A stretch of DNA of 64,000 nucleotides, taken from contig NZ_JACVZV010000036.1 in the NCBI RefSeq assembly GCF_014654725.1, positions 1-64,000 on the forward strand. The letters run 5' to 3'. Below are positions 1-64,000 of this stretch, one piece after another (positions within the stretch are counted from its first letter, which is position 1; each line of letters opens with the position of its first letter). A program made the position numbers and the translations under genes. The stretch comes from Vulcanococcus sp. Clear-D1. GTDB lineage: Bacteria; Cyanobacteriota; Cyanobacteriia; PCC-6307; Cyanobiaceae. The notes beneath the pieces were generated by a model. That model had not been told where the DNA came from and did no database searches. It worked only from the letters and a program-made list of their open reading frames with translations.

Positions 1-213
1 CATGCGCGCAGCCCCGGCAAGAGTGCCTGTGACACACTTTGAATCAGCCCTGGGTTCAGGGATGAGTTCCTGAATATTGAGCTGTTCAACTCGGTGCAGG
101 AGGCCAAGCTGTTGGCTGAGCAGCACCGACTCGAGTACAACACCTACAGACCGCATTCGGCGCTCCAGGGGCGTACGCCCCTGGAGGTCATCCAGCAATG
201 GAAAGCGGCCTGA
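1..213 (+). pseudogene. IS3-family transposase (OrfB) C-terminal remnant
   Basis: From 61 the frame reads RDEFLNIELF, then YNTYRPHSALQGRTPLEVIQ, and stops at 211-213. This is the end of the DDE integrase core of IS3-type OrfB, including the last catalytic-region glutamate context and the YNxxRPHxxL signature. Upstream in the same frame (1-60) the sequence resembles the SPWxNGYxESFNSRxRDE segment but carries an in-frame TGA at 40-42 and scrambled residues. The copy is therefore decayed as well as cut by the window edge. It marks the left border of the polysaccharide island and is unlikely to be active. Confidence 0.85.
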
Positions 214-237
214 CTACCCACCAGCTCTCAGAAGAAC

Positions 238-257
238 TGGACCAGCAAAGGGGGTCA
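238..257 (+). repeat. Candidate right terminal inverted repeat of the IS3-type element
   Basis: About 25 bases after the transposase stop lies TGGACCAGCAAAGGGGGTCA. It ends in CA after a G run, as expected for the outer end of an IS3-family element, whose termini are TG...CA. The matching left end would lie outside the window, so the assignment rests on position and end bases only. Confidence 0.4.
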
Positions 258-562
258 CGTCAACAAGGAGTGACCAATTTTTGCCGAACTCAATGTCTAC
301 CGGCCCGGAAAGAGCCCCTACGATTGATTTTTAATCCGCATTTTATCCGCCAGGAACTCGTTGCGGTCGGCAGGCAGTTACAAGCAGCTGGTCTGATGAT
401 GTATTGGCTCTGGGGCATCATTCAAAAGCCGCATTCCACATTCAAACTGTAAAATCATATGTGACCGAAACTTGTCTATTAAATATTAATGTATTGTGCG
501 CCTGCTTGCTAATGGCAGAAGATAATGGCTGGTTGAATCGGTTATTTGTTGGATATGCATAT
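258..562. other. A+T-rich intergenic stretch, no gene seen
   Basis: No convincing coding frame is present between the insertion-element remnant and the 3' end of the first sulfotransferase gene. The short open frames here have no recognisable protein features. I see no clear hairpin followed by a T run on the minus strand to end the sulfotransferase operon. Confidence 0.5.
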
Positions 563-1390
563 TTACCAAGCCCAAAAGTCGAGGGGTTTGCCCATGTATG
601 CGAGCATCTTTTCGCTGTCCTGTCTGAGATAATCGATTACCCGATTGCGAAGCTTTGGGGGCCATTCGGGTTTCTCGATTAAAATCCTCCCCTTGTCTCC
701 GGCTTCGTTTGCTTTTGGAAGGGCGCCGTCATCCAAGAGCTTTCCTACTTTTGGGGACAAGTCAAGAAAACGAAGCAGCTGCTTTAGGGTTGGTTTGGGT
801 TTTTTGATCAGGTCTTCGAAGGTTAGGCAGTGGATTTGATCATCTGGATAATAGGCTTTAAAGCGTTCAAGATGCTGAAAATAAAGCGAACAACCAACAA
901 CTAACTTCTTAAGCTTTGCATTGCGCATAAGGCAATTGAAGTCGGCCGTTTTTTCGTCTCGACCTCGCAGATGTCGCCACTGCGAGACAATTCGATCCAG
1001 TGGATGACGCACAATGTAAATGAGCTTGGCATCAGGCAGGTAGCGATGCATTAGCTCGGGGGTGTGTCGATATGTGGTGAGAAGACTTGCATACATCGTG
1101 CTTCCCTCACCCCTCGCCATTTTGTCGGCTCCCTTCGCAAAACGAGATCCATACCACTCCCAGCCATTTTGATAATATCTACCAAAATACTTGGGCTCTT
1201 TGGGTTTGCTGATAAAGCAGTCTGGATGTCTTGGCAGGATATCCGTGAGCGTTGTGGTAGCCGATTTAGCGGCTCCGATTATGATGAAATTCGGAAGATG
1301 TTGCCGGATCCTTAGCTCGTCGACCTGATCTTGATGCGCGCCGTTGATGCCTGCTTTAATCGCAGATGCCAATCCGGTATCAAGAGCCAT
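563..1390 (-). CDS. PAPS-dependent sulfotransferase (Sulfotransfer_1/3-like)
   Basis: The protein is about 275 residues, a usual size for a single-domain sulfotransferase. Near the N-terminus it has FIIIGAAKSATTTL, the 5'-phosphosulfate-binding loop. IYIVRHPLDRIVSQW is the 3'-phosphate-binding motif with its Arg and Ser. These residues predict transfer of sulfate from PAPS to a hydroxyl or amine, here probably on a surface glycan. I prefer the ATG at 1390 because the conserved domain begins just after it. A TTG at 1414 would add eight residues. It is the last gene of the minus-strand nonulosonate operon, 36 bases after the preceding sulfotransferase. The acceptor cannot be read from sequence. 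Confidence 0.85.
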   Translation of the reverse strand: MALDTGLASAIKAGINGAHQDQVDELRIRQHLPNFIIIGAAKSATTTLTDILPRHPDCFISKPKEPKYFGRYYQNGWEWYGSRFAKGADKMARGEGSTMYASLLTTYRHTPELMHRYLPDAKLIYIVRHPLDRIVSQWRHLRGRDEKTADFNCLMRNAKLKKLVVGCSLYFQHLERFKAYYPDDQIHCLTFEDLIKKPKPTLKQLLRFLDLSPKVGKLLDDGALPKANEAGDKGRILIEKPEWPPKLRNRVIDYLRQDSEKMLAYMGKPLDFWAW

Positions 1391-1426
1391 GAAGCTGAAA
1401 TCTATCAATGACAATATTCTACAGGA

Positions 1427-2179
1427 TCAGGTTTTGGTCGTTATGCCGCGCCCTCGTTGAATCGGGGGGGATTCGGAGATGAATGAGTTGCGTGCTAGGT
1501 CTTCGATATTGACATCAGTGTAGAAGATCTGGATGTCTCTACTGTATCGGTCAGCTGTTTTTCTGATAAGCTCGTCACTGTTGAAATACTCGCTTAAGTC
1601 GTCCGTTTTATCCCGGCGTCTGTTTTTCTCTGGGAGTTTACCTAGCGTAGGCAACCCCTCTCTGCGCATCCGACGCCTGAGTGCGGCCCAGTGGGCATCA
1701 ATCTGCTCTAAGCGGCCAATAAACTTTGGCACAAGTCTTTCTCCTGCGCACAGAATCGTACTCTGTGGTAACAAATGAACATCTAGCTGATCATCTGGGC
1801 ATGAACAAACGCAGTCAATAAAGTCTGAGAACCCCATCTGGCGGCGTAAGCCCATTTCCAGCATGGATCTTGTTGGCTCACTATTCTCAACTATTTTGTT
1901 GTTGTATGCAGAAACGAGTCTGTCGAATGGATTGCGAACAAAGCTAAAGCTGAAATGAGTACCACGATGGCGACGTGCTTGCAGTGGGGTTATCAGCTCT
2001 GTTTCTCCATGTGTTGCATCACGCCAGAAACTATCAGCAGTTGTACGAACCCCATCGTCAGCAGGGTTCTTAAGCAGATTACAGAGTGAAGCTTTTATCG
2101 AAGAATTGGCAACCTTCGGTACTCGACCATACATCAATGGCAGATGATGAAATAGAATGAAATGGTGAGTGGTGCTCAT
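1427..2179 (-). CDS. Sulfotransferase family 2 (carbohydrate sulfotransferase-like)
   Basis: The 250-residue product has YGRVPKVANSSIKASL near residue 17, the PAPS 5'-phosphosulfate loop typical of the HNK-1/chondroitin-type Sulfotransfer_2 family. FSFVRNPFDRLVSAYNNK near residue 75 is the 3'-phosphate-binding motif. It belongs to a different branch from the sulfotransferase downstream, so the two probably modify different positions or sugars. The start ATG overlaps the stop of the NeuB-type fusion gene as ATGA, indicating translational coupling. The context (NeuA, NeuB, glycosyltransferases) suggests sulfation of a nonulosonate-containing polysaccharide. No signal peptide is visible, so it should act in the cytoplasm. 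Confidence 0.83.
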   Translation of the reverse strand: MSTTHHFILFHHLPLMYGRVPKVANSSIKASLCNLLKNPADDGVRTTADSFWRDATHGETELITPLQARRHRGTHFSFSFVRNPFDRLVSAYNNKIVENSEPTRSMLEMGLRRQMGFSDFIDCVCSCPDDQLDVHLLPQSTILCAGERLVPKFIGRLEQIDAHWAALRRRMRREGLPTLGKLPEKNRRRDKTDDLSEYFNSDELIRKTADRYSRDIQIFYTDVNIEDLARNSFISESPPIQRGRGITTKT

Positions 2180-4500
2180 GAAGACATCGCCTCCGTTTTC
2201 TGGGTCTCCTGCATGACTGAAGACCCTGAACGTTGTGATCGGCCCTGGGCGGCTTCAAGGCGTTCCAAGGCCAGCCAGGCTCCCTCCCCACTGTTTTTAT
2301 GACCCTGCCAGATTTCAGGTATAAATGACGCTTCTGGGGCCAAATCAGCGAGCATTTGAAAAACCTGTGGCCAGTCAATTTCCCCTTCGCCGATTTGCAG
2401 GCCTTCACCATCCACGCCGCCCGCATCGGCAAGATGCAGATGGGCCGTGAATGGTAGAATTTGCTCCAGAAACTCACGGAACGGCATGTGTAGGTGATTG
2501 CAGGCGAGTTTGGAATGTGAAACATCTAGGCACACTCGGTAGCCTTCGTCCTGGCAGAATTCTCGAATAAACGCCGCATCGACAAAAAGGTTGTGGTAGC
2601 GTTGGCCGCCAAAGTGCCATGGGAATGGAGGCATGGTTTGGGGGATAACCTCTACCTCGTCTAAACCCCTGAGTTGATGAAAACTGTCTTTGAGGTTATC
2701 ACGTAGAGGCTTAATTTCTTTGCCGCTTAGGTGTCTATTTTCAGAAAAACCACCCACATTGGTTACCAGCAGAACTCGTCCTTCACAGCGGAAGTAGCTC
2801 TTCAGCTCAGTTGAAATGTTAATTACGCGTTGAAGCTCGGCGATCGAAGTCTGTCGGTACTCTTCGTTGTTGCTGCACAGATCCAGGGTGTGATCGCCAG
2901 CGAACAGTTCGGGCGCATGAACCACTAGTCCAAGCTCGTTTTGTGGCGCCAGCACGCTAGAAAGATTTACATCAAGATCTTTGTAGCTCAAATGTATTTC
3001 AACCAAGTCTATGTTGCTGGCGTGGCTGAAGGCTTTGATATCGTGGTAGCGAACAGGAACTCCAAAAGGTTGACTGAAGTTATAGGCCCTTGGGCTGGCA
3101 ACTGGGCTTTCGAGGTCGGAGGGGAAAAATGGTTCTCCTGGCTTTTTCTCGATTGGCAGCTTCCGTCCCAATAGGTCATGCAGGCGGTACGGCTGTAGAC
3201 CCTGACCTGGGCTCTTGATTCTCACCATCTCTTCAGTGATCTCAGTGCCTGCTGGGATGCTACAGCTAGCCACAAGGCTTTTCGCCAAGACTTCGCGATT
3301 CATCAGCTCGCCTTGGCTAATAGTACGTTCACCACCAGTGCCCATGGATTCGCGCACGCGACGAATTCCCTTCACCATTGCAGTGAATTCACAAGGCAGC
3401 AAGCTCACCTTGTGATCGTTGCCCTCCATGGTGCGGTCAAGTGTGATGTGCTTTTCAATGACCACTGCGCCAAGGGCAGCAGCACCTATTGGTACCTCGA
3501 TCCCTCTTTCGTGACCTGAATAACCAACCGGCGCGCCAGCTAACTCACGCAGCCGCTCCAAATAACGCAAGTTTACGTCTTTAAATGGTGTGGGATAGGT
3601 AGAATTGCAATGCAGCAATACAAATGCCGCGTCGCAATCTCTCAAATGGCGTATGCCTGCGCGGACTTCTTGTTCAGAGGCCATCCCGGTTGAGGCCAGG
3701 AGAGGCTTTCCGGTTGCAGCCATGCTGCTTAACAGGGCATGGTTTGTAAAATCTGCAGACGCCACCTTGAATCCTGGCACTCCCCATGCCTCCAGTTTCG
3801 CCAGGCTTACCTCATCCCAGGCTGTGCAGAGTGGCACTAGGTCTTTCGATGCAGCATGATCGAAGCAGCGGAACAGTTCCTCATCACTTAGTTGAAATCG
3901 TTCCAGAAGATCTAAGGTGTACTGTGTTCCAAGGTCTGAGCTTATATCGTTGCTGTTACCTGCATTGACATACAGTTGTTTCATGTCGCGCATCTGAAAC
4001 TTTGCGCAATCGGCACCGGCCTTGACTGCTTCGTCGATGAGTTGTATCGCTAGATCTACATTGCCATTATGATTGTTGCCGATCTCGGCAATCACAAAGG
4101 TTGGCTCATCTTCTCCTATTCGTCGATTTCCAAGTAGCAAGCTGCGCTCTCCGGCACGAGCAATGGCCACGATCCGGCCATGTCTGTCGAGTAGGGGCAG
4201 GGCGTTGATCTGATCAGAAACCATTCCCCCAAGCACAGTGCTGGTCGTCCCTTCAGGAGCACTTCGGCATGCCGGATTCATGGCGGCGGTAACCGGCTGA
4301 TTGAGGTCAATTTCGCTGCAGGATTCAATCCAGCGACGAAAATCGCCGTCACTCATCACCCCTAGCAGAATTCCCGACTCAGAGACGACAAAGATAAGAC
4401 GCGTTTGGTTGGCCGTGATTTTGCTTAGGGCGGTGAGGATGCTGTCCTCGGCGAACACAACGAACTGAGTAAAGTTTCTGTCGATATGCACTTTTCTCAT
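2176..4500 (-). CDS. neuB: CBS-NeuB-SAF-TIM barrel fusion: nonulosonate (sialic acid-type) synthase
   Basis: This 774-residue protein has four modules. Residues 1-120 are a CBS-domain pair (GVMSDGDFRRWI and a second repeat). Residues about 129-380 are a NeuB aldolase-type barrel, with FVIAEIGNNHNGN, KFQMRD, the GYSGHERG segment and VIEKHITLDR. Residues about 400-465 are a SAF/antifreeze-like domain (IPAGTEITEEMV). Residues about 475-770 are a second TIM barrel of the xylose-isomerase/AP-endonuclease-2 fold (VCLDVSHSKLACNHL, HLHLADAGGVDGEG). NeuB enzymes condense phosphoenolpyruvate with a hexosamine to form a nine-carbon nonulosonic acid. The actual sugar (Neu, Leg, Pse or Kdn type) cannot be decided. 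The extra barrel may epimerise or isomerise the substrate, which is inference. Confidence 0.88.
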   Translation of the reverse strand: MRKVHIDRNFTQFVVFAEDSILTALSKITANQTRLIFVVSESGILLGVMSDGDFRRWIESCSEIDLNQPVTAAMNPACRSAPEGTTSTVLGGMVSDQINALPLLDRHGRIVAIARAGERSLLLGNRRIGEDEPTFVIAEIGNNHNGNVDLAIQLIDEAVKAGADCAKFQMRDMKQLYVNAGNSNDISSDLGTQYTLDLLERFQLSDEELFRCFDHAASKDLVPLCTAWDEVSLAKLEAWGVPGFKVASADFTNHALLSSMAATGKPLLASTGMASEQEVRAGIRHLRDCDAAFVLLHCNSTYPTPFKDVNLRYLERLRELAGAPVGYSGHERGIEVPIGAAALGAVVIEKHITLDRTMEGNDHKVSLLPCEFTAMVKGIRRVRESMGTGGERTISQGELMNREVLAKSLVASCSIPAGTEITEEMVRIKSPGQGLQPYRLHDLLGRKLPIEKKPGEPFFPSDLESPVASPRAYNFSQPFGVPVRYHDIKAFSHASNIDLVEIHLSYKDLDVNLSSVLAPQNELGLVVHAPELFAGDHTLDLCSNNEEYRQTSIAELQRVINISTELKSYFRCEGRVLLVTNVGGFSENRHLSGKEIKPLRDNLKDSFHQLRGLDEVEVIPQTMPPFPWHFGGQRYHNLFVDAAFIREFCQDEGYRVCLDVSHSKLACNHLHMPFREFLEQILPFTAHLHLADAGGVDGEGLQIGEGEIDWPQVFQMLADLAPEASFIPEIWQGHKNSGEGAWLALERLEAAQGRSQRSGSSVMQETQKTEAMSS

Positions 4501-4540
4501 GGTTTTAGTTTTCTCGTCATGGCTATCGCTCCATCATAGC

Positions 4541-5896
4541 CTATCCATTAAAGCGGGGGCTCAAAAGCAGTCCTAGCCGACGTGCTATCCAGTGATTTCG
4601 TCGTAACGCCACTAGCCGCCTCCTAACATTTCGGTGATCCGGGCGAATCAGTTGCGCCAGTTCCAGACTTGCTGCAGCCTCACCGAACTGCCTAGCCCTT
4701 ATCGCTTTCTCGGCACTGTTGCGAAGCTGATTGAAGCTCATGTTGTGTGAGTTCACGACATAGCCGGGTTGCTCTAGATCGATAGGAGCTGACATACTGC
4801 CTTGTCGTTCTTTCCAGTCTTGTATGAACTCCAGAAGCTTGGCTGGTTGATGTGTCTTGCCGTATCCCACCCACTCAAGCCAATAAGGATTGGGCCACTC
4901 CAGCTGTTCTTCTAGGCTATCGAGGTCCGTCAGCTTGTCAAAATAGTGACACACGCTCGAGCCGACAAATACATGGCCTCCTGACCTTGGCAAATTCCCG
5001 AAATCCGCCATCACCACAGGCTTGCAACCATAATCGAGTGCATCGAACAGGGCCGTGGATGACACTGTGGCCATCAAACGTGCTTCTTGCAACACTTCTG
5101 GTAAAGGTCGATAGTCGAGCTGAAGGTTCGTTGGCGGGTGTCCGATGGTCTCCTGAATTGTTTGACTGATGTGCTGATCGTTTCTATGGAAGGTGGCTTC
5201 GTTTGGCGCAATTCTAGGTTTGATTAGTACCTCCCAGTTAGGGGAGCGTCTGGCCAATTCAGCAAGAATGCGGACTAGCTTTTGTCGATCCTTTTGACGA
5301 GATGGAATTACGACCTGCTCGGCAAATACCAGCATCTTTTTACGCTTGTCTGCTGGTAGCAATGGTGTCTTCGTGGCTATATTTCTCTGCATACCAGTTG
5401 TCAGGAATGGCTGAGTCTCGAATGGAGTGTCAGCTAGCATTCGTTTTATTGCTGATGCGTCCCGCGGTCCATTCAGGCAAATGAGGTCGTAGCCAAGCCG
5501 CCAACTGATCGCCTCTTCAAATCCACTGAGCACAATCCCATTAAAGCCGCAAAATAGCATCGGCTTGTAGGAGCCAGGTATTATGCTTACAGCATGGCGA
5601 AAATACGCCAGTTTGCTACCTGTTAAGAATACCCCAATGGCATCAAATCTCATCAGTAATCGGTGGCTCAATAGTTGGCTCAGCCCTAGTTGCCACAGCT
5701 TGCCTAGTGCCCTGGCCCGCTCTAATACGCCATCTGGAGTCCCCTCGCGAGGAATGGCGTTGACTGTGATATTGACTGCTGGTCCATCCTCTGGAAATTG
5801 GGCTATAGCCTCACACGCCAGTAACTGACTGTCGCTGTCGCCCACCAGTAAAAGCTCCAGTGGCGTATTGGTTTTGTTTGGTGCCTCTGTCGTCAC
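4541..5896 (-). CDS. Putative glycosyltransferase, third of three tandem paralogues (DUF6716-like)
   Basis: I start this gene at a GTG whose last bases overlap the upstream stop as GTGA, giving 451 residues. A longer frame runs to 5986 but would overlap the upstream gene by 94 bases. The protein opens with a Rossmann-like strand (LELLLVGDSDSQLLACEAI). It has a GYDLICLNGPRD segment, a middle WEVLIKPRIAP strand, and a C-terminal ATVSSTALFDALDYGCKPVV block. That last block resembles the sugar-nucleotide half of GT-B enzymes. The same blocks recur in the next two genes. About 60 C-terminal residues look like a TPR-type helical pair. I recall similar picocyanobacterial proteins as DUF6716 putative glycosyltransferases. 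No function has been shown to my knowledge. Confidence 0.75.
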   Translation of the reverse strand: MTTEAPNKTNTPLELLLVGDSDSQLLACEAIAQFPEDGPAVNITVNAIPREGTPDGVLERARALGKLWQLGLSQLLSHRLLMRFDAIGVFLTGSKLAYFRHAVSIIPGSYKPMLFCGFNGIVLSGFEEAISWRLGYDLICLNGPRDASAIKRMLADTPFETQPFLTTGMQRNIATKTPLLPADKRKKMLVFAEQVVIPSRQKDRQKLVRILAELARRSPNWEVLIKPRIAPNEATFHRNDQHISQTIQETIGHPPTNLQLDYRPLPEVLQEARLMATVSSTALFDALDYGCKPVVMADFGNLPRSGGHVFVGSSVCHYFDKLTDLDSLEEQLEWPNPYWLEWVGYGKTHQPAKLLEFIQDWKERQGSMSAPIDLEQPGYVVNSHNMSFNQLRNSAEKAIRARQFGEAAASLELAQLIRPDHRNVRRRLVALRRNHWIARRLGLLLSPRFNG

Positions 5897-6972
5897 TGGG
5901 AAGCCTCCGGTTTCGCCCTGGTCCTCAGGGCCTTCACAAGCTGTGAGGCACCATCGTGGACGCCCCAGCCCATCTTCTCCAGCCAATTTGAGTTCACTAT
6001 TGGCATTTCTAATAGGTCATCAAGCGCTGTGATGCTGTCTAGACGGTGCATCACACCAGAGCTGGAGAATGGAACAGACCCATGATCGGTGCGGATGCCA
6101 TGGTCAGCCATCACAACCACGGCGCGCCCCCACGCCATCGCGGTGTAGATCCACGGGGAACTGATGGTGATGCATGCACTACATCGTCCCAACACTATCG
6201 GTAGGTTTCCAGAGGCACCGAAGCTGATATTTGTGGGGAGCTCGGCGAGTACGCGCTGGTCGGCGTTGAGGGGAAGTTGTTTTTCGGACTGCGTGTGATC
6301 GGTTTGAATCAATACTTGCCAGTGTGGAGACGCGCTTGCCTTTTGGCCGAGCAACCTAAGCATCCTCTCTGCGGCTCCTTTCAGTTTTGGCAGACCCTTT
6401 TGCGCTAAGACAACCAGTGTATGTGGAGAATCTGGTTTACCTACACCGACGAGTCCTCCGGTCTCTGGTGCCTCGGGCATAAACCAGAACCCGATTGCGA
6501 CTGTCGGTACCGGATTGGGCCAGCGATGCATCAGGTCATGAGCCTCTTCTAGCTGTCTTTCACCATGCAAGCAGAGCAGGTCGCAACACATGCGTGGCAG
6601 CAAATCCTCGATGAGTGTGTCACCAGCCAACGGAAATACCGGACCGCTGAACACAGGCGCTGGTCGCTGAGCATTTAGTTGACAGATCTGTCGATAGTTC
6701 GTCACAAATGTCTCAACGTTGCTAGCTCGTATGAAAACTCCGATAGCCGTGGCCTTGAGAATCAACGATGAGAGGAGCAGCTCGTTTATTGAGCAGTTCA
6801 ATTGTGCCACTCTGCCATTCCCTGCTGGATTCTCAGGAAGCGGTGAAACCAGACTCGAGATTCTTTCTGTTGTCACTACCAGACAATCCAAATGTTCTTG
6901 GGCCAGTTCATTGGCTAGTAGTGTGCAGGCATAGGCACCTAGATTAGAGTCGGCAAGTAGAATTATGCTCAT
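5893..6972 (-). CDS. Putative glycosyltransferase, second of three tandem paralogues (DUF6716-like)
   Basis: The 359-residue protein begins MSIILLADSNLGAYACTLL and keeps the block order of its neighbours: AIGVFIRASNVETF, CCDLLCLHGERQ, WQVLIQTDH, then ACITISSPWIYTAMAWGRAV and NSNWLEKMGWG. It is the shortest of the three and lacks the C-terminal helical extension. The ATG overlaps the upstream stop as ATGA and its own stop overlaps the next GTG, so all three copies are translationally coupled. The blocks fit a GT-B fold acting on a nucleotide sugar, probably CMP-activated given the adjacent neuA-like gene. The family call comes from pattern, not from a search. Confidence 0.73.
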   Translation of the reverse strand: MSIILLADSNLGAYACTLLANELAQEHLDCLVVTTERISSLVSPLPENPAGNGRVAQLNCSINELLLSSLILKATAIGVFIRASNVETFVTNYRQICQLNAQRPAPVFSGPVFPLAGDTLIEDLLPRMCCDLLCLHGERQLEEAHDLMHRWPNPVPTVAIGFWFMPEAPETGGLVGVGKPDSPHTLVVLAQKGLPKLKGAAERMLRLLGQKASASPHWQVLIQTDHTQSEKQLPLNADQRVLAELPTNISFGASGNLPIVLGRCSACITISSPWIYTAMAWGRAVVVMADHGIRTDHGSVPFSSSGVMHRLDSITALDDLLEMPIVNSNWLEKMGWGVHDGASQLVKALRTRAKPEASQ

Positions 6973-8264
6973 CGGCCTCGTACTACCTTCTCAATCCAAC
7001 CCATGCCAATAATGAAATCGCGGAGTTGTCTAATCAAGCTGCGGGTGCGGTTTCGCTTGCGCTGAGCTGAGCGTACGCCGCCACTTGCAAGCATACTTAT
7101 ACCACCGTTAGCAAGCGCAAACTCCTGCCAATCCCGGCTACCCCAGCCCGCTAGCTCGATTGCATTGTCATTCAGTTCGTTGTCCCGAGAGGTTAGTGAG
7201 GTGCGCAACGCAGTCAAAAATTGATTCTTCCCGTTTGGTTGATAGCCATGGTGCTCTAGCCAGGTTGAATCATGTCGTATTGAAAAGGGATCAGAGCAGA
7301 TTGACTCGAATTCCGCGAGCGCCCCAGAGGCGATGAAATAGTGATTGCCTAGAGTTTCATTGAGTCCGAGATCTGTCACGATTCTTGTGCTGATGCCCAT
7401 TGCCATGGCCTCAAGCGCTGCGGTTGACGATATAGTAATTGCGCAGCTGCACTTTCTTAGCAGATGAGCCGCCGGCTTGAAGCTGATAGTGAGGTTTTCT
7501 GTTTTCTTTGAAAGTCTTTTTATCCCTCGTGTCATCTCGCCGTGATGGCGATGTAATGTTCGTTCAAGGCCCGATATTCGAGGTTTGAAAATGATTTGAT
7601 GTTCGGGCCAGTGATTGGCTAGTCTTTCGAGTTGCTGGCATAAATACCGCCTTTGGAGAGGATTCGAGGGCACTGAAGGCTGCTCAAAAAACACTAGAGA
7701 ACCCCTTTCTATTGATTGTGTTCGAGGATGAAGGTTCCACAGTATCGGGAGTCCAGTTATAACTGCATTGCTGCTATCTAAATTGAGTCCTTGGCATCCC
7801 TTGGCATAGGTCTCGAAGTCGTTCGGGGTGTTAAGGCACAGCAAGTCCACGCCCGCGCGATCCAGCATGCCCTCCAGCTGGTGGCGAAAGAGGATTCCTG
7901 GGTAAGCGCTTACGAGCAAGGGGCGTTTGGGATGTTCGTTCCATAGCCTTTTCAATAGTAACAACGTATCTCGACTTCGCTTGCCATCTAGAGCTAGAAT
8001 GACTGCGTCGCTACTATCTAGTTTGTTTTCAAGTAGCATCTGCCGCCCATTCCAAGGGTGGCGTGTAATTTTTGTCTTGGGATCAACCCTCTGAATTTCT
8101 ACTCGCTGGCGACGGGAAATTGTTCGACCGTCCACATCCAGTAAAATTAAGTACGTATCAGCCCCGGCATTGCGGCATGCCGCGAGCATGCTCATACCTG
8201 TTTTCCCAAAGGAATCGAAACATGCCAACGCAATGATCCTGCGACCGTTGAGGGATGCGCTCAT
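6969..8264 (-). CDS. Putative glycosyltransferase, first of three tandem paralogues (DUF6716-like)
   Basis: The 431-residue product starts IIALACFDSFGKTGMSML. It shares with the next two genes the blocks AVILALDGKRSRDTLL, GVDLLCLNTPNDF, HQIIFKPRISG, CAITISSTAALEAMAMG and STWLEHHGYQ. The C-terminus is basic (QRKRNRTRSL) with a short amphipathic tail, which could bring it to the membrane. It follows the CMP-nonulosonate synthetase with an ATGA overlap. The most likely role is transfer of a sugar onto a growing surface polysaccharide. The substrate is unknown. Confidence 0.75.
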   Translation of the reverse strand: MSASLNGRRIIALACFDSFGKTGMSMLAACRNAGADTYLILLDVDGRTISRRQRVEIQRVDPKTKITRHPWNGRQMLLENKLDSSDAVILALDGKRSRDTLLLLKRLWNEHPKRPLLVSAYPGILFRHQLEGMLDRAGVDLLCLNTPNDFETYAKGCQGLNLDSSNAVITGLPILWNLHPRTQSIERGSLVFFEQPSVPSNPLQRRYLCQQLERLANHWPEHQIIFKPRISGLERTLHRHHGEMTRGIKRLSKKTENLTISFKPAAHLLRKCSCAITISSTAALEAMAMGISTRIVTDLGLNETLGNHYFIASGALAEFESICSDPFSIRHDSTWLEHHGYQPNGKNQFLTALRTSLTSRDNELNDNAIELAGWGSRDWQEFALANGGISMLASGGVRSAQRKRNRTRSLIRQLRDFIIGMGWIEKVVRGR

Positions 8265-8947
8265 GTTGGTTGGTCAAATAACGCTGCCGCTTGATCGCAA
8301 ATTGTCAGATCGTATGGCGTATCGATCTCAGGGTGCCAACCATCGATAGGTACTGGTAGCCGTGGAGCAACAAAGCGATGCCCCGCTTCGACGAAGGGCT
8401 CGGTGCGAATCGCGTAAATAGCGCCTGTCTCCAGCCAGCAGGGGGGAAGGTCTTGACGCCTTGGGCGAGGGGCATCGGCGTTGTGATTAACCCCGATGCC
8501 CCAGCCCTCTTCGCTAGCACTCCATAGAAATCCATGCCATGGTGAGGCTGAGAAGGCCATAGCTGCACCGGATTCCTGAAGCCGCTCCACCACCAGGTCG
8601 ATCTCACGCCCCCGGGTGAACGGTGATGTGCACTGCAGAAATACAAAAACCTCTGGTCTTAAGCCTTCGGAGGCCAGCACGTCGAGGGCATGGATCAGAG
8701 CTGATTCAGAACTGGCAGTGTCGCCTGCTATGTCGGGTGGTCGTTGAATAGTACGTGCCCCCTCAGCTTGTGCCAGCGCCAGTAGTTCGGGTGAATCACT
8801 GCTTACATAAGTGCGCTGTATTTTCTCGGAAGACTGTGCAGCTTGAATGGTTCTTGCTAGGAGCGGGATATTTCCAACTGTTCGCAGGTTTTTGTTTGGA
8901 ATACCCTTGGATCCGCCGCGTGCCGGAATCAATGAAATGATTGACAT
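8261..8947 (-). CDS. neuA: Acylneuraminate (nonulosonate) cytidylyltransferase
   Basis: The 228-residue protein opens with ISLIPARGGSKGIPNKNLR, the nucleotide-binding motif of CMP-sialic acid synthetases. It continues with YVSSDSPELLALAQAEGA, VFLQCTSPFTRG and DGWHPEIDTPYDLTICDQA near the C-terminus. It activates a nonulosonic acid with CTP to CMP-sugar. It is the first gene of the minus-strand operon and precedes three putative glycosyltransferases and the NeuB-type synthase, so activation, transfer and synthesis are encoded together. Sialic, legionaminic, pseudaminic and Kdn enzymes share these motifs, so the exact sugar is open. Kdo cytidylyltransferase is less likely given the NeuB partner. 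Confidence 0.88.
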   Translation of the reverse strand: MSIISLIPARGGSKGIPNKNLRTVGNIPLLARTIQAAQSSEKIQRTYVSSDSPELLALAQAEGARTIQRPPDIAGDTASSESALIHALDVLASEGLRPEVFVFLQCTSPFTRGREIDLVVERLQESGAAMAFSASPWHGFLWSASEEGWGIGVNHNADAPRPRRQDLPPCWLETGAIYAIRTEPFVEAGHRFVAPRLPVPIDGWHPEIDTPYDLTICDQAAALFDQPT

Positions 8948-9134
8948 GGCTCTATACGATTGAACCTACGGCGAATGAGAACCTCGGTCATCTTAGGGTG
9001 GCTCGGCCCCTGCGTATGGCTATACCTTTTTACTGTAGCGGACCAGCCTCTTTGTGTCAACGGTTGCTTCTGGGCTTCATCCTCTCAAGTAATTTTGCGC
9101 ATGTAGGCTTTGGTTGGTACAGGGAGATTGGGCT
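8948..9134. promoter_or_regulatory. Divergent promoter region between the nonulosonate operon and kpsC
   Basis: This 187-base gap separates the divergent neuA-like and kpsC genes, so promoters for both transcription units should lie here. The sequence has short A+T-rich patches (around 9020 to 9040 and 9085 to 9100) but no box I can assign with confidence. A Shine-Dalgarno-like AGGGAG at 9121-9126 precedes the GTG chosen for kpsC. Confidence 0.45.
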
Positions 9135-11264
9135 GTGTCGGTGCTGAGTCAGGCCCAGTTAGTTGGATGCCCGGATCGTCTGCTTTTAACCCACTCCACG
9201 ATTGCGTCACTATTGGCCCCCGCCAAGGTGGTTGCGGGTCGTCGTCGGTGTGTGAGGGAGCCAATCCACGCTCTTGTGGCCTGGGGCCGCCGACCCAGTG
9301 GTCGTTTCGCTGAAGTCCTGAGCCAAAGACGCTCCCTGCCGCTATGGCGCCTTGAGGACGCTTTTCTGCGTTCCATGGATGCAGGTTCCGGAATCCCACC
9401 TTTAGGGATCGTCCTCGACGACTTGGGTATTCATTACGATGCAACTCGGATTAGTCGACTGGAGCTCTTGATATCAGCCGGCGTCAGTGATGAACAACGC
9501 CAGCGAGCTGAGAGCTTAGCCAGTAGCTGGCGTCAGCATCGCCTGAGCAAGACCAACGCCTCTGCTGAATCACCTCCTCCGGACACCCCGTTTGTCCTGG
9601 TTGTCGATCAAGTAGCCGACGACGCTTCGATCCGCTTTGGCTTCGCGGATGCATCTGCCTTTCCCCGGATGCTGGACGCTGCACTTGCTGAATTTCCTAA
9701 TCACACAGTGGTGGTTAAGATCCATCCAGATGTTGTGAATGGGCGCCGGCATGGCCACTTTAATGCCATCTATTTGGAGCATCCTCGGGTAAGACTCTGT
9801 GTAGATGGAGGGCACCCGGCGGCGCTTTTGGAGGCCGCTGATGCGGTGTATGTTGTTACCTCACAGATGGGATTTGAGGCTCTGCTTTGGCAGCGACCTG
9901 TGCGCACATTCGGGATGCCGTTCTATGCCGGGTGGGGCCTAACTGTGGATGACCTCGAATCACAATGTATTGGACGCCGTGATGCTAAGCCTGATTTGCC
10001 AGCTTTAGTCCATTCCTGTCTTGTCTCCTATTCCCGTTATTTGCATCCTGTCACCAACCAAGTCTGCACACCTGAGCAGCTCATCGAGCACATCGTGCTT
10101 CAGCGTAATTGTAGAGCGCGTCTTCCACGCAATCTGGAGGTGTTCGGTACTGCACCTTGGAAGCGCCGAGCTGCACGCCAATATCTATTGGCTCTCAAGC
10201 CTGCGAAGCTACACTTTCGGCCTCTGGATGCCGCACCCGGAAGACAATCTGATCTTCGCCAGTTGGTTTGGGGACATCGCATTGGCCGGGGTCTACGGCG
10301 GGCTATGGCAGGAGGGATCGTACCTGAACCCATTCGAGTGGAGGATGGCTTTCTCCGTTCCGTTGGACAAGGCTGGGTTCTTCGCTGGGTGCCGCCAGTG
10401 TCTTGGGTGTTTGACGAGCAGGGTATTTATTATGACGCCTCAAAGTCAAGTGACTTGGAATGTTTTCTGGCCAGCCATCGCTTCACGGTTGAGGAACGTC
10501 AGCGGGCTGCCGCCTTACGCCGGCATTTGGTTACCTTGGGCCTCACAAAATACAATCTTAATGCACCGGCCTGGCAGCGGCCTGCCGCATTGCTTAATCG
10601 GCCTGTGCTGTTAGTGGCCGGCCAAGTCGAGTCTGATCTCTCGATCCGCTATGGCACACCCCCAGATGCCTGCATACGTAGTAATTTAGAATTGCTTCAG
10701 GCTGTGCGGTCTCTTTATCCAAAAGCTTTTTTGATCTACAAGCCTCACCCCGACGTGGTTGCTGGTCGTAGACGTCCAGGGAAAGGGGAAGGCCTGACCC
10801 ATTTACATTGCGATCTGGTGTTGCCCGATGCTCCTATTGATCAATTAATTTCTGCAGTTGATGAGGTACATGTTCGCACCTCCGGAACCGGGTTTGAGGC
10901 CATACTTCGCGGCGTCCCTGTGCATACTTGGGGTATGCCGTTCTACGCCGGATGGGGTCTTACCTCGGATCAATTCATCTGCACGCGCAGGGGGCGCTCC
11001 TTAAGCCTCGACGAGTTGGTTTATGGCGCTCTCATTTACTATCCTCGCTACTTTAGTCAGCGTTCCGGGTGTTTTATCACAGCTGAACAGGCTGTTGAAG
11101 AACTGGCAATGCAGCGCCGTCATCGTCACCGTTGGCCAGGCTCTCGGTCGATTCTGGCGTCAACCCTCTTCGCGACTTCCCCTCGTGTGCAATTTGCGGG
11201 TGCCCAGCTTGCAGCGCGGTTCAAGGATGCATTGGATGGCATCCTTCCTGACTCTCTAGTTTAA
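9135..11264 (+). CDS. kpsC: Capsule polysaccharide Kdo transferase KpsC (duplicated glycosyltransferase)
   Basis: The product is about 709 residues, close to E. coli KpsC, and contains two related halves. Each half has an FLRS...G...VDxGIYYDA-type segment (LDDLGIHYDATR and FDEQGIYYDASK), a KxHPDVVxGRR motif (VVKIHPDVVNGRR and IYKPHPDVVAGRR), and a near-identical FGMPFYAGWGLT/WGMPFYAGWGLT block followed by R-rich residues. KpsC proteins build the short poly-Kdo linker on a lyso-phospholipid that anchors group 2 type capsules. I chose the GTG at 9135 because AGGGAG lies 8 bases upstream. A TTG at 9114 is the other option. The gene is followed after 26 bases by the KpsS-like fusion. Confidence 0.9.
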   Translation: MSVLSQAQLVGCPDRLLLTHSTIASLLAPAKVVAGRRRCVREPIHALVAWGRRPSGRFAEVLSQRRSLPLWRLEDAFLRSMDAGSGIPPLGIVLDDLGIHYDATRISRLELLISAGVSDEQRQRAESLASSWRQHRLSKTNASAESPPPDTPFVLVVDQVADDASIRFGFADASAFPRMLDAALAEFPNHTVVVKIHPDVVNGRRHGHFNAIYLEHPRVRLCVDGGHPAALLEAADAVYVVTSQMGFEALLWQRPVRTFGMPFYAGWGLTVDDLESQCIGRRDAKPDLPALVHSCLVSYSRYLHPVTNQVCTPEQLIEHIVLQRNCRARLPRNLEVFGTAPWKRRAARQYLLALKPAKLHFRPLDAAPGRQSDLRQLVWGHRIGRGLRRAMAGGIVPEPIRVEDGFLRSVGQGWVLRWVPPVSWVFDEQGIYYDASKSSDLECFLASHRFTVEERQRAAALRRHLVTLGLTKYNLNAPAWQRPAALLNRPVLLVAGQVESDLSIRYGTPPDACIRSNLELLQAVRSLYPKAFLIYKPHPDVVAGRRRPGKGEGLTHLHCDLVLPDAPIDQLISAVDEVHVRTSGTGFEAILRGVPVHTWGMPFYAGWGLTSDQFICTRRGRSLSLDELVYGALIYYPRYFSQRSGCFITAEQAVEELAMQRRHRHRWPGSRSILASTLFATSPRVQFAGAQLAARFKDALDGILPDSLV

Positions 11265-11290
11265 CCTTATTGGACTAGAAGGAGATTATC

Positions 11291-13333
11291 TTGAATTCCA
11301 GTCGGCATCCAATGACCCCATCCGTCCAAGTCGAAATCAAGGGACCTGTCCTGCTTCTCATGGGTCCAATTGGTCTTTTCTTTTCTCGCTTTTATAACTA
11401 CTTGACGCGTTGTGGTATCCCAGTGCGTAAAGTCGAATTCCCCTTGCATGAATTTGGCTTTCCTCGTCACGCCCGTGTGCGTTTCTCTGGAGATATGGAT
11501 GAGTGGCGACCCTTTTTGCGTGATTTGCTTCTCAAGCATGAGATACGTCATGTTTTTATGTATGGTGACTTCATTATTCCTCACCGCATTGCCATCGAGG
11601 AATCGCGGGCTGTTGGTGTTGAAGCCTGGGTGTTTGAGCTTGGCTATATACGACCAAATTACGTTACTTTGGAGCGTGATCGCGTCAACGCGCGTTCACA
11701 CCTTAACCAATCTGCCGGCTTTTATCATTCTCTTCCTCTGGTCAGTAGTCTTCCGTCATGCCGTTTAGATTCAGGTTTGCGGTGGCGAAAGATATGGAAA
11801 GTGCCTACATTTATTCAGCATGCTTTCACGCGATACCGGATTATAGAGGGTGACCATAAGTTGCAGCCGTCTCCACGCTTCCTTTGGTACCAGTTGCGTG
11901 GCAGTTGGCTCTATTGGCTCTATCGGCTTCGGGAAAGGCGAATCAAGGATAGACTTCTCGAGAGCTATTCGTTTTTTCTGGCTATTCTCCAGGTCTCAAG
12001 TGACAGCCAGATTCAGATGGGCTCCCGTTATCGAGGCATGCATGACTTTATCGAAGAGGTGATTTGTTCTTTCGCTGCTAATGCTCACGCTTCTGATCAT
12101 CTGGCATTTAAGCATCACCCGCGGGACAGAGGTTACAACAACTATTCTTCGCTCATCTCTCTTTTGGCTCGCCGTTATGGTATTTCCGGCCGCGTGCATT
12201 ACTTCCATGATGGTCATCTGAGTCGTTTCTTGCGCGTCTGCCGTGGTGTAGTTACTGTTAACAGTACCGTGGGTCTCCAGTCTCTCTACCATGCTGTTCC
12301 CACAAAGGTTATGGGCCACTCTTTCTATAACCTACCCGGCCTAACTGACCAGCAACCTCTGCACCAATTCTGGGCTTCTCCCCAGTCTAGTGATCGTGCA
12401 CTTTTCTACCGCTTTTACTCCCACTTGATCACCACGACACAGGTTAATGGCAACTTTGATGGTGCATTCCCGTTCCGCAGTACATTTCCCATTGCAGCTG
12501 ATGCGAACCGCTTTACCCTCCCTTCTGCCTGTTCAACCGATTTAACTTGGGATAGCCGCATCCTTACAACACTAGCTGTAATTCCCAGAATCGTATCCAG
12601 GCTTTGCTGGATTCTTTGTTCGCTGTCGATTTATAGCCTACAGCTGTTACTCCTTTCACTCGGGTCTCGTAGATTCGCTTCTTGGATGCTGTCTATCGCA
12701 TCGGCAGCTGCGCTGAGAGCCCTTGGTATCAAAGTTGTTGTTGATGACAGTCATTCCAGTGAGCAGGAAGGTATTCCCCTTGTTCATATCTGGAACCATG
12801 CAAGTCCGATTGATGTCTTGGTCGTGCAGGGAGTATTGAGGATTCCTAGCATCACCACGGCCAACCTACATTTAAGCCATCTTCTGCCCTGGTTTGCTAA
12901 GTCGGCTGCAAATGCGGGACATACTTTGATGGATCATCGTGATAGAGCATCCCGCATCGCAGCACTCTACTCAGCATCTCGCACTCTTGCTGAGAGTGGC
13001 CAAATTATTATTGCTCCTAATGGCTCTCTGGTTACTCCGATCGAAGAGAGAGTGTCGGCCAGTGCTTTGCTCCTAGCGCGCCGTCACGGTGCTTTGATTG
13101 TACCTTGGACGTTTGTGGTGGAGGGACTTACCAACCTTGCCCGCCTCAACTACCGGCCCCTTCGGCTTGTTTTGTCACGCCTAAGTGCACCTTTGGGATT
13201 CATTTATTGTCGTAGAGGACGGTCTAAGGACTTGCTCTTGCCGGAAGGTATCTGCGATGCTCGACAGTTCAAGATCTCCGTGCAGTCTTATTATGCTCAG
13301 CAAGCCGATCCTAGTACCAAAGAAATGTTGTGA
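11291..13333 (+). CDS. kpsS: KpsS-like Kdo transferase fused to a PlsC-type acyltransferase domain
   Basis: The 680-residue protein starts at a TTG with a perfect AAGGAG (11279-11284) six bases upstream. Residues 1 to about 400 resemble KpsS: GPVLLLMGPIGLFFSRF, YGDFIIPHRIAIEESR, WVFELGYIRPNYVTLERD, FKHHPRDRGYNN and VVTVNSTVGLQS. After a hydrophobic stretch (about 435-475), residues about 485-650 resemble a glycerolipid acyltransferase. This part has IWNHASPIDVLV with the NHx4D pair H503 and D508, and IIIAPNGSLV where PlsC enzymes have a PEGT-type motif. It then has GALIVPWTFV. KpsS adds the first Kdo to lyso-phosphatidylglycerol, so a fused acyltransferase suggests processing of the lipid anchor. 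The 3' end overlaps the convergent ketosynthase gene by 37 bases. Confidence 0.85.
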   Translation: MNSSRHPMTPSVQVEIKGPVLLLMGPIGLFFSRFYNYLTRCGIPVRKVEFPLHEFGFPRHARVRFSGDMDEWRPFLRDLLLKHEIRHVFMYGDFIIPHRIAIEESRAVGVEAWVFELGYIRPNYVTLERDRVNARSHLNQSAGFYHSLPLVSSLPSCRLDSGLRWRKIWKVPTFIQHAFTRYRIIEGDHKLQPSPRFLWYQLRGSWLYWLYRLRERRIKDRLLESYSFFLAILQVSSDSQIQMGSRYRGMHDFIEEVICSFAANAHASDHLAFKHHPRDRGYNNYSSLISLLARRYGISGRVHYFHDGHLSRFLRVCRGVVTVNSTVGLQSLYHAVPTKVMGHSFYNLPGLTDQQPLHQFWASPQSSDRALFYRFYSHLITTTQVNGNFDGAFPFRSTFPIAADANRFTLPSACSTDLTWDSRILTTLAVIPRIVSRLCWILCSLSIYSLQLLLLSLGSRRFASWMLSIASAAALRALGIKVVVDDSHSSEQEGIPLVHIWNHASPIDVLVVQGVLRIPSITTANLHLSHLLPWFAKSAANAGHTLMDHRDRASRIAALYSASRTLAESGQIIIAPNGSLVTPIEERVSASALLLARRHGALIVPWTFVVEGLTNLARLNYRPLRLVLSRLSAPLGFIYCRRGRSKDLLLPEGICDARQFKISVQSYYAQQADPSTKEML

Positions 13334-14574
13334 CCACCGAAGCCAAAGGCGTTCTTCAGAGCAAATCGTTGACCGTTATCGCCAGTGCTTGAATTGCCAT
13401 CAATCGCAACATTCTGTTGTGCTACGTTCAGTCTCACCTCAGGATCTATTCTCTCGGCGTTAATACTGGCTGGTATTTTCCCTTCTCTTAAAGCCTGAAT
13501 CGCGAGGATTGTTTCTACAGCACCTGCCGCGCCAAGTAGGTGACCGAGCTGGCTCTTTGGAGCAGTAACTGGCAGGCTATCTAAAGCTGGTCCCAGTGCT
13601 CGGTGGAGTGCACGCGCCTCTGCAAGATCTCCCAATCGAGTCCCTGTGGCATGACCTTGGATAAAGCTGAGATCTTTTGCGCTAACCTCAGCCCTCTCCA
13701 ATGCATCGTTTATAGCTCGACTTGCCTGGACACCATCGGGATCTGGCGCCACCATTTGGTACCCATCACAACTGCTTCCGCAAGACAGCAGCCACCCCAA
13801 GGGCTTTTCTTTGTAAGCTAAATCTCGTTCACGTTTAAGTACTAGTACGCCTGCTCCTTCCGAGAGCACAAAGCCATCGCGATCTTTGCAATAAGGCCTC
13901 GAAGCTTGTTCGGGTGTTTCGTTTCGAGTGGATAGTGCCCGCATGGCCGAAAACCCCACTAATCCCAGTCGATTGACCGGAGCTTCACACCCTCCAGCAA
14001 TCACCACATCGGCACGGTCGTCGTCAAGCAGCCACTGAGCAAGGAGTAAGGCTTCTGCTCCAGAAGCGCAAGCTGATACCGGCGTATGGCAACCGCCGTG
14101 GATCCCCAGCTCAATCGCAATCTGCCCGGCAGCAGCGTTTGGGATCATCATCGGCACTGTTAAGGGGGTCACTCTGCTCGGACCTGCATCATTTAGGTTC
14201 GTGTGTTGACGCTCTAAGGTTGACAGGCCGCCGATGCCGGTACCGATTACCACAGCTATTCGACTACGATCAACGTTGTTGAGGTAGTTTCTTGCTTGGC
14301 CCCATGCCTCACGAGCTGCGAGCACCGCCAGTTGTGTAGCTCGATCAAGACGTCGTTGAAGCAGTGGCTCAAGCAAATTTTCTCCACTATCGCTTGGATA
14401 CCTGTGCACTCTCCCCGCAATTCGGGTAGGAAGATCATTGGCCCAAGACTCCCCAATCGCCCGAATCCCACATTGTCCATTGACCAATGCGATCCACGTT
14501 TCCTGAGCTGTAGCCCCAAGAGGCGTCAATGCACCCCAGCCGATAACTGCTAGACGATTAGTTGGCTTAGTCAT
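13297..14574 (-). CDS. Beta-ketoacyl-ACP synthase (FabF/KAS II type), island copy
   Basis: The 425-residue protein has the complete Cys-His-His triad of elongating ketosynthases: C169 in VSACASGAEA, H308 in QGHATGTRLGD and H345 in KSQLGHLLGAAGA. It ends with the family FGFGGHN motif. I start at the ATG at 14574, which overlaps the stop of the acyl carrier protein gene by eight bases. The longer frame adds residues that no FabF has. The enzyme condenses malonyl-ACP with acyl-ACP. Its coupling to its own ACP and to an OlsB-like acyltransferase suggests a dedicated acyl chain, not housekeeping fatty acid synthesis. The general fabF is expected elsewhere in the genome. Confidence 0.87.
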   Translation of the reverse strand: MTKPTNRLAVIGWGALTPLGATAQETWIALVNGQCGIRAIGESWANDLPTRIAGRVHRYPSDSGENLLEPLLQRRLDRATQLAVLAAREAWGQARNYLNNVDRSRIAVVIGTGIGGLSTLERQHTNLNDAGPSRVTPLTVPMMIPNAAAGQIAIELGIHGGCHTPVSACASGAEALLLAQWLLDDDRADVVIAGGCEAPVNRLGLVGFSAMRALSTRNETPEQASRPYCKDRDGFVLSEGAGVLVLKRERDLAYKEKPLGWLLSCGSSCDGYQMVAPDPDGVQASRAINDALERAEVSAKDLSFIQGHATGTRLGDLAEARALHRALGPALDSLPVTAPKSQLGHLLGAAGAVETILAIQALREGKIPASINAERIDPEVRLNVAQQNVAIDGNSSTGDNGQRFALKNAFGFGGHNISLVLGSAC

Positions 14575-14911
14575 CCAGAGAAGTATGGGAACTGAGATAC
14601 ATCTCAATATCTTCAACTGTTTTGAACCTTAGCAAGTCTTCTTCTGGAATCCTGGTGTGCAGGTGCTCATCTGCTTCGATTAGGATTTCATAAAATCCTA
14701 GTGAGTCAATGCCAATATCCTCTAATAGCCTTGATTCCGGCCTTATCAGGCTCGGTTCAGCGCCGGAGACTCTCGCTACGATTTCAACGATTTGATGATA
14801 TAGCTCTGAATCGATCTCTTTTTCGCTTATATCTGATTGCCGATGGAGGCTTGTGGGTGTTTTGCTCCCCCTGCCTTCGCAACCCGGCTCCCGACGTGGA
14901 ACTTCATCCAT
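14567..14911 (-). CDS. Dedicated acyl carrier protein
   Basis: The fold matches an acyl carrier protein: an acidic helix (ELYHQIVEIVARVSG), the phosphopantetheine site DIGIDSLGF with serine near residue 70, and a C-terminal helix pair ending VEDIEMYLSS. The ATG at 14911 gives 114 residues with an unusual N-terminal extension of about 30. No good internal start is visible, so the true N-terminus is uncertain. The gene lies between the OlsB-like acyltransferase gene (27 bases upstream) and the ketosynthase (overlapping). It is unlikely to be the housekeeping AcpP because of the extended N-terminus and this context. Confidence 0.85.
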   Translation of the reverse strand: MDEVPRREPGCEGRGSKTPTSLHRQSDISEKEIDSELYHQIVEIVARVSGAEPSLIRPESRLLEDIGIDSLGFYEILIEADEHLHTRIPEEDLLRFKTVEDIEMYLSSHTSLDD

Positions 14912-14938
14912 CTGGCCTTGCCTACTTATTTTTTTATT

Positions 14939-15967
14939 CTAGCATTGGCCTGCCCCAGTATCCAGGCCTCGGTACCATTCGAACTTCTTGTACACGGCAT
15001 GGTGCTTAAAGCCCGTGAAGTGCTGCAAGCGAGTTGTCGGGATTCGCGTCAGATCTGCCGACATCAAGATTTCCGTGATTTGATTGAAGTCAAGCGCTAG
15101 CGATAGATTCTCTACCCTTGCCCCCATCAAATTGATATACTGACGCAGGAGAATGGGTAGTCTGAAGTGTGAATCTAGTTTTACCTGAATCTGCTTTTCT
15201 AGATCTTGTATTGTGCTGGTGTATTCTAATTCATTGCTATATCTTATTCCAGTGTGCGGATGGCGAGGCTGCGGCCGCGATTTGTTGTTCTCGGCAAAGG
15301 GTGGACGAATAAGTCTGCTTAGAAAAGAGTTGTTCACGGCGTCGCTGTAAGCGAAATGGTTGTATGAGACAAGTCCGTGGATTGAAGTGTATCCTGAGCT
15401 GAGTGCTACCTGAAGGCCGCCGCGAAATAGGCACATCAGTGTGTGAGGTAAGCGTTGAAAGCGCGGCGCTAGAGCTACTCGGCCGATTTCCAGATTGTTT
15501 CCGCGTTTGGTCAGCTTCGCCTTGATTCCGGGGTACACGTGTTCTAGGTACGACTGATGGCTTGTAGGGATAAATCTGGTTCCATCCTGCTGTCGCTCCG
15601 GCTGTTGGGGGATAAACTGAAGTCGAGCACATCCGGCAATCTCTCCCGAGGACCTCTCCACTAACAGGAAATGATCGTAGTATGCGTCTCGGCTATCTAA
15701 GTCGTGGCTTCGCCCTGAACCAGAGAGTTGCTGGCGATAGGTCAGTTCCCGAAGAATCCCCACCGCCTCCTCAAACTTTTTGAAGCGATTGCCGGGAACT
15801 AGGTAGAGGTCTAGCCCATGCGAGGTAAACAGGCCGTAATCCGCCAGGTACCGGTTGAGTTCGGTGGACAGAGCCTGCGGGACGGCGATCGACCGACCCC
15901 TTTCTTCGTTGGCCTTCACGGCTTTGACGCGCTGTGACCAAAGACTAACGTGGGGCCTATGGCTCAT
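14939..15967 (-). CDS. GNAT-fold N-acyltransferase, OlsB/COG3176-like
   Basis: The 342-residue protein has DHFLLVERSSGEIAGCARLQ and NLEIGRVALAPRFQRL, which correspond to the core strands of acyl-ACP-dependent GNAT acyltransferases such as OlsB. Its end (LPILLRQYINLMGARV followed by LALDFNQITEILMSADL) matches the PPLIKAYLRLGA...DFN...L pattern of that family. OlsB-type enzymes acylate the alpha-amino group of an amino acid using acyl-ACP, and the next gene encodes an ACP. PEP-CTERM-associated acyltransferases are a related alternative. The ATG at 15967 leaves only 35 bases to the divergent export gene, so the true start may lie further in. Confidence 0.75.
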   Translation of the reverse strand: MSHRPHVSLWSQRVKAVKANEERGRSIAVPQALSTELNRYLADYGLFTSHGLDLYLVPGNRFKKFEEAVGILRELTYRQQLSGSGRSHDLDSRDAYYDHFLLVERSSGEIAGCARLQFIPQQPERQQDGTRFIPTSHQSYLEHVYPGIKAKLTKRGNNLEIGRVALAPRFQRLPHTLMCLFRGGLQVALSSGYTSIHGLVSYNHFAYSDAVNNSFLSRLIRPPFAENNKSRPQPRHPHTGIRYSNELEYTSTIQDLEKQIQVKLDSHFRLPILLRQYINLMGARVENLSLALDFNQITEILMSADLTRIPTTRLQHFTGFKHHAVYKKFEWYRGLDTGAGQC

Positions 15968-16002
15968 CCGGGCTCTAGCCCTCCTGCCTGCGTTTTTCAG
16001 TC

Positions 16003-17181
16003 ATGCCACAGGTCCGTTGTCTGTCTTACTGTCTCGCGATGGCCTTCCTGTCAGCGCCGGCTCTTCCCCTTGGAGCTGTTGCTCAAGAGCCTGCGTTGGG
16101 ACAATCACCGGTCTCACTCACCCACGAGCCCGGATCGCCTGAAAGGAGTCCTTCTTTTCCTGCTTCAACCTCTGGTGCTCAGACGTCCCCTGGTCGTACC
16201 TTTCGCTACCGGCTGGGTCCTGGCGATCGCTTGCGCATGTCGGTGTTTAAGGTCGAGGGCTACGCAGCCGATGTAGAAGTACTCAGCGACGGTACCATTA
16301 GCCTTCCACGACTCAATTCTGTTTCTGTAGCAGGTCTTACTCTTGATGATGCTCAGCGTCGGATCAGCCAGTTGTACACAATTTACCTGCGCAGACCGTT
16401 AGTCTATCTAGATCTACTGGTGCCTCGCCCGGTTCGTGTAACGGTGGTAGGCGAAGTTCAGAAGCCTGGCTTCTATAGTATTTCCCAGGGTTCTCGTGAG
16501 TCCAGCCTGGGTACCGTGGCCGCGGCCCAAACCAGTGTTGATAGCTCTGGCTGGCCAACTCTCGTTGATGCGATTCAGCGAGCTGGCGGCATTACTGGCA
16601 CGGCCGATCTTTCGAGAGTGCGGCTTGTTCGGTCGTCAAATCCATCGCTCTTAAAACGTCAAGTCTATAATTATGATTTTCTTTCGACTCTTATGGGTAT
16701 GGGGTCTTCGCCAAACCCTTTGATCCAAGATGGTGACACTATTGAGGTGGCCAAGATTGAAGGTGTGATCCCAAGCGACGTGCTTATACGGACAGGAAAG
16801 TCGAACCTTTCTGCTGATGCTATAGCAGTTACTGTGGTAGGCGAAGTTAACGCGCCGGGCTTGAAGCAGATCAGGCTTAATAGTTCCTTGACTGATGCGG
16901 TGATGGCTGCTGGTGACCTTAATCAGTTGCGTGCTGATCCTAATTTTATTCGACTTTTGCGTATGCAGGGTGATGGTAGTGTCGTTTCTCTTCGGCTCAG
17001 CTTGGATCCTGCAGCACCGCTGGGCTCGCGTAATAACCCTGTTCTTCAAAATGGTGACGTTATTGTTGTCGCGCGAAACGGATGGACATCCCTGAATCAG
17101 CGTCTTGTCCAGGCGGTTGAGCCCCTTGGTCCTTTGTTAAATGCTGCATCTCTCTATAACATTCTCACAAAGGGTCCGTGA
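16003..17181 (+). CDS. Polysaccharide export outer-membrane protein (Wza-like, SLBB domains)
   Basis: The 392-residue protein begins with a signal peptide (CLSYCLAMAFLSAPALPL then AVAQ). The polysaccharide-export domain follows (YRLGPGDRLRMSVFKVEGY, DGTISLPRLNSVSVAGLTL), then two SLBB repeats (VTVVGEVQKPGFYSIS and VTVVGEVNAPGLKQI). Such proteins form the outer-membrane exit for capsular or extracellular polysaccharides. It is the last gene of the island before core genes and is divergent from the OlsB-like gene. The N-terminus lacks a clear lipobox cysteine, unlike enterobacterial Wza. The partner co-polymerase or ABC transporter is not in this window. Confidence 0.9.
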   Translation: MPQVRCLSYCLAMAFLSAPALPLGAVAQEPALGQSPVSLTHEPGSPERSPSFPASTSGAQTSPGRTFRYRLGPGDRLRMSVFKVEGYAADVEVLSDGTISLPRLNSVSVAGLTLDDAQRRISQLYTIYLRRPLVYLDLLVPRPVRVTVVGEVQKPGFYSISQGSRESSLGTVAAAQTSVDSSGWPTLVDAIQRAGGITGTADLSRVRLVRSSNPSLLKRQVYNYDFLSTLMGMGSSPNPLIQDGDTIEVAKIEGVIPSDVLIRTGKSNLSADAIAVTVVGEVNAPGLKQIRLNSSLTDAVMAAGDLNQLRADPNFIRLLRMQGDGSVVSLRLSLDPAAPLGSRNNPVLQNGDVIVVARNGWTSLNQRLVQAVEPLGPLLNAASLYNILTKGP

Positions 17182-17483
17182 TTGCATTTTTCTCCATCTT
17201 TCTTCCTGACCCTTTTCTATTAGCTAACGGTTCTCGTCGGTTTCGGTCTGGCGATTCGGTGTATCAGGCATGCTGTTAGATAGTGCCTGGGTTCTGTCTG
17301 TGTTACTGCTTCCTTCGCCTTGTTCGCTAAATTGTACTTTTAGCCCCATAGTGCTCTTCTGGGTTGCTTGGTGTGTCTCGCTTATTCGGTGAGACTTGAT
17401 TGTTGGCTTCATGTTTCTTATTTCTTTTACTCCGTTGCTCGGTCCGATGATCCGCTAGCAAGGTGTTCTCGCAGGGAGCTAGC
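17182..17483. other. A+T-rich border stretch between island and core genes
   Basis: No supported gene lies in these 300 bases. The base composition stays like that of the island up to about 17.45 kb and then rises sharply at rlmH. I see no tRNA, integrase or clear terminator here. It looks like degenerate spacer at the right border of the island. Confidence 0.5.
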
Positions 17484-17918
17484 TTGATCAATCCCTCCCG
17501 CATTCGCATCCTGGCGGTGGGCAAGGTGCGCAAGGACTGGGTGCTCGAAGGCATTGCCACCTACCTCAAGCGGCTGCCAGGCCTGCAGGTGCTCGAGCTG
17601 CGCGATGCCGGCAAAGAACGGGAGGCCGCGGCGATCCTGGAGGCCTTGCGGCCCGATGAGCAGCTGGTGGTGCTGGCGGAGGAGGGGCAGACCTTCGATT
17701 CGCCGGCCTTTGCCCAACGCCTGGAGGGCTCTGGCTCAGAACGCCTGGCGTTGGTGATTGGTGGAGCGGAAGGCATCGATCCCGCCCTGAAGGCCAAGGC
17801 CCGTTGGAAGCTCAGCCTCTCGCCGATGACCTTCCCCCATGAGCTGGCGCGGCTGCTGTTGCTCGAGCAGCTCTACCGCGCCCTCACGATTCAGCAGGGC
17901 GGGCCTTATCACAAGTGA
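17484..17918 (+). CDS. rlmH: 23S rRNA (pseudouridine1915-N3)-methyltransferase RlmH
   Basis: This SPOUT-class methyltransferase reads [15 protein letters not shown] at the N-terminus. It carries the SAM-binding knot [19 protein letters not shown], then [24 protein letters not shown], and ends GGPYHK as in the family. It methylates pseudouridine 1915 in helix 69 of 23S rRNA. The TTG at 17484 has GGGAG six bases upstream and gives 144 residues. A GTG at 17463 would add seven. It is the first core gene right of the island and converges with purB. Confidence 0.92.
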
Positions 17919-17928
17919 GCCTGCTGGC

Positions 17929-19224
17929 TCAGATGCTCAGGCGCTCCCAGATCACGCCCAGGTTGGCCTGGTGCAGATCGGTGGAGAAGCAGTCGGCCAG
18001 TTGCTCGGCGCTGAGGCGTGAGGTCACGTCGGGGTCGGCTTCGAGATTGGCGCGGAAGTCGCCGCCGGCGGTGTTCCAGGCGGTGTGGGCGTTGCGCTGC
18101 ACGATCCGGTAGGCGTCTTCGCGGCTGATGCCGGCTTCCACCAGGGCCAGCAGCACGCGCTGGCTGAACACCACGCCGCCGTACACATTCATGTTGCGGG
18201 TCATGTTTTCCGGGTAGACCCCCAGGCCCTGCACCACGGAGGTCATCTCCCGCAGCATGAAATGAAGGGTGACGGAGCAGTCGGGCAGCATCATCCGCTC
18301 CACGGAGCTGTGGCTGATGTCGCGCTCGTGCCAGAGGGCGCAGTTTTCCAGCGCCGCCACCACATAGCTGCGCAGCACGCGGGCCAGGCCGCTGATGCGT
18401 TCGCTGCGGATTGGGTTGCGCTTGTGGGGCATGGCCGAGCTGCCCTTCTGGCCCTTGGCGAAGTTCTCCTCCACCTCGAGCACATCGGTGCGCTGCATGT
18501 TGCGGATCTCGGTGGAGAAACGCTCGAGCGCCGCACCCACCAAGGCGAGGGTTTGGATGTATTCGGCGTGGCGGTCGCGGCCGATCACCTGGGTGCTGGC
18601 GGTATCGGGCACTAGGCCGAGCTTGGCGCAGGCGATCTCCTCCACCCGGGGATCGGTGTTGGCGTAGGTGCCCATGGCACCAGAGATCTGGCCCACGCTC
18701 ACCACACGCTCCAGGCGCTCAAGCCTCTCCTGATTGCGCACCACTTCCGCCAGCCAGCCGGCCAGCTTGAAGCCGAAGGTGATCGGTTCACCGTGGATGG
18801 CGTGGGAGCGGCCGATCATGACGGTGCCTTTGTGCTCCCGGGCCAGCACCCGCAGCGCCTCGGCCAGCTTGTCGAGCTCGGTGCGCAGCAGTTGCACCGA
18901 GGCCTTCATCTGCAGGGCCACGCCGGTGTCGAGCACATCGGAGCTGGTCATGCCCACGTGGATGTAGCGGCCCGCATCACCCACGTGCTCGTTCACGTTG
19001 GTGAGGAAGGCGATCACGTCGTGACGGACCTCCGCCTCGATCTCGAGGATGCGCTCCACGCTGAAGCTGGCCTTCTCCTTGATCGTGGCCACGGCCTCGG
19101 CGGGCACGCGGCCCAGCTCGCAGTTGGCTTCAGTAGCCGCGATCTCCACATCCAGCCAGCTCTGGAACTTGGCTTCCTCGCTCCAGATGGCGCCCATCTC
19201 GGGCAGGGTGTAACGCTCGATCAA
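17929..19224 (-). CDS. purB: Adenylosuccinate lyase
   Basis: The enzyme cleaves SAICAR and adenylosuccinate to release fumarate in purine synthesis. The start is taken at the TTG at 19224, giving IERYTLPEMGAIWSEEAKF and 431 residues, the usual cyanobacterial length. The frame continues upstream, but that part is not homologous. Family motifs are GMTSSDVLDTG, the catalytic histidine region GRSHAIHGEPITFG, and the signature GSSAMPHKRNPIRSE with the mobile-loop serine. The gene converges with rlmH, leaving 10 bases between stops. Confidence 0.95.
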   Translation of the reverse strand: MIERYTLPEMGAIWSEEAKFQSWLDVEIAATEANCELGRVPAEAVATIKEKASFSVERILEIEAEVRHDVIAFLTNVNEHVGDAGRYIHVGMTSSDVLDTGVALQMKASVQLLRTELDKLAEALRVLAREHKGTVMIGRSHAIHGEPITFGFKLAGWLAEVVRNQERLERLERVVSVGQISGAMGTYANTDPRVEEIACAKLGLVPDTASTQVIGRDRHAEYIQTLALVGAALERFSTEIRNMQRTDVLEVEENFAKGQKGSSAMPHKRNPIRSERISGLARVLRSYVVAALENCALWHERDISHSSVERMMLPDCSVTLHFMLREMTSVVQGLGVYPENMTRNMNVYGGVVFSQRVLLALVEAGISREDAYRIVQRNAHTAWNTAGGDFRANLEADPDVTSRLSAEQLADCFSTDLHQANLGVIWERLSI

Positions 19225-19298
19225 GGCCGCCGCGGGCTCACATCCAAACCAATGTATGGGGCGCTGGGATCGGCCCCTGATCGGCGCACGGGGAAGCC

Positions 19299-19493
19299 TC
19301 AGGCCACAGCCGTGAGCTTGCGGTGTTCCACCTCCCACTGCACCAGCTTCCCCCAGGCCTGCTGGCGCACCCAGCAGCGGCCGCCCCGGCACTGGATCAG
19401 CTGGAAGGGGGGGAGGTCGTCGGGCTGGTTGCGCAGTTTCACGAAGCTGCCCGGTTGAAGCAGTTCAACCACGTTGGATTGCTGGCGCGGCAT
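19299..19493 (-). CDS. Small conserved hypothetical protein (64 aa)
   Basis: From the ATG at 19493 the frame gives MPRQQSNVVELLQPGSFVKL, then QPDDLPPFQLIQCRGGRCWV and WGKLVQWEVEHRKL. The strand-rich, SH3-like pattern with paired Cys residues looks like a real folded domain. I recall very similar small proteins in marine picocyanobacteria, but no function. It lies 75 bases upstream of purB in the same direction and may share its transcript. The longer reading frame to 19604 is not supported. Confidence 0.65.
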   Translation of the reverse strand: MPRQQSNVVELLQPGSFVKLRNQPDDLPPFQLIQCRGGRCWVRQQAWGKLVQWEVEHRKLTAVA

Positions 19494-19612
19494 GGGGGAT
19501 CCCCTGTGCTGAGGGTCATCCTCCGGAGTGTTCCCCGTTTTGCCGCTCCAGCCCCCGTATTTGTTCGGTTTCCCCTGTGCTTTTGTGACAGCACACCAGC
19601 ACACCGCTGTTG

Positions 19613-20473
19613 ATGGGCCGCAAGCAACGCCTGGATCTGCAGTTGGTGGAGCTGGGTCTGGCCACCAGCCGCCAGCAGGCGCAGCAGCTGATCCGGGCTG
19701 GCAAGGTGCGCAGCGGCGATCGCGTGCTCGATAAGCCTGGATTGGATGTGCTCCCGGATCTGCCCCTCCAGGTGGAGCAGCCGCCGCGGTTTGTCTCTCG
19801 CGGCGGTGAAAAGCTCCAGGGCGCCCTGGAGACCTTCCCGATCGAGCTCACGGAGCGGGTGTGCCTCGATGGCGGCATCTCTACCGGCGGCTTTACCGAT
19901 TGCCTGCTCCAGCACGGCGCCAGCCGGGTTTATGGCGTGGATGTGGGGTATGGCCAGACGGCCTGGAGCCTGCGCACCGATCCGCGCCTGGTGCTCAAGG
20001 AGCGCACCAACTTGCGGCACCTTGAGCCAGCCGACCTCTATGGCGATGCCGACCCCTGGCCGGATCTGGCAGTGGCGGATGTGTCGTTCATTCGCTTGGC
20101 CTTGGTGCTTCCGGCCATCGGCCGGCTGCTGCGGCCGGAGCGGCGCGAGGCGCTGCTGCTGGTGAAACCGCAGTTTGAAGTGGGGAAAGAGCGCGTGGGC
20201 AAGGGCGGGGTGGTACGCGATCCGGCGGCCCACGTGGATGCGATTGAAGGCGTGATCGCCGCCGCGGCGCTGGAGGGCTGGAGCGCCTGCGGGGTGACGG
20301 CTTCGCCGATCACCGGGCCCGCAGGCAATCACGAATATCTGCTTTGGTTGCGCAGCGGTGCCTGGCCTGCCGCGGTGGAGACGATCGAGGCTTCAACGCA
20401 GCAAAAAGCCGCCGGAGCCTCTCCCGATGGGGAGGCGATCCGGCGGCTGGTGGGGCAAACACTGGGGGTGTGA
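19613..20473 (+). CDS. tlyA: TlyA-family rRNA 2'-O-methyltransferase (S4 domain)
   Basis: The 286-residue protein has an N-terminal S4 RNA-binding domain (QRLDLQLVELGLATSRQQAQ, LIRAGKVRSG). An FtsJ-type SAM methyltransferase domain follows: CLDGGISTGGFTDCLLQHGA, VYGVDVGYGQ, LAVADVSFIRLALVLPA and LLVKPQFEVGKERV. TlyA enzymes methylate cytidine 2'-hydroxyls in 16S and 23S rRNA. The first motif reads GGISTGGFTD where many family members have GxSTGGFTD. ATG at 19613 follows an in-frame TTG by one codon. It converges with glnB, 27 bases apart. Confidence 0.9.
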   Translation: MGRKQRLDLQLVELGLATSRQQAQQLIRAGKVRSGDRVLDKPGLDVLPDLPLQVEQPPRFVSRGGEKLQGALETFPIELTERVCLDGGISTGGFTDCLLQHGASRVYGVDVGYGQTAWSLRTDPRLVLKERTNLRHLEPADLYGDADPWPDLAVADVSFIRLALVLPAIGRLLRPERREALLLVKPQFEVGKERVGKGGVVRDPAAHVDAIEGVIAAAALEGWSACGVTASPITGPAGNHEYLLWLRSGAWPAAVETIEASTQQKAAGASPDGEAIRRLVGQTLGV

Positions 20474-20500
20474 GGCTGCCTGCGGCGTGGGACGCGCCGA

Positions 20501-20881
<381 letters not shown>

Positions 20882-20962
20882 TCAGGAATTCTGGAAAGAC
20901 ACGCGGGGAGTTGGGCCCCGGCAGCCCTATTAGGCCGCAGCTTTCGGGGCAGGGGTGTTGCG

Positions 20963-20976
20963 GTTGCTACCGCTAC
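20963..20976 (-). promoter_or_regulatory. Weak NtcA-like site upstream of glnB
   Basis: The + strand reads GTTGCTACCGCTAC, which is GT-N10-AC with one mismatch to the NtcA consensus GTA-N8-TAC. On the glnB strand a TAATAG hexamer follows about 30 bases downstream. Activated NtcA promoters usually have about 22, so the spacing is not ideal. It could equally be chance. Confidence 0.35.
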
Positions 20977-21026
20977 GGGTGCCTGGGGGCGGCTGCCTAG
21001 CATCCCCCCTTGAACCATCCCTGCCG

Positions 21027-21428
21027 ATGAGCGCCGACCAGACCCGCACCCCCCTCTATGGAGAGCGGGCCATTGCCGAAGCGGAGCTGATCTGTTTCGA
21101 CAATCCGCGTCCGGGCCGGGCCTACGAGGTGTCGATCACCCTGCCGGAATTCACCTGTAAGTGCCCCTTCTCGGGCTATCCCGATTTCGCCACCCTGCGC
21201 CTGACCTATCAGCCGGGCCCTCGCGTGATGGAGCTCAAGGCGATCAAGCTCTACGTGAACAGCTACCGGGATCGCTCGATCTCCCATGAGGAGGTCACCA
21301 ACCGCATCCTCGACGACTTCGTGGCGGCCTGCGAACCGGTGTGGATGCAGCTCGAGGCTGATTTCAACCCCCGCGGCAACGTGCACACCGTGATCCGGGC
21401 CAGTCACGGCACCCGTCAGCCCTGCTGA
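21027..21428 (+). CDS. queF: NADPH-dependent preQ0 reductase (7-cyano-7-deazaguanine reductase)
   Basis: The 133-residue unimodular enzyme reduces the nitrile of preQ0 to preQ1 in queuosine synthesis. The catalytic cysteine lies in [16 protein letters not shown]. The QueF motif [20 protein letters not shown] contains the substrate-binding glutamate. The end [10 protein letters not shown] is also conserved. I start at the ATG at 21027. The open frame extends upstream without homology. The last 13 bases overlap the convergent ccs1 gene. Confidence 0.94.
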
Positions 21429-22711
21429 AGGTCCAGCAGCAGCGCCGGGAGCTCCCGCGAGAAGGCTGCCAGGTTGCGGTTGCAGAGCCCGGCCACGTGC
21501 AGTTTCTGTTGTTCGGGCTCGGCGATGGCCCAGAGTTGGCGGGTGGCGATCAGGCTCAAGGCCCCGCCCGCCAACGCAATGGCGAAGCCGGCATACACCA
21601 GAGGCACGCCAGGGTCGCGCTTGAGCAGCAGACCACTAGCCGGCACCACGCCGGCGATGCGCAAGGGGATGCCGGCGATCTCCGCCGGCTCTCCGCCGGG
21701 CACCAGTGTGCCCAGCACCTCCGCCTCGGCGGAATACACAGTCACCGGGCCCTGCTCGCTCGAGAGCGACACCAACACCGGGTTGCTGCCATCGGGGCGT
21801 GTGGGCAGCACGATGCCCCACACCTGATCCCCGAGTTGCGGGAAGCTCTGCAGCGGCAGTTCCAGGATCGGGCTCTTGCCCAGCTGCACCTGGATGGCGG
21901 CCAGGGCCCAGTCGGCCTGATACACCGTCATCCCCTGGAAGCGCAGGGGATGGTTCACGCTGATCTCGCGGCTGGTGGCGCTCAGTGGCTGCGCCGCAGC
22001 GGGGTCACCGGGCTGCAGGCGGAGCTGGGATCGGAACTGTTCCGGTCTGCCGGCCGGGTCGCGTTCGATGCCAAAGCCTTCCAGCGTCACGGTGAGCTGG
22101 GTTTCGCCGCGGCGGTTGAGCAGTTCCAGCTCATTGCCGGGGGCGAGGTAGCGCTCGAGTCGCTGGCCGGCCAGGGCGCCCCAGGCCGCTCCCACCATCA
22201 GCACCACCAGGCCAGCGTGCACGAGCAGGGGGCCAACCCGGCCACTCACGCCCCGCCGGGCCGCCAGGCGATGGGGGTGGGGTTGCACCTGCCAGCCGCG
22301 CCGTTGCAACAGCTCCTGCAGATGCCCAAGCTGCGTGTCGGCGTTGGGGCTGCTGAGGGTTTCCGCCAGGGTGAGCTTGCTCAACTGACGCGGGCTGCTG
22401 TAGTCGATCCAGCGCAGAGCGGCCTGCAGCGCCGGCCATTGGCGGCGCCAGCTGCACAGGATCAACGACAGGCCCAGCCAGGCCAGTAGGGCCAGAAACC
22501 AGTTGCTCGAATACACGTGATCGAGCTGCAGGCGCAAGATCGCATCGCCGTTGAGCAACCCCAGCCAGGGCTGTGCGTCGTAGACGCGGTGATAGAGCTC
22601 CGTGCTCTCCTGCTGCGGCACCAGCGTGCCCAGGCCGCTGGCGATGGCGATCAGGATCAACAGCCCGATGGCCAGGCGAAGGTCGGAGATCCAGGCGATC
22701 AGGCGTTTCAT
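21416..22711 (-). CDS. ccs1: Cytochrome c biogenesis protein Ccs1/ResB
   Basis: Ccs1 pairs with CcsA in System II to carry and ligate haem to apocytochromes on the lumenal side of the thylakoid. The 431-residue protein starts [20 protein letters not shown] (first membrane helix) and has further helices at [18 protein letters not shown] and [17 protein letters not shown] large soluble loop carries the motif [18 protein letters not shown] last helix lies near residue 380 ([18 protein letters not shown]). It is followed after 18 bases by ccdA, the thiol-reductant carrier of the same pathway. I chose ATG 22711 over two preceding TTG codons. Confidence 0.93.
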
Positions 22712-22729
22712 CAACAATGCGAGGAGGGC

Positions 22730-23446
22730 TCAGCCCCAGCGGGCCAGAAGGGTGAGTGTGCCTGTGGCCAGCAGCACCACGCCGCTGATGGGGGGAACCC
22801 ACTGGCCCAGCGCACGCAAGGCCAGCAGCCGTGGCACCCAGGCGGCGGCGGTGCCGGCGAGCAGCAACGGCATCACCTGGCCGGCGGCAAAGGCGGTGAG
22901 CAGCACCACGCCCGCCAGCGGATCGCCGGCCTGGGCGATCCAGGCCAGCAACACCGCCAACACCGGCGTGGTGCAGGGAGAAGCGGCCAACCCGAAGGCC
23001 AGGCCAGCCGCTAAAGGTGCGAGGGCCCTCGGCACACGCTGGCGCCATTGCTCCGGATCCGGCCCGCTGGGCAGCTGCAGAGGCAGCAGACCGAGCAGGT
23101 TGAGCCCCATGAACACCGCCAGCACCGCCACCAGAGTGGGCACCAGACCTGGCACCTGGCCGTAGATGCGTCCGAGGGCACCGCTGGCCAGGCCGAGCAG
23201 CACCAGCGACGCCACAATGCCTCCGCAAAAGCTGAGGCTGCGCCGCCAGGGGCGCTCCTTCTGGTCGTCAAAACCAGCCAGGTAGGCCAGGGTGATTGGC
23301 AGCAGCGACAGCGAGCAGGGGCCGAGGCTGGTGAGCAGGCCGCCGGCGAACACCAGCAGCAGCGTCAGGGCTCCTGGATGGGCCAGGGAGCTGCTGAGGA
23401 GCTGCTCTCCGCTGCGGGCCCAGTCGGCCAGGGCCGGAGCCACCAT
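22730..23446 (-). CDS. ccdA: Thiol:disulfide interchange membrane protein CcdA
   Basis: The 238-residue protein has about six membrane helices and the two conserved cysteines of CcdA in LGPCSLSLLPITLAYLAGF and AASPCTTPVLAVLLAWIA. CcdA moves reducing equivalents across the thylakoid membrane to keep apocytochrome haem-binding cysteines reduced. It sits in one run with ftsW upstream and ccs1 downstream on the minus strand, with 25 and 18 bases between genes. Confidence 0.93.
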   Translation of the reverse strand: MVAPALADWARSGEQLLSSSLAHPGALTLLLVFAGGLLTSLGPCSLSLLPITLAYLAGFDDQKERPWRRSLSFCGGIVASLVLLGLASGALGRIYGQVPGLVPTLVAVLAVFMGLNLLGLLPLQLPSGPDPEQWRQRVPRALAPLAAGLAFGLAASPCTTPVLAVLLAWIAQAGDPLAGVVLLTAFAAGQVMPLLLAGTAAAWVPRLLALRALGQWVPPISGVVLLATGTLTLLARWG

Positions 23447-23471
23447 CGCGGTTCTTGAGTCGGCAGTGGCG

Positions 23472-24671
23472 TCAGCCTATCGAGAGGCTTCCGCCGGCTG
23501 AGCCTTCCCGCTGGCGCTCTTCGCGGCGGCGTGGCCGACCGGGTTCCAATCCAGCACCTTCCAGGGCGCAGCGCAGCAGCAGGCCGGCGGTGAGCAGGCT
23601 GGAGAGCAGGGAGTTGCCGCCGTAGCTGATCATCGGCAGGGGCAGGCCGGTGGTGGGCATGGCGCCGCTGGCCACGGCGATGTTGAGAATCGATTGCCCC
23701 ACGAGCAGGCTGGTGCAGCCGATCGCGACCAGCCGTTGCTGGTTGCTGCGGCAGCTGAGTGCCACCCGCAGCCCCACGAACCCGAACAGCAGCAGAAACA
23801 GCAGCAGCAGCACCGAGCCCACGTAGCCGAATTCTTCGGCAAACACGGCAAAGATGAAATCGGTGCTCTGGATCGGGAGGTATTGCAGCTTCTGCGTGGA
23901 AAGCCCGAAGCCTTCACCCCACACACCACCCGAGCCGATGGCCAGCAGGCTCTGCACCAGCTGATAGCCATCGCCCTGGGCATCCTTCCAGGGGTTGAGG
24001 AAGGAGGTCACCCGGATGCGTTGGTACTCGTTGATCGCGATGCTCCCGATCGCCACGCTGAGGCCGAGCCCCGCGCTGCCGAACATCGCCCAGAGGGGCA
24101 GGCCTGATGCCAGCGCCATCAGCCAGAGCAGGATCCCGCAAAGGGCTGCTGTGCTGAGGTTGGGCTGCTTGAGGATCAGGCCCAGGGTGACGGCGAACAC
24201 CCCAAGCCAGGTGAGCTTCTGATCAGGCGCGATTCGGCTCCAGTGGGAGAAGAGCGCAGCGCCCTGCAGCACCAGGAAGGGTTTGATCAATTCAGTGGGC
24301 TGAATTTGGATGGGCCCAATCACCAGCCAGCGGCTGGCGCCGTTCACCGTGCTGCCGATCACCAGCGTGAGGGCCACGAGCACCATGCCCACCAGCAGGG
24401 CTGGCCCGGCCATCCGTAGCCAGCGCCGCAGGTTGATTTTCACCCCGAGATACAGCAGGCCCCAGCTGGCCACCATCCAGATCGCTTGGCGCTTGAGGTA
24501 GTAGGTGGGATCGCCCATCTCGCGGGCCGCCACCCACCAGCTGGCGGAGCCGAGTACCACCAGGCCCAGCACGCTCCAGAGGGCCACCATGCCCAGCAGC
24601 AGGCGCGCCTCCGCTGGCCAATGCTGAAAGGGCACAGGTAGCAGAGCGGGTGGGTTGGCGGAACGGGCCAA
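23472..24671 (-). CDS. ftsW: SEDS-family peptidoglycan polymerase FtsW
   Basis: The 399-residue polytopic protein matches the SEDS family: PIQIQPTELIKPFLVLQGAA, then FIFAVFAEEFGYVGSVLLLL, and the signature TTGLPLPMISYGGNSLLSSL near the end. FtsW polymerises glycan strands at the division septum with a partner class B PBP. RodA is the close alternative; the last motif and the neighbourhood fit FtsW better. The chosen start is a TTG at 24671. The C-terminal tail is rich in Arg and Glu. Confidence 0.88.
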   Translation of the reverse strand: MARSANPPALLPVPFQHWPAEARLLLGMVALWSVLGLVVLGSASWWVAAREMGDPTYYLKRQAIWMVASWGLLYLGVKINLRRWLRMAGPALLVGMVLVALTLVIGSTVNGASRWLVIGPIQIQPTELIKPFLVLQGAALFSHWSRIAPDQKLTWLGVFAVTLGLILKQPNLSTAALCGILLWLMALASGLPLWAMFGSAGLGLSVAIGSIAINEYQRIRVTSFLNPWKDAQGDGYQLVQSLLAIGSGGVWGEGFGLSTQKLQYLPIQSTDFIFAVFAEEFGYVGSVLLLLFLLLFGFVGLRVALSCRSNQQRLVAIGCTSLLVGQSILNIAVASGAMPTTGLPLPMISYGGNSLLSSLLTAGLLLRCALEGAGLEPGRPRRREERQREGSAGGSLSIG

Positions 24672-24735
24672 TGCTGCGTGGATATGAGGTTCCGACTATC
24701 CCGTATTTGCGGCGGCCTTGCCAACACGGGCGCAC

Positions 24736-24763
24736 TAAAAAAGCCCGGCAATGCCGGGCTTTT
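24736..24763 (-). terminator. Rho-independent terminator of the apcABC operon
   Basis: A nine-base-pair stem (AGCCCGGCA paired with TGCCGGGCT, positions 24742-24760) is followed on the minus strand by a run of six T. It lies 35 bases after the apcC stop. Three T on the opposite side might give weak termination in the other direction. Confidence 0.9.
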
Positions 24764-24797
24764 GAACGATGCGAATCGCTCGGGTTGGCTCTGAAGA

Positions 24798-24998
24798 TCA
24801 GTTGCCCACGTTCACCTGACGGCGACCGGAGACCAGTTCAACCTTCAGGATCTTGCCGCCTTGCTTCATGATCCGCTGCTGTTCAGCGAACCAGCTTTCG
24901 TAAGGCACCCACTTGGTGAAGAAGGTGTTCTGCAGCTCGCGCTGGGAACGGGCCTTTTCAGGGCAGGGGATGCAGGCGGTGACTTTGAACAGGCGCAT
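24798..24998 (-). CDS. apcC: Allophycocyanin-associated core linker LC7.8
   Basis: The 66-residue protein MRLFKVTACIPCPEKARSQR, with WFAEQQRIMKQGGKILKVEL near the end, is the small phycobilisome core linker in a CpcD-like fold. It caps allophycocyanin discs in the core cylinders. It follows apcB by 33 bases and precedes the operon terminator. Confidence 0.96.
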   Translation of the reverse strand: MRLFKVTACIPCPEKARSQRELQNTFFTKWVPYESWFAEQQRIMKQGGKILKVELVSGRRQVNVGN

Positions 24999-25031
24999 GG
25001 GTGGATCCTCGAGGTTTGCCGAAGGCAGGGA

Positions 25032-25520
25032 TCAGTTACCCAGGCCGGAGCTGATGTAGTCGAAGTACACGCCCATTTCGCGGCCGGCATCAGGGCCCAC
25101 CAGGGAGGCGGTCACTTCCTTCATGGCCTGGATCGACTGCACGGTGGCGCCGATGGGCACACCCAGGGAGTTGTAGGTCTCCTTGAGACCGTTCAGCACG
25201 CGCTCGTCGAGGATCGAGGTGTCACCAGCCAGCATGGCGTAGGTGGCGTAGCGCAGGTAGTAGTCGAGGTCGCGGATGCAGGCTGCATAGCGACGGCAGG
25301 TGTACATGTTGCCGCCGGGACGGGTGATGTCCGAGTACAGCAGCGACTTGGCTACCGCTTCCTTGATGATCGCGGAAGCGTTAGCGCTGATGGTGGCAGC
25401 GGCACGCACGCGCAGCTCACCGCTGGCGAAGTACTGCTCCAGGCGGCCCATGGAGGAGGTGTCCAGGTAAAGGCCCTGAACGTCGGCCTGGTTGATGACG
25501 TTGGTGATGGCGTCTTGCAT
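25032..25520 (-). CDS. apcB: Allophycocyanin beta subunit
   Basis: The 161-residue phycobiliprotein begins [20 protein letters not shown]. It has the N-methyl-asparagine region [17 protein letters not shown], with the phycocyanobilin-attaching cysteine in YAAC near residue 81, and ends [10 protein letters not shown]. With ApcA it forms the trimers of the phycobilisome core that receive energy from the rods. It lies between apcA and apcC, 41 and 33 bases from each. Confidence 0.97.
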
Positions 25521-25561
25521 GGAACCTGATGGAAGAGGCAGTGGTTAGAGAAGGAAGATCC

Positions 25562-26047
25562 TCAGGAGAGGGCGCCGACGACGTAGTCGAAGTAGAAGCC
25601 AGCCTCTTCGGCATCAGCGCCGGTGAGCAGGCTCATGGCGGCGTTCTTCATCTCGCGCACGGCTTCAGCCATGGCTTCAAGGGGGGTGCCCAGGGAGCGG
25701 TACATCTCCTTGGCGCCGATGATGCCGATCTCTTCGATCGGGGTCACATCACCAGCGACGATGCCGTAGGTCACCAGGCGCAGGTAGTAGTCCATGTCGC
25801 GCAGGCAGGACGCCGTCATTTCCTCGCCGTAGGCGTTGCCGCCGGGGGAGATGACGTCGGGGCGCTTCTGGAACAGAGCACCGCCAGCGGTCTTAACGAT
25901 GCGCTCGCGGCTTTCGGCCAGGACCTGGGCGACGCGAAGACGACGCTGACCGCCGCTCACGAAAGCCTTGATCTGGTCGAGTTCGCCAGGGCTGAGGTAG
26001 CGGGCTTCGGCGTCCGCGTTGATGATCGAGTTGGAGACGATGCTCAT
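25562..26047 (-). CDS. apcA: Allophycocyanin alpha subunit
   Basis: The 161-residue protein begins [20 protein letters not shown]. It carries the chromophore region [20 protein letters not shown], whose Cys is near residue 81, and ends [11 protein letters not shown]. It pairs with ApcB in core trimers. It is the first gene of apcABC and is preceded by a 437-base region that separates it from apcE. Confidence 0.97.
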
Positions 26048-26414
26048 GCAGTTCTGCCTCGAAACAAGCGGTCGCCTGAACGGTGACCGATATCCGGTGG
26101 GTAAGGGGGGAGGTCTTCAGAGGTGTGCTCCTCCCGCAGCAGGCTGCGTCGGGGGCGGGTGACTGAAGGCGCGGCAGCAGTGCTGACCGCCGAGTCATTC
26201 TGTGGCAGAGCCCTGCAGCCTCCCGGGTCCCGGTAACAGTTCTTCACGGCGAGTTGTGTCCTTGAAACCCTTTGCGGTGACTGGGTTTTCCCGGGGATTG
26301 CTCACCGTGATGCGCGTGGCAGTTGTTCACAATTAATCGCGCTTCAAGCGCGCTTTTGTTGCATTTTGTTGGCATGAATTATGCGCGCTTTTGTTGCAAA
26401 AAATCCATGCACAT
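26048..26414 (-). promoter_or_regulatory. apcABC leader and promoter region with repeated CAACAAAA boxes
   Basis: These 370 bases upstream of apcA contain no gene. On the minus strand the octamer CAACAAAA occurs three times (26389-26396, 26364-26371, 26354-26361). Next to the boxes is the perfect inverted repeat CGCGCTTCAAGCGCG at 26338-26352. The rest, about 290 bases, would form a long 5' leader, as is common for phycobiliprotein transcripts. No canonical promoter boxes could be fixed. Confidence 0.5.
26348..26398. repeat. 16-base direct repeat upstream of apcA
   Basis: GCGCGCTTTTGTTGCA occurs identically at 26348-26363 and 26383-26398, a period of 35 bases. A third partial copy, ATTTTGTTGG, lies between them. 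Exact duplication in a promoter region suggests paired binding sites for a regulator, but a recent short duplication is also possible. Confidence 0.7.
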
Positions 26415-26445
26415 GAAAAACCCCCTGCCATCCGGCAGGGGGTTC
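26415..26445 (-). terminator. Rho-independent terminator of apcE
   Basis: The stem AACCCCCTGCC / GGCAGGGGGTT with loop ATCC (26419-26443) is followed on the minus strand by five T. It lies about 40 bases after the apcE stop. It separates apcE transcription from the apcABC promoter region just downstream. Confidence 0.9.
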
Positions 26446-26483
26446 GAAAGCGTCACACGATTCAGGGGAGGCTCGATCCGGGC

Positions 26484-29400
26484 TTAGGCGGTGGGGTTGA
26501 GCGCAGCGTTGCCGCCATAGAGGGCGGCGGTGCGGTTCACCGTGCTCAGGGGGATGCCATCGCTGGTGCCCATGCCTTTGAGGTAAGGCACGGTGTCGCG
26601 GCCAAAGCTGCTGGCGTACTCGGGGGAGTTGAGCACCGCATCGATGGCACTGCGCAGGCCGTCGTTGCAACGGGTGGCCAGGAAACGGCTGGTTTCGGCG
26701 GGCTGCGCGGCACGGCCCAGCAGGGCCAGATAAGCAGCTGCAGCGGCTTTGAAGGGGGCCATGCGGTTGAGGCGGCTCACGAATAAGTCGCTGCCGGCAA
26801 CCCTTGCCACGAATTCAGCCACACTCAGCTTGCCGTTGCGCAATTGCGATTCGGCATCGCCGAGGGCTTCAGCGGCCAGGGGCTGACGCCCGAGCAGCTG
26901 GCGATACACCGCTTCGATCGCTTCGTTCACTTCGGCACTGCTGGGGCGCATCGAGAGTTTCACGGTGCTACCCAGGCTGCGGCGCTTGCTGAAGCCCTGC
27001 AGGTTGCCAGGCTTGAGGGCCTTGGTCATGGCAGCGCCGGGTTGCTCAGCCAGCGCGCCAGCTGCACCGCTCGACACAGCCGAACTCCAGCCGCCGCCAA
27101 TGCCGATCGTGGTGCCACTGGCCGGAGCCGCGGGGGCGGCCACGAAGCTGGTGGTGCCGGAGCTCCAGGTGGGGGCTGCACCGCCGCCAGGCTGCCAGCG
27201 CGGTGCACTCCAGCGGCGTTCAGGGGCCGGCCGTGTTTGCACGGAACCAGGACCGGCAGCTGCGCTGGCGGTGGGTGCCAGGGTTTCACCACCGGTGAGA
27301 GTGGCGCTCCAGACGCCGCGGATCACGCCGCTACGGCCCGGCAGGTTGCGCTCAGTGAGGCTGCCGCTGCCGCGGAAGCGCTCGGGAGGGTTCACCTCAG
27401 GCCGGATCTTCGGCGTGATATCGGCGTAAGCCGCTGCGTTGAAGGCCCGCTTCAGGGCTGGCACCCGGCGGGTGTTGAGGTCGGTGGGGGTGATGAAGCG
27501 CTCGTAGGGAACGGTGTCTTCCCCGAAGGATTCGCTGTACTCGGCGCTGTTGAGCATGGCGTCGACCACGCCGTAGAAGCCCTTGCGAGCGGCCACGTCG
27601 AAGTAGGCGTCGATCTCCCAACGGCCGAAGGTGGGACGGCCCAGCAGGCGGCGGTGCATCACCTCGATCGCCTTGCAGATGTAGAGGCCGCTCCAGTAGC
27701 GACGGCGGAAGGCATCGCTGCGGGCCACCTGGCGCACGAACTCACGCAGGCTGAGATCGCCGTTTTCGAGCTTGATCTCCTCCACCTTGTTTTGTTCACC
27801 GGCGTAGCCGGTGTTGCCGAGCACCTGCACATACACGGCCCGGATCACGGCCTGCGTACTGGCTTCGGTGTTGCGGATGCTGGGTTGGCCGCCGCGGCGG
27901 GGAACGGAGTTGCCGCCCGTGGCGATCTGCTGCAGCCGCACCACCTTGGGCCCGAGCTTGCGGGGGGTGGAGGCGCGGAACTGCGGGCTGTTCATCTGGC
28001 CCGGCTGGCGCATGCCGTTGCCCACCAGGATGCGGCGAGCGTCGTAGCGGATCGGTGCAGGCCGGGTGCCCACATTCGCGGTTCCCGAGGGGAAGATCGC
28101 GCCGTAGTTCAGGCCCAGGGGATCATTGCCACCGCCGTAGGGGTGCTGATCGGCGTAGGGCTGGCGATAGCTGGCGTAGAGGGTGACGTATTGGGGCGCG
28201 CCCTCAAACGGTGCGCTGAAGCGGAACAGCTTGCGGTTGGAACCCCAGCCCGCGCTTTCCTGGGCTTCTTCGCCGATGTCGCGCAGGTAGGGAACGGTTT
28301 CCTCCCCGAACACCTGGGCGTACTCCATGCTGTTGACCAGCGAATCGACCAGGCCCTTGAGGCCCTGGGCGGAGACAATGTCGAAGTAGCGGGTGAACTC
28401 CTCGCGGGAGCTGATGCCACGGCCGAGGAAGTGGCGGAAGGCCAGCTCCACCACACGGCTGTTCACAAACCGGCCGTAGAACTGTTGTTGATATTCCTTG
28501 CTGTGGCCCAGGGAGCGGATGAACTCCCGCATCGAGATGTCGCCCTGGCGCACCTGGGTGGCTTCCACCGGGCAGGGCATCTGGCTGTAGGCCTTGGCGA
28601 TGTCGCGCTCAAACACCTGGCGGTAGGCGGCGCGCACCACTTCGGCTTTCTGGGCGCCGCTCATGCCAGGCTTCATGTTGAAGCGCTGGGCCTTGCCCTG
28701 GGCGGCTAGGGCATAGATAGCGGGCAGCTGCAGGCCCTGGTTTTCAGGGCTGCCTAGGCGCTGACGCGGCGAGGGGGTGGGAACGGCGAGCTCTTCGAGC
28801 AGCACGTTGAAGCTGTCGATCAACAGCTGGCGCGCTTCGGGCAGATCCTTGAGCAGATCAGCAGAGGCGGCGCGCATTTCCTGCAGGGCCACGTTCGTGG
28901 CCGCCAGCGAGCAGCCCTTCTCGAGCACATCGCGCAGGCCGCGGGTGTTCACCCGCAGGATGCTGGGGTCACCCGACACCACGGCGTAGCCCACGTAGCG
29001 CAGGAACCAGGCCAGGTCGCGGATCGACTTCTTCATCCGCTCGGTGCCGTAGCGGGCCACCGAGATCGGGCTGAAGCCAGTGGGCAGCACGACGCGCACG
29101 TCGGCATCGCCACCGGCGCCCTCGAGCAGGCGGGAGAGCGCATTGCCCCGCTTGTTGGCGCCGCTAGCGCCGGCAAAGGTTTGAACGGAGCGCTGGAACG
29201 CGGCTTGGTCGGTGGCCAATGGGGTGGCACCGGCGTCCACCGCAGGGCTCAGGGGCGCATCGAGGTAGGAGAGCGGCGTGCCGCCGGCAAAGATCCGGCT
29301 GGCGGCACGGGCCACGATCGCCTCGGCGTTGGCCGAGAGGCGACGGGCGGCTTCGACACGCAGCTGACCGCTCTGGAAGAAGGTCACCAGGGTGTTCAGC

Positions 29401-29516
29401 TCACCGCCATCGAGGAAGCGGTCCTGCTGTTCCGCCTCGCGGACGCTGGAGAGCGGCAGGGTGTCGTAGCGCTGAGGAGCAACCCTGCTGCTGCCGCTGC
29501 TGGCGGTCACAGTCAT
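26484..29516 (-). CDS. apcE: Phycobilisome core-membrane linker ApcE (LCM)
   Basis: I start at ATG 29516 (MTVTASSGSSRVAPQRYDTL), giving 1010 residues. The open frame extends further but without homology. Residues about 20-235 form the phycobiliprotein-like domain interrupted by a PB-loop (about 75-150), with the chromophore cysteine near 202 in LEKGCSLAATNVALQEMR. Three linker REP domains follow. Each has a core like FVNSRVVELAFRHFLGRG and closes with a ...SxEYxxxFGxDTVPYxR/K motif. Three REPs indicate a three-cylinder core. Before the third REP is a low-complexity Ala/Gly/Ser linker. ApcE anchors the core to the thylakoid and is the terminal energy emitter. Confidence 0.95.
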   Translation of the reverse strand: MTVTASSGSSRVAPQRYDTLPLSSVREAEQQDRFLDGGELNTLVTFFQSGQLRVEAARRLSANAEAIVARAASRIFAGGTPLSYLDAPLSPAVDAGATPLATDQAAFQRSVQTFAGASGANKRGNALSRLLEGAGGDADVRVVLPTGFSPISVARYGTERMKKSIRDLAWFLRYVGYAVVSGDPSILRVNTRGLRDVLEKGCSLAATNVALQEMRAASADLLKDLPEARQLLIDSFNVLLEELAVPTPSPRQRLGSPENQGLQLPAIYALAAQGKAQRFNMKPGMSGAQKAEVVRAAYRQVFERDIAKAYSQMPCPVEATQVRQGDISMREFIRSLGHSKEYQQQFYGRFVNSRVVELAFRHFLGRGISSREEFTRYFDIVSAQGLKGLVDSLVNSMEYAQVFGEETVPYLRDIGEEAQESAGWGSNRKLFRFSAPFEGAPQYVTLYASYRQPYADQHPYGGGNDPLGLNYGAIFPSGTANVGTRPAPIRYDARRILVGNGMRQPGQMNSPQFRASTPRKLGPKVVRLQQIATGGNSVPRRGGQPSIRNTEASTQAVIRAVYVQVLGNTGYAGEQNKVEEIKLENGDLSLREFVRQVARSDAFRRRYWSGLYICKAIEVMHRRLLGRPTFGRWEIDAYFDVAARKGFYGVVDAMLNSAEYSESFGEDTVPYERFITPTDLNTRRVPALKRAFNAAAYADITPKIRPEVNPPERFRGSGSLTERNLPGRSGVIRGVWSATLTGGETLAPTASAAAGPGSVQTRPAPERRWSAPRWQPGGGAAPTWSSGTTSFVAAPAAPASGTTIGIGGGWSSAVSSGAAGALAEQPGAAMTKALKPGNLQGFSKRRSLGSTVKLSMRPSSAEVNEAIEAVYRQLLGRQPLAAEALGDAESQLRNGKLSVAEFVARVAGSDLFVSRLNRMAPFKAAAAAYLALLGRAAQPAETSRFLATRCNDGLRSAIDAVLNSPEYASSFGRDTVPYLKGMGTSDGIPLSTVNRTAALYGGNAALNPTA

Positions 29517-29668
29517 GGAGGAGAGCGAACCAGGCCAAGGCACGTTACGGCTGGCCCTCTGGCCTCCCGGCGGCCCATGAACAAATGTTTGCAGCCGGGC
29601 CGGAACCCCGGCCTCTCGGCCCCCCGAGCCATGAAAAGCTCGCTCGGTTGCGGAGCTGTTCCTGCGCC

Positions 29669-30889
29669 ATGACCCAGGCCCCGGCTGATGCCGCCACCCC
29701 AGTGGTGAGCGCGTTTTACGACCGATTTCCCTATCCCGGTGACCCCCTGCAGGACGGCCCACCGCCTGGATACAACTGGCGCTGGTGCGTGGATGCGGCT
29801 TACGCCGCCTGCACCCGTGCTGTGGCACCCCGTTCGGCGGATGGAGCGCCCCTGCGCGTGCTGGATGCCGGCTGCGGCACCGGTGTGAGCACCGATTACC
29901 TGGCCCATCTCAACCCTGGCGCTGAGATCCTGGCCGTGGACATCTCGCCGGGAACCCTCGAGGTGGCGCGGGAGCGCCTGCGCCGCTCCGGAGGTCACCA
30001 AAGGGCCCAGGTGCGCATTGAAAACCGCAGCCTGCTGGAGCTGGAGGGGGAAGGAGCCTTCGACTACATCAATTCTGTTGGAGTGCTCCATCACCTGCGG
30101 CAGCCGGAAGCTGGACTCAAGGCTTTGGCGGCGCTGCTGAAGCCCGGGGCGCTGCTGCATCTCTTCCTCTATGCCGATGGCGGCCGCTGGGAGATCCATC
30201 GGACCCAGCGTGCGCTCACAGCCATGGGCGTGGGTACGGGCGAGGAAGGGCTGCGGCTGGGGCGGCAGCTGTTGGCCGAACTGCCAGAGCACAACCGGCT
30301 GCGCCATCACCACGAGCAGCGCTGGGTGATGGATTGCGCGGCGGACGCCAACTTCGCCGACATGTATCTCCATCCCCAGGAGACCAGCTACAACCTCGAG
30401 CGGCTGATGGCCTTTGTGGCCTCCGCCGATCTGGAGTTCGCCGGTTTTTCCAATCCCCAGGTGTGGGATCCGGCCCGGCTGCTGCAGGGCGAACTGTTGG
30501 AACGGGCTCAGGCCCTGCCGCCCTTGCAGCAGTGGCAGCTCGTGGAGGACCTCGATCCCGATATCAGCCATTTCGAGTTCTTCCTGGCCAAACCGCCCCT
30601 GAAGCGCTGGAGCTGGGAGGACGACGCGGCTCTGCTCGCGGCAGCAGGTCAGCGCAACCCCTGTCTCTGGGGGTGGCCTGGTGCAGCGTTGCTCGATTCC
30701 GATATGGCGCCGCTCGATCTGACTGCCGATGGATTGGCCCTGATGCAGGCGCTGGAGCTGGCACCAGCCCTGACGCCGATCGGACGGTTGCCTCTGGGCT
30801 GGTCTGAGGGGCAGATCGCTTCTGTGGCAAGGAACTTGCTCGCACAGCGCGTGCTGCTGCTTCAGCCCGGTGCCGGCGGCGCTGCGTGA
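29669..30889 (+). CDS. Class I SAM-dependent methyltransferase, substrate unknown
   Basis: The 406-residue protein contains the SAM-binding motif LRVLDAGCGTGVSTDYLA near residue 65, an acidic residue after strand 2 (ILAVDISPGTLEVARERL) and YINSVGVLHHLRQPEAGL as motif post-II. The N-terminal FYDRFPYPGDPLQDG is typical of a cyanobacterial methyltransferase group. A C-terminal region of about 200 residues has no recognised fold. The stop overlaps the GTG of atpI as GTGA, so it may be co-translated with the ATP synthase operon. It is divergent from apcE with 152 bases between. Confidence 0.82.
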   Translation: MTQAPADAATPVVSAFYDRFPYPGDPLQDGPPPGYNWRWCVDAAYAACTRAVAPRSADGAPLRVLDAGCGTGVSTDYLAHLNPGAEILAVDISPGTLEVARERLRRSGGHQRAQVRIENRSLLELEGEGAFDYINSVGVLHHLRQPEAGLKALAALLKPGALLHLFLYADGGRWEIHRTQRALTAMGVGTGEEGLRLGRQLLAELPEHNRLRHHHEQRWVMDCAADANFADMYLHPQETSYNLERLMAFVASADLEFAGFSNPQVWDPARLLQGELLERAQALPPLQQWQLVEDLDPDISHFEFFLAKPPLKRWSWEDDAALLAAAGQRNPCLWGWPGAALLDSDMAPLDLTADGLALMQALELAPALTPIGRLPLGWSEGQIASVARNLLAQRVLLLQPGAGGAA

Positions 30890-31380
30890 TAGATTCCGCG
30901 CGCCTTTTCAGAGCGCAGGAGCCCTTGCTGGCAACCCCCCCGCTCCCTCACAACGACAGCGCTTCATCTGAGGTGTTGCAAGGTGAGGGCGAGGATCTGC
31001 CAGTGGTGGCAGCTGATCCAGTCCCCGAGGCTGCGGCAGTTTCCTCCGACGACTACCTGCGCCTCCAGCGGCGTCTGCTCCTGGCCACCTTGATCGTGTC
31101 CGCCATTGCGGTGCTGATCACGGCCCTGGCATTCAACCTTCACATCGCCGGCTCACTGCTGGTGGGTGCACTCGGCGGTTTGCTCTATCTGCGGCTTCTC
31201 GCTCGCAGCGTGGGCAAGCTCGGCAACGGCGCCAAGAAGGTGGGCAAGACGCAGCTGCTTGTGCCCGTGGTGTTGGTGTTGGCCTCGGCCCGCCTTCCCC
31301 AGCTGGAGCTCCTGCCGGCGCTGCTCGGCTTCCTGCTCTACAAACCGGCCTTGATTCTTCAGGTTCTGCTCGATTCCTGA
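30886..31380 (+). CDS. atpI: ATP synthase protein I-like membrane protein
   Basis: About 60 acidic N-terminal residues precede four hydrophobic helices, including LIVSAIAVLITALAFNL, LLVGALGGLLYLRLLA, LLVPVVLVLASARLP and LLPALLGFLLYKPALIL. This matches the Atp1/AtpI accessory protein that precedes Fo genes and assists c-ring assembly. The GTG at 30886 overlaps the methyltransferase stop. A TTG at 30925 with AGGAG just upstream is an alternative. It lies 50 bases before atpB. Confidence 0.8.
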   Translation: MIDSARLFRAQEPLLATPPLPHNDSASSEVLQGEGEDLPVVAADPVPEAAAVSSDDYLRLQRRLLLATLIVSAIAVLITALAFNLHIAGSLLVGALGGLLYLRLLARSVGKLGNGAKKVGKTQLLVPVVLVLASARLPQLELLPALLGFLLYKPALILQVLLDS

Positions 31381-31430
31381 GCTGACCTCTCCCTGAACCG
31401 TCGCTCCCGCGACACCGAACGCACAACCCG

Positions 31431-32578
<1,148 letters not shown>

Positions 32579-32683
32579 TCGCGCCTGAGGTGAGCGGAGG
32601 CCTGGCACTGGCCGGGTCTCCGCACTCGTTTCACCTCACTGCATCCGCACGCGACCGCTTTCATCCGCCCGCACCCCCGCCTC

Positions 32684-33145
32684 ATGACCAGCTGGCTCCT
32701 GCTTGGTGCAACGGAGGGAGGTCTGTTTGACCTCGATGCCACCCTGCCGCTGATGGCGGTGCAGGTGGTTCTCCTCACCTTCATTCTCAATGCCCTGTTC
32801 TTCCGCCCCGTTGGACGGGTCGTGGAGGAGCGTGAGGGCTACATCACCACCAGCCGTGCCGAGGCCAAGCAAAAGCTGGCTCAGGTGGAGCGTCTGGAGG
32901 CGGATCTGCGTGAGCAGCTCAAGGAGGCCCGCAAGGCCACCCAACAGCTGATTCAAGAAGCGGAACAGGATTCCGACAAGCTCTATCGCGAAGCCCTGGC
33001 CACGGCCACGGCAGAAGCGAATGCCTCCCGTGAACAGGCGCGTCGTGAGATCGATGCCCAGCGGGAATCGGCCCTTGGCCAGCTCAAGGGTGACGCCGAG
33101 AAGCTCGGTGACCTGATCGTCGACCGTCTGCTGGCCGCCAAATGA
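32684..33145 (+). CDS. atpF': ATP synthase Fo subunit b'
   Basis: The 153-residue protein has one N-terminal membrane helix ([17 protein letters not shown]) followed by a long charged coiled coil. It is the diverged second b subunit found in photosynthetic organisms and forms the peripheral stalk with AtpF. Its stop overlaps the atpF start as ATGA. Confidence 0.95.
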
Positions 33146-33659
33146 CTTTCCCAAGCCTTTTCGCCAACCACGGTGGCTTTGGTCTGAACCTCAACGTGTT
33201 CGAGACCAACATCATCAACCTGGCGATCGTCATTTTCGCCCTCTACAAGTTTCTGCCCAATTTCCTGGGCGGCATTCTTGAGCGGCGTCGGGCGATCATC
33301 CTGGCCGACCTCAAAGATGCCGAGGAGCGTCTGGCCAGCGCCACCACACAACTCGCCCAGGCTCAGAAGGACCTCGCCGAGGCTCAGCAGAAGGCCGAGC
33401 AGATCCGTGCTGACGGCAAAGCCCGTGCCGAAGCCATCCGTCTCGAAAGCGAGAAGCGCACCATCGATGAGATGGCTCGTCTCAAGCAGGGTGCTGCTGC
33501 CGATATGGATGCCGAGGCTGCTCGCGTGAGCAATCAGCTCCGCCGTGAGGCTGCCCGCCTGGCGATTGAAAAAGCTCTGGCCACGCTCCCCGGCAAGCTC
33601 AGCCCTGAGGCCCAGGCCCAGCTGGTCAGCCAGTCCATCAACACCCTGGGGAACGCCTG

Positions 33660-33660
<1 letters not shown>
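33142..33660 (+). CDS. atpF: ATP synthase Fo subunit b
   Basis: The 172-residue protein has a membrane helix around residues 20-40 ([18 protein letters not shown]) and a long heptad-like helix rich in Ala, Glu, Lys and Arg. It forms the peripheral stalk together with b'. Its ATG overlaps b' by four bases, and its stop shares one base with the atpH start (TGATG). Confidence 0.96.
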
Positions 33661-35778
<2,118 letters not shown>

Positions 35779-35808
35779 TCCTGACGGTTAACCCGGAGAA
35801 CCCCTTCC

Positions 35809-36762
35809 ATGGCCAACCTCAAGGAGATCCGCGACAGGATCAGTTCGGTTAAGAACACCCGCAAGATCACCGAGGCTATGCGCCTGGTGGCCGCCGCCAA
35901 AGTGCGCCGGGCCCAGGAGCAGGTGCTGCGCAGCCGGCCGTTCGCCGACCGGCTGGCGCGGATTCTGGAGAACCTCCAGACCCGCATGCAGTTCGAATCG
36001 GTGGATGCTCCCCTGCTGGAGAGTCGCGATGTGAGCACCATCACCTTGCTCGCCGTGACTGGCGATCGCGGTCTCTGTGGTGGCTACAACGCCAACATCA
36101 TTAAGCGCACCGAGCAACGTCACGCTGAGCTCACCGCTCAGGGCTACAAGGTTGACCTGGTGCTGATCGGCCGGAAAGTGGCCACCTACTTCCAAAACCG
36201 TTCCAGCCAGTACACCATTCGCGCCACCTTTATGGGGCTCGAGCAGGTGCCCAATGCTTCTGAAGCAGGCAAGATCGCTGAGGAAGTGCTGGCGGAGTTC
36301 CTCTCTGGCAGTACCGATCGCGTGGAGATCATCTTCACCAAGTTCATCAACCTGGTGAGCTCCAAGCCCGTGTCGCAAACTCTGCTGCCCCTGGATCCCC
36401 AGGGCATTGCCAGCCCGGATGATGAGATTTTCCGTCTCACCACCCGCGATGGTCAGTTGGGCGTGGAGACAGGCAAGGTTGCCAATGAGCAACCAGCTCT
36501 GCCCTCTGATCTGGTGTTTGAGCAGACCCCTGAGCAGCTCCTCAACGCTCTGCTGCCGCTCTATCTGCAAAACCAGCTGCTGCGCTCCCTCCAGGAAGCC
36601 GCAGCTTCCGAGCTGGCCAGCCGGATGACGGCCATGAACAACGCCAGCGATAACGCAAAGGCGCTCGCGAAAACCCTCACCCTCGACTACAACAAGGCCC
36701 GCCAGGCCGCCATTACCCAGGAGATCCTGGAAGTGGTAGGTGGTGCGGCTGCCATGGCCTGA
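35809..36762 (+). CDS. atpG: ATP synthase F1 subunit gamma
   Basis: The 317-residue rotor shaft begins [20 protein letters not shown] and ends with the family motif [19 protein letters not shown] and [20 protein letters not shown]. Like other cyanobacterial gamma subunits it lacks the plant regulatory dithiol; I see no paired cysteines in the central region. It closes the operon before a strong terminator. Confidence 0.97.
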
Positions 36763-36778
36763 GGCGTTTAGCCAACCG

Positions 36779-36842
36779 AAAACCCTCGCCCCGTTCGGCC
36801 GTTACCGCTTCGCGGATACGGCCTCTGCGGGGCGAGGGTTTT
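36779..36842 (+). terminator. Strong terminator of the atpI-to-atpG operon
   Basis: A 14-base-pair outer stem (AAAACCCTCGCCCC at 36779-36792 with GGGGCGAGGGTTTT at 36829-36842) encloses a second hairpin (GGCCGT...ACGGCC). The A and T flanks would allow termination in both directions. Confidence 0.9.
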
Positions 36843-36932
36843 CATTTGGCCGCCATCGGGGAGTCAGTTCCCTGCGGCCCCAGCCTCGATCCGGGCGCAG
36901 GATGAACGGATGGCAGCACGGGTGAGTGGTTG

Positions 36933-37676
36933 ATGGGGATGGAGTTGCAGGCGCTATTTCCGTTGGCCTTGGGGCGGGTGCAGTTGCGGCTGGATCCTTG
37001 GGATCTGGCGTTGTTGATGCAGGAGGTGCTGGCGTTGCGCGGCGATGCCGTGGGCAATCCCATGCCTGGTTGCGCCTGGACGGGGGATATCAACGGCATT
37101 TGGCAGGTGCACCGGCTGGAGGCCTTTGCGGCGATCACGGCAGAGGTGGAGCGCCAGGCCTGGGGGTACCTGCAGGACCTCGGTTTTCGCGAGGGGAGTG
37201 TGGCGCTGCATGTGCAGCGGGCCTGGCCGGTGGTGAGTGAGCCGGGCCAGGTGGTGGGCCGTCATCACCATCCCAATGCGCATCTCAGTGCCGTGCTGTA
37301 TCTCAACGGGGATGGCAGTGGCCGCAGCGGCTACCTGCGCCTGTTCCCTCGTCAGCAGAGCAACGAGCTGGTGCTCGGTTTGGCGGTGGGCCATGGCGGC
37401 CCGATCGATGCCGATTCCGCAGGAGGCCTGCGTTGGAATGCTCCCTGGGTGGATGTGGCGCCGCAGGCAGGCCTGCTCGTGTTCTTCCCTGCCCACACGG
37501 ATCACGCTGTGACCTCCAACGACGACGACGAGGACCTGCGGCTGTCGCTGGCATTCGATCTGGCGCTCACCGCTCCCTTCGCCGGGCCGGCTGATGCGGC
37601 CCCACCGGAATACCTGGCTCCCCATCCGGCTCAATGGACGGAGCTGCAGCAGCGGGCCGGTGATCCGGGACAATGA
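36933..37676 (+). CDS. Putative 2OG-Fe(II) oxygenase (TIGR02466-like)
   Basis: The 247-residue protein carries GRHHHPNAHLSAVLYLNGDG as the metal-binding strand, VFFPAHTDHAV with the distal histidine, and DLRLSLAFDL with the 2-oxoglutarate-binding arginine. The N-terminal LFPLALGRVQL is typical of the TIGR02466 group. Such enzymes use 2-oxoglutarate, O2 and Fe(II) to hydroxylate an unknown target. The stop overlaps the next ATG (ATGA), coupling it to a ferredoxin. ATG 36933 was chosen, with another at 36939. Confidence 0.78.
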   Translation: MGMELQALFPLALGRVQLRLDPWDLALLMQEVLALRGDAVGNPMPGCAWTGDINGIWQVHRLEAFAAITAEVERQAWGYLQDLGFREGSVALHVQRAWPVVSEPGQVVGRHHHPNAHLSAVLYLNGDGSGRSGYLRLFPRQQSNELVLGLAVGHGGPIDADSAGGLRWNAPWVDVAPQAGLLVFFPAHTDHAVTSNDDDEDLRLSLAFDLALTAPFAGPADAAPPEYLAPHPAQWTELQQRAGDPGQ

Positions 37677-38032
37677 ACGGCCACCAGCCCCAGCTGCCGC
37701 TGCGCCCCATGAGCGACACCTACACCGTTGTTTGCGAGATCAACGGCACCAGCCACAGCTTCAGCTGCAGCGCTGAGCAGACCGTGCTGGCCGCTGCGGA
37801 GGCCGCCGGTGTGGATCTGCCCAGCTCCTGTTGCTCCGGCGTGTGCACCACCTGTGCCGCCCGCATCCATGAGGGCAGCGTGCACCAGCCGGATGCCATG
37901 GGCGTGAAGGCCGAGCTGCAGGAGCAGGGCTACGCGCTGCTCTGCGTGGCGTTCCCTCGCAGTGATCTCAAGCTCACCGCCGGCCAAGAAGATGCCCTTT
38001 ACGAAGCGCAGTTCGGTCAGTACCAGAAGTGA
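37673..38032 (+). CDS. Plant-type [2Fe-2S] ferredoxin
   Basis: The protein has the cluster ligands in SSCCSGVCTTCAARI (C-x4-C-x2-C) and the fourth cysteine in YALLCVAFP. The ATG at 37673 overlaps the oxygenase stop. An internal ATG at 37709 gives the 107-residue form starting MSDTYTVVCEINGTSHSF, which matches the domain start, so either may be used. It is a divergent relative of PetF, and the C-terminal extension QEDALYEAQFGQYQK is unlike photosynthetic PetF. It could be the electron donor to the upstream oxygenase, though most 2OG enzymes do not need one. Confidence 0.88.
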   Translation: MNGHQPQLPLRPMSDTYTVVCEINGTSHSFSCSAEQTVLAAAEAAGVDLPSSCCSGVCTTCAARIHEGSVHQPDAMGVKAELQEQGYALLCVAFPRSDLKLTAGQEDALYEAQFGQYQK

Positions 38033-38238
38033 GCAGCGTCCAGCTGCTCCCGCTGCTGCTGCAGCTCGAACGCCAGTCCGGCTCCTTGCGTGCTCAGGTT
38101 GAAGCGGCGGTTCGCGCCCATGGCACGCCACTGCGCTGGGCAATCACCGCCGTTCAGCACCGCCCAGAGCAGCCGCCATTGCTCCAGATCGAGGCCGTTG
38201 TGCTCAGCGGCGTTGCTGCGGAGGTTGTTGACGCGTGA
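38029..38238 (+). CDS. Small hypothetical protein (69 aa)
   Basis: The GTG start overlaps the ferredoxin stop (GTGA) and the stop overlaps the next GTG start in the same way. This placement strongly supports it as a real gene. The sequence is helix then strand-rich (LLPLLLQLERQSGSLRAQVE, ...LRWAITAVQ, LLQIEAVVL) with no cysteines and no known motif. I do not recognise a function. Confidence 0.68.
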   Translation: MSSVQLLPLLLQLERQSGSLRAQVEAAVRAHGTPLRWAITAVQHRPEQPPLLQIEAVVLSGVAAEVVDA

Positions 38239-39308
38239 TCAGCACGTCTCCAGCCCTGCCCACCCTGTTGGTGATCCCCACCGGCATTGGGTGTGCCGTG
38301 GGCGGATACGCCGGCGATGCCCTGCCGGCGGCACGCTTGCTTGCGGCGGCCAGCGGCTGCCTGATCACCCATCCCAACGTGATGAATGGGGCGGCTCTCT
38401 ATTGGAGTGATCCGCGCATCCACTACGTGGAGGGATCCAGTCTCGATCGCTTCGCGGCGGGGGAGCTTCTGCTCCAACCGGTTCGCCAGCAGCGGGTGGG
38501 GTTGTTGCTGGATGCCGGCATCGAGCCTGAGTTACGTCAGCGTCACCTGCAGGTGGCCGATGGGTGCCGCGCCACCCTCGGGCTTGAGATCGGCCCGGTG
38601 GTGATCACGGATCGTCCTCTGGAGGTGAGCCTCAGCCTTGGGGTCAGTGGCGTCAGCTGGGGGCAGCTGGGCCAGCCGGAGGCGCTGCTGCGGGCCGGCC
38701 GACAGCTCAAGGCCGCAGGGGCCACCGCCATCGCCGTGGTCGCCCGCTTCCCCGATGATCCAGACAGCGAAGCCCTGGCGGCCTACCGCCAAGGCAGTGG
38801 CGTGGATGCTCTGGCCGGTGCCGAAGCGGTGATCAGCCACCTGCTCAGCCGTGAGCTGGGTTTGCCCTGTGCCCATGCGCCGGCCCTCAGCCCGCTGCCG
38901 CTCGATCCCGATCTCGACCCCCGTGCTGCCGGCGAGGAGCTGGGCTTCACCTTTCTGCCCTGTGTTTTGGTGGGCCTGAGCAGGGCACCGGATCTGTTGC
39001 CTGCCGCACCCTCACCTGTCGTGGGCGGGGCGACGAGCTCCGCGCTGGGGATTGATGCGGTGGGCGCTGTGATTGCTCCAGCGGGAGCGCTCGGCGGCGG
39101 CGCTGTATTGGCTTGCGCTGAACGCGGCATTCCCGTGATAGCCGTTGATAACCCCTGCCTGCTGGCGGTGACGGCAGAGGTGCTGGGGCTCGAGGTGATT
39201 GCGGCCTCCAGCTACAGCGAGGCGGCGGGGCTGGTGTTGGCGCTGCGCGAGGGAATCGCTCCTGCCGCGTTGCGCCGGCCGTTGCCCCCTTTGCGGCTGC
39301 AGGCCTGA
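38235..39308 (+). CDS. DUF3326 protein
   Basis: The 357-residue protein begins TLLVIPTGIGCAVGGYAGDA and has the segments LITHPNVMNGAALYWSD and IHYVEGSSLDRFA. It ends GGGAVLACAERGIPVIAVDN, a pattern I know from DUF3326 proteins shared by cyanobacteria and plastids. The Asn/His and Gly-rich motifs look like an enzyme active site, but no reaction is known to me. It sits in the coupled operon between the small protein and ychJ. Confidence 0.82.
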   Translation: MISTSPALPTLLVIPTGIGCAVGGYAGDALPAARLLAAASGCLITHPNVMNGAALYWSDPRIHYVEGSSLDRFAAGELLLQPVRQQRVGLLLDAGIEPELRQRHLQVADGCRATLGLEIGPVVITDRPLEVSLSLGVSGVSWGQLGQPEALLRAGRQLKAAGATAIAVVARFPDDPDSEALAAYRQGSGVDALAGAEAVISHLLSRELGLPCAHAPALSPLPLDPDLDPRAAGEELGFTFLPCVLVGLSRAPDLLPAAPSPVVGGATSSALGIDAVGAVIAPAGALGGGAVLACAERGIPVIAVDNPCLLAVTAEVLGLEVIAASSYSEAAGLVLALREGIAPAALRRPLPPLRLQA

Positions 39309-39760
39309 TGGCGGGCTTTGGCAGCACAGGCCCAGACCCGCAGCAGCCTTGCCCCTGCGGTGGCAGCAGTGTGGGCGCCAGTTATGGCCGTTGCTGCCGC
39401 CCGCTGCACCGGCAGGAACAAGCTGTCGCCACGGCTGAGCAGCTGATGCGCTCGCGCTACAGCGCCTTTGCCCTCGCCCAGATTGATCATCTGCTGCGCA
39501 CACAACCCTCCGAGCAACCCGTGCAGGCCCGGCGCCGTTCGCTGGAGGCCAGCTGCCGGAAGCTACGTTGGCGTGGTCTGGAGATCGTGGCCACAGAAGC
39601 CGGCGGCCCTGACGATCTGGAGGGCACCGTGACCTTCATCGCGCACTACAGCGCTGGTGCGGAGCGGGGGACCCTGCGGGAGTGCTCCCGCTTTGCCCGC
39701 GAGGGTGGCAGGCCCGATGGGGCTTGGCTCTACCTCGAGGCGCTCGAGCTCAGCGGTTGA
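39308..39760 (+). CDS. ychJ: YchJ-family protein with SEC-C zinc motif
   Basis: The 150-residue protein has an N-terminal SEC-C-type zinc site (CPCGGSSVGASYGRCC) followed by the NTF2-like YchJ domain (AEQLMRSRYSAFALAQIDHL, TVTFIAHYSAG, ECSRFARE...WLYLEAL). The function of YchJ is not established. The ATG shares a base with the previous stop (TGATG). Its last 11 bases overlap the convergent 100-residue gene. Confidence 0.88.
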   Translation: MAGFGSTGPDPQQPCPCGGSSVGASYGRCCRPLHRQEQAVATAEQLMRSRYSAFALAQIDHLLRTQPSEQPVQARRRSLEASCRKLRWRGLEIVATEAGGPDDLEGTVTFIAHYSAGAERGTLRECSRFAREGGRPDGAWLYLEALELSG

Positions 39761-40052
39761 GCCCGGTGCAGATCCGATCGAGCACCGAGGCGCAGCGGGT
39801 GCTCGATCGGGCCATGCATTCACCGCTCAGGGTTTCAAGCCAGAGCTCTCCGGTGCTGGCGATGTCGCTCCAGTCGGCCCACACCCGCACGTAATCGTTC
39901 ACGCGGCGGCCGGAGCAGGGCCGCTCGAACGCCATCAGGGTGCGCTGGTCGGGTTGCTCCACCTCAAGGCCGAGCTGCTCCAGCAGGGGGCGCAGCAGCT
40001 CTCCCGGGGAGCGGGAGCCGTGGAAGGGAACGAGGGCGCGGCAGTAGGCCAT
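39750..40052 (-). CDS. Conserved hypothetical protein (100 aa)
   Basis: The frame MAYCRALVPFHGSRSPGELL, then RPLLEQLGLEVEQPDQRTLM and VRVWADWSDIASTGELWLET, has alternating strands and helices and normal codon use for the region. Three cysteines lie in the C-terminal 40 residues. I recall similar picocyanobacterial proteins without an assigned role. It starts 85 bases after the ald stop and converges with ychJ. Confidence 0.65.
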   Translation of the reverse strand: MAYCRALVPFHGSRSPGELLRPLLEQLGLEVEQPDQRTLMAFERPCSGRRVNDYVRVWADWSDIASTGELWLETLSGECMARSSTRCASVLDRICTGLNR

Positions 40053-40137
40053 GGCGTGGGACGGGCCGTGCCTTCAACGTATGGATGGCGCGGTGCAGGG
40101 TTCACCGCCTGCTCAGATTGTTTTCCACTCCGGCGCT

Positions 40138-41271
40138 TCAGCTCAGGCAGGCCATCGGATGCCGCGTGGGCAGCCCCAGGGCCTTGGCCACGCCGGGATG
40201 GCAGAGCGATCCCTCCACCGTGTTCAGCCCAGACACCAGCTCAGGCCGATCGGTGACGGCTTCCACCAGCCCGCGACCAGCCACGGCGGCGATGTAGGGG
40301 AGGGTGACACTCACCAGCGCTTCGGTGGACGTGAAGGGAACGGCCCCGGGCATGTTGCCCACGGCGTAGTGCTGCACCCCGTGAATGCGTACCACGGGAT
40401 CGGTGTGGGTGGTTTCGCGGCTGGTGGCGATGCAGCCGCCCTGATCGATCGCCACATCCACGATCACCGAGCCCGGTTGCATCTGCGCCACCAGGGCTTC
40501 CTCAACCAAGGTGGGAGCGCGATCGGCCGGCAGCAGCACCGCACCGATCAGGAGATCGGCGGAGGGCACGAGCCGCTCCAGCAGGCCGCGGCTACTCACC
40601 AGGCTCACCAGGCGGCCCTGCCGCTGGTTTTCCAGGCGCCGCAGCCGCTCGGGGGAGAGGTCGAGCAGGAACACCTCCGCATCCATGGCGGCGGCCAGCC
40701 GAGCGGCATTCCAACCCACACTGCCGGCACCAAGCACCACCACCCGGGCCGGCCGCACGCCGGTGCAGCCTCCGATCAAGACGCCCCGCCCGCCCTGGGG
40801 TTTCTCGAGCAGGCGCGCACCCACCTGGGCCGCGAGCCGGCCGGCGATCTCACTCATCGGCGCCAGCAGAGGCAGGCTGCCATCGGCCAGTTGCACCGTT
40901 TCGTAGGCGATGGCGGTGGTGCCTGACTGCAGCAAGGCTCGGCCCACCGCGGGGTAAGCCGCCAGGTGCAGATAAGTGAACAGCACCAGATCGGGCCGCA
41001 GGAAGACGAACTCTTCGGGCTGCGGTTCCTTCACCTTGACCACCAGATGGGCAGCCCAGGCCTCCGTTTGATCCACCACGGCGGCACCGGCGGCTTCAAA
41101 GGCTGCATCGCTGATGCCGGCTCCTTCGCCAGCGCCCTGTTCGATGCGCACCTGCAGCCCATGGCTCGCGAGCTCGCGCACCGCATCGGGCGTGAGCGCC
41201 ACCCGCCGTTCATCGGGCTTGATCTCCCGCGGCACGCCGATGCTGGCGATCGGGGCGATGGTGGCGGCCAT
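40138..41271 (-). CDS. ald: Alanine dehydrogenase
   Basis: The 377-residue enzyme interconverts alanine and pyruvate with NAD+. It has the N-terminal signature GVPREIKPDERRVALTPDAV, the catalytic Lys/His region VKVKEPQPEEF and YLHLAAYP, the NAD-binding motif RVVVLGAGSVGWNAARLAAA and a C-terminal PALDRTP-like region (GAVPFTSTEALVSVTLPYI). Length and motifs are complete. Confidence 0.93.
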   Translation of the reverse strand: MAATIAPIASIGVPREIKPDERRVALTPDAVRELASHGLQVRIEQGAGEGAGISDAAFEAAGAAVVDQTEAWAAHLVVKVKEPQPEEFVFLRPDLVLFTYLHLAAYPAVGRALLQSGTTAIAYETVQLADGSLPLLAPMSEIAGRLAAQVGARLLEKPQGGRGVLIGGCTGVRPARVVVLGAGSVGWNAARLAAAMDAEVFLLDLSPERLRRLENQRQGRLVSLVSSRGLLERLVPSADLLIGAVLLPADRAPTLVEEALVAQMQPGSVIVDVAIDQGGCIATSRETTHTDPVVRIHGVQHYAVGNMPGAVPFTSTEALVSVTLPYIAAVAGRGLVEAVTDRPELVSGLNTVEGSLCHPGVAKALGLPTRHPMACLS

Positions 41272-41298
41272 GGCGCGATCGCGGTGGCGGATCGCCCT

Positions 41299-43026
41299 TC
41301 AGCTTGGCGCCGCTGGCAGGGATTGACCACGGTTGATGGCCGCAGCGATCGGCATCCTCCAGCCGCTGCCAAAGGAGCGTTGGCTGAGTTTGAGCACTGG
41401 TGGTGCCTGGCGGCGTTTGAATTCTGCGCGGCGCAGCAAGCCCATCACCCGTTGGGCCAGCGCAGCATCGACGCCCCGGGCGATCAGATCTTCGGGGCTT
41501 TGATGCTCTTCCAGGAGTGCCTGCAGCAGCGGATCGAGCAGCGCGTAATCCGGCAGAGAATCGCTGTCGCGTTGGTCGGGACGCAGTTCGGCGCTGGGGG
41601 GTTTTTCTCGGATGGCGGCGCCCACCAGCTCGCCGGCGGCCGGCAGGCCGAGCTCAGCGCGGCAGTGGGCTGATGCTGTGGAATCGATCCAGGCGCAGAG
41701 CCGGAACACGCTGGTTTTGTAGAGGTCGCCAATGACGGCCAGCCCGCCGTTCATGTCGCCATAGAGCGTGCAATAGCCAACGGCCAGCTCGCTTTTATTG
41801 CCGGTGGAGAGCAGCAACTGCCCTTGCTGGTTGGCCACAGCCATGAGCAGGGTGCCGCGGATGCGCGATTGCAGGTTTTCGGCTGTTAATCCCGCGGGTT
41901 CAGCGCCGAGTGGCTGGGTGAGGGCCGCATCAAAACTCGCCATCAAGGGCGCGATCGGCACCGTGTGGGTGGCGATGCCCAGGCGATCGGCGAGGGCTAG
42001 GGAGTCTTGGATCGAGCCCTCCGAGCTCCAGGGTGAGGGCATCAGCAGCGCCTGCACGTTCTCTCGCCCCAGGGCCGCGGTCGCGATCACCGCCACCAGG
42101 GCTGAATCGATGCCGCCGCTCAGCCCCAGCAGCGCCTTGCTGAAACCGCACTTGCGGGCGTAGTCGCGCACCCCAAGCACCAGGGCGCGCAGCAGCAGCT
42201 CGTCGGTTGCGGGCAGGGCGGGATGGTGTTTCTGTGCGGGCGTGGCATCGCGGCTGTCCCAGAGGCCGAGATCAGCCTCGGCAAAGCTCAGCTGGCGCAG
42301 CACCTCGCCATCGGCGCTGGTGACGAAGCTGCCGCCGTCGAACACCAGTTCGTCGTTACCGCCCACTTGATTCACATACGCCACCGGGCACTGCAGCCGG
42401 CGGGCCGCGGCGGCGGCTAGCTCACGCCGCAGCTGTGCCTTCCCTGTGCCGAAGGGTGAGGCCGAGAGGTTGAGCAGCAGATCGGGTTGCAGTGCCTGCA
42501 GATCCGCCACGGGATCATCCCCGAGCAGCCGCTGCTGGTGGAGCTCTTCCTCCACCCACAAGTCTTCGCAGATGGTGATGCCGAGGCGCCAGAGGCGGCC
42601 ATGGCGTTCCAGCTCCACCAAGCAGGGCTGGTCGGCCGGACGGAAGTAGCGCCGCTCATCGAACACGTCGTAGCTGGGTAGCAGGCGCTTGCGGGCCACC
42701 ACCCGCCAGCTGCCGTGCTCCACCAGCGCGGCGGCGTTGAACAGATCGGGGATCTGCCGATCGGGCGTGGGCTCGCTCACTCCCAGCAGCAGGACCAGCC
42801 CCTGGGGAAGCTCGCCGGCAAGCCTGTTCAGAGCCTGCTGCTGCTGATGGCGGAGCGCCGGGCGCAGCAGCAGATCGCGAGGTGGGTAGCCCCAGAGCGC
42901 CAACTCCGGCGCCACCACTAGATCGGCGCCAGCTGTGGCGGCGCGGCGACAGGCCTGCAGCAGCTGCTCGCCATTGCCGGCCAAGTCGCCCACCAGCGGG
43001 TTGATCTGGGCGAGGGCGAGACGCAT
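41299..43026 (-). CDS. nadE: Glutamine-dependent NAD+ synthetase
   Basis: The 575-residue protein has an N-terminal nitrilase-type amidase domain (residues 1-270). Its Glu-Lys-Cys triad lies in VVAPELALWGYPP, the KRLLPSYDVFDERRYF region and ITICEDLW. The C-terminal NAD synthase domain has the pyrophosphatase loop LGLSGGIDSALVAVIA and STGNKSELAVGYCTLYGD. The start ATG at 43026 overlaps the nadD stop by one base (TGATG), so two steps of NAD synthesis are coupled. Confidence 0.95.
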   Translation of the reverse strand: MRLALAQINPLVGDLAGNGEQLLQACRRAATAGADLVVAPELALWGYPPRDLLLRPALRHQQQQALNRLAGELPQGLVLLLGVSEPTPDRQIPDLFNAAALVEHGSWRVVARKRLLPSYDVFDERRYFRPADQPCLVELERHGRLWRLGITICEDLWVEEELHQQRLLGDDPVADLQALQPDLLLNLSASPFGTGKAQLRRELAAAAARRLQCPVAYVNQVGGNDELVFDGGSFVTSADGEVLRQLSFAEADLGLWDSRDATPAQKHHPALPATDELLLRALVLGVRDYARKCGFSKALLGLSGGIDSALVAVIATAALGRENVQALLMPSPWSSEGSIQDSLALADRLGIATHTVPIAPLMASFDAALTQPLGAEPAGLTAENLQSRIRGTLLMAVANQQGQLLLSTGNKSELAVGYCTLYGDMNGGLAVIGDLYKTSVFRLCAWIDSTASAHCRAELGLPAAGELVGAAIREKPPSAELRPDQRDSDSLPDYALLDPLLQALLEEHQSPEDLIARGVDAALAQRVMGLLRRAEFKRRQAPPVLKLSQRSFGSGWRMPIAAAINRGQSLPAAPS

Positions 43027-43622
43027 CAGCGGAGGGAGCGGGAGGGCTGCTGCCCCAGGCCGTAGAGATTGTGACGAACCAGTTCCGCCCACAGTGCCGC
43101 CGGCACCTGCTCGGGGCTGGGATGCCGGCGGATCGAGGAGCTCGCGGTGGCTGGCACCGGCAGGTGCACCAGCTCTGGCTGCCCGCCCAGGTTGCGGATC
43201 GCCTCCAGTGCCGCCGGATACAGGGCGAATCCTTTCCTTGGAACCACCGCCAGACGGCAGCGCTGCAGCAGTTCAGCCGCTTTCCACCACGTCGGCACTT
43301 GCGCGACCAGATCCCCACCCACCACAAACACCAGAGAGTGGCCGGGCCAACGCTCAGCCGCTCGCTCCACGGTGATCAGGGCCCGCGGATTGCTCAGCTG
43401 CTGAACATGACGAATGCGGGGATTGCCGATCGCCTCCACCAAGGCAGCCAGCAGCCGGGCTCTGAGTCCCAGCGGGGCACCGTGCTGTTTGAACGGATTG
43501 TCGCTGGCCCAGGTGGCCACCTGGCCGTAGTGATCAGCCAGTCCCTCGAGCAGGGCGCGGTGGCCTTCGGTGGGGGGGTCGGCGCTGGTGCCGAGCAATG
43601 CCAGGCTGGGCAGCTCGCTCAT
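43026..43622 (-). CDS. nadD: Nicotinate-nucleotide adenylyltransferase
   Basis: The 198-residue protein begins MSELPSLALLGTSADPPTEG, where the usual GGTFDPxHxGH nucleotidyltransferase motif is diverged to GTSADPPTEGH. It has VFVVGGDLVAQVPTWW and the C-terminal ISSTxIR-like motif as ATASSSIRRH. It converts nicotinate mononucleotide to the dinucleotide before NadE amidation. The ATG at 43622 overlaps the upstream GTPase stop as ATGA. Confidence 0.88.
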   Translation of the reverse strand: MSELPSLALLGTSADPPTEGHRALLEGLADHYGQVATWASDNPFKQHGAPLGLRARLLAALVEAIGNPRIRHVQQLSNPRALITVERAAERWPGHSLVFVVGGDLVAQVPTWWKAAELLQRCRLAVVPRKGFALYPAALEAIRNLGGQPELVHLPVPATASSSIRRHPSPEQVPAALWAELVRHNLYGLGQQPSRSLR

Positions 43623-44977
43623 GGCAGCAGCGGCAGTAGGGCTGCCGCTTGGTTGCTTCGGTCGTGCCACTGCTGCAGCCAGGCCCTGGCCTGAGGGTCT
43701 TGGCGGGCCAGTCTCCGCAGCAAGGATGCCGGCCGCAGCCTCCCCCGTTCGGCGCTGCGCAGCAGTTCGGCGGCCGCCAGCCGGCCGGTGAGCCGGGTGG
43801 TGTGCACCGCCAGTGCTGCTTGGGCCAAGGCCACCGGCGCCGCCGGCGCCAGGCTGAGGCCGCCGCTCAGGGGAGCCGCCAGCAGCAGCACCTGGCGCAG
43901 GCCCCCTAGTAGCAGCTGGATGCCCAGTTGGGTGCCTCCCAGGAGTGCGTTCTGGGCTGACAGCCGCGTGAGCAGGGCGCGGGCGCCGCCGCCCCCCAGC
44001 TCCAGGCCGTAGAGCTCACAGAGCTGCACCACCAGGGCGGTGTCGAGGGCAATGCCGCCGGCGAGATCCAGCAGCAGCAAAGGGTTGGCCGCCACGCCGG
44101 TGGCTTTGAGGGCGGCGTAGCGGCCGATCAGCGCCTGGGCGCTCTCCTTGCCGCGGCGCAAGCGCCATTGGTGCAAGCGCTGGGCGAAGCGATCAGCCGC
44201 TCGTAGGCCGTTGAGGCCCAGCAGCAGCGCACCGTGCTGGCTGAGCAGCTCGAGCAGAGCCCATCGCAGGGGTGCCACCTGGGGCGGCATCGGTTCGCTG
44301 CGCACACGGCCATCGGCCAACACCACCGCTTGCCGCGGCGCCGAGGCCACCGCCAACAGCTCCAGATCGCGGTGAGCCGGAGGCAAGCGCCGGCGGATGC
44401 TGCTGATCAAGGCCTCGCGCTCGCTCTCCGGCCAGCAATCGATGCGGTTGAGCGCCAGCAGCACTGGTTTGCCGGCGGCCAGCAGTTGCTCCAGGGCTTC
44501 GGCTTCCGGGGTGGTGAGGTCGCTGTCGAGCACCAGCAGCACCAGGTCGGCCCCTACGGCCACCCGTGCCGCCAGCCGCTGCCGCGCTTTGGCGGCAATC
44601 TCATCGATGCCGGGGGTATCCACCAAGTCCACGCCGGTGAGCCCGGGGATGCGCACGCTCCAGGGGCGCCGCTGTTGGCTGCGGGTGCAGCCATGGGCCA
44701 CATCGGTGGCGAAGGCCTCCTCCTCCAGCAGCGCATTGAGCAGGCTGGATTTACCCACCCCCACCCGGCCGAACACGGCGACCCGCAGGCGCCGCTGTTT
44801 CAAAGCCAGCAGTTGTTGATCCAGGGCCTGTAGTTCCGGTCCAAGGGCGCTGCGCTCCCGGTCGCTCAGTCGCAGCCCGCTGCGCCACTCGCCCAGGAGC
44901 AGCTCGCAGCGCTCGGCGGTGGAGGGAGAACGCAAGGGCGGTGGCGGGAACGCCATGCATTGAAGCGGTTGTGCCAT
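43619..44977 (-). CDS. GTP-binding protein with Era-like G domain and hydrophobic C-terminus (DUF697-like)
   Basis: The 452-residue protein has a complete G domain at about 55-215: P-loop FGRVGVGKSSLLNAL, G2 threonine in HGCTRSQQ, G3 VDTPGID, G4 NRID. The C-terminal half has hydrophobic segments (NPLLLLDLAGGIALDTALVV, LLLGGLRQVLLLAAPLSGG), as in DUF697 membrane-associated GTPases. It is first in an operon with nadD and nadE by stop/start overlaps, but no functional link to NAD synthesis is known to me. Confidence 0.82.
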   Translation of the reverse strand: MAQPLQCMAFPPPPLRSPSTAERCELLLGEWRSGLRLSDRERSALGPELQALDQQLLALKQRRLRVAVFGRVGVGKSSLLNALLEEEAFATDVAHGCTRSQQRRPWSVRIPGLTGVDLVDTPGIDEIAAKARQRLAARVAVGADLVLLVLDSDLTTPEAEALEQLLAAGKPVLLALNRIDCWPESEREALISSIRRRLPPAHRDLELLAVASAPRQAVVLADGRVRSEPMPPQVAPLRWALLELLSQHGALLLGLNGLRAADRFAQRLHQWRLRRGKESAQALIGRYAALKATGVAANPLLLLDLAGGIALDTALVVQLCELYGLELGGGGARALLTRLSAQNALLGGTQLGIQLLLGGLRQVLLLAAPLSGGLSLAPAAPVALAQAALAVHTTRLTGRLAAAELLRSAERGRLRPASLLRRLARQDPQARAWLQQWHDRSNQAAALLPLLP

Positions 44978-45003
44978 CGTCGCGCTCAGCCCCGCTCGCT
45001 TCC

Positions 45004-46326
45004 ATGCTGATCAGCCCAGCCGTGTACGCCGAGCGCCGCGCCCGTTTCTTTCAGGCCCTGGGCGGAGCCGCTGCAGTGATCCCTGCGGCCCCGTTGGTGA
45101 CGCATCACGCCGATTGCGAGTGGCCGTTCCGCCAGAACAGCGATTTTTGGTATCTCACTGGCTTCGATGAGCCTGATGCGGTGGCCTTATTCCTGCCGCA
45201 CAGGCCGGAGGGGGAGCGCTATGTGCTGTTCGTGAACCCCAAAGAACCCAGTGCCGAGGTGTGGAACGGCTTCCGCTGGGGCTGTGAGGGAGCGGTGGAG
45301 CAGTTCGGTGCCGACCTGGCCCATCCCCGCAGCGAGCTGGCCCAGCGCCTACCGGAGTATCTGAGTGGAGCCGAGGGCATTGCGTTCCGCGTGGGCAAGC
45401 ATCCGGCGGTGGAGCCGCTGGTGCTGCAGGCCTGGGCCGGGCAGCTGGATCGTGCCCCCCGCAGCGGTGCTGCCGCCCTCGGGCTCGTGGCCCCCTGCCC
45501 GCTGCTGCATGGGCTGCGGCTGCGCAAGAGCCCCGAGGAGCTCGATCGCATGCGCGAGGCGGCTCGCATCTCGGCGGAGGCCCATGAGCTGGCGCGCCAG
45601 GTGGTGCGGCCGGGGCTGAACGAGCGCCAGGTGCAGGCGGTGATCGAGCAGCACTTCCTGGAGCAGGGCGCCCGCGGCGCGGCCTACAACTCGATCGTTG
45701 CCGGCGGCGATAACGCTTGCGTGCTGCACTACACCGCCAACAACTCCGAGCTGCGCGACGGCGATCTGCTCCTGATCGATGCCGGTTGCTCCCTGAACGA
45801 CTACTACAACGGAGACATCACCCGCACCTTCCCGATCAACGGCCGCTTCAGCGGAGAACAGCGGGCTCTCTATGAGCTGGTGCTCGCGGCCCAGGAGGCG
45901 GCTGTGGCCGCTGTTGCACCTGGGCAAACCGCAGAAGCTGTGCACGACACGGCTGTGCGAGTGCTGGTTGAGGGCCTTGTCGATCTGGGCCTTCTGGCCG
46001 GTGAGATCGACGGAATCATTGAGCGGGGAGCCTTCCGCCACCTCTACATGCACCGCACCGGCCACTGGGTCGGACTCGACGTGCACGACGTGGGCGCCTA
46101 CCGCCTAGGTGAGCACCACGTGGCGCTGGAGCCGGGGATGGTGCTCACCGTGGAGCCCGGCCTGTATGTGAGCGATCGCCTGCCGGTGCCGGAAGGGCAA
46201 CCCGCCATCGAAGATCGCTGGAAGGGCATCGGCATCCGCATCGAAGACGACGTGGCAGTGACCGATCACGGCCACGAGAACCTCACGGCTTCGGCGCTGA
46301 AGGCACCGGCGGCGATGGAGCGCTGA
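45004..46326 (+). CDS. pepP: Xaa-Pro aminopeptidase P
   Basis: The 440-residue enzyme has the N-terminal AMP domain (ADCEWPFRQNSDFWYLTGFD) and the pita-bread metallopeptidase fold. Its metal ligands lie in LLIDAGCSLNDYYNGDITRT, HRTGHWVGLDVHDVG, the LEPGMVLTVEPGLYV segment and GIRIEDDVAV. It removes N-terminal residues preceding proline. The ATG at 45004 was chosen; the open frame extends upstream without homology. It is divergent from the GTPase gene. Confidence 0.94.
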   Translation: MLISPAVYAERRARFFQALGGAAAVIPAAPLVTHHADCEWPFRQNSDFWYLTGFDEPDAVALFLPHRPEGERYVLFVNPKEPSAEVWNGFRWGCEGAVEQFGADLAHPRSELAQRLPEYLSGAEGIAFRVGKHPAVEPLVLQAWAGQLDRAPRSGAAALGLVAPCPLLHGLRLRKSPEELDRMREAARISAEAHELARQVVRPGLNERQVQAVIEQHFLEQGARGAAYNSIVAGGDNACVLHYTANNSELRDGDLLLIDAGCSLNDYYNGDITRTFPINGRFSGEQRALYELVLAAQEAAVAAVAPGQTAEAVHDTAVRVLVEGLVDLGLLAGEIDGIIERGAFRHLYMHRTGHWVGLDVHDVGAYRLGEHHVALEPGMVLTVEPGLYVSDRLPVPEGQPAIEDRWKGIGIRIEDDVAVTDHGHENLTASALKAPAAMER

Positions 46327-46332
46327 GAGGGC

Positions 46333-46743
46333 TCACGGCAGCGCTTCCGCCCAGCTGCGGATCACCCGCAGCCCAGCGATCTGCTCAAAGTGCTGGTCGA
46401 AGCTGAACAGCAGTGCGCCATGCTCGAGGCAGCAGGCGGCGATCCAGATGTCGTTGGTGGGAATCGGCCTGCCTTGGCGACGCAGGTCGCGGTAGATCAG
46501 GGCATAGCTGTCAGCGGTGGCCAGGCCGTTGGCGCACACGCTCACCCGTGGTGAGGCCAGGAAGCGGTTGAGCTCTTCGCGGTTGCGTGCCTCCTGGGTG
46601 CCGCAGGCGAAGCCGGCGAGCAGCTCGCCCACCACGGTGCTGCTCAGCAGCAGCTGATCGGCATGGCGGATCACCTCTACACAGGCGGCGTCACCGCGTT
46701 TGAAGCCGGCGTAGGTGTTTGTGTCGAGGGCGATCGCTCGCAT
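46333..46743 (-). CDS. vapC: VapC-like PIN-domain toxin
   Basis: The 136-residue PIN domain has the acidic active-site residues in MRAIALDTNTYAGF, GELLAGFACG, NDIWIAACCLEHGALLF and SFDQHFEQIAGL. Such toxins are RNases, usually cleaving tRNA or rRNA. The gene lies three bases after the antitoxin-like gene. The stop is six bases from the convergent pepP stop. Confidence 0.87.
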   Translation of the reverse strand: MRAIALDTNTYAGFKRGDAACVEVIRHADQLLLSSTVVGELLAGFACGTQEARNREELNRFLASPRVSVCANGLATADSYALIYRDLRRQGRPIPTNDIWIAACCLEHGALLFSFDQHFEQIAGLRVIRSWAEALP

Positions 46744-46746
46744 CCT

Positions 46747-46992
46747 TCACTCCCACAGCTCAGGGTCCACCTGCTCCAGGGGGGCGATGGCTGCGTTGAA
46801 GGCATCGGCCTCGTTTTGGCTCCAGGTGCCCGCGAGGGCATCAAGGTCGTCATGGGTTCCTGCGGCGTTGTCACCGCTGCCCGTGAGGCGCTGGAGAGCC
46901 AGCTTGTTCAAGCTGATGCCCTGGCGCTGGGCTTCGTTCTTGAGATCCTCGAGTTGTTGGGCTTCTAGGCCTCGCACGCTGATGGCTGCCAC
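46747..46992 (-). CDS. vapB: VapB/FitA-like antitoxin
   Basis: The 81-residue protein has a short ribbon-helix-helix-like N-terminus (ISVRGLEAQQLEDLKNEAQR, QGISLNKLALQRL). Its C-terminal tail (LDALAGTWSQNEADAFNAAI) resembles the toxin-wrapping LDxLAGTWS segment of PIN antitoxins. GTG start at 46992. Antitoxins of this type bind their own promoter, so the pair is probably autoregulated. Confidence 0.82.
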   Translation of the reverse strand: MAAISVRGLEAQQLEDLKNEAQRQGISLNKLALQRLTGSGDNAAGTHDDLDALAGTWSQNEADAFNAAIAPLEQVDPELWE

Positions 46993-47032
46993 GGAACGCA
47001 GGCAGAGAGTGCCATCAAGCTAGCGATAGTTG

Positions 47033-47821
47033 CTAGCAGTGATCCGTGCCTGCTAGCGCTTGCTCCAAACCCGCCAGCACCGCCGCGGTGCTGGGAATCA
47101 CGGAATCGGCACCGGCCTCCCACAGCTGGGCCTCATAGCGGCCGCGGCGCTCGCCGGCTTCGGGGCTGTGCAGGTGGGGCGGTGCCACCGCCAGGCTCAG
47201 GAAGCGCTGCTCGGGTTGCACTTGTCGGGCGCGCTGCACGGTGAGGACGTCGGCCACGGTGTCGCCGAGGTACGCCACAGGGGCCGCCGTGGCGCCCAGG
47301 GGGCCGACTAGGTCGCTGGCGAGGCGCAGAAAACCGGTTGGGTCCGGTTTGTCGGGGGCGTCTCCCATGGCGATCAGCGGCGGGCGGCTCAGCCCCAGGC
47401 GTTGCTCCAGCACGAACCGGGCGGAGGGCGGTTCGGCGCCGCTCACAAAGCCCCAGGACACGCCTGCTGCACTCAGTTCCTCAAAGAAGCTCCGATCCAC
47501 CAGCAGCGGCTCACTGCCAATGAAGCCCTGCCAGGCGCTTGGGTCGCCCTCAGGGTCGCCGCCGAAATAAAAGCCGTTGAACACGTCCACCAGCGCCTGA
47601 AACGCCGGCAGCTCCGCCAGGCCGCCCCGGCGCAGGAGCTCCAGGGAGGCCTCCCAGTCGTTGTTCCAGCAGCCCTCGGCCTTCAGCGCATCAATGGCGG
47701 AGGGCTCAGGCCGCACACCGCTGTAGTGCTGCACCGTTTCCACGATGGCCCGGCGGTAGCTGCCGCCCACATCCCGGATCACGCCGTCGATGTCGAACAG
47801 CAGGACAGCGCGGGGACTCAG
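47033..47821 (-). CDS. HAD-type hydrolase (TIGR01548-like), probable CTG start
   Basis: The catalytic motif I reads AVLLFDIDGVIRDVGGSYRR. The first ATG, GTG or TTG codon in frame is the GTG encoding the valine inside this motif, at 47782. Starting there would remove both catalytic aspartates. Upstream the frame stays open to a TAA just before 47876, and the only plausible initiator is a CTG at 47821 (LSPRAVLLF, 262 residues). Other motifs are intact: WGFVSGAEPPSARF, GDAPDKPDPTGFLRLA and VAYLGDTVADVLTVQRA. The pattern matches a cyanobacterial and plant HAD group. The substrate is unknown. Confidence 0.78.
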   Translation of the reverse strand: MSPRAVLLFDIDGVIRDVGGSYRRAIVETVQHYSGVRPEPSAIDALKAEGCWNNDWEASLELLRRGGLAELPAFQALVDVFNGFYFGGDPEGDPSAWQGFIGSEPLLVDRSFFEELSAAGVSWGFVSGAEPPSARFVLEQRLGLSRPPLIAMGDAPDKPDPTGFLRLASDLVGPLGATAAPVAYLGDTVADVLTVQRARQVQPEQRFLSLAVAPPHLHSPEAGERRGRYEAQLWEAGADSVIPSTAAVLAGLEQALAGTDHC

Positions 47822-47864
47822 GGGCTTGGCAACAGCGGCTGGTAGGTTAGTTGTTTGTGATTAA

Positions 47865-48347
<483 letters not shown>

Positions 48348-48373
48348 TCGCTGCGCACGACGCATTGGCAGCT

Positions 48374-48394
48374 GCCCCCGCAAGGGGGCTTTTT
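48374..48394 (+). terminator. Terminator of ycf65
   Basis: A six-base-pair G/C stem (GCCCCC / GGGGGC, loop GCAA) is followed by five T, 26 bases after the stop. Confidence 0.88.
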
Positions 48395-48419
48395 CATGCC
48401 TTAACCGCAAGGGCTCAGC

Positions 48420-49421
48420 TCACTGCCGGCCGCGGGTCACTTGGCCGAAGCTGCTGCCGGTGATCAGGGCTGGATCGGTGCTGGTGTCCACCGTGAACTG
48501 GCGCGACTCGCTCTGGCTGCTCCCATCGGGATACACAAAGGTGACCACCCCTTCAAGGCTCACCTGTGAACCATTGATCCCGATGGTCCGCAGCTGATCC
48601 ACGCTGACGCGTTGAAATTGGCGGAAGAAGGCGGGATCGAACTGATCCGCCGCCTCACCGCTGAAACGTTGGCGTGCGCCCTGGAGATTGCCCAGGGAGA
48701 GGTCGTTGTAAAGCTGCTCCACGCTCGCAATCGCCTGAGCTGCGGCGGCATCGCTGCTGGCTTGCTGGCTCAGATCCGGCGCCGGTGGTGCCTCGGTGGT
48801 GGTGGTGTCGGGGCTGGGGGTGATCAGTTCACCGGGGAGCCGCGGCCGTTGGGCCTCTGCAGGGTTGTTGCTGGGCAGAGTGGTTTGCAGCAGCAGCCAG
48901 GCCAGGCCTCCACCTACACCCACCACCAGCACGCCGGCCATGAAGCTCAGCACGGCCACCAGCCCATTGCTGCCGCCACGGGCCTCGGTAGGCCCCATTG
49001 CGTCGTCGTACTCCTCTGTCACTTCCTCCGCCGGTTCTGGCTCGTTCTGCTGAACACTGGCTGCTATAGGGCTTGGCAACGGCGCTGCAGCCGGCGGCGC
49101 GTTGGTCTCCTGCAGGCCCATCAGCCCGCGCAGCACCGCATCCATGCGTGCGCAGATCGGTGCAGCGAACACCTCATTGAGTTCTTGCTGCAGCCGCAGC
49201 TGAAGGCGCGGATCGGCGGGCAGGGGTGGTTGCTGGCTGGCGGCGCTGCTGAACCCAGGTGAGAGCACCAGGTATTTCAGGGCTGGCAGCAGGGCCAGTT
49301 GACTCTGGCCGCAGAAATCGCCCACTAGGGCCTGGAGCCGGCGTCCATCGAGGGGCAGGCCCCGCTCCAGATCGCTGAGGATCTGGCGGCGCAGATTGGC
49401 TCCGAGCGCGTAATCGTTCAC
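48420..49421 (-). CDS. Single-pass membrane protein at the end of the phosphorylation operon
   Basis: From the GTG at 49421 (overlapping the upstream stop as GTGA) the protein has 333 residues. A helical N-terminal part (YALGANLRRQILSDLERGLP) resembles the DNA-J/TPR-like sensors of cyanobacterial signalling proteins. A single membrane helix follows (AVLSFMAGVLVVGVGGGLAW). After a Pro/Thr-rich linker there is an NTF2-like C-terminal domain (ASVEQLYNDLSLGNLQGARQ, FFRQFQRVSVDQLRTIG). I do not recognise the family. The gene ends the operon that begins at 53713, which suggests it is a target or sensor for the kinase/phosphatase pair. Confidence 0.75.
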   Translation of the reverse strand: MNDYALGANLRRQILSDLERGLPLDGRRLQALVGDFCGQSQLALLPALKYLVLSPGFSSAASQQPPLPADPRLQLRLQQELNEVFAAPICARMDAVLRGLMGLQETNAPPAAAPLPSPIAASVQQNEPEPAEEVTEEYDDAMGPTEARGGSNGLVAVLSFMAGVLVVGVGGGLAWLLLQTTLPSNNPAEAQRPRLPGELITPSPDTTTTEAPPAPDLSQQASSDAAAAQAIASVEQLYNDLSLGNLQGARQRFSGEAADQFDPAFFRQFQRVSVDQLRTIGINGSQVSLEGVVTFVYPDGSSQSESRQFTVDTSTDPALITGSSFGQVTRGRQ

Positions 49422-50629
49422 GGGTTCTTTGGCGCCGCGGCTGGCGCTGCAGCTGCAGGCATCTTGCCCTTTGCCGGCGCGGCCGTGGTGCGGGCCCGTT
49501 GCCATTGGCGGCTCAGCTCAGCGTTCAGCGCAGCGCAGCCGGGGATCGGGCCGCTCTGGCTGGCGGCGATCAAGGCGCCGAGTGGATCGGTGCTGGTGGG
49601 TTGTTGCAGCTGGCTGGCCAGTTGCGGCTGCTCAAGCAGGGCCTTGAACTGGGCGCGGCGCTGGTTGAGGTTGCTCTGGATCTGCTCGGGATTAGCGCAG
49701 AGTTGGCGTGCTTGGGCCTGCAGCGGCGTCTCCTGCCGTGTGATCAGCCACGCCCCCAGACCAATGCCAGACGCCGCCAACAACAGCAGCAGCCAGCGCC
49801 ATGATCCCGCCGGCAGCACGCCGCTCCGCCTTGGCCTGGCAGCTCGGTGGGCCATCGCCAGCGACACGTCATCGCCGCTGCCGGCTTGGGTGATGTGGGC
49901 GAGCCCCTCCTCCAGCTCCTGGCGATCGCGCAGATCCACCAGAGCAGCGCAGAGCTGCAGATAGTCGGCGTCGGTGGCGCAGGATTTGCGCACGCCATCG
50001 GTGCTGAGCACCAGAGCCTGCAGATCTGTTTGGGGCTCCAGCGGATGCAGTTGGGTGCGCGGGAGCCAGAGCTGCTGATCCAGCTCCTGGCAGAGGCTGC
50101 CGGTGGCCTCGCTGTCGCTGTGCTCGCGCTCCTCGCTGAGCAGTGCAGCTTGGCCCTGTTGATCGATGGCGCTCAGATCCCAGTCGCCGATGCCCGTGCA
50201 GCCCCACCACTGCGGCGCCAGCAGCACCAGCCCAAGGGTGCTCCCGTAAAGGAGGGGTGAGAAGGGCTCGTGCTCGGCTTGCGGTTGCAGCGCCCAGTCG
50301 GCTGTGATCGCTGTCAGCCAGCGCTGATGAATCGTGGTTGGCAGCTCCTGCTTGAGCCATTGCCGCCAGCGCTCTGGATCCGCCAGGGGTGTGCAGGCCA
50401 GCCACTGTTCCACCACCTCCTGGCTCACCTGGCAGGCCAAGGCGCTGCCCCGGTGGCTGAGCCGGTAGCGATGGCCGCCGTGGCCATCGGCCACCACCAG
50501 CAGCTGCAGACTGCCGTCCCTGCCCTTGAGCTCCACACTCAGGCTGGCGTCCTGGCACGGTTTCTGCTGGCGGCGATGGGCCGCGCCGATCACGCTGCAG
50601 GCCTGCAGGTGCTGCCAGCGCGGGCTCAC
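49418..50629 (-). CDS. PP2C-type serine/threonine phosphatase with membrane anchor
   Basis: The 403-residue protein has the metal-coordinating PP2C motifs intact: VVADGHGGHRY (D48), LVLSTDGVRKS and AGSGDDVSLAMA. After the catalytic domain come a basic stretch and a membrane helix (WRWLLLLLAASGIGLGAWLI), then a periplasm-facing helical tail. GTG start at 50629 overlaps the vWA gene stop. PP2C enzymes remove phosphate from Ser/Thr. The partner kinase is encoded two genes upstream in the same operon. Confidence 0.85.
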   Translation of the reverse strand: MSPRWQHLQACSVIGAAHRRQQKPCQDASLSVELKGRDGSLQLLVVADGHGGHRYRLSHRGSALACQVSQEVVEQWLACTPLADPERWRQWLKQELPTTIHQRWLTAITADWALQPQAEHEPFSPLLYGSTLGLVLLAPQWWGCTGIGDWDLSAIDQQGQAALLSEEREHSDSEATGSLCQELDQQLWLPRTQLHPLEPQTDLQALVLSTDGVRKSCATDADYLQLCAALVDLRDRQELEEGLAHITQAGSGDDVSLAMAHRAARPRRSGVLPAGSWRWLLLLLAASGIGLGAWLITRQETPLQAQARQLCANPEQIQSNLNQRRAQFKALLEQPQLASQLQQPTSTDPLGALIAASQSGPIPGCAALNAELSRQWQRARTTAAPAKGKMPAAAAPAAAPKNP

Positions 50630-51369
50630 CACACCAGGGGGCCCACGTCGTCGCTGGGATCCAGCAGCGTGGGTGGCAGATCCGGCAGAGGGATGTTGGC
50701 CGGGCTGTTCGGCCCGCCGGCATCGGCTGCGGTCACGCGACTGGCGGGCATGGAAGCAGCCCCCACCACGGCAGTGGAGGCCCACTGGATGTACTGGGCC
50801 AGGGTGGTGGCATTGCTCGCCTGCAGCGGCCGCCGCGGCGACTTGCCGTGTGCCGATGGCTCCGGACCAATGAACTGCTGCAGCACCTCCAGATCAGCGT
50901 CATGGCCCATGGCAATCGCCAGACGCACCGCCTTCTGGGCCCACGGCCGCCGCATCAGGTTGGCCAGGCCTGCGTCGAAATCATCGGTGGGCTGGCCGTC
51001 CGAGATCAGCACCAGCACCGGCGGCAGCGCCCGCTCCTCCATCGGCGGCGACTGCAGGGCATCGGCCACCAGATTGAGGGCATCGCCCATGGCGGTGATG
51101 CCGCCGGCCTCCAGGTCGCGCCACTGCAGCTGCTGCACGGGGGTGGCTTCGGCCAGGTGCCAGGCCGCCTGATCGGCAAAGCGCACGGCGCGCACCAGCA
51201 CCCGCGCTTCGGGGTTCTCGCGGGCCACCTCGGCCATGCCCGGCAGCGATTGGCGGATCGCCTGGTTGAGGGCTTGCATCTTGCCCTGGGCAGCCATCGA
51301 GCCACTGCAATCGCAGAGGTAGATGAAGTGCAGCGGCCGGTTGCTGAGCCGAACGTTGGGGAAGGGCAT
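50626..51369 (-). CDS. von Willebrand factor A domain protein (TerY-like)
   Basis: The 247-residue protein has a complete MIDAS metal site: FIYLCDCSGSMAAQGKM (DxSxS), the threonine in AGGITAMGDAL, and LVLISDGQPTDDF. The C-terminal 50 residues are Pro-rich. This form, with vWA next to a PP2C phosphatase and a DND-type kinase, matches the TerY-P triad described for bacterial stress signalling. It probably acts as the metal-dependent scaffold. It is linked by a stop/start overlap to the phosphatase. Confidence 0.85.
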   Translation of the reverse strand: MPFPNVRLSNRPLHFIYLCDCSGSMAAQGKMQALNQAIRQSLPGMAEVARENPEARVLVRAVRFADQAAWHLAEATPVQQLQWRDLEAGGITAMGDALNLVADALQSPPMEERALPPVLVLISDGQPTDDFDAGLANLMRRPWAQKAVRLAIAMGHDADLEVLQQFIGPEPSAHGKSPRRPLQASNATTLAQYIQWASTAVVGAASMPASRVTAADAGGPNSPANIPLPDLPPTLLDPSDDVGPLVW

Positions 51370-51372
51370 GGC

Positions 51373-52707
51373 TTAGGGGCGTAGCACCAGGATCGCTCCG
51401 GCGCTGCTGTCGATCTGCTGCAGGGCCGAGAGGTTACAGGTTTTGCCCGGGTCGAGCTCGATGCTTTGCCCGCTGGTGGTGCGTCCACGCCAGCGGCTGG
51501 TGCTCAGGTTCTGCAGGCCCAGCAGGGCGGGGTCGCTGGGGTGGGCCACCAGCCGGGCCAGGGGTTCACGGATGGCCTCGCCGACCAGGGGATCGAAGTG
51601 ATGGGGCTGCAGTTCATTGCCGGCCGCGGCGCTCACCAGGCCATGGGGCAGCCGCAGGCGGAGCGGCTCTGGCAGCGGTGTGCCGCAGCTCCAGCAGGCG
51701 CCTGGGGCATCGGCAGCGGGGAAGGTTTCCTGGCCGCAATGGCTGCACAGCTGGCGTTGATCCAGGCAGAGGCTGATCGCCTGCTTCCACTGCCCTGTGA
51801 GTGTGCGTTGCTCGCTCTGGCGCAGCCCGGGGCCGAAGCTCTGTTCAAACAGGCGTTGCAGGCCGGCTGGATAAATGGGCCACGTGATCAGAGCGGCGCT
51901 GTGCTCGATCGGATCGGGCCTGTTGCGTGGATCGTTGGGATCAAAGATGAACAGGGCCTCATCGCCATATAGCCGGCGCCGGGCCGGTTCGTCCAGGCAG
52001 CGGATCGCCAGTTCCCGTTGGCCGCGGAAGGGGTCGTGTCGCGTCAGTAGCCGGAACAGCAGCACCGCCAGGGAGAAGAGATCACTGCGCGCGCTCGGTT
52101 TCGCCTGGCCCAACAGCACTTCCGGCGCCATGAATCCAGGTGTTCCGAGCACGCTTCCGCTGCTCTGGCCATCCACATCCACGTTGTCGTTGTCGCAGAT
52201 GAGGATCCCGCCGCTGCTGGGATCCAGAAACAGGTTGCCCAGCGAAACGTCCTTGTAACAGAGGCCCTTGAGGTGCAGTTGATGGAAGGCCTCCGCCAGG
52301 TGGAAGCAGGCCTTGAGCACGCACTGAAGGCTGATGGCTAGATCGCCCCCGGCGTGACGATGGGCTCCCACAAACGCGTCCGGGCGTAGGCCCATCAGGT
52401 AACCGAAGCCGCCGGCGGCAGCAGGAAAGCGCCCCAGGCTTCCGGGGATGGGATCCAACAGTGCCAAGGGCCAAAGGAAATCACGGTTCGGGGCGCCGAG
52501 CCGGATGCTCTGCTGCAGCCGCTCCCGCAGTTGTGGATCCCTGCCGATGCAAGCCGGGAAGTACCACTTCAGTGCCAGCCGCTCACCGCCGAGCTGCACG
52601 GCAAACACCTGGCCCTGGCTGCCTCCCCCCAGCCCCTGCTCAATCCGTAGGGGTTGCTCCAGGCCTGCAAAGGGCAGGCTGGCGCCTTCGGGCAGCAACC
52701 AGTTCAT
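51373..52707 (-). CDS. Atypical Ser/Thr protein kinase with zinc ribbon and C-terminal domain
   Basis: The 444-residue protein has a glycine-rich loop (GLGGGSQGQVFAV), ATP lysine K47 (LALKWYF), a catalytic loop YKDVSLGN (D153, N158) where HRD is usual, and CDNDNVDVDG (D172) in place of DFG. GTPGFMAPEVLLG is the activation segment. A four-cysteine zinc ribbon (CSHCGQE...CWSCGTPLP) follows at about residues 340-365, then a strand-rich region that may be a degenerate FHA domain. The YKD/DND pattern is typical of kinases encoded beside vWA and PP2C genes. The ATG at 52707 overlaps the FHA-gene stop as ATGA. Confidence 0.85.
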   Translation of the reverse strand: MNWLLPEGASLPFAGLEQPLRIEQGLGGGSQGQVFAVQLGGERLALKWYFPACIGRDPQLRERLQQSIRLGAPNRDFLWPLALLDPIPGSLGRFPAAAGGFGYLMGLRPDAFVGAHRHAGGDLAISLQCVLKACFHLAEAFHQLHLKGLCYKDVSLGNLFLDPSSGGILICDNDNVDVDGQSSGSVLGTPGFMAPEVLLGQAKPSARSDLFSLAVLLFRLLTRHDPFRGQRELAIRCLDEPARRRLYGDEALFIFDPNDPRNRPDPIEHSAALITWPIYPAGLQRLFEQSFGPGLRQSEQRTLTGQWKQAISLCLDQRQLCSHCGQETFPAADAPGACWSCGTPLPEPLRLRLPHGLVSAAAGNELQPHHFDPLVGEAIREPLARLVAHPSDPALLGLQNLSTSRWRGRTTSGQSIELDPGKTCNLSALQQIDSSAGAILVLRP

Positions 52708-53441
52708 GCGGAGGTGGCGTCCTGGCCGATGGCCTGACGGATGCCGTTGCGGTGGGCCAGGGCCGTGCGGCGATTGGCGAAACCATGGCGCACGGCTCGT
52801 CCATCGCGCAGCACCAGTACCAACTGATGCTGCTTGCGCGAACCCAGCAGGATCCAGCCGGCCAGGGCGCCGGCCTGCAGCGGCCAGAACACCAGCGGAA
52901 ACGGCAACAGCAGCAGACCTCCCAGACAGAGCAGCAGCCACCAGCTGAAGATGTGGGGATGCAGCGGCAGGCTTTGCACGGCTGCCGATCGGATCTCGGC
53001 GACGGCCACGTGCTGCTCGCCAACGCTGATGCTGCGGGGCGGGGCGGCAGGTGGTGCGGTGGCGGCCGGCGCCACAGGTGGTTTTGCCGTAGCAGCCGCC
53101 GTAGCTGGGGGAGCTTTCGCCTCCACGGCTACGGCAGATTCGAACACCAGCACCGGGCCACTGCGGCCGAGCCGGATTTCATCACCGTTTTCTAGGCGCT
53201 TGCATTGATGCACCTGGCGCCCCTCGAGAAAGGTGCCGTCGTTGCTTTGCCAGTTGCACACCAGCCAGCCCTGACTGCGGGAGAAGCGCACCACGGCATG
53301 GTGCTCTGAAACCCCCTCCAGGTTGGCCAGGCACAGGCTGTTGCTGGCCGCGCGCCCGATGGTGAGCGGTTTGGCGGGATCCAGCGGCGCCACCTTGCGG
53401 CGATCCGCCGCCAGCACCAGGCGTGCAGCAGGGGCGCTCAT
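52704..53441 (-). CDS. FHA-domain membrane protein
   Basis: The 245-residue protein has an N-terminal FHA domain (LTIGRAASNSLCLANLEGVS, SEHHAVVRFS, CNWQSNDGTFLEG) with the Arg, Ser and Asn used to bind phosphothreonine. An Ala/Pro linker follows, then two hydrophobic helices (WWLLLCLGGLLLLPFPLV, LQAGALAGWILLG). It is likely membrane-bound with the FHA in the cytoplasm, and may recruit proteins phosphorylated by the adjacent kinase. ATG at 53441 overlaps the upstream stop as ATGA. Confidence 0.82.
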   Translation of the reverse strand: MSAPAARLVLAADRRKVAPLDPAKPLTIGRAASNSLCLANLEGVSEHHAVVRFSRSQGWLVCNWQSNDGTFLEGRQVHQCKRLENGDEIRLGRSGPVLVFESAVAVEAKAPPATAAATAKPPVAPAATAPPAAPPRSISVGEQHVAVAEIRSAAVQSLPLHPHIFSWWLLLCLGGLLLLPFPLVFWPLQAGALAGWILLGSRKQHQLVLVLRDGRAVRHGFANRRTALAHRNGIRQAIGQDATSA

Positions 53442-53713
53442 GGTTGCCTGCGCCGGCGGCGCCACCACAGCTGCCAGTCATCGCGCAGGTCGTTCCACCA
53501 GCCGCCGTCGCCTTCGCGGTAAGGCACCACGCGGCCAGGAAAGAGCAGGGCCTTGCTGGCGAGGGCCAGGGCGATCAGCACCAGCACAAGGAGCACCCAG
53601 CCGGGGATCGCACCCACCCAGGTGGCGGCGAAGAAGGCGCGGATCGCGTACAGCCCGATCGTGAACGCCAGCCACAGCCGGAAGGGTTCCCAGGGGTCCC
53701 GTTGGCGCTGCAA
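53438..53713 (-). CDS. Small membrane protein at the head of the phosphorylation operon
   Basis: From TTG 53713 the protein has about 91 residues with two hydrophobic helices (RLWLAFTIGLYAIRAFFAA, GWVLLVLVLIALALASKAL) and a basic Trp/Arg-rich tail. A longer open frame to 53791 would overlap the divergent PBP start region. It overlaps the FHA gene start. The function is unknown; the location suggests a membrane partner for the FHA and kinase proteins. Confidence 0.6.
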   Translation of the reverse strand: MQRQRDPWEPFRLWLAFTIGLYAIRAFFAATWVGAIPGWVLLVLVLIALALASKALLFPGRVVPYREGDGGWWNDLRDDWQLWWRRRRRQP

Positions 53714-53790
53714 CGATCCGCTTGAAGGCTGGCCGTAGCCTATGGCCGGGCTGCAACACCCGCCTGGCCACCGCATCGCATCTGGCTTCA

Positions 53791-56043
53791 TTGAAAGAGC
53801 GCCTGGCGCCCGCGCCGGTGAGGCGTGCCTGGCTTGAGCTGGCGCGAGCCGTTGGCCAGGGGCCCTGGCGGCAGCGCCCAGCAGCGATCGCTGGGGTTTG
53901 GCCCTTGCTGCGCTCCCATCAGGCCCGCGTGGAGCTCTGGGCTGGTGGACGCAAGCTGAGCGAGCTGGTGCTCGAGAACCAGCGCTACCGCCTGGGCCGG
54001 GATCCCGCCTGTGAGCTGCCTCTAGCGGAGCCCGGGCTCAGCCGGGTGCACGCCATTCTCGAGAAGCAGCGCCCCAGCGACCGCGAGTTCGCCCTCGAGG
54101 ATTTCAATTCCGCCAACGGCTTGTTCCATCGGGATCGCCGAATCCGCTGGATTCAGCTGCGCGATGGCGATGCCGTGCGCTTGGGCTCGCCGCTCAAGGG
54201 TGAGGCGCCGGAACTGCGCTACCACCATCCCCGCAGCCCGCTCGAGCAGGCTGCCCTGCTGCTGGGGGTGGCGGCCCTGGCCGGCTCCACCCTGCTGGTG
54301 AGCGGCATGCTCGTGGCCGCCAGCATTGGCGGTGGCTCAAAGATCCGCTCCATCTCCGGGCCGGTGAAGATCTTTTCGGCCGATGGCCGCCAGATCGATG
54401 CCCGGGAGGGATCCTCCACCGCGTTGCCGTCGTTGCAGTCGTATCCGCTGCATTTGCGCCAGGCGTTGATGGCCTCCGAGGAGGCGCGTTTCGGCTGGAA
54501 CAGCGGCATCGACCTCTTCGGCACCCTGCGCTCTGCCCTGCTGGGCACCGGCGGCGGCAGTGGGCTCACCCAGCAGGTGGCGCGCATGGTGTATCCGGAC
54601 GTGGGCCGGGATGTGAGCCTGACCCGCAAGCTCAGGGAGCTGTGGGTGGCGCTGCAGCTGGAGGTGGGCTTCAGCAAGAACCGCATCCTCAAGCTCTATC
54701 TCGATCGCGCCTATCTGGGCCTCGGCACCGAAGGTTTCGAACAGGCCTCCCAGCTGTATTTCCGCAAGTCGGCGAGCGATCTGGATGTGGGCCAGGCGGC
54801 CTTTCTGGTCGGTTTGCTGCCCAGTCCGAATGGCTACAGCCCCTGCAATCTTGAGGACCCCGGAGCGGGGCTGGAGCGGCGCAACCTGGTGCTCAAACTG
54901 ATGCACGAGCAGGGCTGGCTCAGCGATCAGGCCCTGATCGATGCCCAGCGCCGCCCGCTCAACATCGATCCATCAGCCTGCCGCGAATCCACCTTCAGCA
55001 GTTATCCCTTCTTCAGCGACTACGTGCTGGGGGAGCTGGAAGGCACCCGCTTCGGCCTGGATCTCAGCAGCGCCGATGCAGGCGGCAACTACGCCGTGAT
55101 CAGCACGATCAATCCCAAGCTGCAGCAGCTGGCCCAGGATCAGCTCAAGCGTTTTCTGGAAGGGCCGGCCGCGGCGGCGGGGCTCAGCCAGGGAGCCCTG
55201 ATCACGGTGAACACCGCAACCGGCGACATCCTGGCTTACGTGGGTGGTGGCGACTACGGCCGCTCCAGCTTTGATCGCGTGCAGGCGCTGCGTCAGCCCG
55301 GCTCCACGTTCAAGCTGTTCCCCTTTCTGGCGGCCCTCGCGGCCGGGGTGAGCCCTTCTGATCCGGTGTCGTGTGCGCCGCTGGCTTATGTGGCGGGTTG
55401 CCGCAGTGGTGGCGGCAGCACCAGCGTGGCGGAGGGATTGGCTCGTTCCGAGAACGTGGTGGCCCTGCGCCTGGCGGAGCGCGCCGGCCTGGGCAACGTG
55501 CTGAAGCTGGCCCGCCGCCTGGGCATCTCCACCCCGCTCGACGCGGACTACAACACGATGCTGGGCGGCCGTGAAACCTATCTCTACGAGCTGGCCCGCG
55601 CCTATGCCGTGGTGGCCAATGGTGGGCGCTCCGTGCCGATGCATGGTGTCAGCCGCATCTACGACCTCGGCATCTGCGGCTCGATCAAGAGCCTTGAACA
55701 ATGCCCTGAGCGGGGCGTCACCGTGCCGATCGGCGAGCAGAGCCGTCAGCTGCTCTCGCCGGAACTCGCCGCCACGATGGATCAGCTCTTGGCTGGGGTG
55801 GTGCAGGGCGGCACCGGCCGAGCGGCGGCGCTGGTGCCCGATGCCCGCGGCAAAACGGGCACCACCAATAACGGTGTGGATGTGTTGTTTGTGGGGTACT
55901 CGCCTGCCAGCAAGCTGCTCACCGCCATCTGGATGGGCAACGACGACAACACCCCGGCCCAGGCCGCCAGTGGAGCGCTGGTGGCGGAGCTGTGGGGCCG
56001 CTACATGCAGCAGGCGGTTACAGCAGTTCCCGGATCCGGGTGA
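53791..56043 (+). CDS. Class A penicillin-binding protein with N-terminal FHA domain
   Basis: The 750-residue protein has an FHA domain at about residues 46-144 (ENQRYRLGRDPACELPLAEP, GLSRVHAIL, EDFNSANGLF) before the membrane helix (about 152-178). The GT51 glycosyltransferase follows (MASEEARFGWNSGIDLFGTL, GSGLTQQVARMVYP, KNRILKLYLDRAYLG), then the transpeptidase with S505-x-x-K508 (PGSTFK), SEN and KTGTTN. I chose TTG 53791; a TTG at 53722 would overlap the divergent gene. A cytoplasmic phosphothreonine-binding domain on a peptidoglycan synthase next to a kinase/phosphatase operon suggests control by phosphorylation. Confidence 0.88.
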   Translation: MKERLAPAPVRRAWLELARAVGQGPWRQRPAAIAGVWPLLRSHQARVELWAGGRKLSELVLENQRYRLGRDPACELPLAEPGLSRVHAILEKQRPSDREFALEDFNSANGLFHRDRRIRWIQLRDGDAVRLGSPLKGEAPELRYHHPRSPLEQAALLLGVAALAGSTLLVSGMLVAASIGGGSKIRSISGPVKIFSADGRQIDAREGSSTALPSLQSYPLHLRQALMASEEARFGWNSGIDLFGTLRSALLGTGGGSGLTQQVARMVYPDVGRDVSLTRKLRELWVALQLEVGFSKNRILKLYLDRAYLGLGTEGFEQASQLYFRKSASDLDVGQAAFLVGLLPSPNGYSPCNLEDPGAGLERRNLVLKLMHEQGWLSDQALIDAQRRPLNIDPSACRESTFSSYPFFSDYVLGELEGTRFGLDLSSADAGGNYAVISTINPKLQQLAQDQLKRFLEGPAAAAGLSQGALITVNTATGDILAYVGGGDYGRSSFDRVQALRQPGSTFKLFPFLAALAAGVSPSDPVSCAPLAYVAGCRSGGGSTSVAEGLARSENVVALRLAERAGLGNVLKLARRLGISTPLDADYNTMLGGRETYLYELARAYAVVANGGRSVPMHGVSRIYDLGICGSIKSLEQCPERGVTVPIGEQSRQLLSPELAATMDQLLAGVVQGGTGRAAALVPDARGKTGTTNNGVDVLFVGYSPASKLLTAIWMGNDDNTPAQAASGALVAELWGRYMQQAVTAVPGSG

Positions 56044-57163
56044 TCACGGCCCAGCTCAGCCCCAGCAGCAGACCCCAGCCCCAGCTGCTGCTCAGCACCC
56101 GCTGCAGAGCACGGCTGCGTTCATCGGGGTTCTGGCGCGGCAGCTGCCAGCCCAGCTGCAGTGCTCCGTAGACCAGTAGCAGCACCCAGGCGGGGATCTC
56201 CAGGCCGGCGCTGCTGAAACGGAAGACCCGCCAATGCAGCAGGCTCAAGCCTGCCGCTAGGGCAATCAAGGCACTGATGGCGCCGGAAGCCCCGCTCCAG
56301 CGGCGTGTGATGTGCCATCGCGCGGCACACAGGGCGGCCAGCCCTAAACAGGCCAGGGCTGTGAGGCAGTAGCGGAGGATCACCGACCCCAGTTGCAAAG
56401 GCGAATCCCCGAGCAGGATCAGCAGCACGATCAGGTTGAGGATTGCTTCGAGGCCATTGGCATGAATCCAGGCCTGGCTCAGCCATTGCCAGGCCTGCCG
56501 CGGCTGCTCGGCCTCTGCGCTGGCAAGCGGCCAATGCCGCTTGAGTGGTTTCAGCGGTCCGAGGCTGAGGGCCTGCAGCAGGGCGAGCACGAGCACCAGC
56601 ACAACCCCGCCGCTCCAGCCCCAGCCCTCGAAGAGCGCCCGATCGAGTTCGGCTCCAACCCAGGCGAACACCAGCGCACCTGCGGCGGAGAGGGCTAAGC
56701 CCGGGCCGAAGCGTTCGAGCTGAAGCCGCATGCTGACGGGCCGTTCAGCAGCGGCAGTTGCCGCGCGCGGACTGGGCTCAGCGGGCGTTGCAGGAGCGGG
56801 TGCTGATGGTTGAACAGCGTTGGAGGGCTCGGCTGCGGAGGGATCAGGAGCCGGCAGCTGTCCAGTGGCCGTGTGCAGCAGATCCAGCAGTTCCTGCAGC
56901 ACAGCTGGTGCATAGGTGGCACGCAGCTGGGCGGTGAGGCTTGCCAGGGCCGATTGCTGCTCGGCACCTTGGCTGTGGAGCACCTGAAGCAGCAGCGGCT
57001 GGCTGGCCAGATCGCGGATGGGGCCCCGCAGGCCATCGTTGGCCCCCAGCGCATCCATCAGCCGGTTGGTGAGTGCCCGTGATTGGCGCAGGCCCGCGGG
57101 ATCCGCCGCCAGCCACCGGTTCAGCTGCTCGCCCAGGTCGTGGCCAACACCCATGGGTTGCAT
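56018..57163 (-). CDS. Rhomboid-fold membrane protein, probable pseudoprotease
   Basis: The 381-residue protein has a helical N-terminal domain (about 1-100), a Pro/Ala linker and about seven membrane helices. The segment AWIHANGLEAILNLIVLLIL aligns with the rhomboid helix 2 motif. H234 and N243 match, but E239 replaces the second histidine. RRWSGASGAISALIA carries the GxSG with serine S293. The final helices have no histidine to complete the Ser-His dyad. Proteolysis is therefore unlikely; iRhom-like binding is more plausible. The last 26 bases overlap the PBP gene 3' end. Confidence 0.65.
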   Translation of the reverse strand: MQPMGVGHDLGEQLNRWLAADPAGLRQSRALTNRLMDALGANDGLRGPIRDLASQPLLLQVLHSQGAEQQSALASLTAQLRATYAPAVLQELLDLLHTATGQLPAPDPSAAEPSNAVQPSAPAPATPAEPSPRAATAAAERPVSMRLQLERFGPGLALSAAGALVFAWVGAELDRALFEGWGWSGGVVLVLVLALLQALSLGPLKPLKRHWPLASAEAEQPRQAWQWLSQAWIHANGLEAILNLIVLLILLGDSPLQLGSVILRYCLTALACLGLAALCAARWHITRRWSGASGAISALIALAAGLSLLHWRVFRFSSAGLEIPAWVLLLVYGALQLGWQLPRQNPDERSRALQRVLSSSWGWGLLLGLSWAVITRIRELL

Positions 57164-57177
57164 TCCGCAGGCAACAA

Positions 57178-57203
57178 CAAAAAAGCGCCCCTGAGGGGGC
57201 GCT
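57178..57203 (-). terminator. Terminator of the atpD-atpC operon
   Basis: The stem AGCGCCCC / GGGGCGCT with loop TGAG (57184-57203) is followed on the minus strand by a run of six T. It lies 25 bases after the atpC stop. Confidence 0.9.
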
Positions 57204-57227
57204 GTCGATCATGAATCGTGGCGCTGA

Positions 57228-57632
57228 TCAGGCCTTGCTGGCTTGCATGCGGGCGCGGGCGCGGGCCAGTTCCTGCTGAGCCTTGATCTTGTCGGTGCTG
57301 GAGGGCTGGCCTTCGAACTTGGCGAGGGCCGCGGTTGCGGCATCCAGCTCCTTACCGGCGGCTTCAGCGTTGATGCTGCTGCCGAGCTCGGCAGCATTCA
57401 CCAACACAGTCACCTCGTCGGCATCGACTTCGGCAAAGCCACCCTGGAGGGCGATGGCTTTCCAGCCATTACCCTCACGAACCCGCAGCACACCGAAATC
57501 GAGGGCGGTGAGCAGGGAAACGTGGCCGGGAAGAATGCCGAGCTGACCGGTAGTACTGGGCAGGATCACTTCGTCGGCGTTGCCGTCGAAGACGCTCTGG
57601 TCAGGTGCCAGAACGCGGAGGGTGAGAGACAT
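57228..57632 (-). CDS. atpC: ATP synthase F1 subunit epsilon
   Basis: The 134-residue protein begins MSLTLRVLAPDQSVFDGNAD and has the family segment LPSTTGQLGILPGHVSLLTA. It ends in the helical hairpin (DKIKAQQELARARARMQASK). Epsilon binds gamma and restrains ATP hydrolysis. It follows atpD by 16 bases and ends at a terminator. Confidence 0.97.
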   Translation of the reverse strand: MSLTLRVLAPDQSVFDGNADEVILPSTTGQLGILPGHVSLLTALDFGVLRVREGNGWKAIALQGGFAEVDADEVTVLVNAAELGSSINAEAAGKELDAATAALAKFEGQPSSTDKIKAQQELARARARMQASKA

Positions 57633-57648
57633 CAGTTAAGACTCCGGA

Positions 57649-59109
<1,461 letters not shown>

Positions 59110-59390
59110 TTATGGGAGAAGTCGCTGGGGACGCGCAGCGGGTCCAGACCCGCTCCGAAGCGGCGCAACCTTACCACTGCGTGCCATCCCTCCGTTCTGT
59201 TCGGTAGAGCGACACCAGCTGTTCGGTCAACCGCCCCAGTGGGCGCTTGAACCGCGGTGGGCTGCCCCCATAGCTTGGCACTCACGGCAGGCGAGTGCTA
59301 ACTCCCTCCGCCGGGCGTCTCGACGCCGCGACCCTGGCAGCGTCTCTGGCGCCATGCCAATGGTTTCGCCTTCTTCATCGCATTCCATCC
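59110..59390. promoter_or_regulatory. Divergent atpD / groES promoter region
   Basis: This 281-base gap holds the promoters for atpD (minus) and groESL (plus). It contains a CIRCE operator about 90 bases before groES. The atpD promoter cannot be pinpointed by eye. Confidence 0.6.
59275..59301 (+). promoter_or_regulatory. CIRCE operator (HrcA-binding) of groESL
   Basis: TTGGCACTC, nine bases, then GAGTGCTAA matches the CIRCE inverted repeat TTAGCACTC-N9-GAGTGCTAA with one mismatch and the exact nine-base spacer. CIRCE binds the heat-shock repressor HrcA, so groES and groEL are probably derepressed on heat stress. Confidence 0.92.
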
Positions 59391-59702
59391 ATGGCTGCTG
59401 TTTCTCTCAGCGTTTCCACCGTCAAGCCCCTCGGCGACCGCATCTTCATCAAGGTGTCGGAGTCTGAGGAAAAAACCGCCGGCGGCATCCTTCTGCCTGA
59501 CACCGCCAAGGAAAAGCCCCAGGTGGGCGAAGTGGTGCAGGTGGGTCCCGGTAAGCGCAACGACGACGGCTCCCGTCAGGCCCCTGAAGTGAGCATCGGC
59601 GACAAGGTGCTCTACAGCAAGTACGCCGGCACCGACATCAAACTCGGCACCGACGAGTACGTGCTCCTGTCCGAGAAGGACATCCTGGCTGTCGTCAGCT
59701 GA
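59391..59702 (+). CDS. groES: Co-chaperonin GroES
   Basis: The 103-residue protein begins [20 protein letters not shown]. It has the mobile loop [20 protein letters not shown] and ends [15 protein letters not shown]. It caps GroEL during protein folding. ATG 59391 was chosen; the open frame extends upstream through the CIRCE region without homology. It is followed by groEL after 76 bases. Confidence 0.97.
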
Positions 59703-59747
59703 GCGATCGCGCACCGCGAGATCGATTTCCGCTTAACCGTTTCACTA

Positions 59748-61410
<1,663 letters not shown>

Positions 61411-61460
61411 TCCCGCTCGGGTTCACTGAACCGAACCAATCCGGTCTGATTGATGCATCC

Positions 61461-61486
61461 AGGGAGGGCTTCGGCCCTCCCTTTTT
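61461..61486 (+). terminator. Terminator of groESL
   Basis: A nine-base-pair stem AGGGAGGGC / GCCCTCCCT with the stable loop TTCG is followed by four T. It lies about 50 bases after the groEL stop. Confidence 0.92.
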
Positions 61487-61565
61487 CGTGTCTGGTGGAA
61501 GCCGGGCCTGGGATGGCGGCCGCACCAATGAAGTGTTACGAACGACACGAAATGGCGGCGCAACG

Positions 61566-61579
61566 GTAGCTTTCGCTAC
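61566..61579 (+). promoter_or_regulatory. NtcA-type site upstream of the ammonium transporter
   Basis: GTAGCTTTCGCTAC is a perfect GTA-N8-TAC match to the NtcA consensus. NtcA activates nitrogen-assimilation genes under nitrogen limitation, and ammonium transporters are typical targets. The site ends only six bases before the ATG at 61586, which fits better if translation starts further downstream. Confidence 0.7.
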
Positions 61580-61585
61580 CGAATA

Positions 61586-62896
61586 ATGGTGTGGGCGCGC
61601 AGGAAGGTCGCAGCACCTGCTGAGGCGATTTTGCTTCTTTTTGCGGCTGAACCAGCGCAGCATGCAGCCAACAACGGCTTCGTGCTGATCAGTGCAGCGC
61701 TGGTGTTGATGATGACGCCGGCTCTGGCCCTCTTCTATGCCGGCTTTGTGCGAAGCCGCAATGTGCTCAACACCATGGTGATGAGCTTTGCTGCCATGGG
61801 CTTGGTGAGCGTGCTCTGGGTGCTGTTTGGCTACAGCCTTGCCTTCTCACCCGGCAGTGGCCCCCTGGCGCCGTTCATCGGTGGCCTGCAATGGGCTGGT
61901 TTGAGTAATTGGTCGGCCCCTTACGGCGATGGTCAGCTGAGCCACGGCGCCGTGGCGTTCTTCCAGCTCACCTTCGCGATCATCACCCCCGCGCTGATCT
62001 CAGGTGCGGTGGTGGAGCGCATGAACTTCCGCGCCTGGATGCTGTTTGTGCTGCTTTGGAGCACCTTCATCTATCTGCCCCTGGCCCACATGGTGTGGGG
62101 GCCTGGCGGTTTCCTTGGCCCTGAGGGCCTGGGTGCCCTGGATTTCGCCGGTGGCCTGGTGGTGGAGATGGCCTCCGGCGTGGGGGCTGCGGTGACCGCC
62201 GCGGTGGTGGGCAGTCGCCGCAACCATCCCGAGCACAATGCCCCGCCGCACAACGTGCCCTTCATCCTGTTGGGGGCCGGTCTGCTCTGGTTCGGCTGGT
62301 TCGGCTTCAACGGTGGCAGTGGCCTGGTGGCCGGCAATCTGGCCTCGCTGGCTTGCCTCACCACCAACACTGCCGGTGCCTCCGCGGCCTTGGGCTGGAT
62401 GCTGATTGAAACCGTGCAACGCGGTAAGCCCACGGCGGTGGGTGTGGCCACCGGTGCGGTGGCGGGCTTGGTGGCGATCACCCCCGCTGCCGGTTATGTG
62501 AGCCCGTTGGGTGCCCTGGTGATCGGTTTTGCAGCGGCCTTCCTCTGCAGCTGGGCCCTCCAGCTCAAGAACCGTTCTCGCCTCGACGACAGCCTCGATG
62601 TGCTGCCGGTGCATGGCGTGGCAGGCCTGCTGGGCATCCTGCTCACCGGTGTGTTGGCACTGTCTTCGGTGAATCCTGCTGGCGCCAACGGTCTGCTGGC
62701 TGGTAACCCCGCTCAGCTGCTGATTCAGATCAAGGCGGCCGGCTTCACCGCGCTGTGGGTGGGTGTGGGCACCTTTGTGATCCTCCAGGCCCTCCGCATG
62801 GTGATCCCGCTGCGGGCCAGCGATGCCGAGGAGCGCCAAGGCCTCGACATCAATGCCCATGGCGAGGAGGCCTACAACACCGAGTTCACGATGTGA
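61586..62896 (+). CDS. amt: Ammonium transporter Amt
   Basis: The protein has about 11 membrane helices. Amt signatures include MMTPALALFYAGFVRSRNVL, LPLAHMVWGPGGFLG with the LDFAGGLVVEMASGVGAA block, and HGVAGLLGILLTGVLAL with the second pore histidine; the pore His pair is present. It conducts ammonium across the plasma membrane. ATG 61586 gives 436 residues. A TTG at 61631 (LLLFAAEPAQHAANNGF) with GAGG upstream would leave room for a promoter after the NtcA site. Confidence 0.93.
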   Translation: MVWARRKVAAPAEAILLLFAAEPAQHAANNGFVLISAALVLMMTPALALFYAGFVRSRNVLNTMVMSFAAMGLVSVLWVLFGYSLAFSPGSGPLAPFIGGLQWAGLSNWSAPYGDGQLSHGAVAFFQLTFAIITPALISGAVVERMNFRAWMLFVLLWSTFIYLPLAHMVWGPGGFLGPEGLGALDFAGGLVVEMASGVGAAVTAAVVGSRRNHPEHNAPPHNVPFILLGAGLLWFGWFGFNGGSGLVAGNLASLACLTTNTAGASAALGWMLIETVQRGKPTAVGVATGAVAGLVAITPAAGYVSPLGALVIGFAAAFLCSWALQLKNRSRLDDSLDVLPVHGVAGLLGILLTGVLALSSVNPAGANGLLAGNPAQLLIQIKAAGFTALWVGVGTFVILQALRMVIPLRASDAEERQGLDINAHGEEAYNTEFTM

Positions 62897-62899
62897 GCG

Positions 62900-63388
62900 T
62901 CAGCCCTTGCTGGCTGGTTTGAAGGTGAGCGCGACGCCGTTGTTGCAGTAGCGCTTGCCGGTGGGTTTGGGGCCGTCATCAAAGACGTGCCCCTGATGTC
63001 CGCCGCAGCGTTTGCAGTGGTATTCGGTGCGCGGCACGATCAGCTTGAAATCGATCTTGGTGCCGATGGCCTGCGGTAGGGGCTGCCAGAAGCTGGGCCA
63101 GCCGGTGCCGCTGTCGTATTTGGCCTTGGAGCTGAACAGGGGCAGATCACAGCCGGCGCAGTTGAAGGTGCCGGCACGCTTTTCGTTGTTGAGGGGGCTG
63201 CTGAAGGGGCGCTCGGTGCCTTCCTTGCGCAGCACCTGGTAAGCGGCAGGGCTCAGGCGCCGCTTCCACTCGGCATCGCTGAGGTTCCACTGTGGGTCCG
63301 CCGCCGCTGACGCCGCCTCCGCAGCGCTGGCGCCCAGCATCGGGCTGAACAGAGCCGTGAGGCTCGCCAGAAAACTGCGGCGGGGCAT
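62900..63388 (-). CDS. msrB: Peptide-methionine (R)-S-oxide reductase with export signal
   Basis: The MsrB domain has the zinc cysteines CAGC and CKRC, the motif YDSGTGWPSFWQPL and the catalytic cysteine in KRYCNNGVAL. The first 30 residues (MPRRSFLASLTALFSPMLGA then ASAAEAA) look like a Tat-type signal with RRSFL, so the enzyme probably repairs oxidised methionine in the periplasm or thylakoid lumen. ATG 63388 was chosen. It converges with amt, three bases apart. Confidence 0.92.
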   Translation of the reverse strand: MPRRSFLASLTALFSPMLGASAAEAASAAADPQWNLSDAEWKRRLSPAAYQVLRKEGTERPFSSPLNNEKRAGTFNCAGCDLPLFSSKAKYDSGTGWPSFWQPLPQAIGTKIDFKLIVPRTEYHCKRCGGHQGHVFDDGPKPTGKRYCNNGVALTFKPASKG

Positions 63389-63434
63389 CGTCAAGGTGCG
63401 GGTTGGAAAGGCTGAGGTGTGATCAGGGTTGTGA

Positions 63435-63668
63435 TCAGAGCTTGAACCAGCCGGCGCTCAGGGCCGTGGCCAGACCAAGAAAGACCGCCAGCAGCGTCCA
63501 GGTGATGCGATTCAGCGTGGCCTCGGCGCTGCGGGCACTGCTGAACATGGAGCTGCCACTGGAGGCCAGGCCGCCCATGCCATCGCCCTTGGGGCTGTGC
63601 AATAACACGCTGATCATCAGCAGAATGCCGCTGGCCAGCCAGATCCAGGTGAAAACGGTTTGGAGCAT
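63435..63668 (-). CDS. secG: Protein-export membrane protein SecG
   Basis: The 77-residue protein has two membrane helices (TWIWLASGILLMISVLLH and ITWTLLAVFLGLATALSAG) flanking the conserved loop SPKGDGMGGLASSGSSMFSS. It is the accessory subunit of the SecYEG translocon. It lies 22 bases after gpmI, the usual cyanobacterial order. Confidence 0.95.
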   Translation of the reverse strand: MLQTVFTWIWLASGILLMISVLLHSPKGDGMGGLASSGSSMFSSARSAEATLNRITWTLLAVFLGLATALSAGWFKL

Positions 63669-63690
63669 GGCGGAAGCCTAAAGGGCCGGA

Positions 63691-64000
63691 TCAGACTCCC
63701 AAGGTCTGGGGAATCCTGTTGGGCACAGCCGGGCTGCCGAGCGGCACCACCAGAGATGTGCCGGTCATGCGGGCTGGTTGGGGTAACCCCAGGATTTCGA
63801 GCAGCGTGGGGGCGATATCGGCAAGGCCACCGCCGCTGCGCAGCTCCACCGCATTGCCATGGCCAGGCAGTTTCCGCTTTTCGCCTTCCACCAGGATCAC
63901 CGGCACCGGATTGGTGGTGTGGGCGGTCCAGGGCCGGCCATCCGGGCCTTCCATCAATTCAGCGTTGCCGTGGTCGGCCGTCACCAGCAGGGTGCCGCCC
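63691..64000 (-). CDS. gpmI: 2,3-bisphosphoglycerate-independent phosphoglycerate mutase, C-terminal part
   Basis: The fragment reads [20 protein letters not shown], which contains the Asp-His metal ligands of alkaline-phosphatase-type iPGM. It continues with [33 protein letters not shown] and MTGTSL. iPGM interconverts 3- and 2-phosphoglycerate with bound manganese. The 5' part lies beyond the window edge at 64000, so only about 100 residues are seen. Confidence 0.93.

Follow-up and report, generated by a model that had tools for sequence, protein, structure and literature searches.

In the capsule locus of Vulcanococcus sp. Clear-D1, a protein related to the β-Kdo transferase KpsS continues, in one open frame, into a PlsC-type acyltransferase domain. 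This fusion is embedded in a conserved neighbourhood, a capsule-lipid cassette, which is what is new here. The genes of the locus may well make a dedicated lipid, acylated and probably amino-acid-based, as the substrate from which KpsS initiates the capsule; this reading is held with slightly less than even confidence. The locus lies at the beginning of the window (the whole 64,000-nucleotide stretch analysed) and comprises the following features.

2176-4500, minus strand: NeuB-type nonulosonate synthase with CBS, SAF and AP_endonuc_2 domains.
4541-8264, minus strand: three DUF6716 putative glycosyltransferases (PF20471).
8261-8947, minus strand: CMP-sugar synthetase, PseF-like, of the nonulosonate type (TIGR03584, E 4e-28, under cut-off).
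9114-11264, plus strand: KpsC with two modules for Kdo transfer, each containing QxxxD (PF05159 in four stretches, E 1.8e-74).
11291-13333, plus strand: KpsS-PlsC fusion, 680 aa, TTG start (open frame, Pfam, 17 further loci).
11330-12490, plus strand: KpsS β-Kdo transferase half of the fusion, residues 14-400 (PF05159, NF050054, invariant residues).
12578-13300, plus strand: PlsC/LPLAT half of the fusion, residues 430-670 (PF01553, motif table, dN/dS, alignment with canonical PlsC).
13297-14616, minus strand: FabF-type ketosynthase with Cys-His-containing active-site motifs.
14567-14911, minus strand: dedicated acyl carrier protein (ACP) with a DSL serine (PF00550, E 1.5e-10).
14939-15967, minus strand: GNAT N-acyltransferase, a relative of the OlsF C-terminal half (PF13444, E 4e-11).
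16003-17181, plus strand: OPX outer-membrane polysaccharide export protein of the Wza/KpsD type (Poly_export, E 1.7e-19; SLBB).

The fusion frame runs for 680 codons with zero internal stops. A Shine-Dalgarno-like AAGGAG is found shortly 5' of its TTG start, which lies 27 bases beyond the end of the KpsC frame, and a promoter and terminator scan returned nothing above chance level. The same frame occurs in 17 further loci, at 44-71% identity, and both Pfam families (Capsule_synth and PF01553) are matched by all 15 fusion members scanned. Purifying selection acts on both halves (omega <0.22), with a dN/dS of 0.06-0.22 in the acyltransferase half as against 0.03-0.11 in the KpsS half. Because of these further loci, the consistent Pfam matches and the low dN/dS, the fusion is regarded as real, and neither as a chance frame nor as an assembly error. 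The first-pass annotation had described one continuous frame joining a KpsS-like half to an acyltransferase domain with an NHx4D motif. The frame is indeed open, without a stop between the halves, the two Pfam families match, N502-H503 and D508 are intact, and the coordinates, H503, D508 and APNGSLV had all been given correctly. PDB sequence searches with the fusion and with its acyltransferase half retrieved zero credible relatives.

Judged by its sequence, the first half of the fusion is a KpsS-type β-Kdo transferase. Capsule_synth (PF05159) covers residues 88-389 (E 5.8e-54), and the NCBIfam KpsS model NF050054 covers residues 20-389 (E 8e-86, model positions 15-387 of 390) with a score of 289 bits, under the 600-bit equivalog cut-off. 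QVSSD (Q234-D238), E116 and HHPR (275-278; H275/H276) are invariant in 15 members. They resemble the QXXXD, Glu and His that form the catalytic set of KpsC and WbbB (PMC10148158), the roles of E116 and of the histidines being assigned through motif resemblance only. KpsC, KpsS and OPX are all encoded in the locus of the window; the genome's only KpsM homologue, 28% identical, is located on another contig and gives no confident assignment of the ABC transporter. Both KdsA and KdsB are found in the genome, so that CMP-Kdo can be made. Cyanobacterial LPS is, however, reported to be devoid of Kdo (PMC4515613).

The second half begins with hydrophobic helices, followed by the NHx4D motif (502-508), a DHR motif II and a P-N-G-S-L-V-T motif III (576-582). 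PF01553 (Acyltransferase) matches residues 493-606 (E 3.7e-7) with 30.5 bits, against a curated cut-off of 23 bits. NHx4D is invariant among the fusion members, with the sole exception of a decayed copy in locus L015. Aligned with a single canonical PlsC, from L038, motif II of the window (GHTLMDHRDR) corresponds to GHIPVDRKDR, whereas FPEGTRTRDG is the counterpart of a motif III that reads P-[N/S]-G-S-L-x-T in all members. The fusion half is therefore not filed as PlsC proper, since PEGTR is absent, and the lack of its E and R in every member fits an acceptor other than lysophosphatidate. The APNGSLV form of this motif had been pointed out in the first annotation, together with a possibly altered substrate; the deviation proves to be a conserved family trait, and it fits an altered acceptor. 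An AlphaFold model of the acyltransferase half, computed from an alignment of just 6 admissible sequences, has a mean pLDDT of 43, and a fold search with this low-confidence model gave no meaningful match.

In two loci the acyltransferase part departs from this organization. In L015 (8244-10127, minus strand), the PlsC half is decayed, the catalytic His is gone and motif II is deleted; KpsS is still 56% identical, and GNAT, ACP and ketosynthase are unusually diverged. L031, from genome G303 only, carries a stand-alone, PlsC-like second copy of 266 aa (8756-9556, minus strand) that displays the same NHx4D and PNGSL motifs and is located directly downstream of the fusion, between it and the ketosynthase gene.

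By sequence relationship, the neighbouring GNAT belongs to the ornithine/glycine-lipid N-acyltransferase family. The protein of the window matches positions 303-568 of the OlsF model NF052615 (E 7e-14), and this N-acyltransferase half of OlsF is matched in 15 of 15 members (best E 5e-16). The score is far under the cut-off for full-length OlsF because the O-acyltransferase half is absent: the GNAT is a separate 342-aa gene, and the O-acyltransferase domain that precedes it in bifunctional OlsF was not found N-terminal to it. The best GNAT matches in Pseudomonadota lie within frames of about 580-660 aa, and the four tested are OlsF-type by profile. An alignment of these OlsF-type frames with the cyanobacterial GNATs reveals a common core of invariant residues. 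Few admissible sequences were available for an AlphaFold model of the GNAT, which is of low confidence; its top fold matches are almost wholly GNAT structures, although the best is weak (E 0.0015). A PDB sequence search with the GNAT gave zero credible relatives, FeeM (2G0B) being among the chains unmatched.

Every one of the 17 other loci read has the GNAT next to the fusion. Across the phylum, it occurs in 10 of 367 cyanobacterial genomes, all of which are KpsS-PlsC genomes; in genome G053, too, it lies beside the fusion (L014). A Fisher test of GNAT against fusion (10/0/0/357) yields p about 1e-19, a value that overstates the association because the genomes are related. L012 is the only locus without ketosynthase and ACP nearby; it keeps the fusion and the GNAT. 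L015 retains GNAT, ACP and ketosynthase despite its decayed PlsC half. The ketosynthase gene overlaps the fusion gene tail to tail at their 3' ends; being on the opposite strand, ketosynthase, ACP and GNAT are not co-transcribed with the fusion.

Upstream lies a sugar module formed by the NeuB-type, PseF-like and three DUF6716 genes. The NeuB-type frame (774 aa) combines CBS, NeuB, SAF and xylose-isomerase-like (AP_endonuc_2) domains and is 70-76% identical in 12 related loci. The three successive DUF6716 proteins differ in size, are 30% alike among themselves and adjoin the PseF-like gene, and are candidate nonulosonate transferases. At the end of the locus, two sulfotransferase-family genes (563-2179, minus strand) suggest a sulfated polymer; in the stretches read, only the second has relatives, in L030 and L034. 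In L006 and L010 the contig ends within the sugar module. L012 and L015 do not have it in the stretch read, and in these two transporter-like genes, judged from the start of their sequences only, follow the locus. Since the GNAT is kept where the sugar module is missing, it goes with KpsC and KpsS-PlsC and not with the sugar genes. The GC content is 49-55% over positions 1-17500, which hold the capsule locus, and 62-69% beyond about 17.5 kb, as though the locus had been acquired from another source or were held at a different composition.

The distribution of the fusion was surveyed in two phyla, Cyanobacteria and Pseudomonadota. The KpsS model finds matches in 11 of 373 cyanobacterial genomes, all from one family (Cyanobium and probable marine Synechococcus). 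Every one of these 11 KpsS sequences lies within a frame of 675-739 aa, and the same 11 genomes carry the acyltransferase domain; the fusion-bearing records that carry names belong to Cyanobium and to related metagenome-assembled cyanobacteria. In Pseudomonadota, 59 of 398 genomes match the fusion profile, and zero matches reach into the acyltransferase half. Hence the fusion is fixed in this one family of cyanobacteria, and the Pseudomonadota sample is without it. Searching for other KpsS proteins with this C-terminal domain, which the first-pass annotation had proposed, led to the 17 further loci, likewise all of one family, and the positives hence do not represent independent events. Four long Pseudomonadota frames around KpsS were rejected as possible fusions, as they reflect N-terminal read-through and are devoid of the acyltransferase motif. 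Weak PlsC-domain matches elsewhere in the cyanobacterial phylum were also discarded (G101 and G144, frames of just 259 and 295 aa); that of G101 is a canonical PlsC with PEGTR.

In aminolipid synthesis, a GNAT performs N-acylation and an LPLAT performs O-acylation; OlsA and SalA carry PF01553 and motifs shared with PlsC, while the N-terminus of OlsF belongs to a different Pfam family (PMC11631085). With a GNAT and a fused PF01553 half, the locus therefore holds candidates for both acylation steps. In the proposed scheme, the ketosynthase and the ACP would provide a dedicated acyl chain, probably 3-hydroxyacyl. The OlsF-type GNAT would transfer this chain onto the amino group of an amino acid or amine, yielding a lyso-aminolipid to which the PlsC half would add a second acyl chain. 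The KpsS half would then attach the first β-Kdo to the same lipid, for KpsC to extend. The fusion would thus be a bifunctional membrane-associated enzyme, helping to make the lipid terminus of a capsule of the ABC type (group 2-like) and then priming it, and a coupling of linker synthesis to lipid making, as the first annotation had it, is plausible. On the economical reading, what the acyltransferases produce is also the Kdo acceptor, and the head group of such an aminolipid must offer a hydroxyl to accept Kdo. The sequences themselves show the fusion with its intact motifs, its conservation and selection, and its adjacency to and co-occurrence with the GNAT; the substrates of the enzymes are predicted, and we infer which lipid is made, in what order the steps run and that Kdo is attached to it. 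Taken as a whole, a Kdo-primed capsule anchored on a purpose-built amino-acid lipid and not on (lyso)-PG, with O-acylation and Kdo-priming united in one polypeptide, is put forward tentatively, with a little less confidence than the dedicated lipid itself.

The main rival is a (lyso)-PG anchor re-acylated by the fused domain. KpsS would here act on (lyso)-PG, the PlsC half would re-acylate lyso-PG or add a special ACP-borne chain, and the GNAT would make a separate product. (Lyso)-PG is the acceptor on which the known E. coli KpsS acts (PMC10148158, PMC7694667), lysophospholipids are commonly acylated by PF01553 enzymes, and the window's genome encodes two other PF01553 proteins that can serve general lipid synthesis, freeing the fused one for a special role. 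Such a glycerophospholipid anchor leaves the exclusive link to the OlsF-type GNAT unexplained, however, and motif III departs from PEGTR; it is considered unlikely, though a serious contender. Re-acylation of the lipid anchor had already been raised in the first annotation, whose interpretation is partly borne out but made no use of the neighbouring genes. The OlsF-type GNAT next door, in most loci with an ACP and a ketosynthase of its own, speaks for an amino-acid lipid rather than for simple re-acylation of lyso-PG.

The aminolipid model has observations against it: L015, where GNAT, ACP and ketosynthase outlast the PlsC half, L012, with no ACP or ketosynthase nearby, and the opposite strands. 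The strand divergence of ketosynthase, ACP and GNAT from KpsC and KpsS would suit two pathways that are linked yet chemically distinct, one for a free surface or membrane aminolipid (made by GNAT, ACP, ketosynthase and PlsC half) and one for a Kdo-primed capsule, whose genes are kept together since both act at the cell surface. Known aminolipids are mostly free membrane lipids (PMC11631085), yet the O-acyltransferase is covalently fused to KpsS in all members, which argues for a shared substrate or site, and separate pathways appear improbable. The decay of L015, without catalytic His and motif II, and the altered motif III of all members could also signify that the PlsC-like half is a non-enzymatic membrane- or lipid-binding module holding KpsS at the membrane. 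The invariance of NHx4D in all other members, the omega of 0.06-0.22 and the retention of the same motifs in the extra stand-alone copy of L031 argue against this, and a purely binding role is very improbable. Finally, a NeuB-type synthase and a PseF-like cytidylyltransferase in the same locus could mean that the target of the GNAT is a sugar of the capsule repeat, either an amino sugar or a nonulosonic acid, instead of a lipid head group; the GNAT is nevertheless kept in L012 and L015, with no sugar module in the stretch read, and its family homology is to lipid N-acyltransferases, so that sugar acylation would come as a considerable surprise.

The group 2 capsule terminus is defined as (lyso)-PG plus Kdo (PMC10148158). 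A 2015 survey of the phylum noted a confined occurrence of KpsS/KpsC, KpsF and KpsU in cyanobacteria; it proposed that these bacteria lack the poly-Kdo linker, or else that another mechanism brings Kdo to the phospholipid (PMC4594306). A defined set of marine and freshwater picocyanobacteria now displays a Kdo system that looks intact and is joined to a lipid-making enzyme; this suggests for their capsules an attachment to a custom-made lipid rather than to an ordinary phospholipid. What the cyanobacterial capsule hangs from thereby becomes testable, and the locus offers an entry to how any KpsS obtains its lipid. There is a real chance that the anchor is of a new class; if true, capsules would gain a further class of lipid terminus, and OlsF-type acyltransferases a cellular role that is new for them. 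In the literature searched, which left most subscription journals outside, neither a KpsS-acyltransferase fusion nor an aminolipid capsule anchor was found.

Compared with known systems, the locus resembles the E. coli group 2 capsule in its full-length KpsS half with QXXXD, Glu and His, in the two-module KpsC directly upstream of it, and in its OPX export gene. KpsC is the founding member of family GT107. In contrast to E. coli, KpsS bears a C-terminal acyltransferase and the locus includes lipid-making genes. As in the OlsB/OlsA, OlsF and GlsB/GlsA systems, a GNAT of the OlsF C-terminal type and an LPLAT-type O-acyltransferase occur in one locus, the latter sharing PF01553 with OlsA. Unlike in OlsF, the O-acyltransferase is fused to KpsS and not to the GNAT, and it is not of the OlsF N-terminal type; unlike in all three systems, ACP and ketosynthase accompany the GNAT in most loci. 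PF01553, NHx4D and the DHR-like motif II are shared with PlsC, from which the fused domain differs by P-[N/S]-G-S-L-x-T in place of PEGTR and by its fusion to a glycosyltransferase. A more tentative parallel is offered by the FeeM-type N-acyl amino acid synthases, GNATs that use acyl-ACP, with an ACP nearby; the GNAT of the window, in contrast, has OlsF as its closest profile.

Follow-up and report, generated by a model that had tools for sequence, protein, structure and literature searches.

The window, by which we mean the whole 64,000-nucleotide stretch of Vulcanococcus sp. Clear-D1 DNA analyzed here, contains a capsule cluster in which three reverse-strand genes encode a GNAT N-acyltransferase, an acyl carrier protein (ACP) and a ketosynthase (KAS). 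The coupling of these genes proposed in the initial annotation was borne out: the open reading frames match PF13444, PF00550 and PF00109/PF02801, respectively, with a 27-nt gap between GNAT and ACP and an overlap between the ACP stop and an ATG of the KAS. Their placement between kpsC/kpsS and a Wza-like exporter also held. On one side lie, on the forward strand, a KpsC-like two-domain Kdo transferase (9114-11264; PF05159 in four stretches; 39% identity across 653 residues with KpsC from an E. coli plasmid) and a fusion of KpsS to a PlsC-like domain (11291-13333), and on the other a forward-strand Poly_export (Wza/KpsD-like) outer-membrane export protein (16003-17181; PF02563 and SLBB domains). 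Promoter and terminator scans gave signals at chance level only.

The GNAT (14939-15967, reverse strand) is an OlsB/OlsF-like N-acyltransferase of 342 aa, matching PF13444 at 43.9 bits (E = 4e-11), above the cut-off of 22.4. Its top NCBIfam model was OlsF (51 bits, residues 49-317), which was also the best match for all eight other GNATs scanned, with scores of at most 56 bits across the nine. The window protein falls below every NCBIfam cut-off (51 bits against 620 for the bifunctional OlsF and 20 against 300 for GlsB, with OlsB cut-offs at 320-350); a single GNAT half can hardly reach the OlsF cut-off, because that model spans both halves in 570 positions. A 14-row GNAT profile aligned to the C-terminal halves of two OlsF-like proteins by hhalign with a probability of 99.6 over 269 columns. 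The GNAT belongs to the same superfamily as the FeeM- and LuxI-type synthases; PDB sequence searches, whether by the GNAT alone or by its profile, yielded no significant hit and matched no FeeM or AHL-synthase structure. An AlphaFold model built from three sequences had a pLDDT of 44, too poor for fold comparison. Relatives beyond the Cyanobacteria were sought by scanning genome contigs with a single GNAT and by searching plasmids; the former recovered two loci only, both picocyanobacterial, and the latter 11 records at 24-34% identity, four of which are annotated as lysophospholipid acyltransferase.

The KAS (13297-14616, reverse strand; PF00109, E = 4e-47; PF02801, E = 3e-30) most likely starts at the ATG at 14574 and not at the TTG at 14616, because this ATG overlaps the ACP stop (ATGACTAA). 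Its earlier description as an intact KAS II stands at the level of the subfamily, as Cys183 and both histidine motifs (HATGT and GFGGHN) are intact and the score with NF005589 (421 bits) exceeds the cut-off of 387, but the FabF equivalog TIGR03150 was missed (419 bits against 494). The ACP (14567-14911, reverse strand; PF00550, E = 1.5e-10) is 114 aa long from its first ATG, and no further ATG, GTG or TTG precedes the core. Judged by this single start codon, the N-terminal extension that had been called unusual is real in the window, but it is not a conserved feature, as homologues may be as short as 84 aa and this segment cannot be aligned among them. The D-S-L motif is invariant in 33 of 33 ACPs, the window protein keeping its serine, and the AcpP model TIGR00517 scored 38 bits, short of its cut-off of 70. 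A separate housekeeping AcpP-FabF pair is encoded elsewhere in the genome (contig C27, 5144-6602), and the module KAS and ACP are distinct from it, with 35-40% identity for the KAS. In a KAS tree whose root row was a remote third KAS of the same genome, ten host FabF proteins and three actinobacterial KAS grouped together (100/99) with no module copies among them, and the reading of ordinary FAS II duplicates was rejected. Together with the co-occurrence described below, this separate pair supports grouping the module with the capsule locus rather than with general fatty-acid synthesis.

The fusion protein combines a KpsS-like Kdo transferase (~20-389; PF05159, E = 5.8e-54), whose motifs are common to an E. 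coli KpsS, with a PlsC-like acyltransferase (~440-680; PF01553, E = 3.7e-7) carrying NHASPID and PNGS motifs. It reached 288.8 bits with the curated KpsS model NF050054, against a cut-off of 600. The PlsC motifs (NHx4D) are retained in 30 of 34 full-length fusions. Where they are missing, an intact stand-alone PlsC adjoins at three of the four loci (Fisher p = 0.003, kinship ignored); at L139 (genome G443) the fused PlsC is degenerate and no replacement PlsC was found within the 18 kb read. Where PlsC has its PEGTR-type motif III, the fusions have P-N/S-G-S-L, without its Glu and Arg; the equivalent in two OlsF-like N-termini, identified by eye, is FPAGEV. Among 101 plasmid records that matched the fusion, none covered 80% of it.

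In a family survey of 251 genomes, GNAT and KpsS were each present in 35 and occurred together in 34 of the 36 genomes having either; in the two genomes with only one of them, the contig stops at that point. The two genes were carried by an identical 31 of the 167 good genomes and, in a draw across the phylum, by an identical 11 of 386, with one extra genome matching the PlsC part only, and weakly. KpsS adjoins the GNAT or the module on the same contig at 34 of 36 GNAT loci, and the module is tied to capsule genes and not conserved away from them. The statistics are not adjusted for kinship between the genomes. ACP and KAS accompany 33 of the 36 GNATs; because the other three loci do without them, they are not a strict requirement, and GNAT with KpsS-PlsC forms the core pair. 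Branches in the GNAT tree are very long, and the tree does not separate loss of ACP-KAS at these three loci from never having had it. The description of the module as self-contained is not supported as it stands, given these three loci; its KAS alone would also need host reductases and a dehydratase.

The sugar part of the cluster, all on the reverse strand, comprises a NeuB-like synthase with CBS, SAF and TIM-barrel parts (2176-4500; PF03102, E = 1e-75), three DUF6716 putative glycosyltransferases (4541-8264; PF20471) and a CMP-nonulosonate-synthetase-like gene (8261-8947; PF02348; best NCBIfam match PseF, under cut-off). The GNAT might decorate the polysaccharide, attaching a short or 3-hydroxyacyl group supplied through the dedicated ACP and KAS to the nitrogen of an amino sugar or of a nonulosonic acid in the capsule. 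Unusual N-acyl groups are common on nonulosonic acids, DUF6716 genes lie near KpsC at 28 of 28 canonical loci, and the cluster-type NeuB was found in all 26 canonical genomes searched (67-76% identity in the 25 other than our own), sharing a contig with the GNAT in 24. However, six divergent genomes with no NeuB match above 37% and no DUF6716 gene in the flanks read still have GNAT and KpsS, the closest GNAT families use amino acids and long chains, and what is conserved along with the GNAT is an acyltransferase of the PlsC type, joined to the enzyme that works on the lipid acceptor. We therefore regard decoration as unlikely. The sugar genes change between lineages while GNAT, KpsS and KpsC stay constant, which favors a role at the lipid or linker end. 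KdsA, which serves Kdo synthesis, is above cut-off in this genome (contig C27, 14524-15297) and in 34 of 35 KpsS genomes, compared with 75 of 216 others; its presence in those 75 KpsS-less genomes indicates that Kdo has other uses. A candidate KpsM-like ABC exporter is encoded outside the window (contig C33, 5845-6597); it is 33% identical to the ABC-2 protein of locus L031, a level that other ABC-2 exporters could also reach.

Taken together, the data are best read as a locus that synthesizes or modifies the lipid end of a capsule linked through Kdo. It is moderately probable that the three genes form the lipid branch of a Kdo-linked capsule pathway resembling group 2/3, providing a purpose-made (N-)acylated lipid anchor. 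Alongside the observed gene content, intact motifs, linkage, co-occurrence and behavior of the PlsC domain, we infer the reactions, the amine acceptor and the use of the lipid as capsule anchor as follows. The dedicated ACP would receive an acyl chain, which the dedicated KAS would lengthen with the help of the reductases and dehydratase of host fatty-acid synthesis; the GNAT would transfer this ACP-borne chain to an amine on a small acceptor. Through its PlsC domain, the fusion would add a further, ester-linked acyl chain, and its KpsS domain would place the first Kdo on the completed lipid, with KpsC then extending it. The capsule would thus be built on a purpose-made (N-)acylated lipid, replacing or accompanying phosphatidylglycerol of the E. 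coli type. The terminus is plausibly an N-acyl amino lipid and not plain phosphatidylglycerol. More tentatively, the anchor could be an acyloxyacyl amino-acid lipid, similar to ornithine or glycine lipids and made on site, with KpsS-PlsC both completing the lipid and starting the sugar linker and the private ACP-KAS setting the chain. The special lipid of the initial annotation is favored in position, by the KpsS-PlsC fusion and the turnover of sugar genes, but its nature is not supported as stated.

An ordinary (lyso)phosphatidylglycerol acceptor is similarly improbable. In this case, the PlsC domain would set acylation for KpsS through chains of the dedicated ACP and the GNAT would perform a side reaction, such as synthesis of a separate membrane aminolipid. 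E. coli KpsS acts on (lyso-)phosphatidylglycerol (PMC7694667, in the part available), and the top NCBIfam match of the PlsC domain is a 1-acylglycerol-3-phosphate acyltransferase domain, weak at 21.8 bits against 103; nevertheless, the GNAT is tied to KpsS as tightly as the PlsC domain is, and the motif III region departs from PEGTR as described above. It is very unlikely that the GNAT and ACP merely travel with the capsule genes and make a diffusible signal or N-acyl amino acid of the FeeM or LuxI type, despite the superfamily noted above and the binding of an ACP by N-acyl amino acid synthases such as FeeM (the title of a work cited in PMC11631085), as the GNAT is tightly linked to KpsS and its PlsC partner and matched none of the corresponding structures by sequence or profile.

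The small planktonic cyanobacteria with this locus may therefore carry a special fatty anchor on their capsule and, if the acyloxyacyl amino-acid lipid reading is true, the anchor would be chemically unlike phosphatidylglycerol. To our knowledge, the origin of the lipid that receives Kdo from KpsS in E. coli is still unsettled; here, the fusion and the near-perfect co-occurrence tie lipid acyltransfer to KpsS and make the step directly testable. Kps-like capsule genes of marine Synechococcus vary with nutrient regime (PMC10119275, in excerpt). An anchor that took less phospholipid to make would therefore matter for how these cells economize on phosphorus. The kps cluster itself has already been reported in marine Synechococcus (PMC10119275 and PMC7522525, both in excerpt), but among the papers listed in literature searches none described the acyl module, proposed as a candidate for an undescribed pathway, or a KpsS-PlsC fusion, although supplementary files may mention them.

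Several known systems resemble parts of this locus. The PEP-CTERM/exosortase acyltransferase model TIGR03694, named for cell-surface sorting, has weak similarity to the GNAT, but the score of 17.5 bits falls far below its cut-off (112), and this identity was rejected. The capsule ACP RkpF operates with RkpA/RkpG-type partner enzymes. Like the dedicated rhizobial ACPs, RkpF for capsule and AcpXL for lipid A (PMC9386255, in excerpt), the window ACP appears dedicated to a surface polymer or lipid, but its partners are the GNAT and KpsS-PlsC. The OlsF/OlsBA ornithine lipid and GlsB glycine lipid synthases likewise pair a PF13444 GNAT with a PlsC-superfamily O-acyltransferase, and they place a 3-hydroxyacyl chain on the nitrogen of an amino acid; here, the family cut-offs are missed and the GNAT is split from the acyltransferase, which sits on a Kdo transferase. 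PF19576 corresponds to the OlsF N-terminus and PF01553 to OlsA/PlsC (PMC11631085, in excerpt); the window fusion matches PF01553 and not PF19576, whereas two OlsF-like plasmid proteins match both. The overall resemblance to ABC-dependent group 2/3 Kps systems lies in the KpsC (39%) and KpsS (~37%) homologues, compared with E. coli plasmid copies, and in the KdsA and Poly_export proteins of the genome, along with the candidate KpsM-like protein. The difference is that KpsS is fused here to a PlsC-like domain, tied to a GNAT and usually accompanied by its own ACP and KAS.

The three genes of the acyl module lie on the minus strand, with the GNAT N-acyltransferase gene (14939-15967; PF13444) separated by a 27-base gap from the ACP gene (14567-14911), whose product keeps the DSL serine, and with the likely start ATG of the KAS ketosynthase gene (13297-14616; Cys and two His motifs kept) overlapping the ACP stop codon (ATGACTAA). 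The placement described in the initial annotation, between kps genes and a Wza-like exporter, was borne out: the module is flanked on the GNAT side by a Poly_export gene (16003-17181) and on the other by a KpsS-like Kdo transferase fused to a PlsC-like acyltransferase (KpsS-PlsC, 11291-13333), followed by the second Kdo transferase, KpsC (9114-11264). Both kps genes are convergent with the module, and the ends of KpsS-PlsC and KAS overlap by 37 bases. Left of KpsC lie three tandem DUF6716 glycosyltransferase-like genes (4541-8264), whose products are possibly nonulosonate transferases, a CMP-sugar-synthetase-like gene, two sulfotransferase genes and a NeuB-like fusion (2176-4500) that joins CBS, SAF and xylose-isomerase-like TIM barrel domains in a single chain and scores below both the NeuB and PseI equivalog cut-offs. 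The window opens contig C36 of a 2.96 Mb genome at base 1, so that the capsule locus lacks its left end; at that position a relative (L085) carries GT61 and GT2/GT7-like genes, a response regulator and a histidine kinase. Cyanobium and Synechococcus records were the closest named relatives within the searches run.

Among 251 Cyanobiaceae genomes, GNAT was found in 35 and KpsS-PlsC in 35, with both in 34. One discordant genome (G534) has a contig that begins within KAS (locus L142) and the other (G493) a contig that stops within KpsS (L144). The same 31 of 167 good genomes carry both genes, as do the same 11 of 386 genomes drawn from the phylum, all 11 of them Cyanobiaceae; one further genome in this draw matched the PlsC part alone, weakly. 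Fisher's test on the 251 genomes gave p near 1e-39, a descriptive value that ignores close kinship. The neighbourhoods of 36 GNAT loci were read, from the 35 genomes and a metagenome-assembled Synechococcus (L020), leaving out L152 as a duplicate of L019. The linkage noted in the window recurred: KpsS was on the GNAT contig in 34/36 loci (L157 via tblastn), the remaining two contigs ending there, and ACP and KAS adjoin GNAT in 33/36, with the KAS of L142 cut by the contig end. No ACP-KAS pair was found beside GNAT in G023, G553 and G600 (locus only for the latter two), and KAS and ACP searches of G023 returned housekeeping copies alone. Given these three loci, the constant core is GNAT and KpsS-PlsC (with KpsC); the ACP-KAS pair is a specialisation found in many loci, with gain and loss both compatible with the trees. 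KpsC of L157, L158 and L160 runs opposite to KpsS-PlsC and shares 61-63% identity with the window KpsC, versus 52-53% for L139, L145 and L154; this looks like replacement or inversion. A defence-like TIR and nSTAND protein with a WD40 match (12277-14565 in L136) is encoded in the same stretch as kps genes.

The module is distinct from general fatty-acid synthesis, as proposed initially: a housekeeping AcpP-FabF pair lies apart from it (C27:5144-6602), the window KAS and ACP fall below the FabF and AcpP equivalog cut-offs, and the window KAS is 64-69% identical to five other module copies versus 35-40% to FabF of ten genomes. In a 29-row KAS tree, no module copy falls among the ten FabF and three actinobacterial KAS, which together make up one supported side (100/99); there are two label changes instead of one because the root falls on the last host row, a remote third KAS from the window's own genome.

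The C-terminal half of OlsF was the best curated match of the window GNAT and of all eight other GNATs scanned. Aligning a 14-row GNAT profile with the C-termini of two OlsF-like proteins gave 99.6% probability over 269 columns; these plasmid-encoded proteins are so named from domains and not by a curated cut-off. Since the window GNAT lies below all curated NCBIfam cut-offs, we class it from sequence as OlsB/OlsF-like and not as a family member. Aminolipids are made by OlsB/GlsB with an O-acyltransferase according to a review (PMC11631085) whose main text held no mention of cyanobacteria or Synechococcus.

GNAT is ~55-70% identical to the window protein in 28 canonical loci and ~30-39% in eight divergent ones. 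DUF6716 is near KpsC in 28/28 canonical loci; cluster-type NeuB (67-76% identity) was found in all 25 other canonical genomes searched and, counting the window's genome, is on the GNAT contig in 24/26. Cluster-type NeuB was found in none of six divergent genomes searched (best 37%, elsewhere in the genome), and neither DUF6716 nor NeuA matched in their KpsC flanks (~3 to 4 kb in four, ~1 kb in L143, more in L031); G023 has a NeuA-like gene (39%) ~30 kb off. GNAT and KpsC are retained in these six genomes, as is a KpsS whose end derives from PlsC, though in G443 that end is degenerate. Genes retained while the sugar genes change should serve the unchanging part of the molecule, its lipid and Kdo linker. 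KdsA exceeded its cut-off in 34/35 KpsS genomes versus 75/216 others. LPS of Synechococcus WH8102 and CC9311 is reported to lack Kdo (PMC4515613), which would leave Kdo free for a capsule linker, though KdsA is not confined to KpsS genomes. KpsM-like ABC-2 proteins, often far from the cluster, occurred in 24/24 cluster genomes searched, including the query source G023 (31-60% identity outside it); two genomes without the cluster gave one weak match and none.

Among 36 KpsS rows, 34 were full-length, two being cut by contig ends. The fused PlsC keeps NHx4D and P-N/S-G-S in 30/34 and has lost both in four (L139, L154, L155, L156). An extra stand-alone PlsC gene with both motifs is present in four loci (L023, L154, L155, L156), three of them with a degenerate fusion (Fisher p 0.003), which looks as if a still-needed activity had been replaced in trans. 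Against this, L139 (genome G443) has a degenerate domain and no replacement within the 18 kb read. In L139 a cytochrome P450 domain protein (14936-17242) adjoins KpsC. The usual PlsC motif III is PEGTR; that of the fused domain is P-N/S-G-S-L, and the two OlsF-like proteins have FPAGEV at a place that seems equivalent by eye. The altered motif is a faint hint that the acceptor is not lysophosphatidate.

What was observed is the order of the genes, their motifs and co-occurrence, the replacement of PlsC in three loci and the change of sugar genes. In the mechanism proposed, ACP-KAS and host enzymes would produce a particular acyl chain, GNAT would transfer it to an amine, the PlsC domain would attach a second chain, and KpsS would attach Kdo for KpsC to extend. 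We lean towards the module making or remodeling the lipid terminus of the capsule; that this terminus is an amino-acid lipid is a tentative and less probable proposal.

The literature searched, excluding supplements and most subscription papers, yielded no account of a KpsS-PlsC fusion with a GNAT-ACP-KAS module. PMC4594306 describes KpsS/KpsC as confined in distribution and reads this as a hint that in cyanobacterial EPS a poly-Kdo linker is missing or Kdo is attached in another way. Kps clusters themselves are known in marine Synechococcus, with two gene groups that most resemble E. coli genes described in PMC10119275, which may or may not correspond to the window's locus; the apparently new part is the acyl module with the KpsS-PlsC fusion. 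Precedents for specialised ACPs are RkpF in capsule and AcpXL in lipid A synthesis (PMC9386255).
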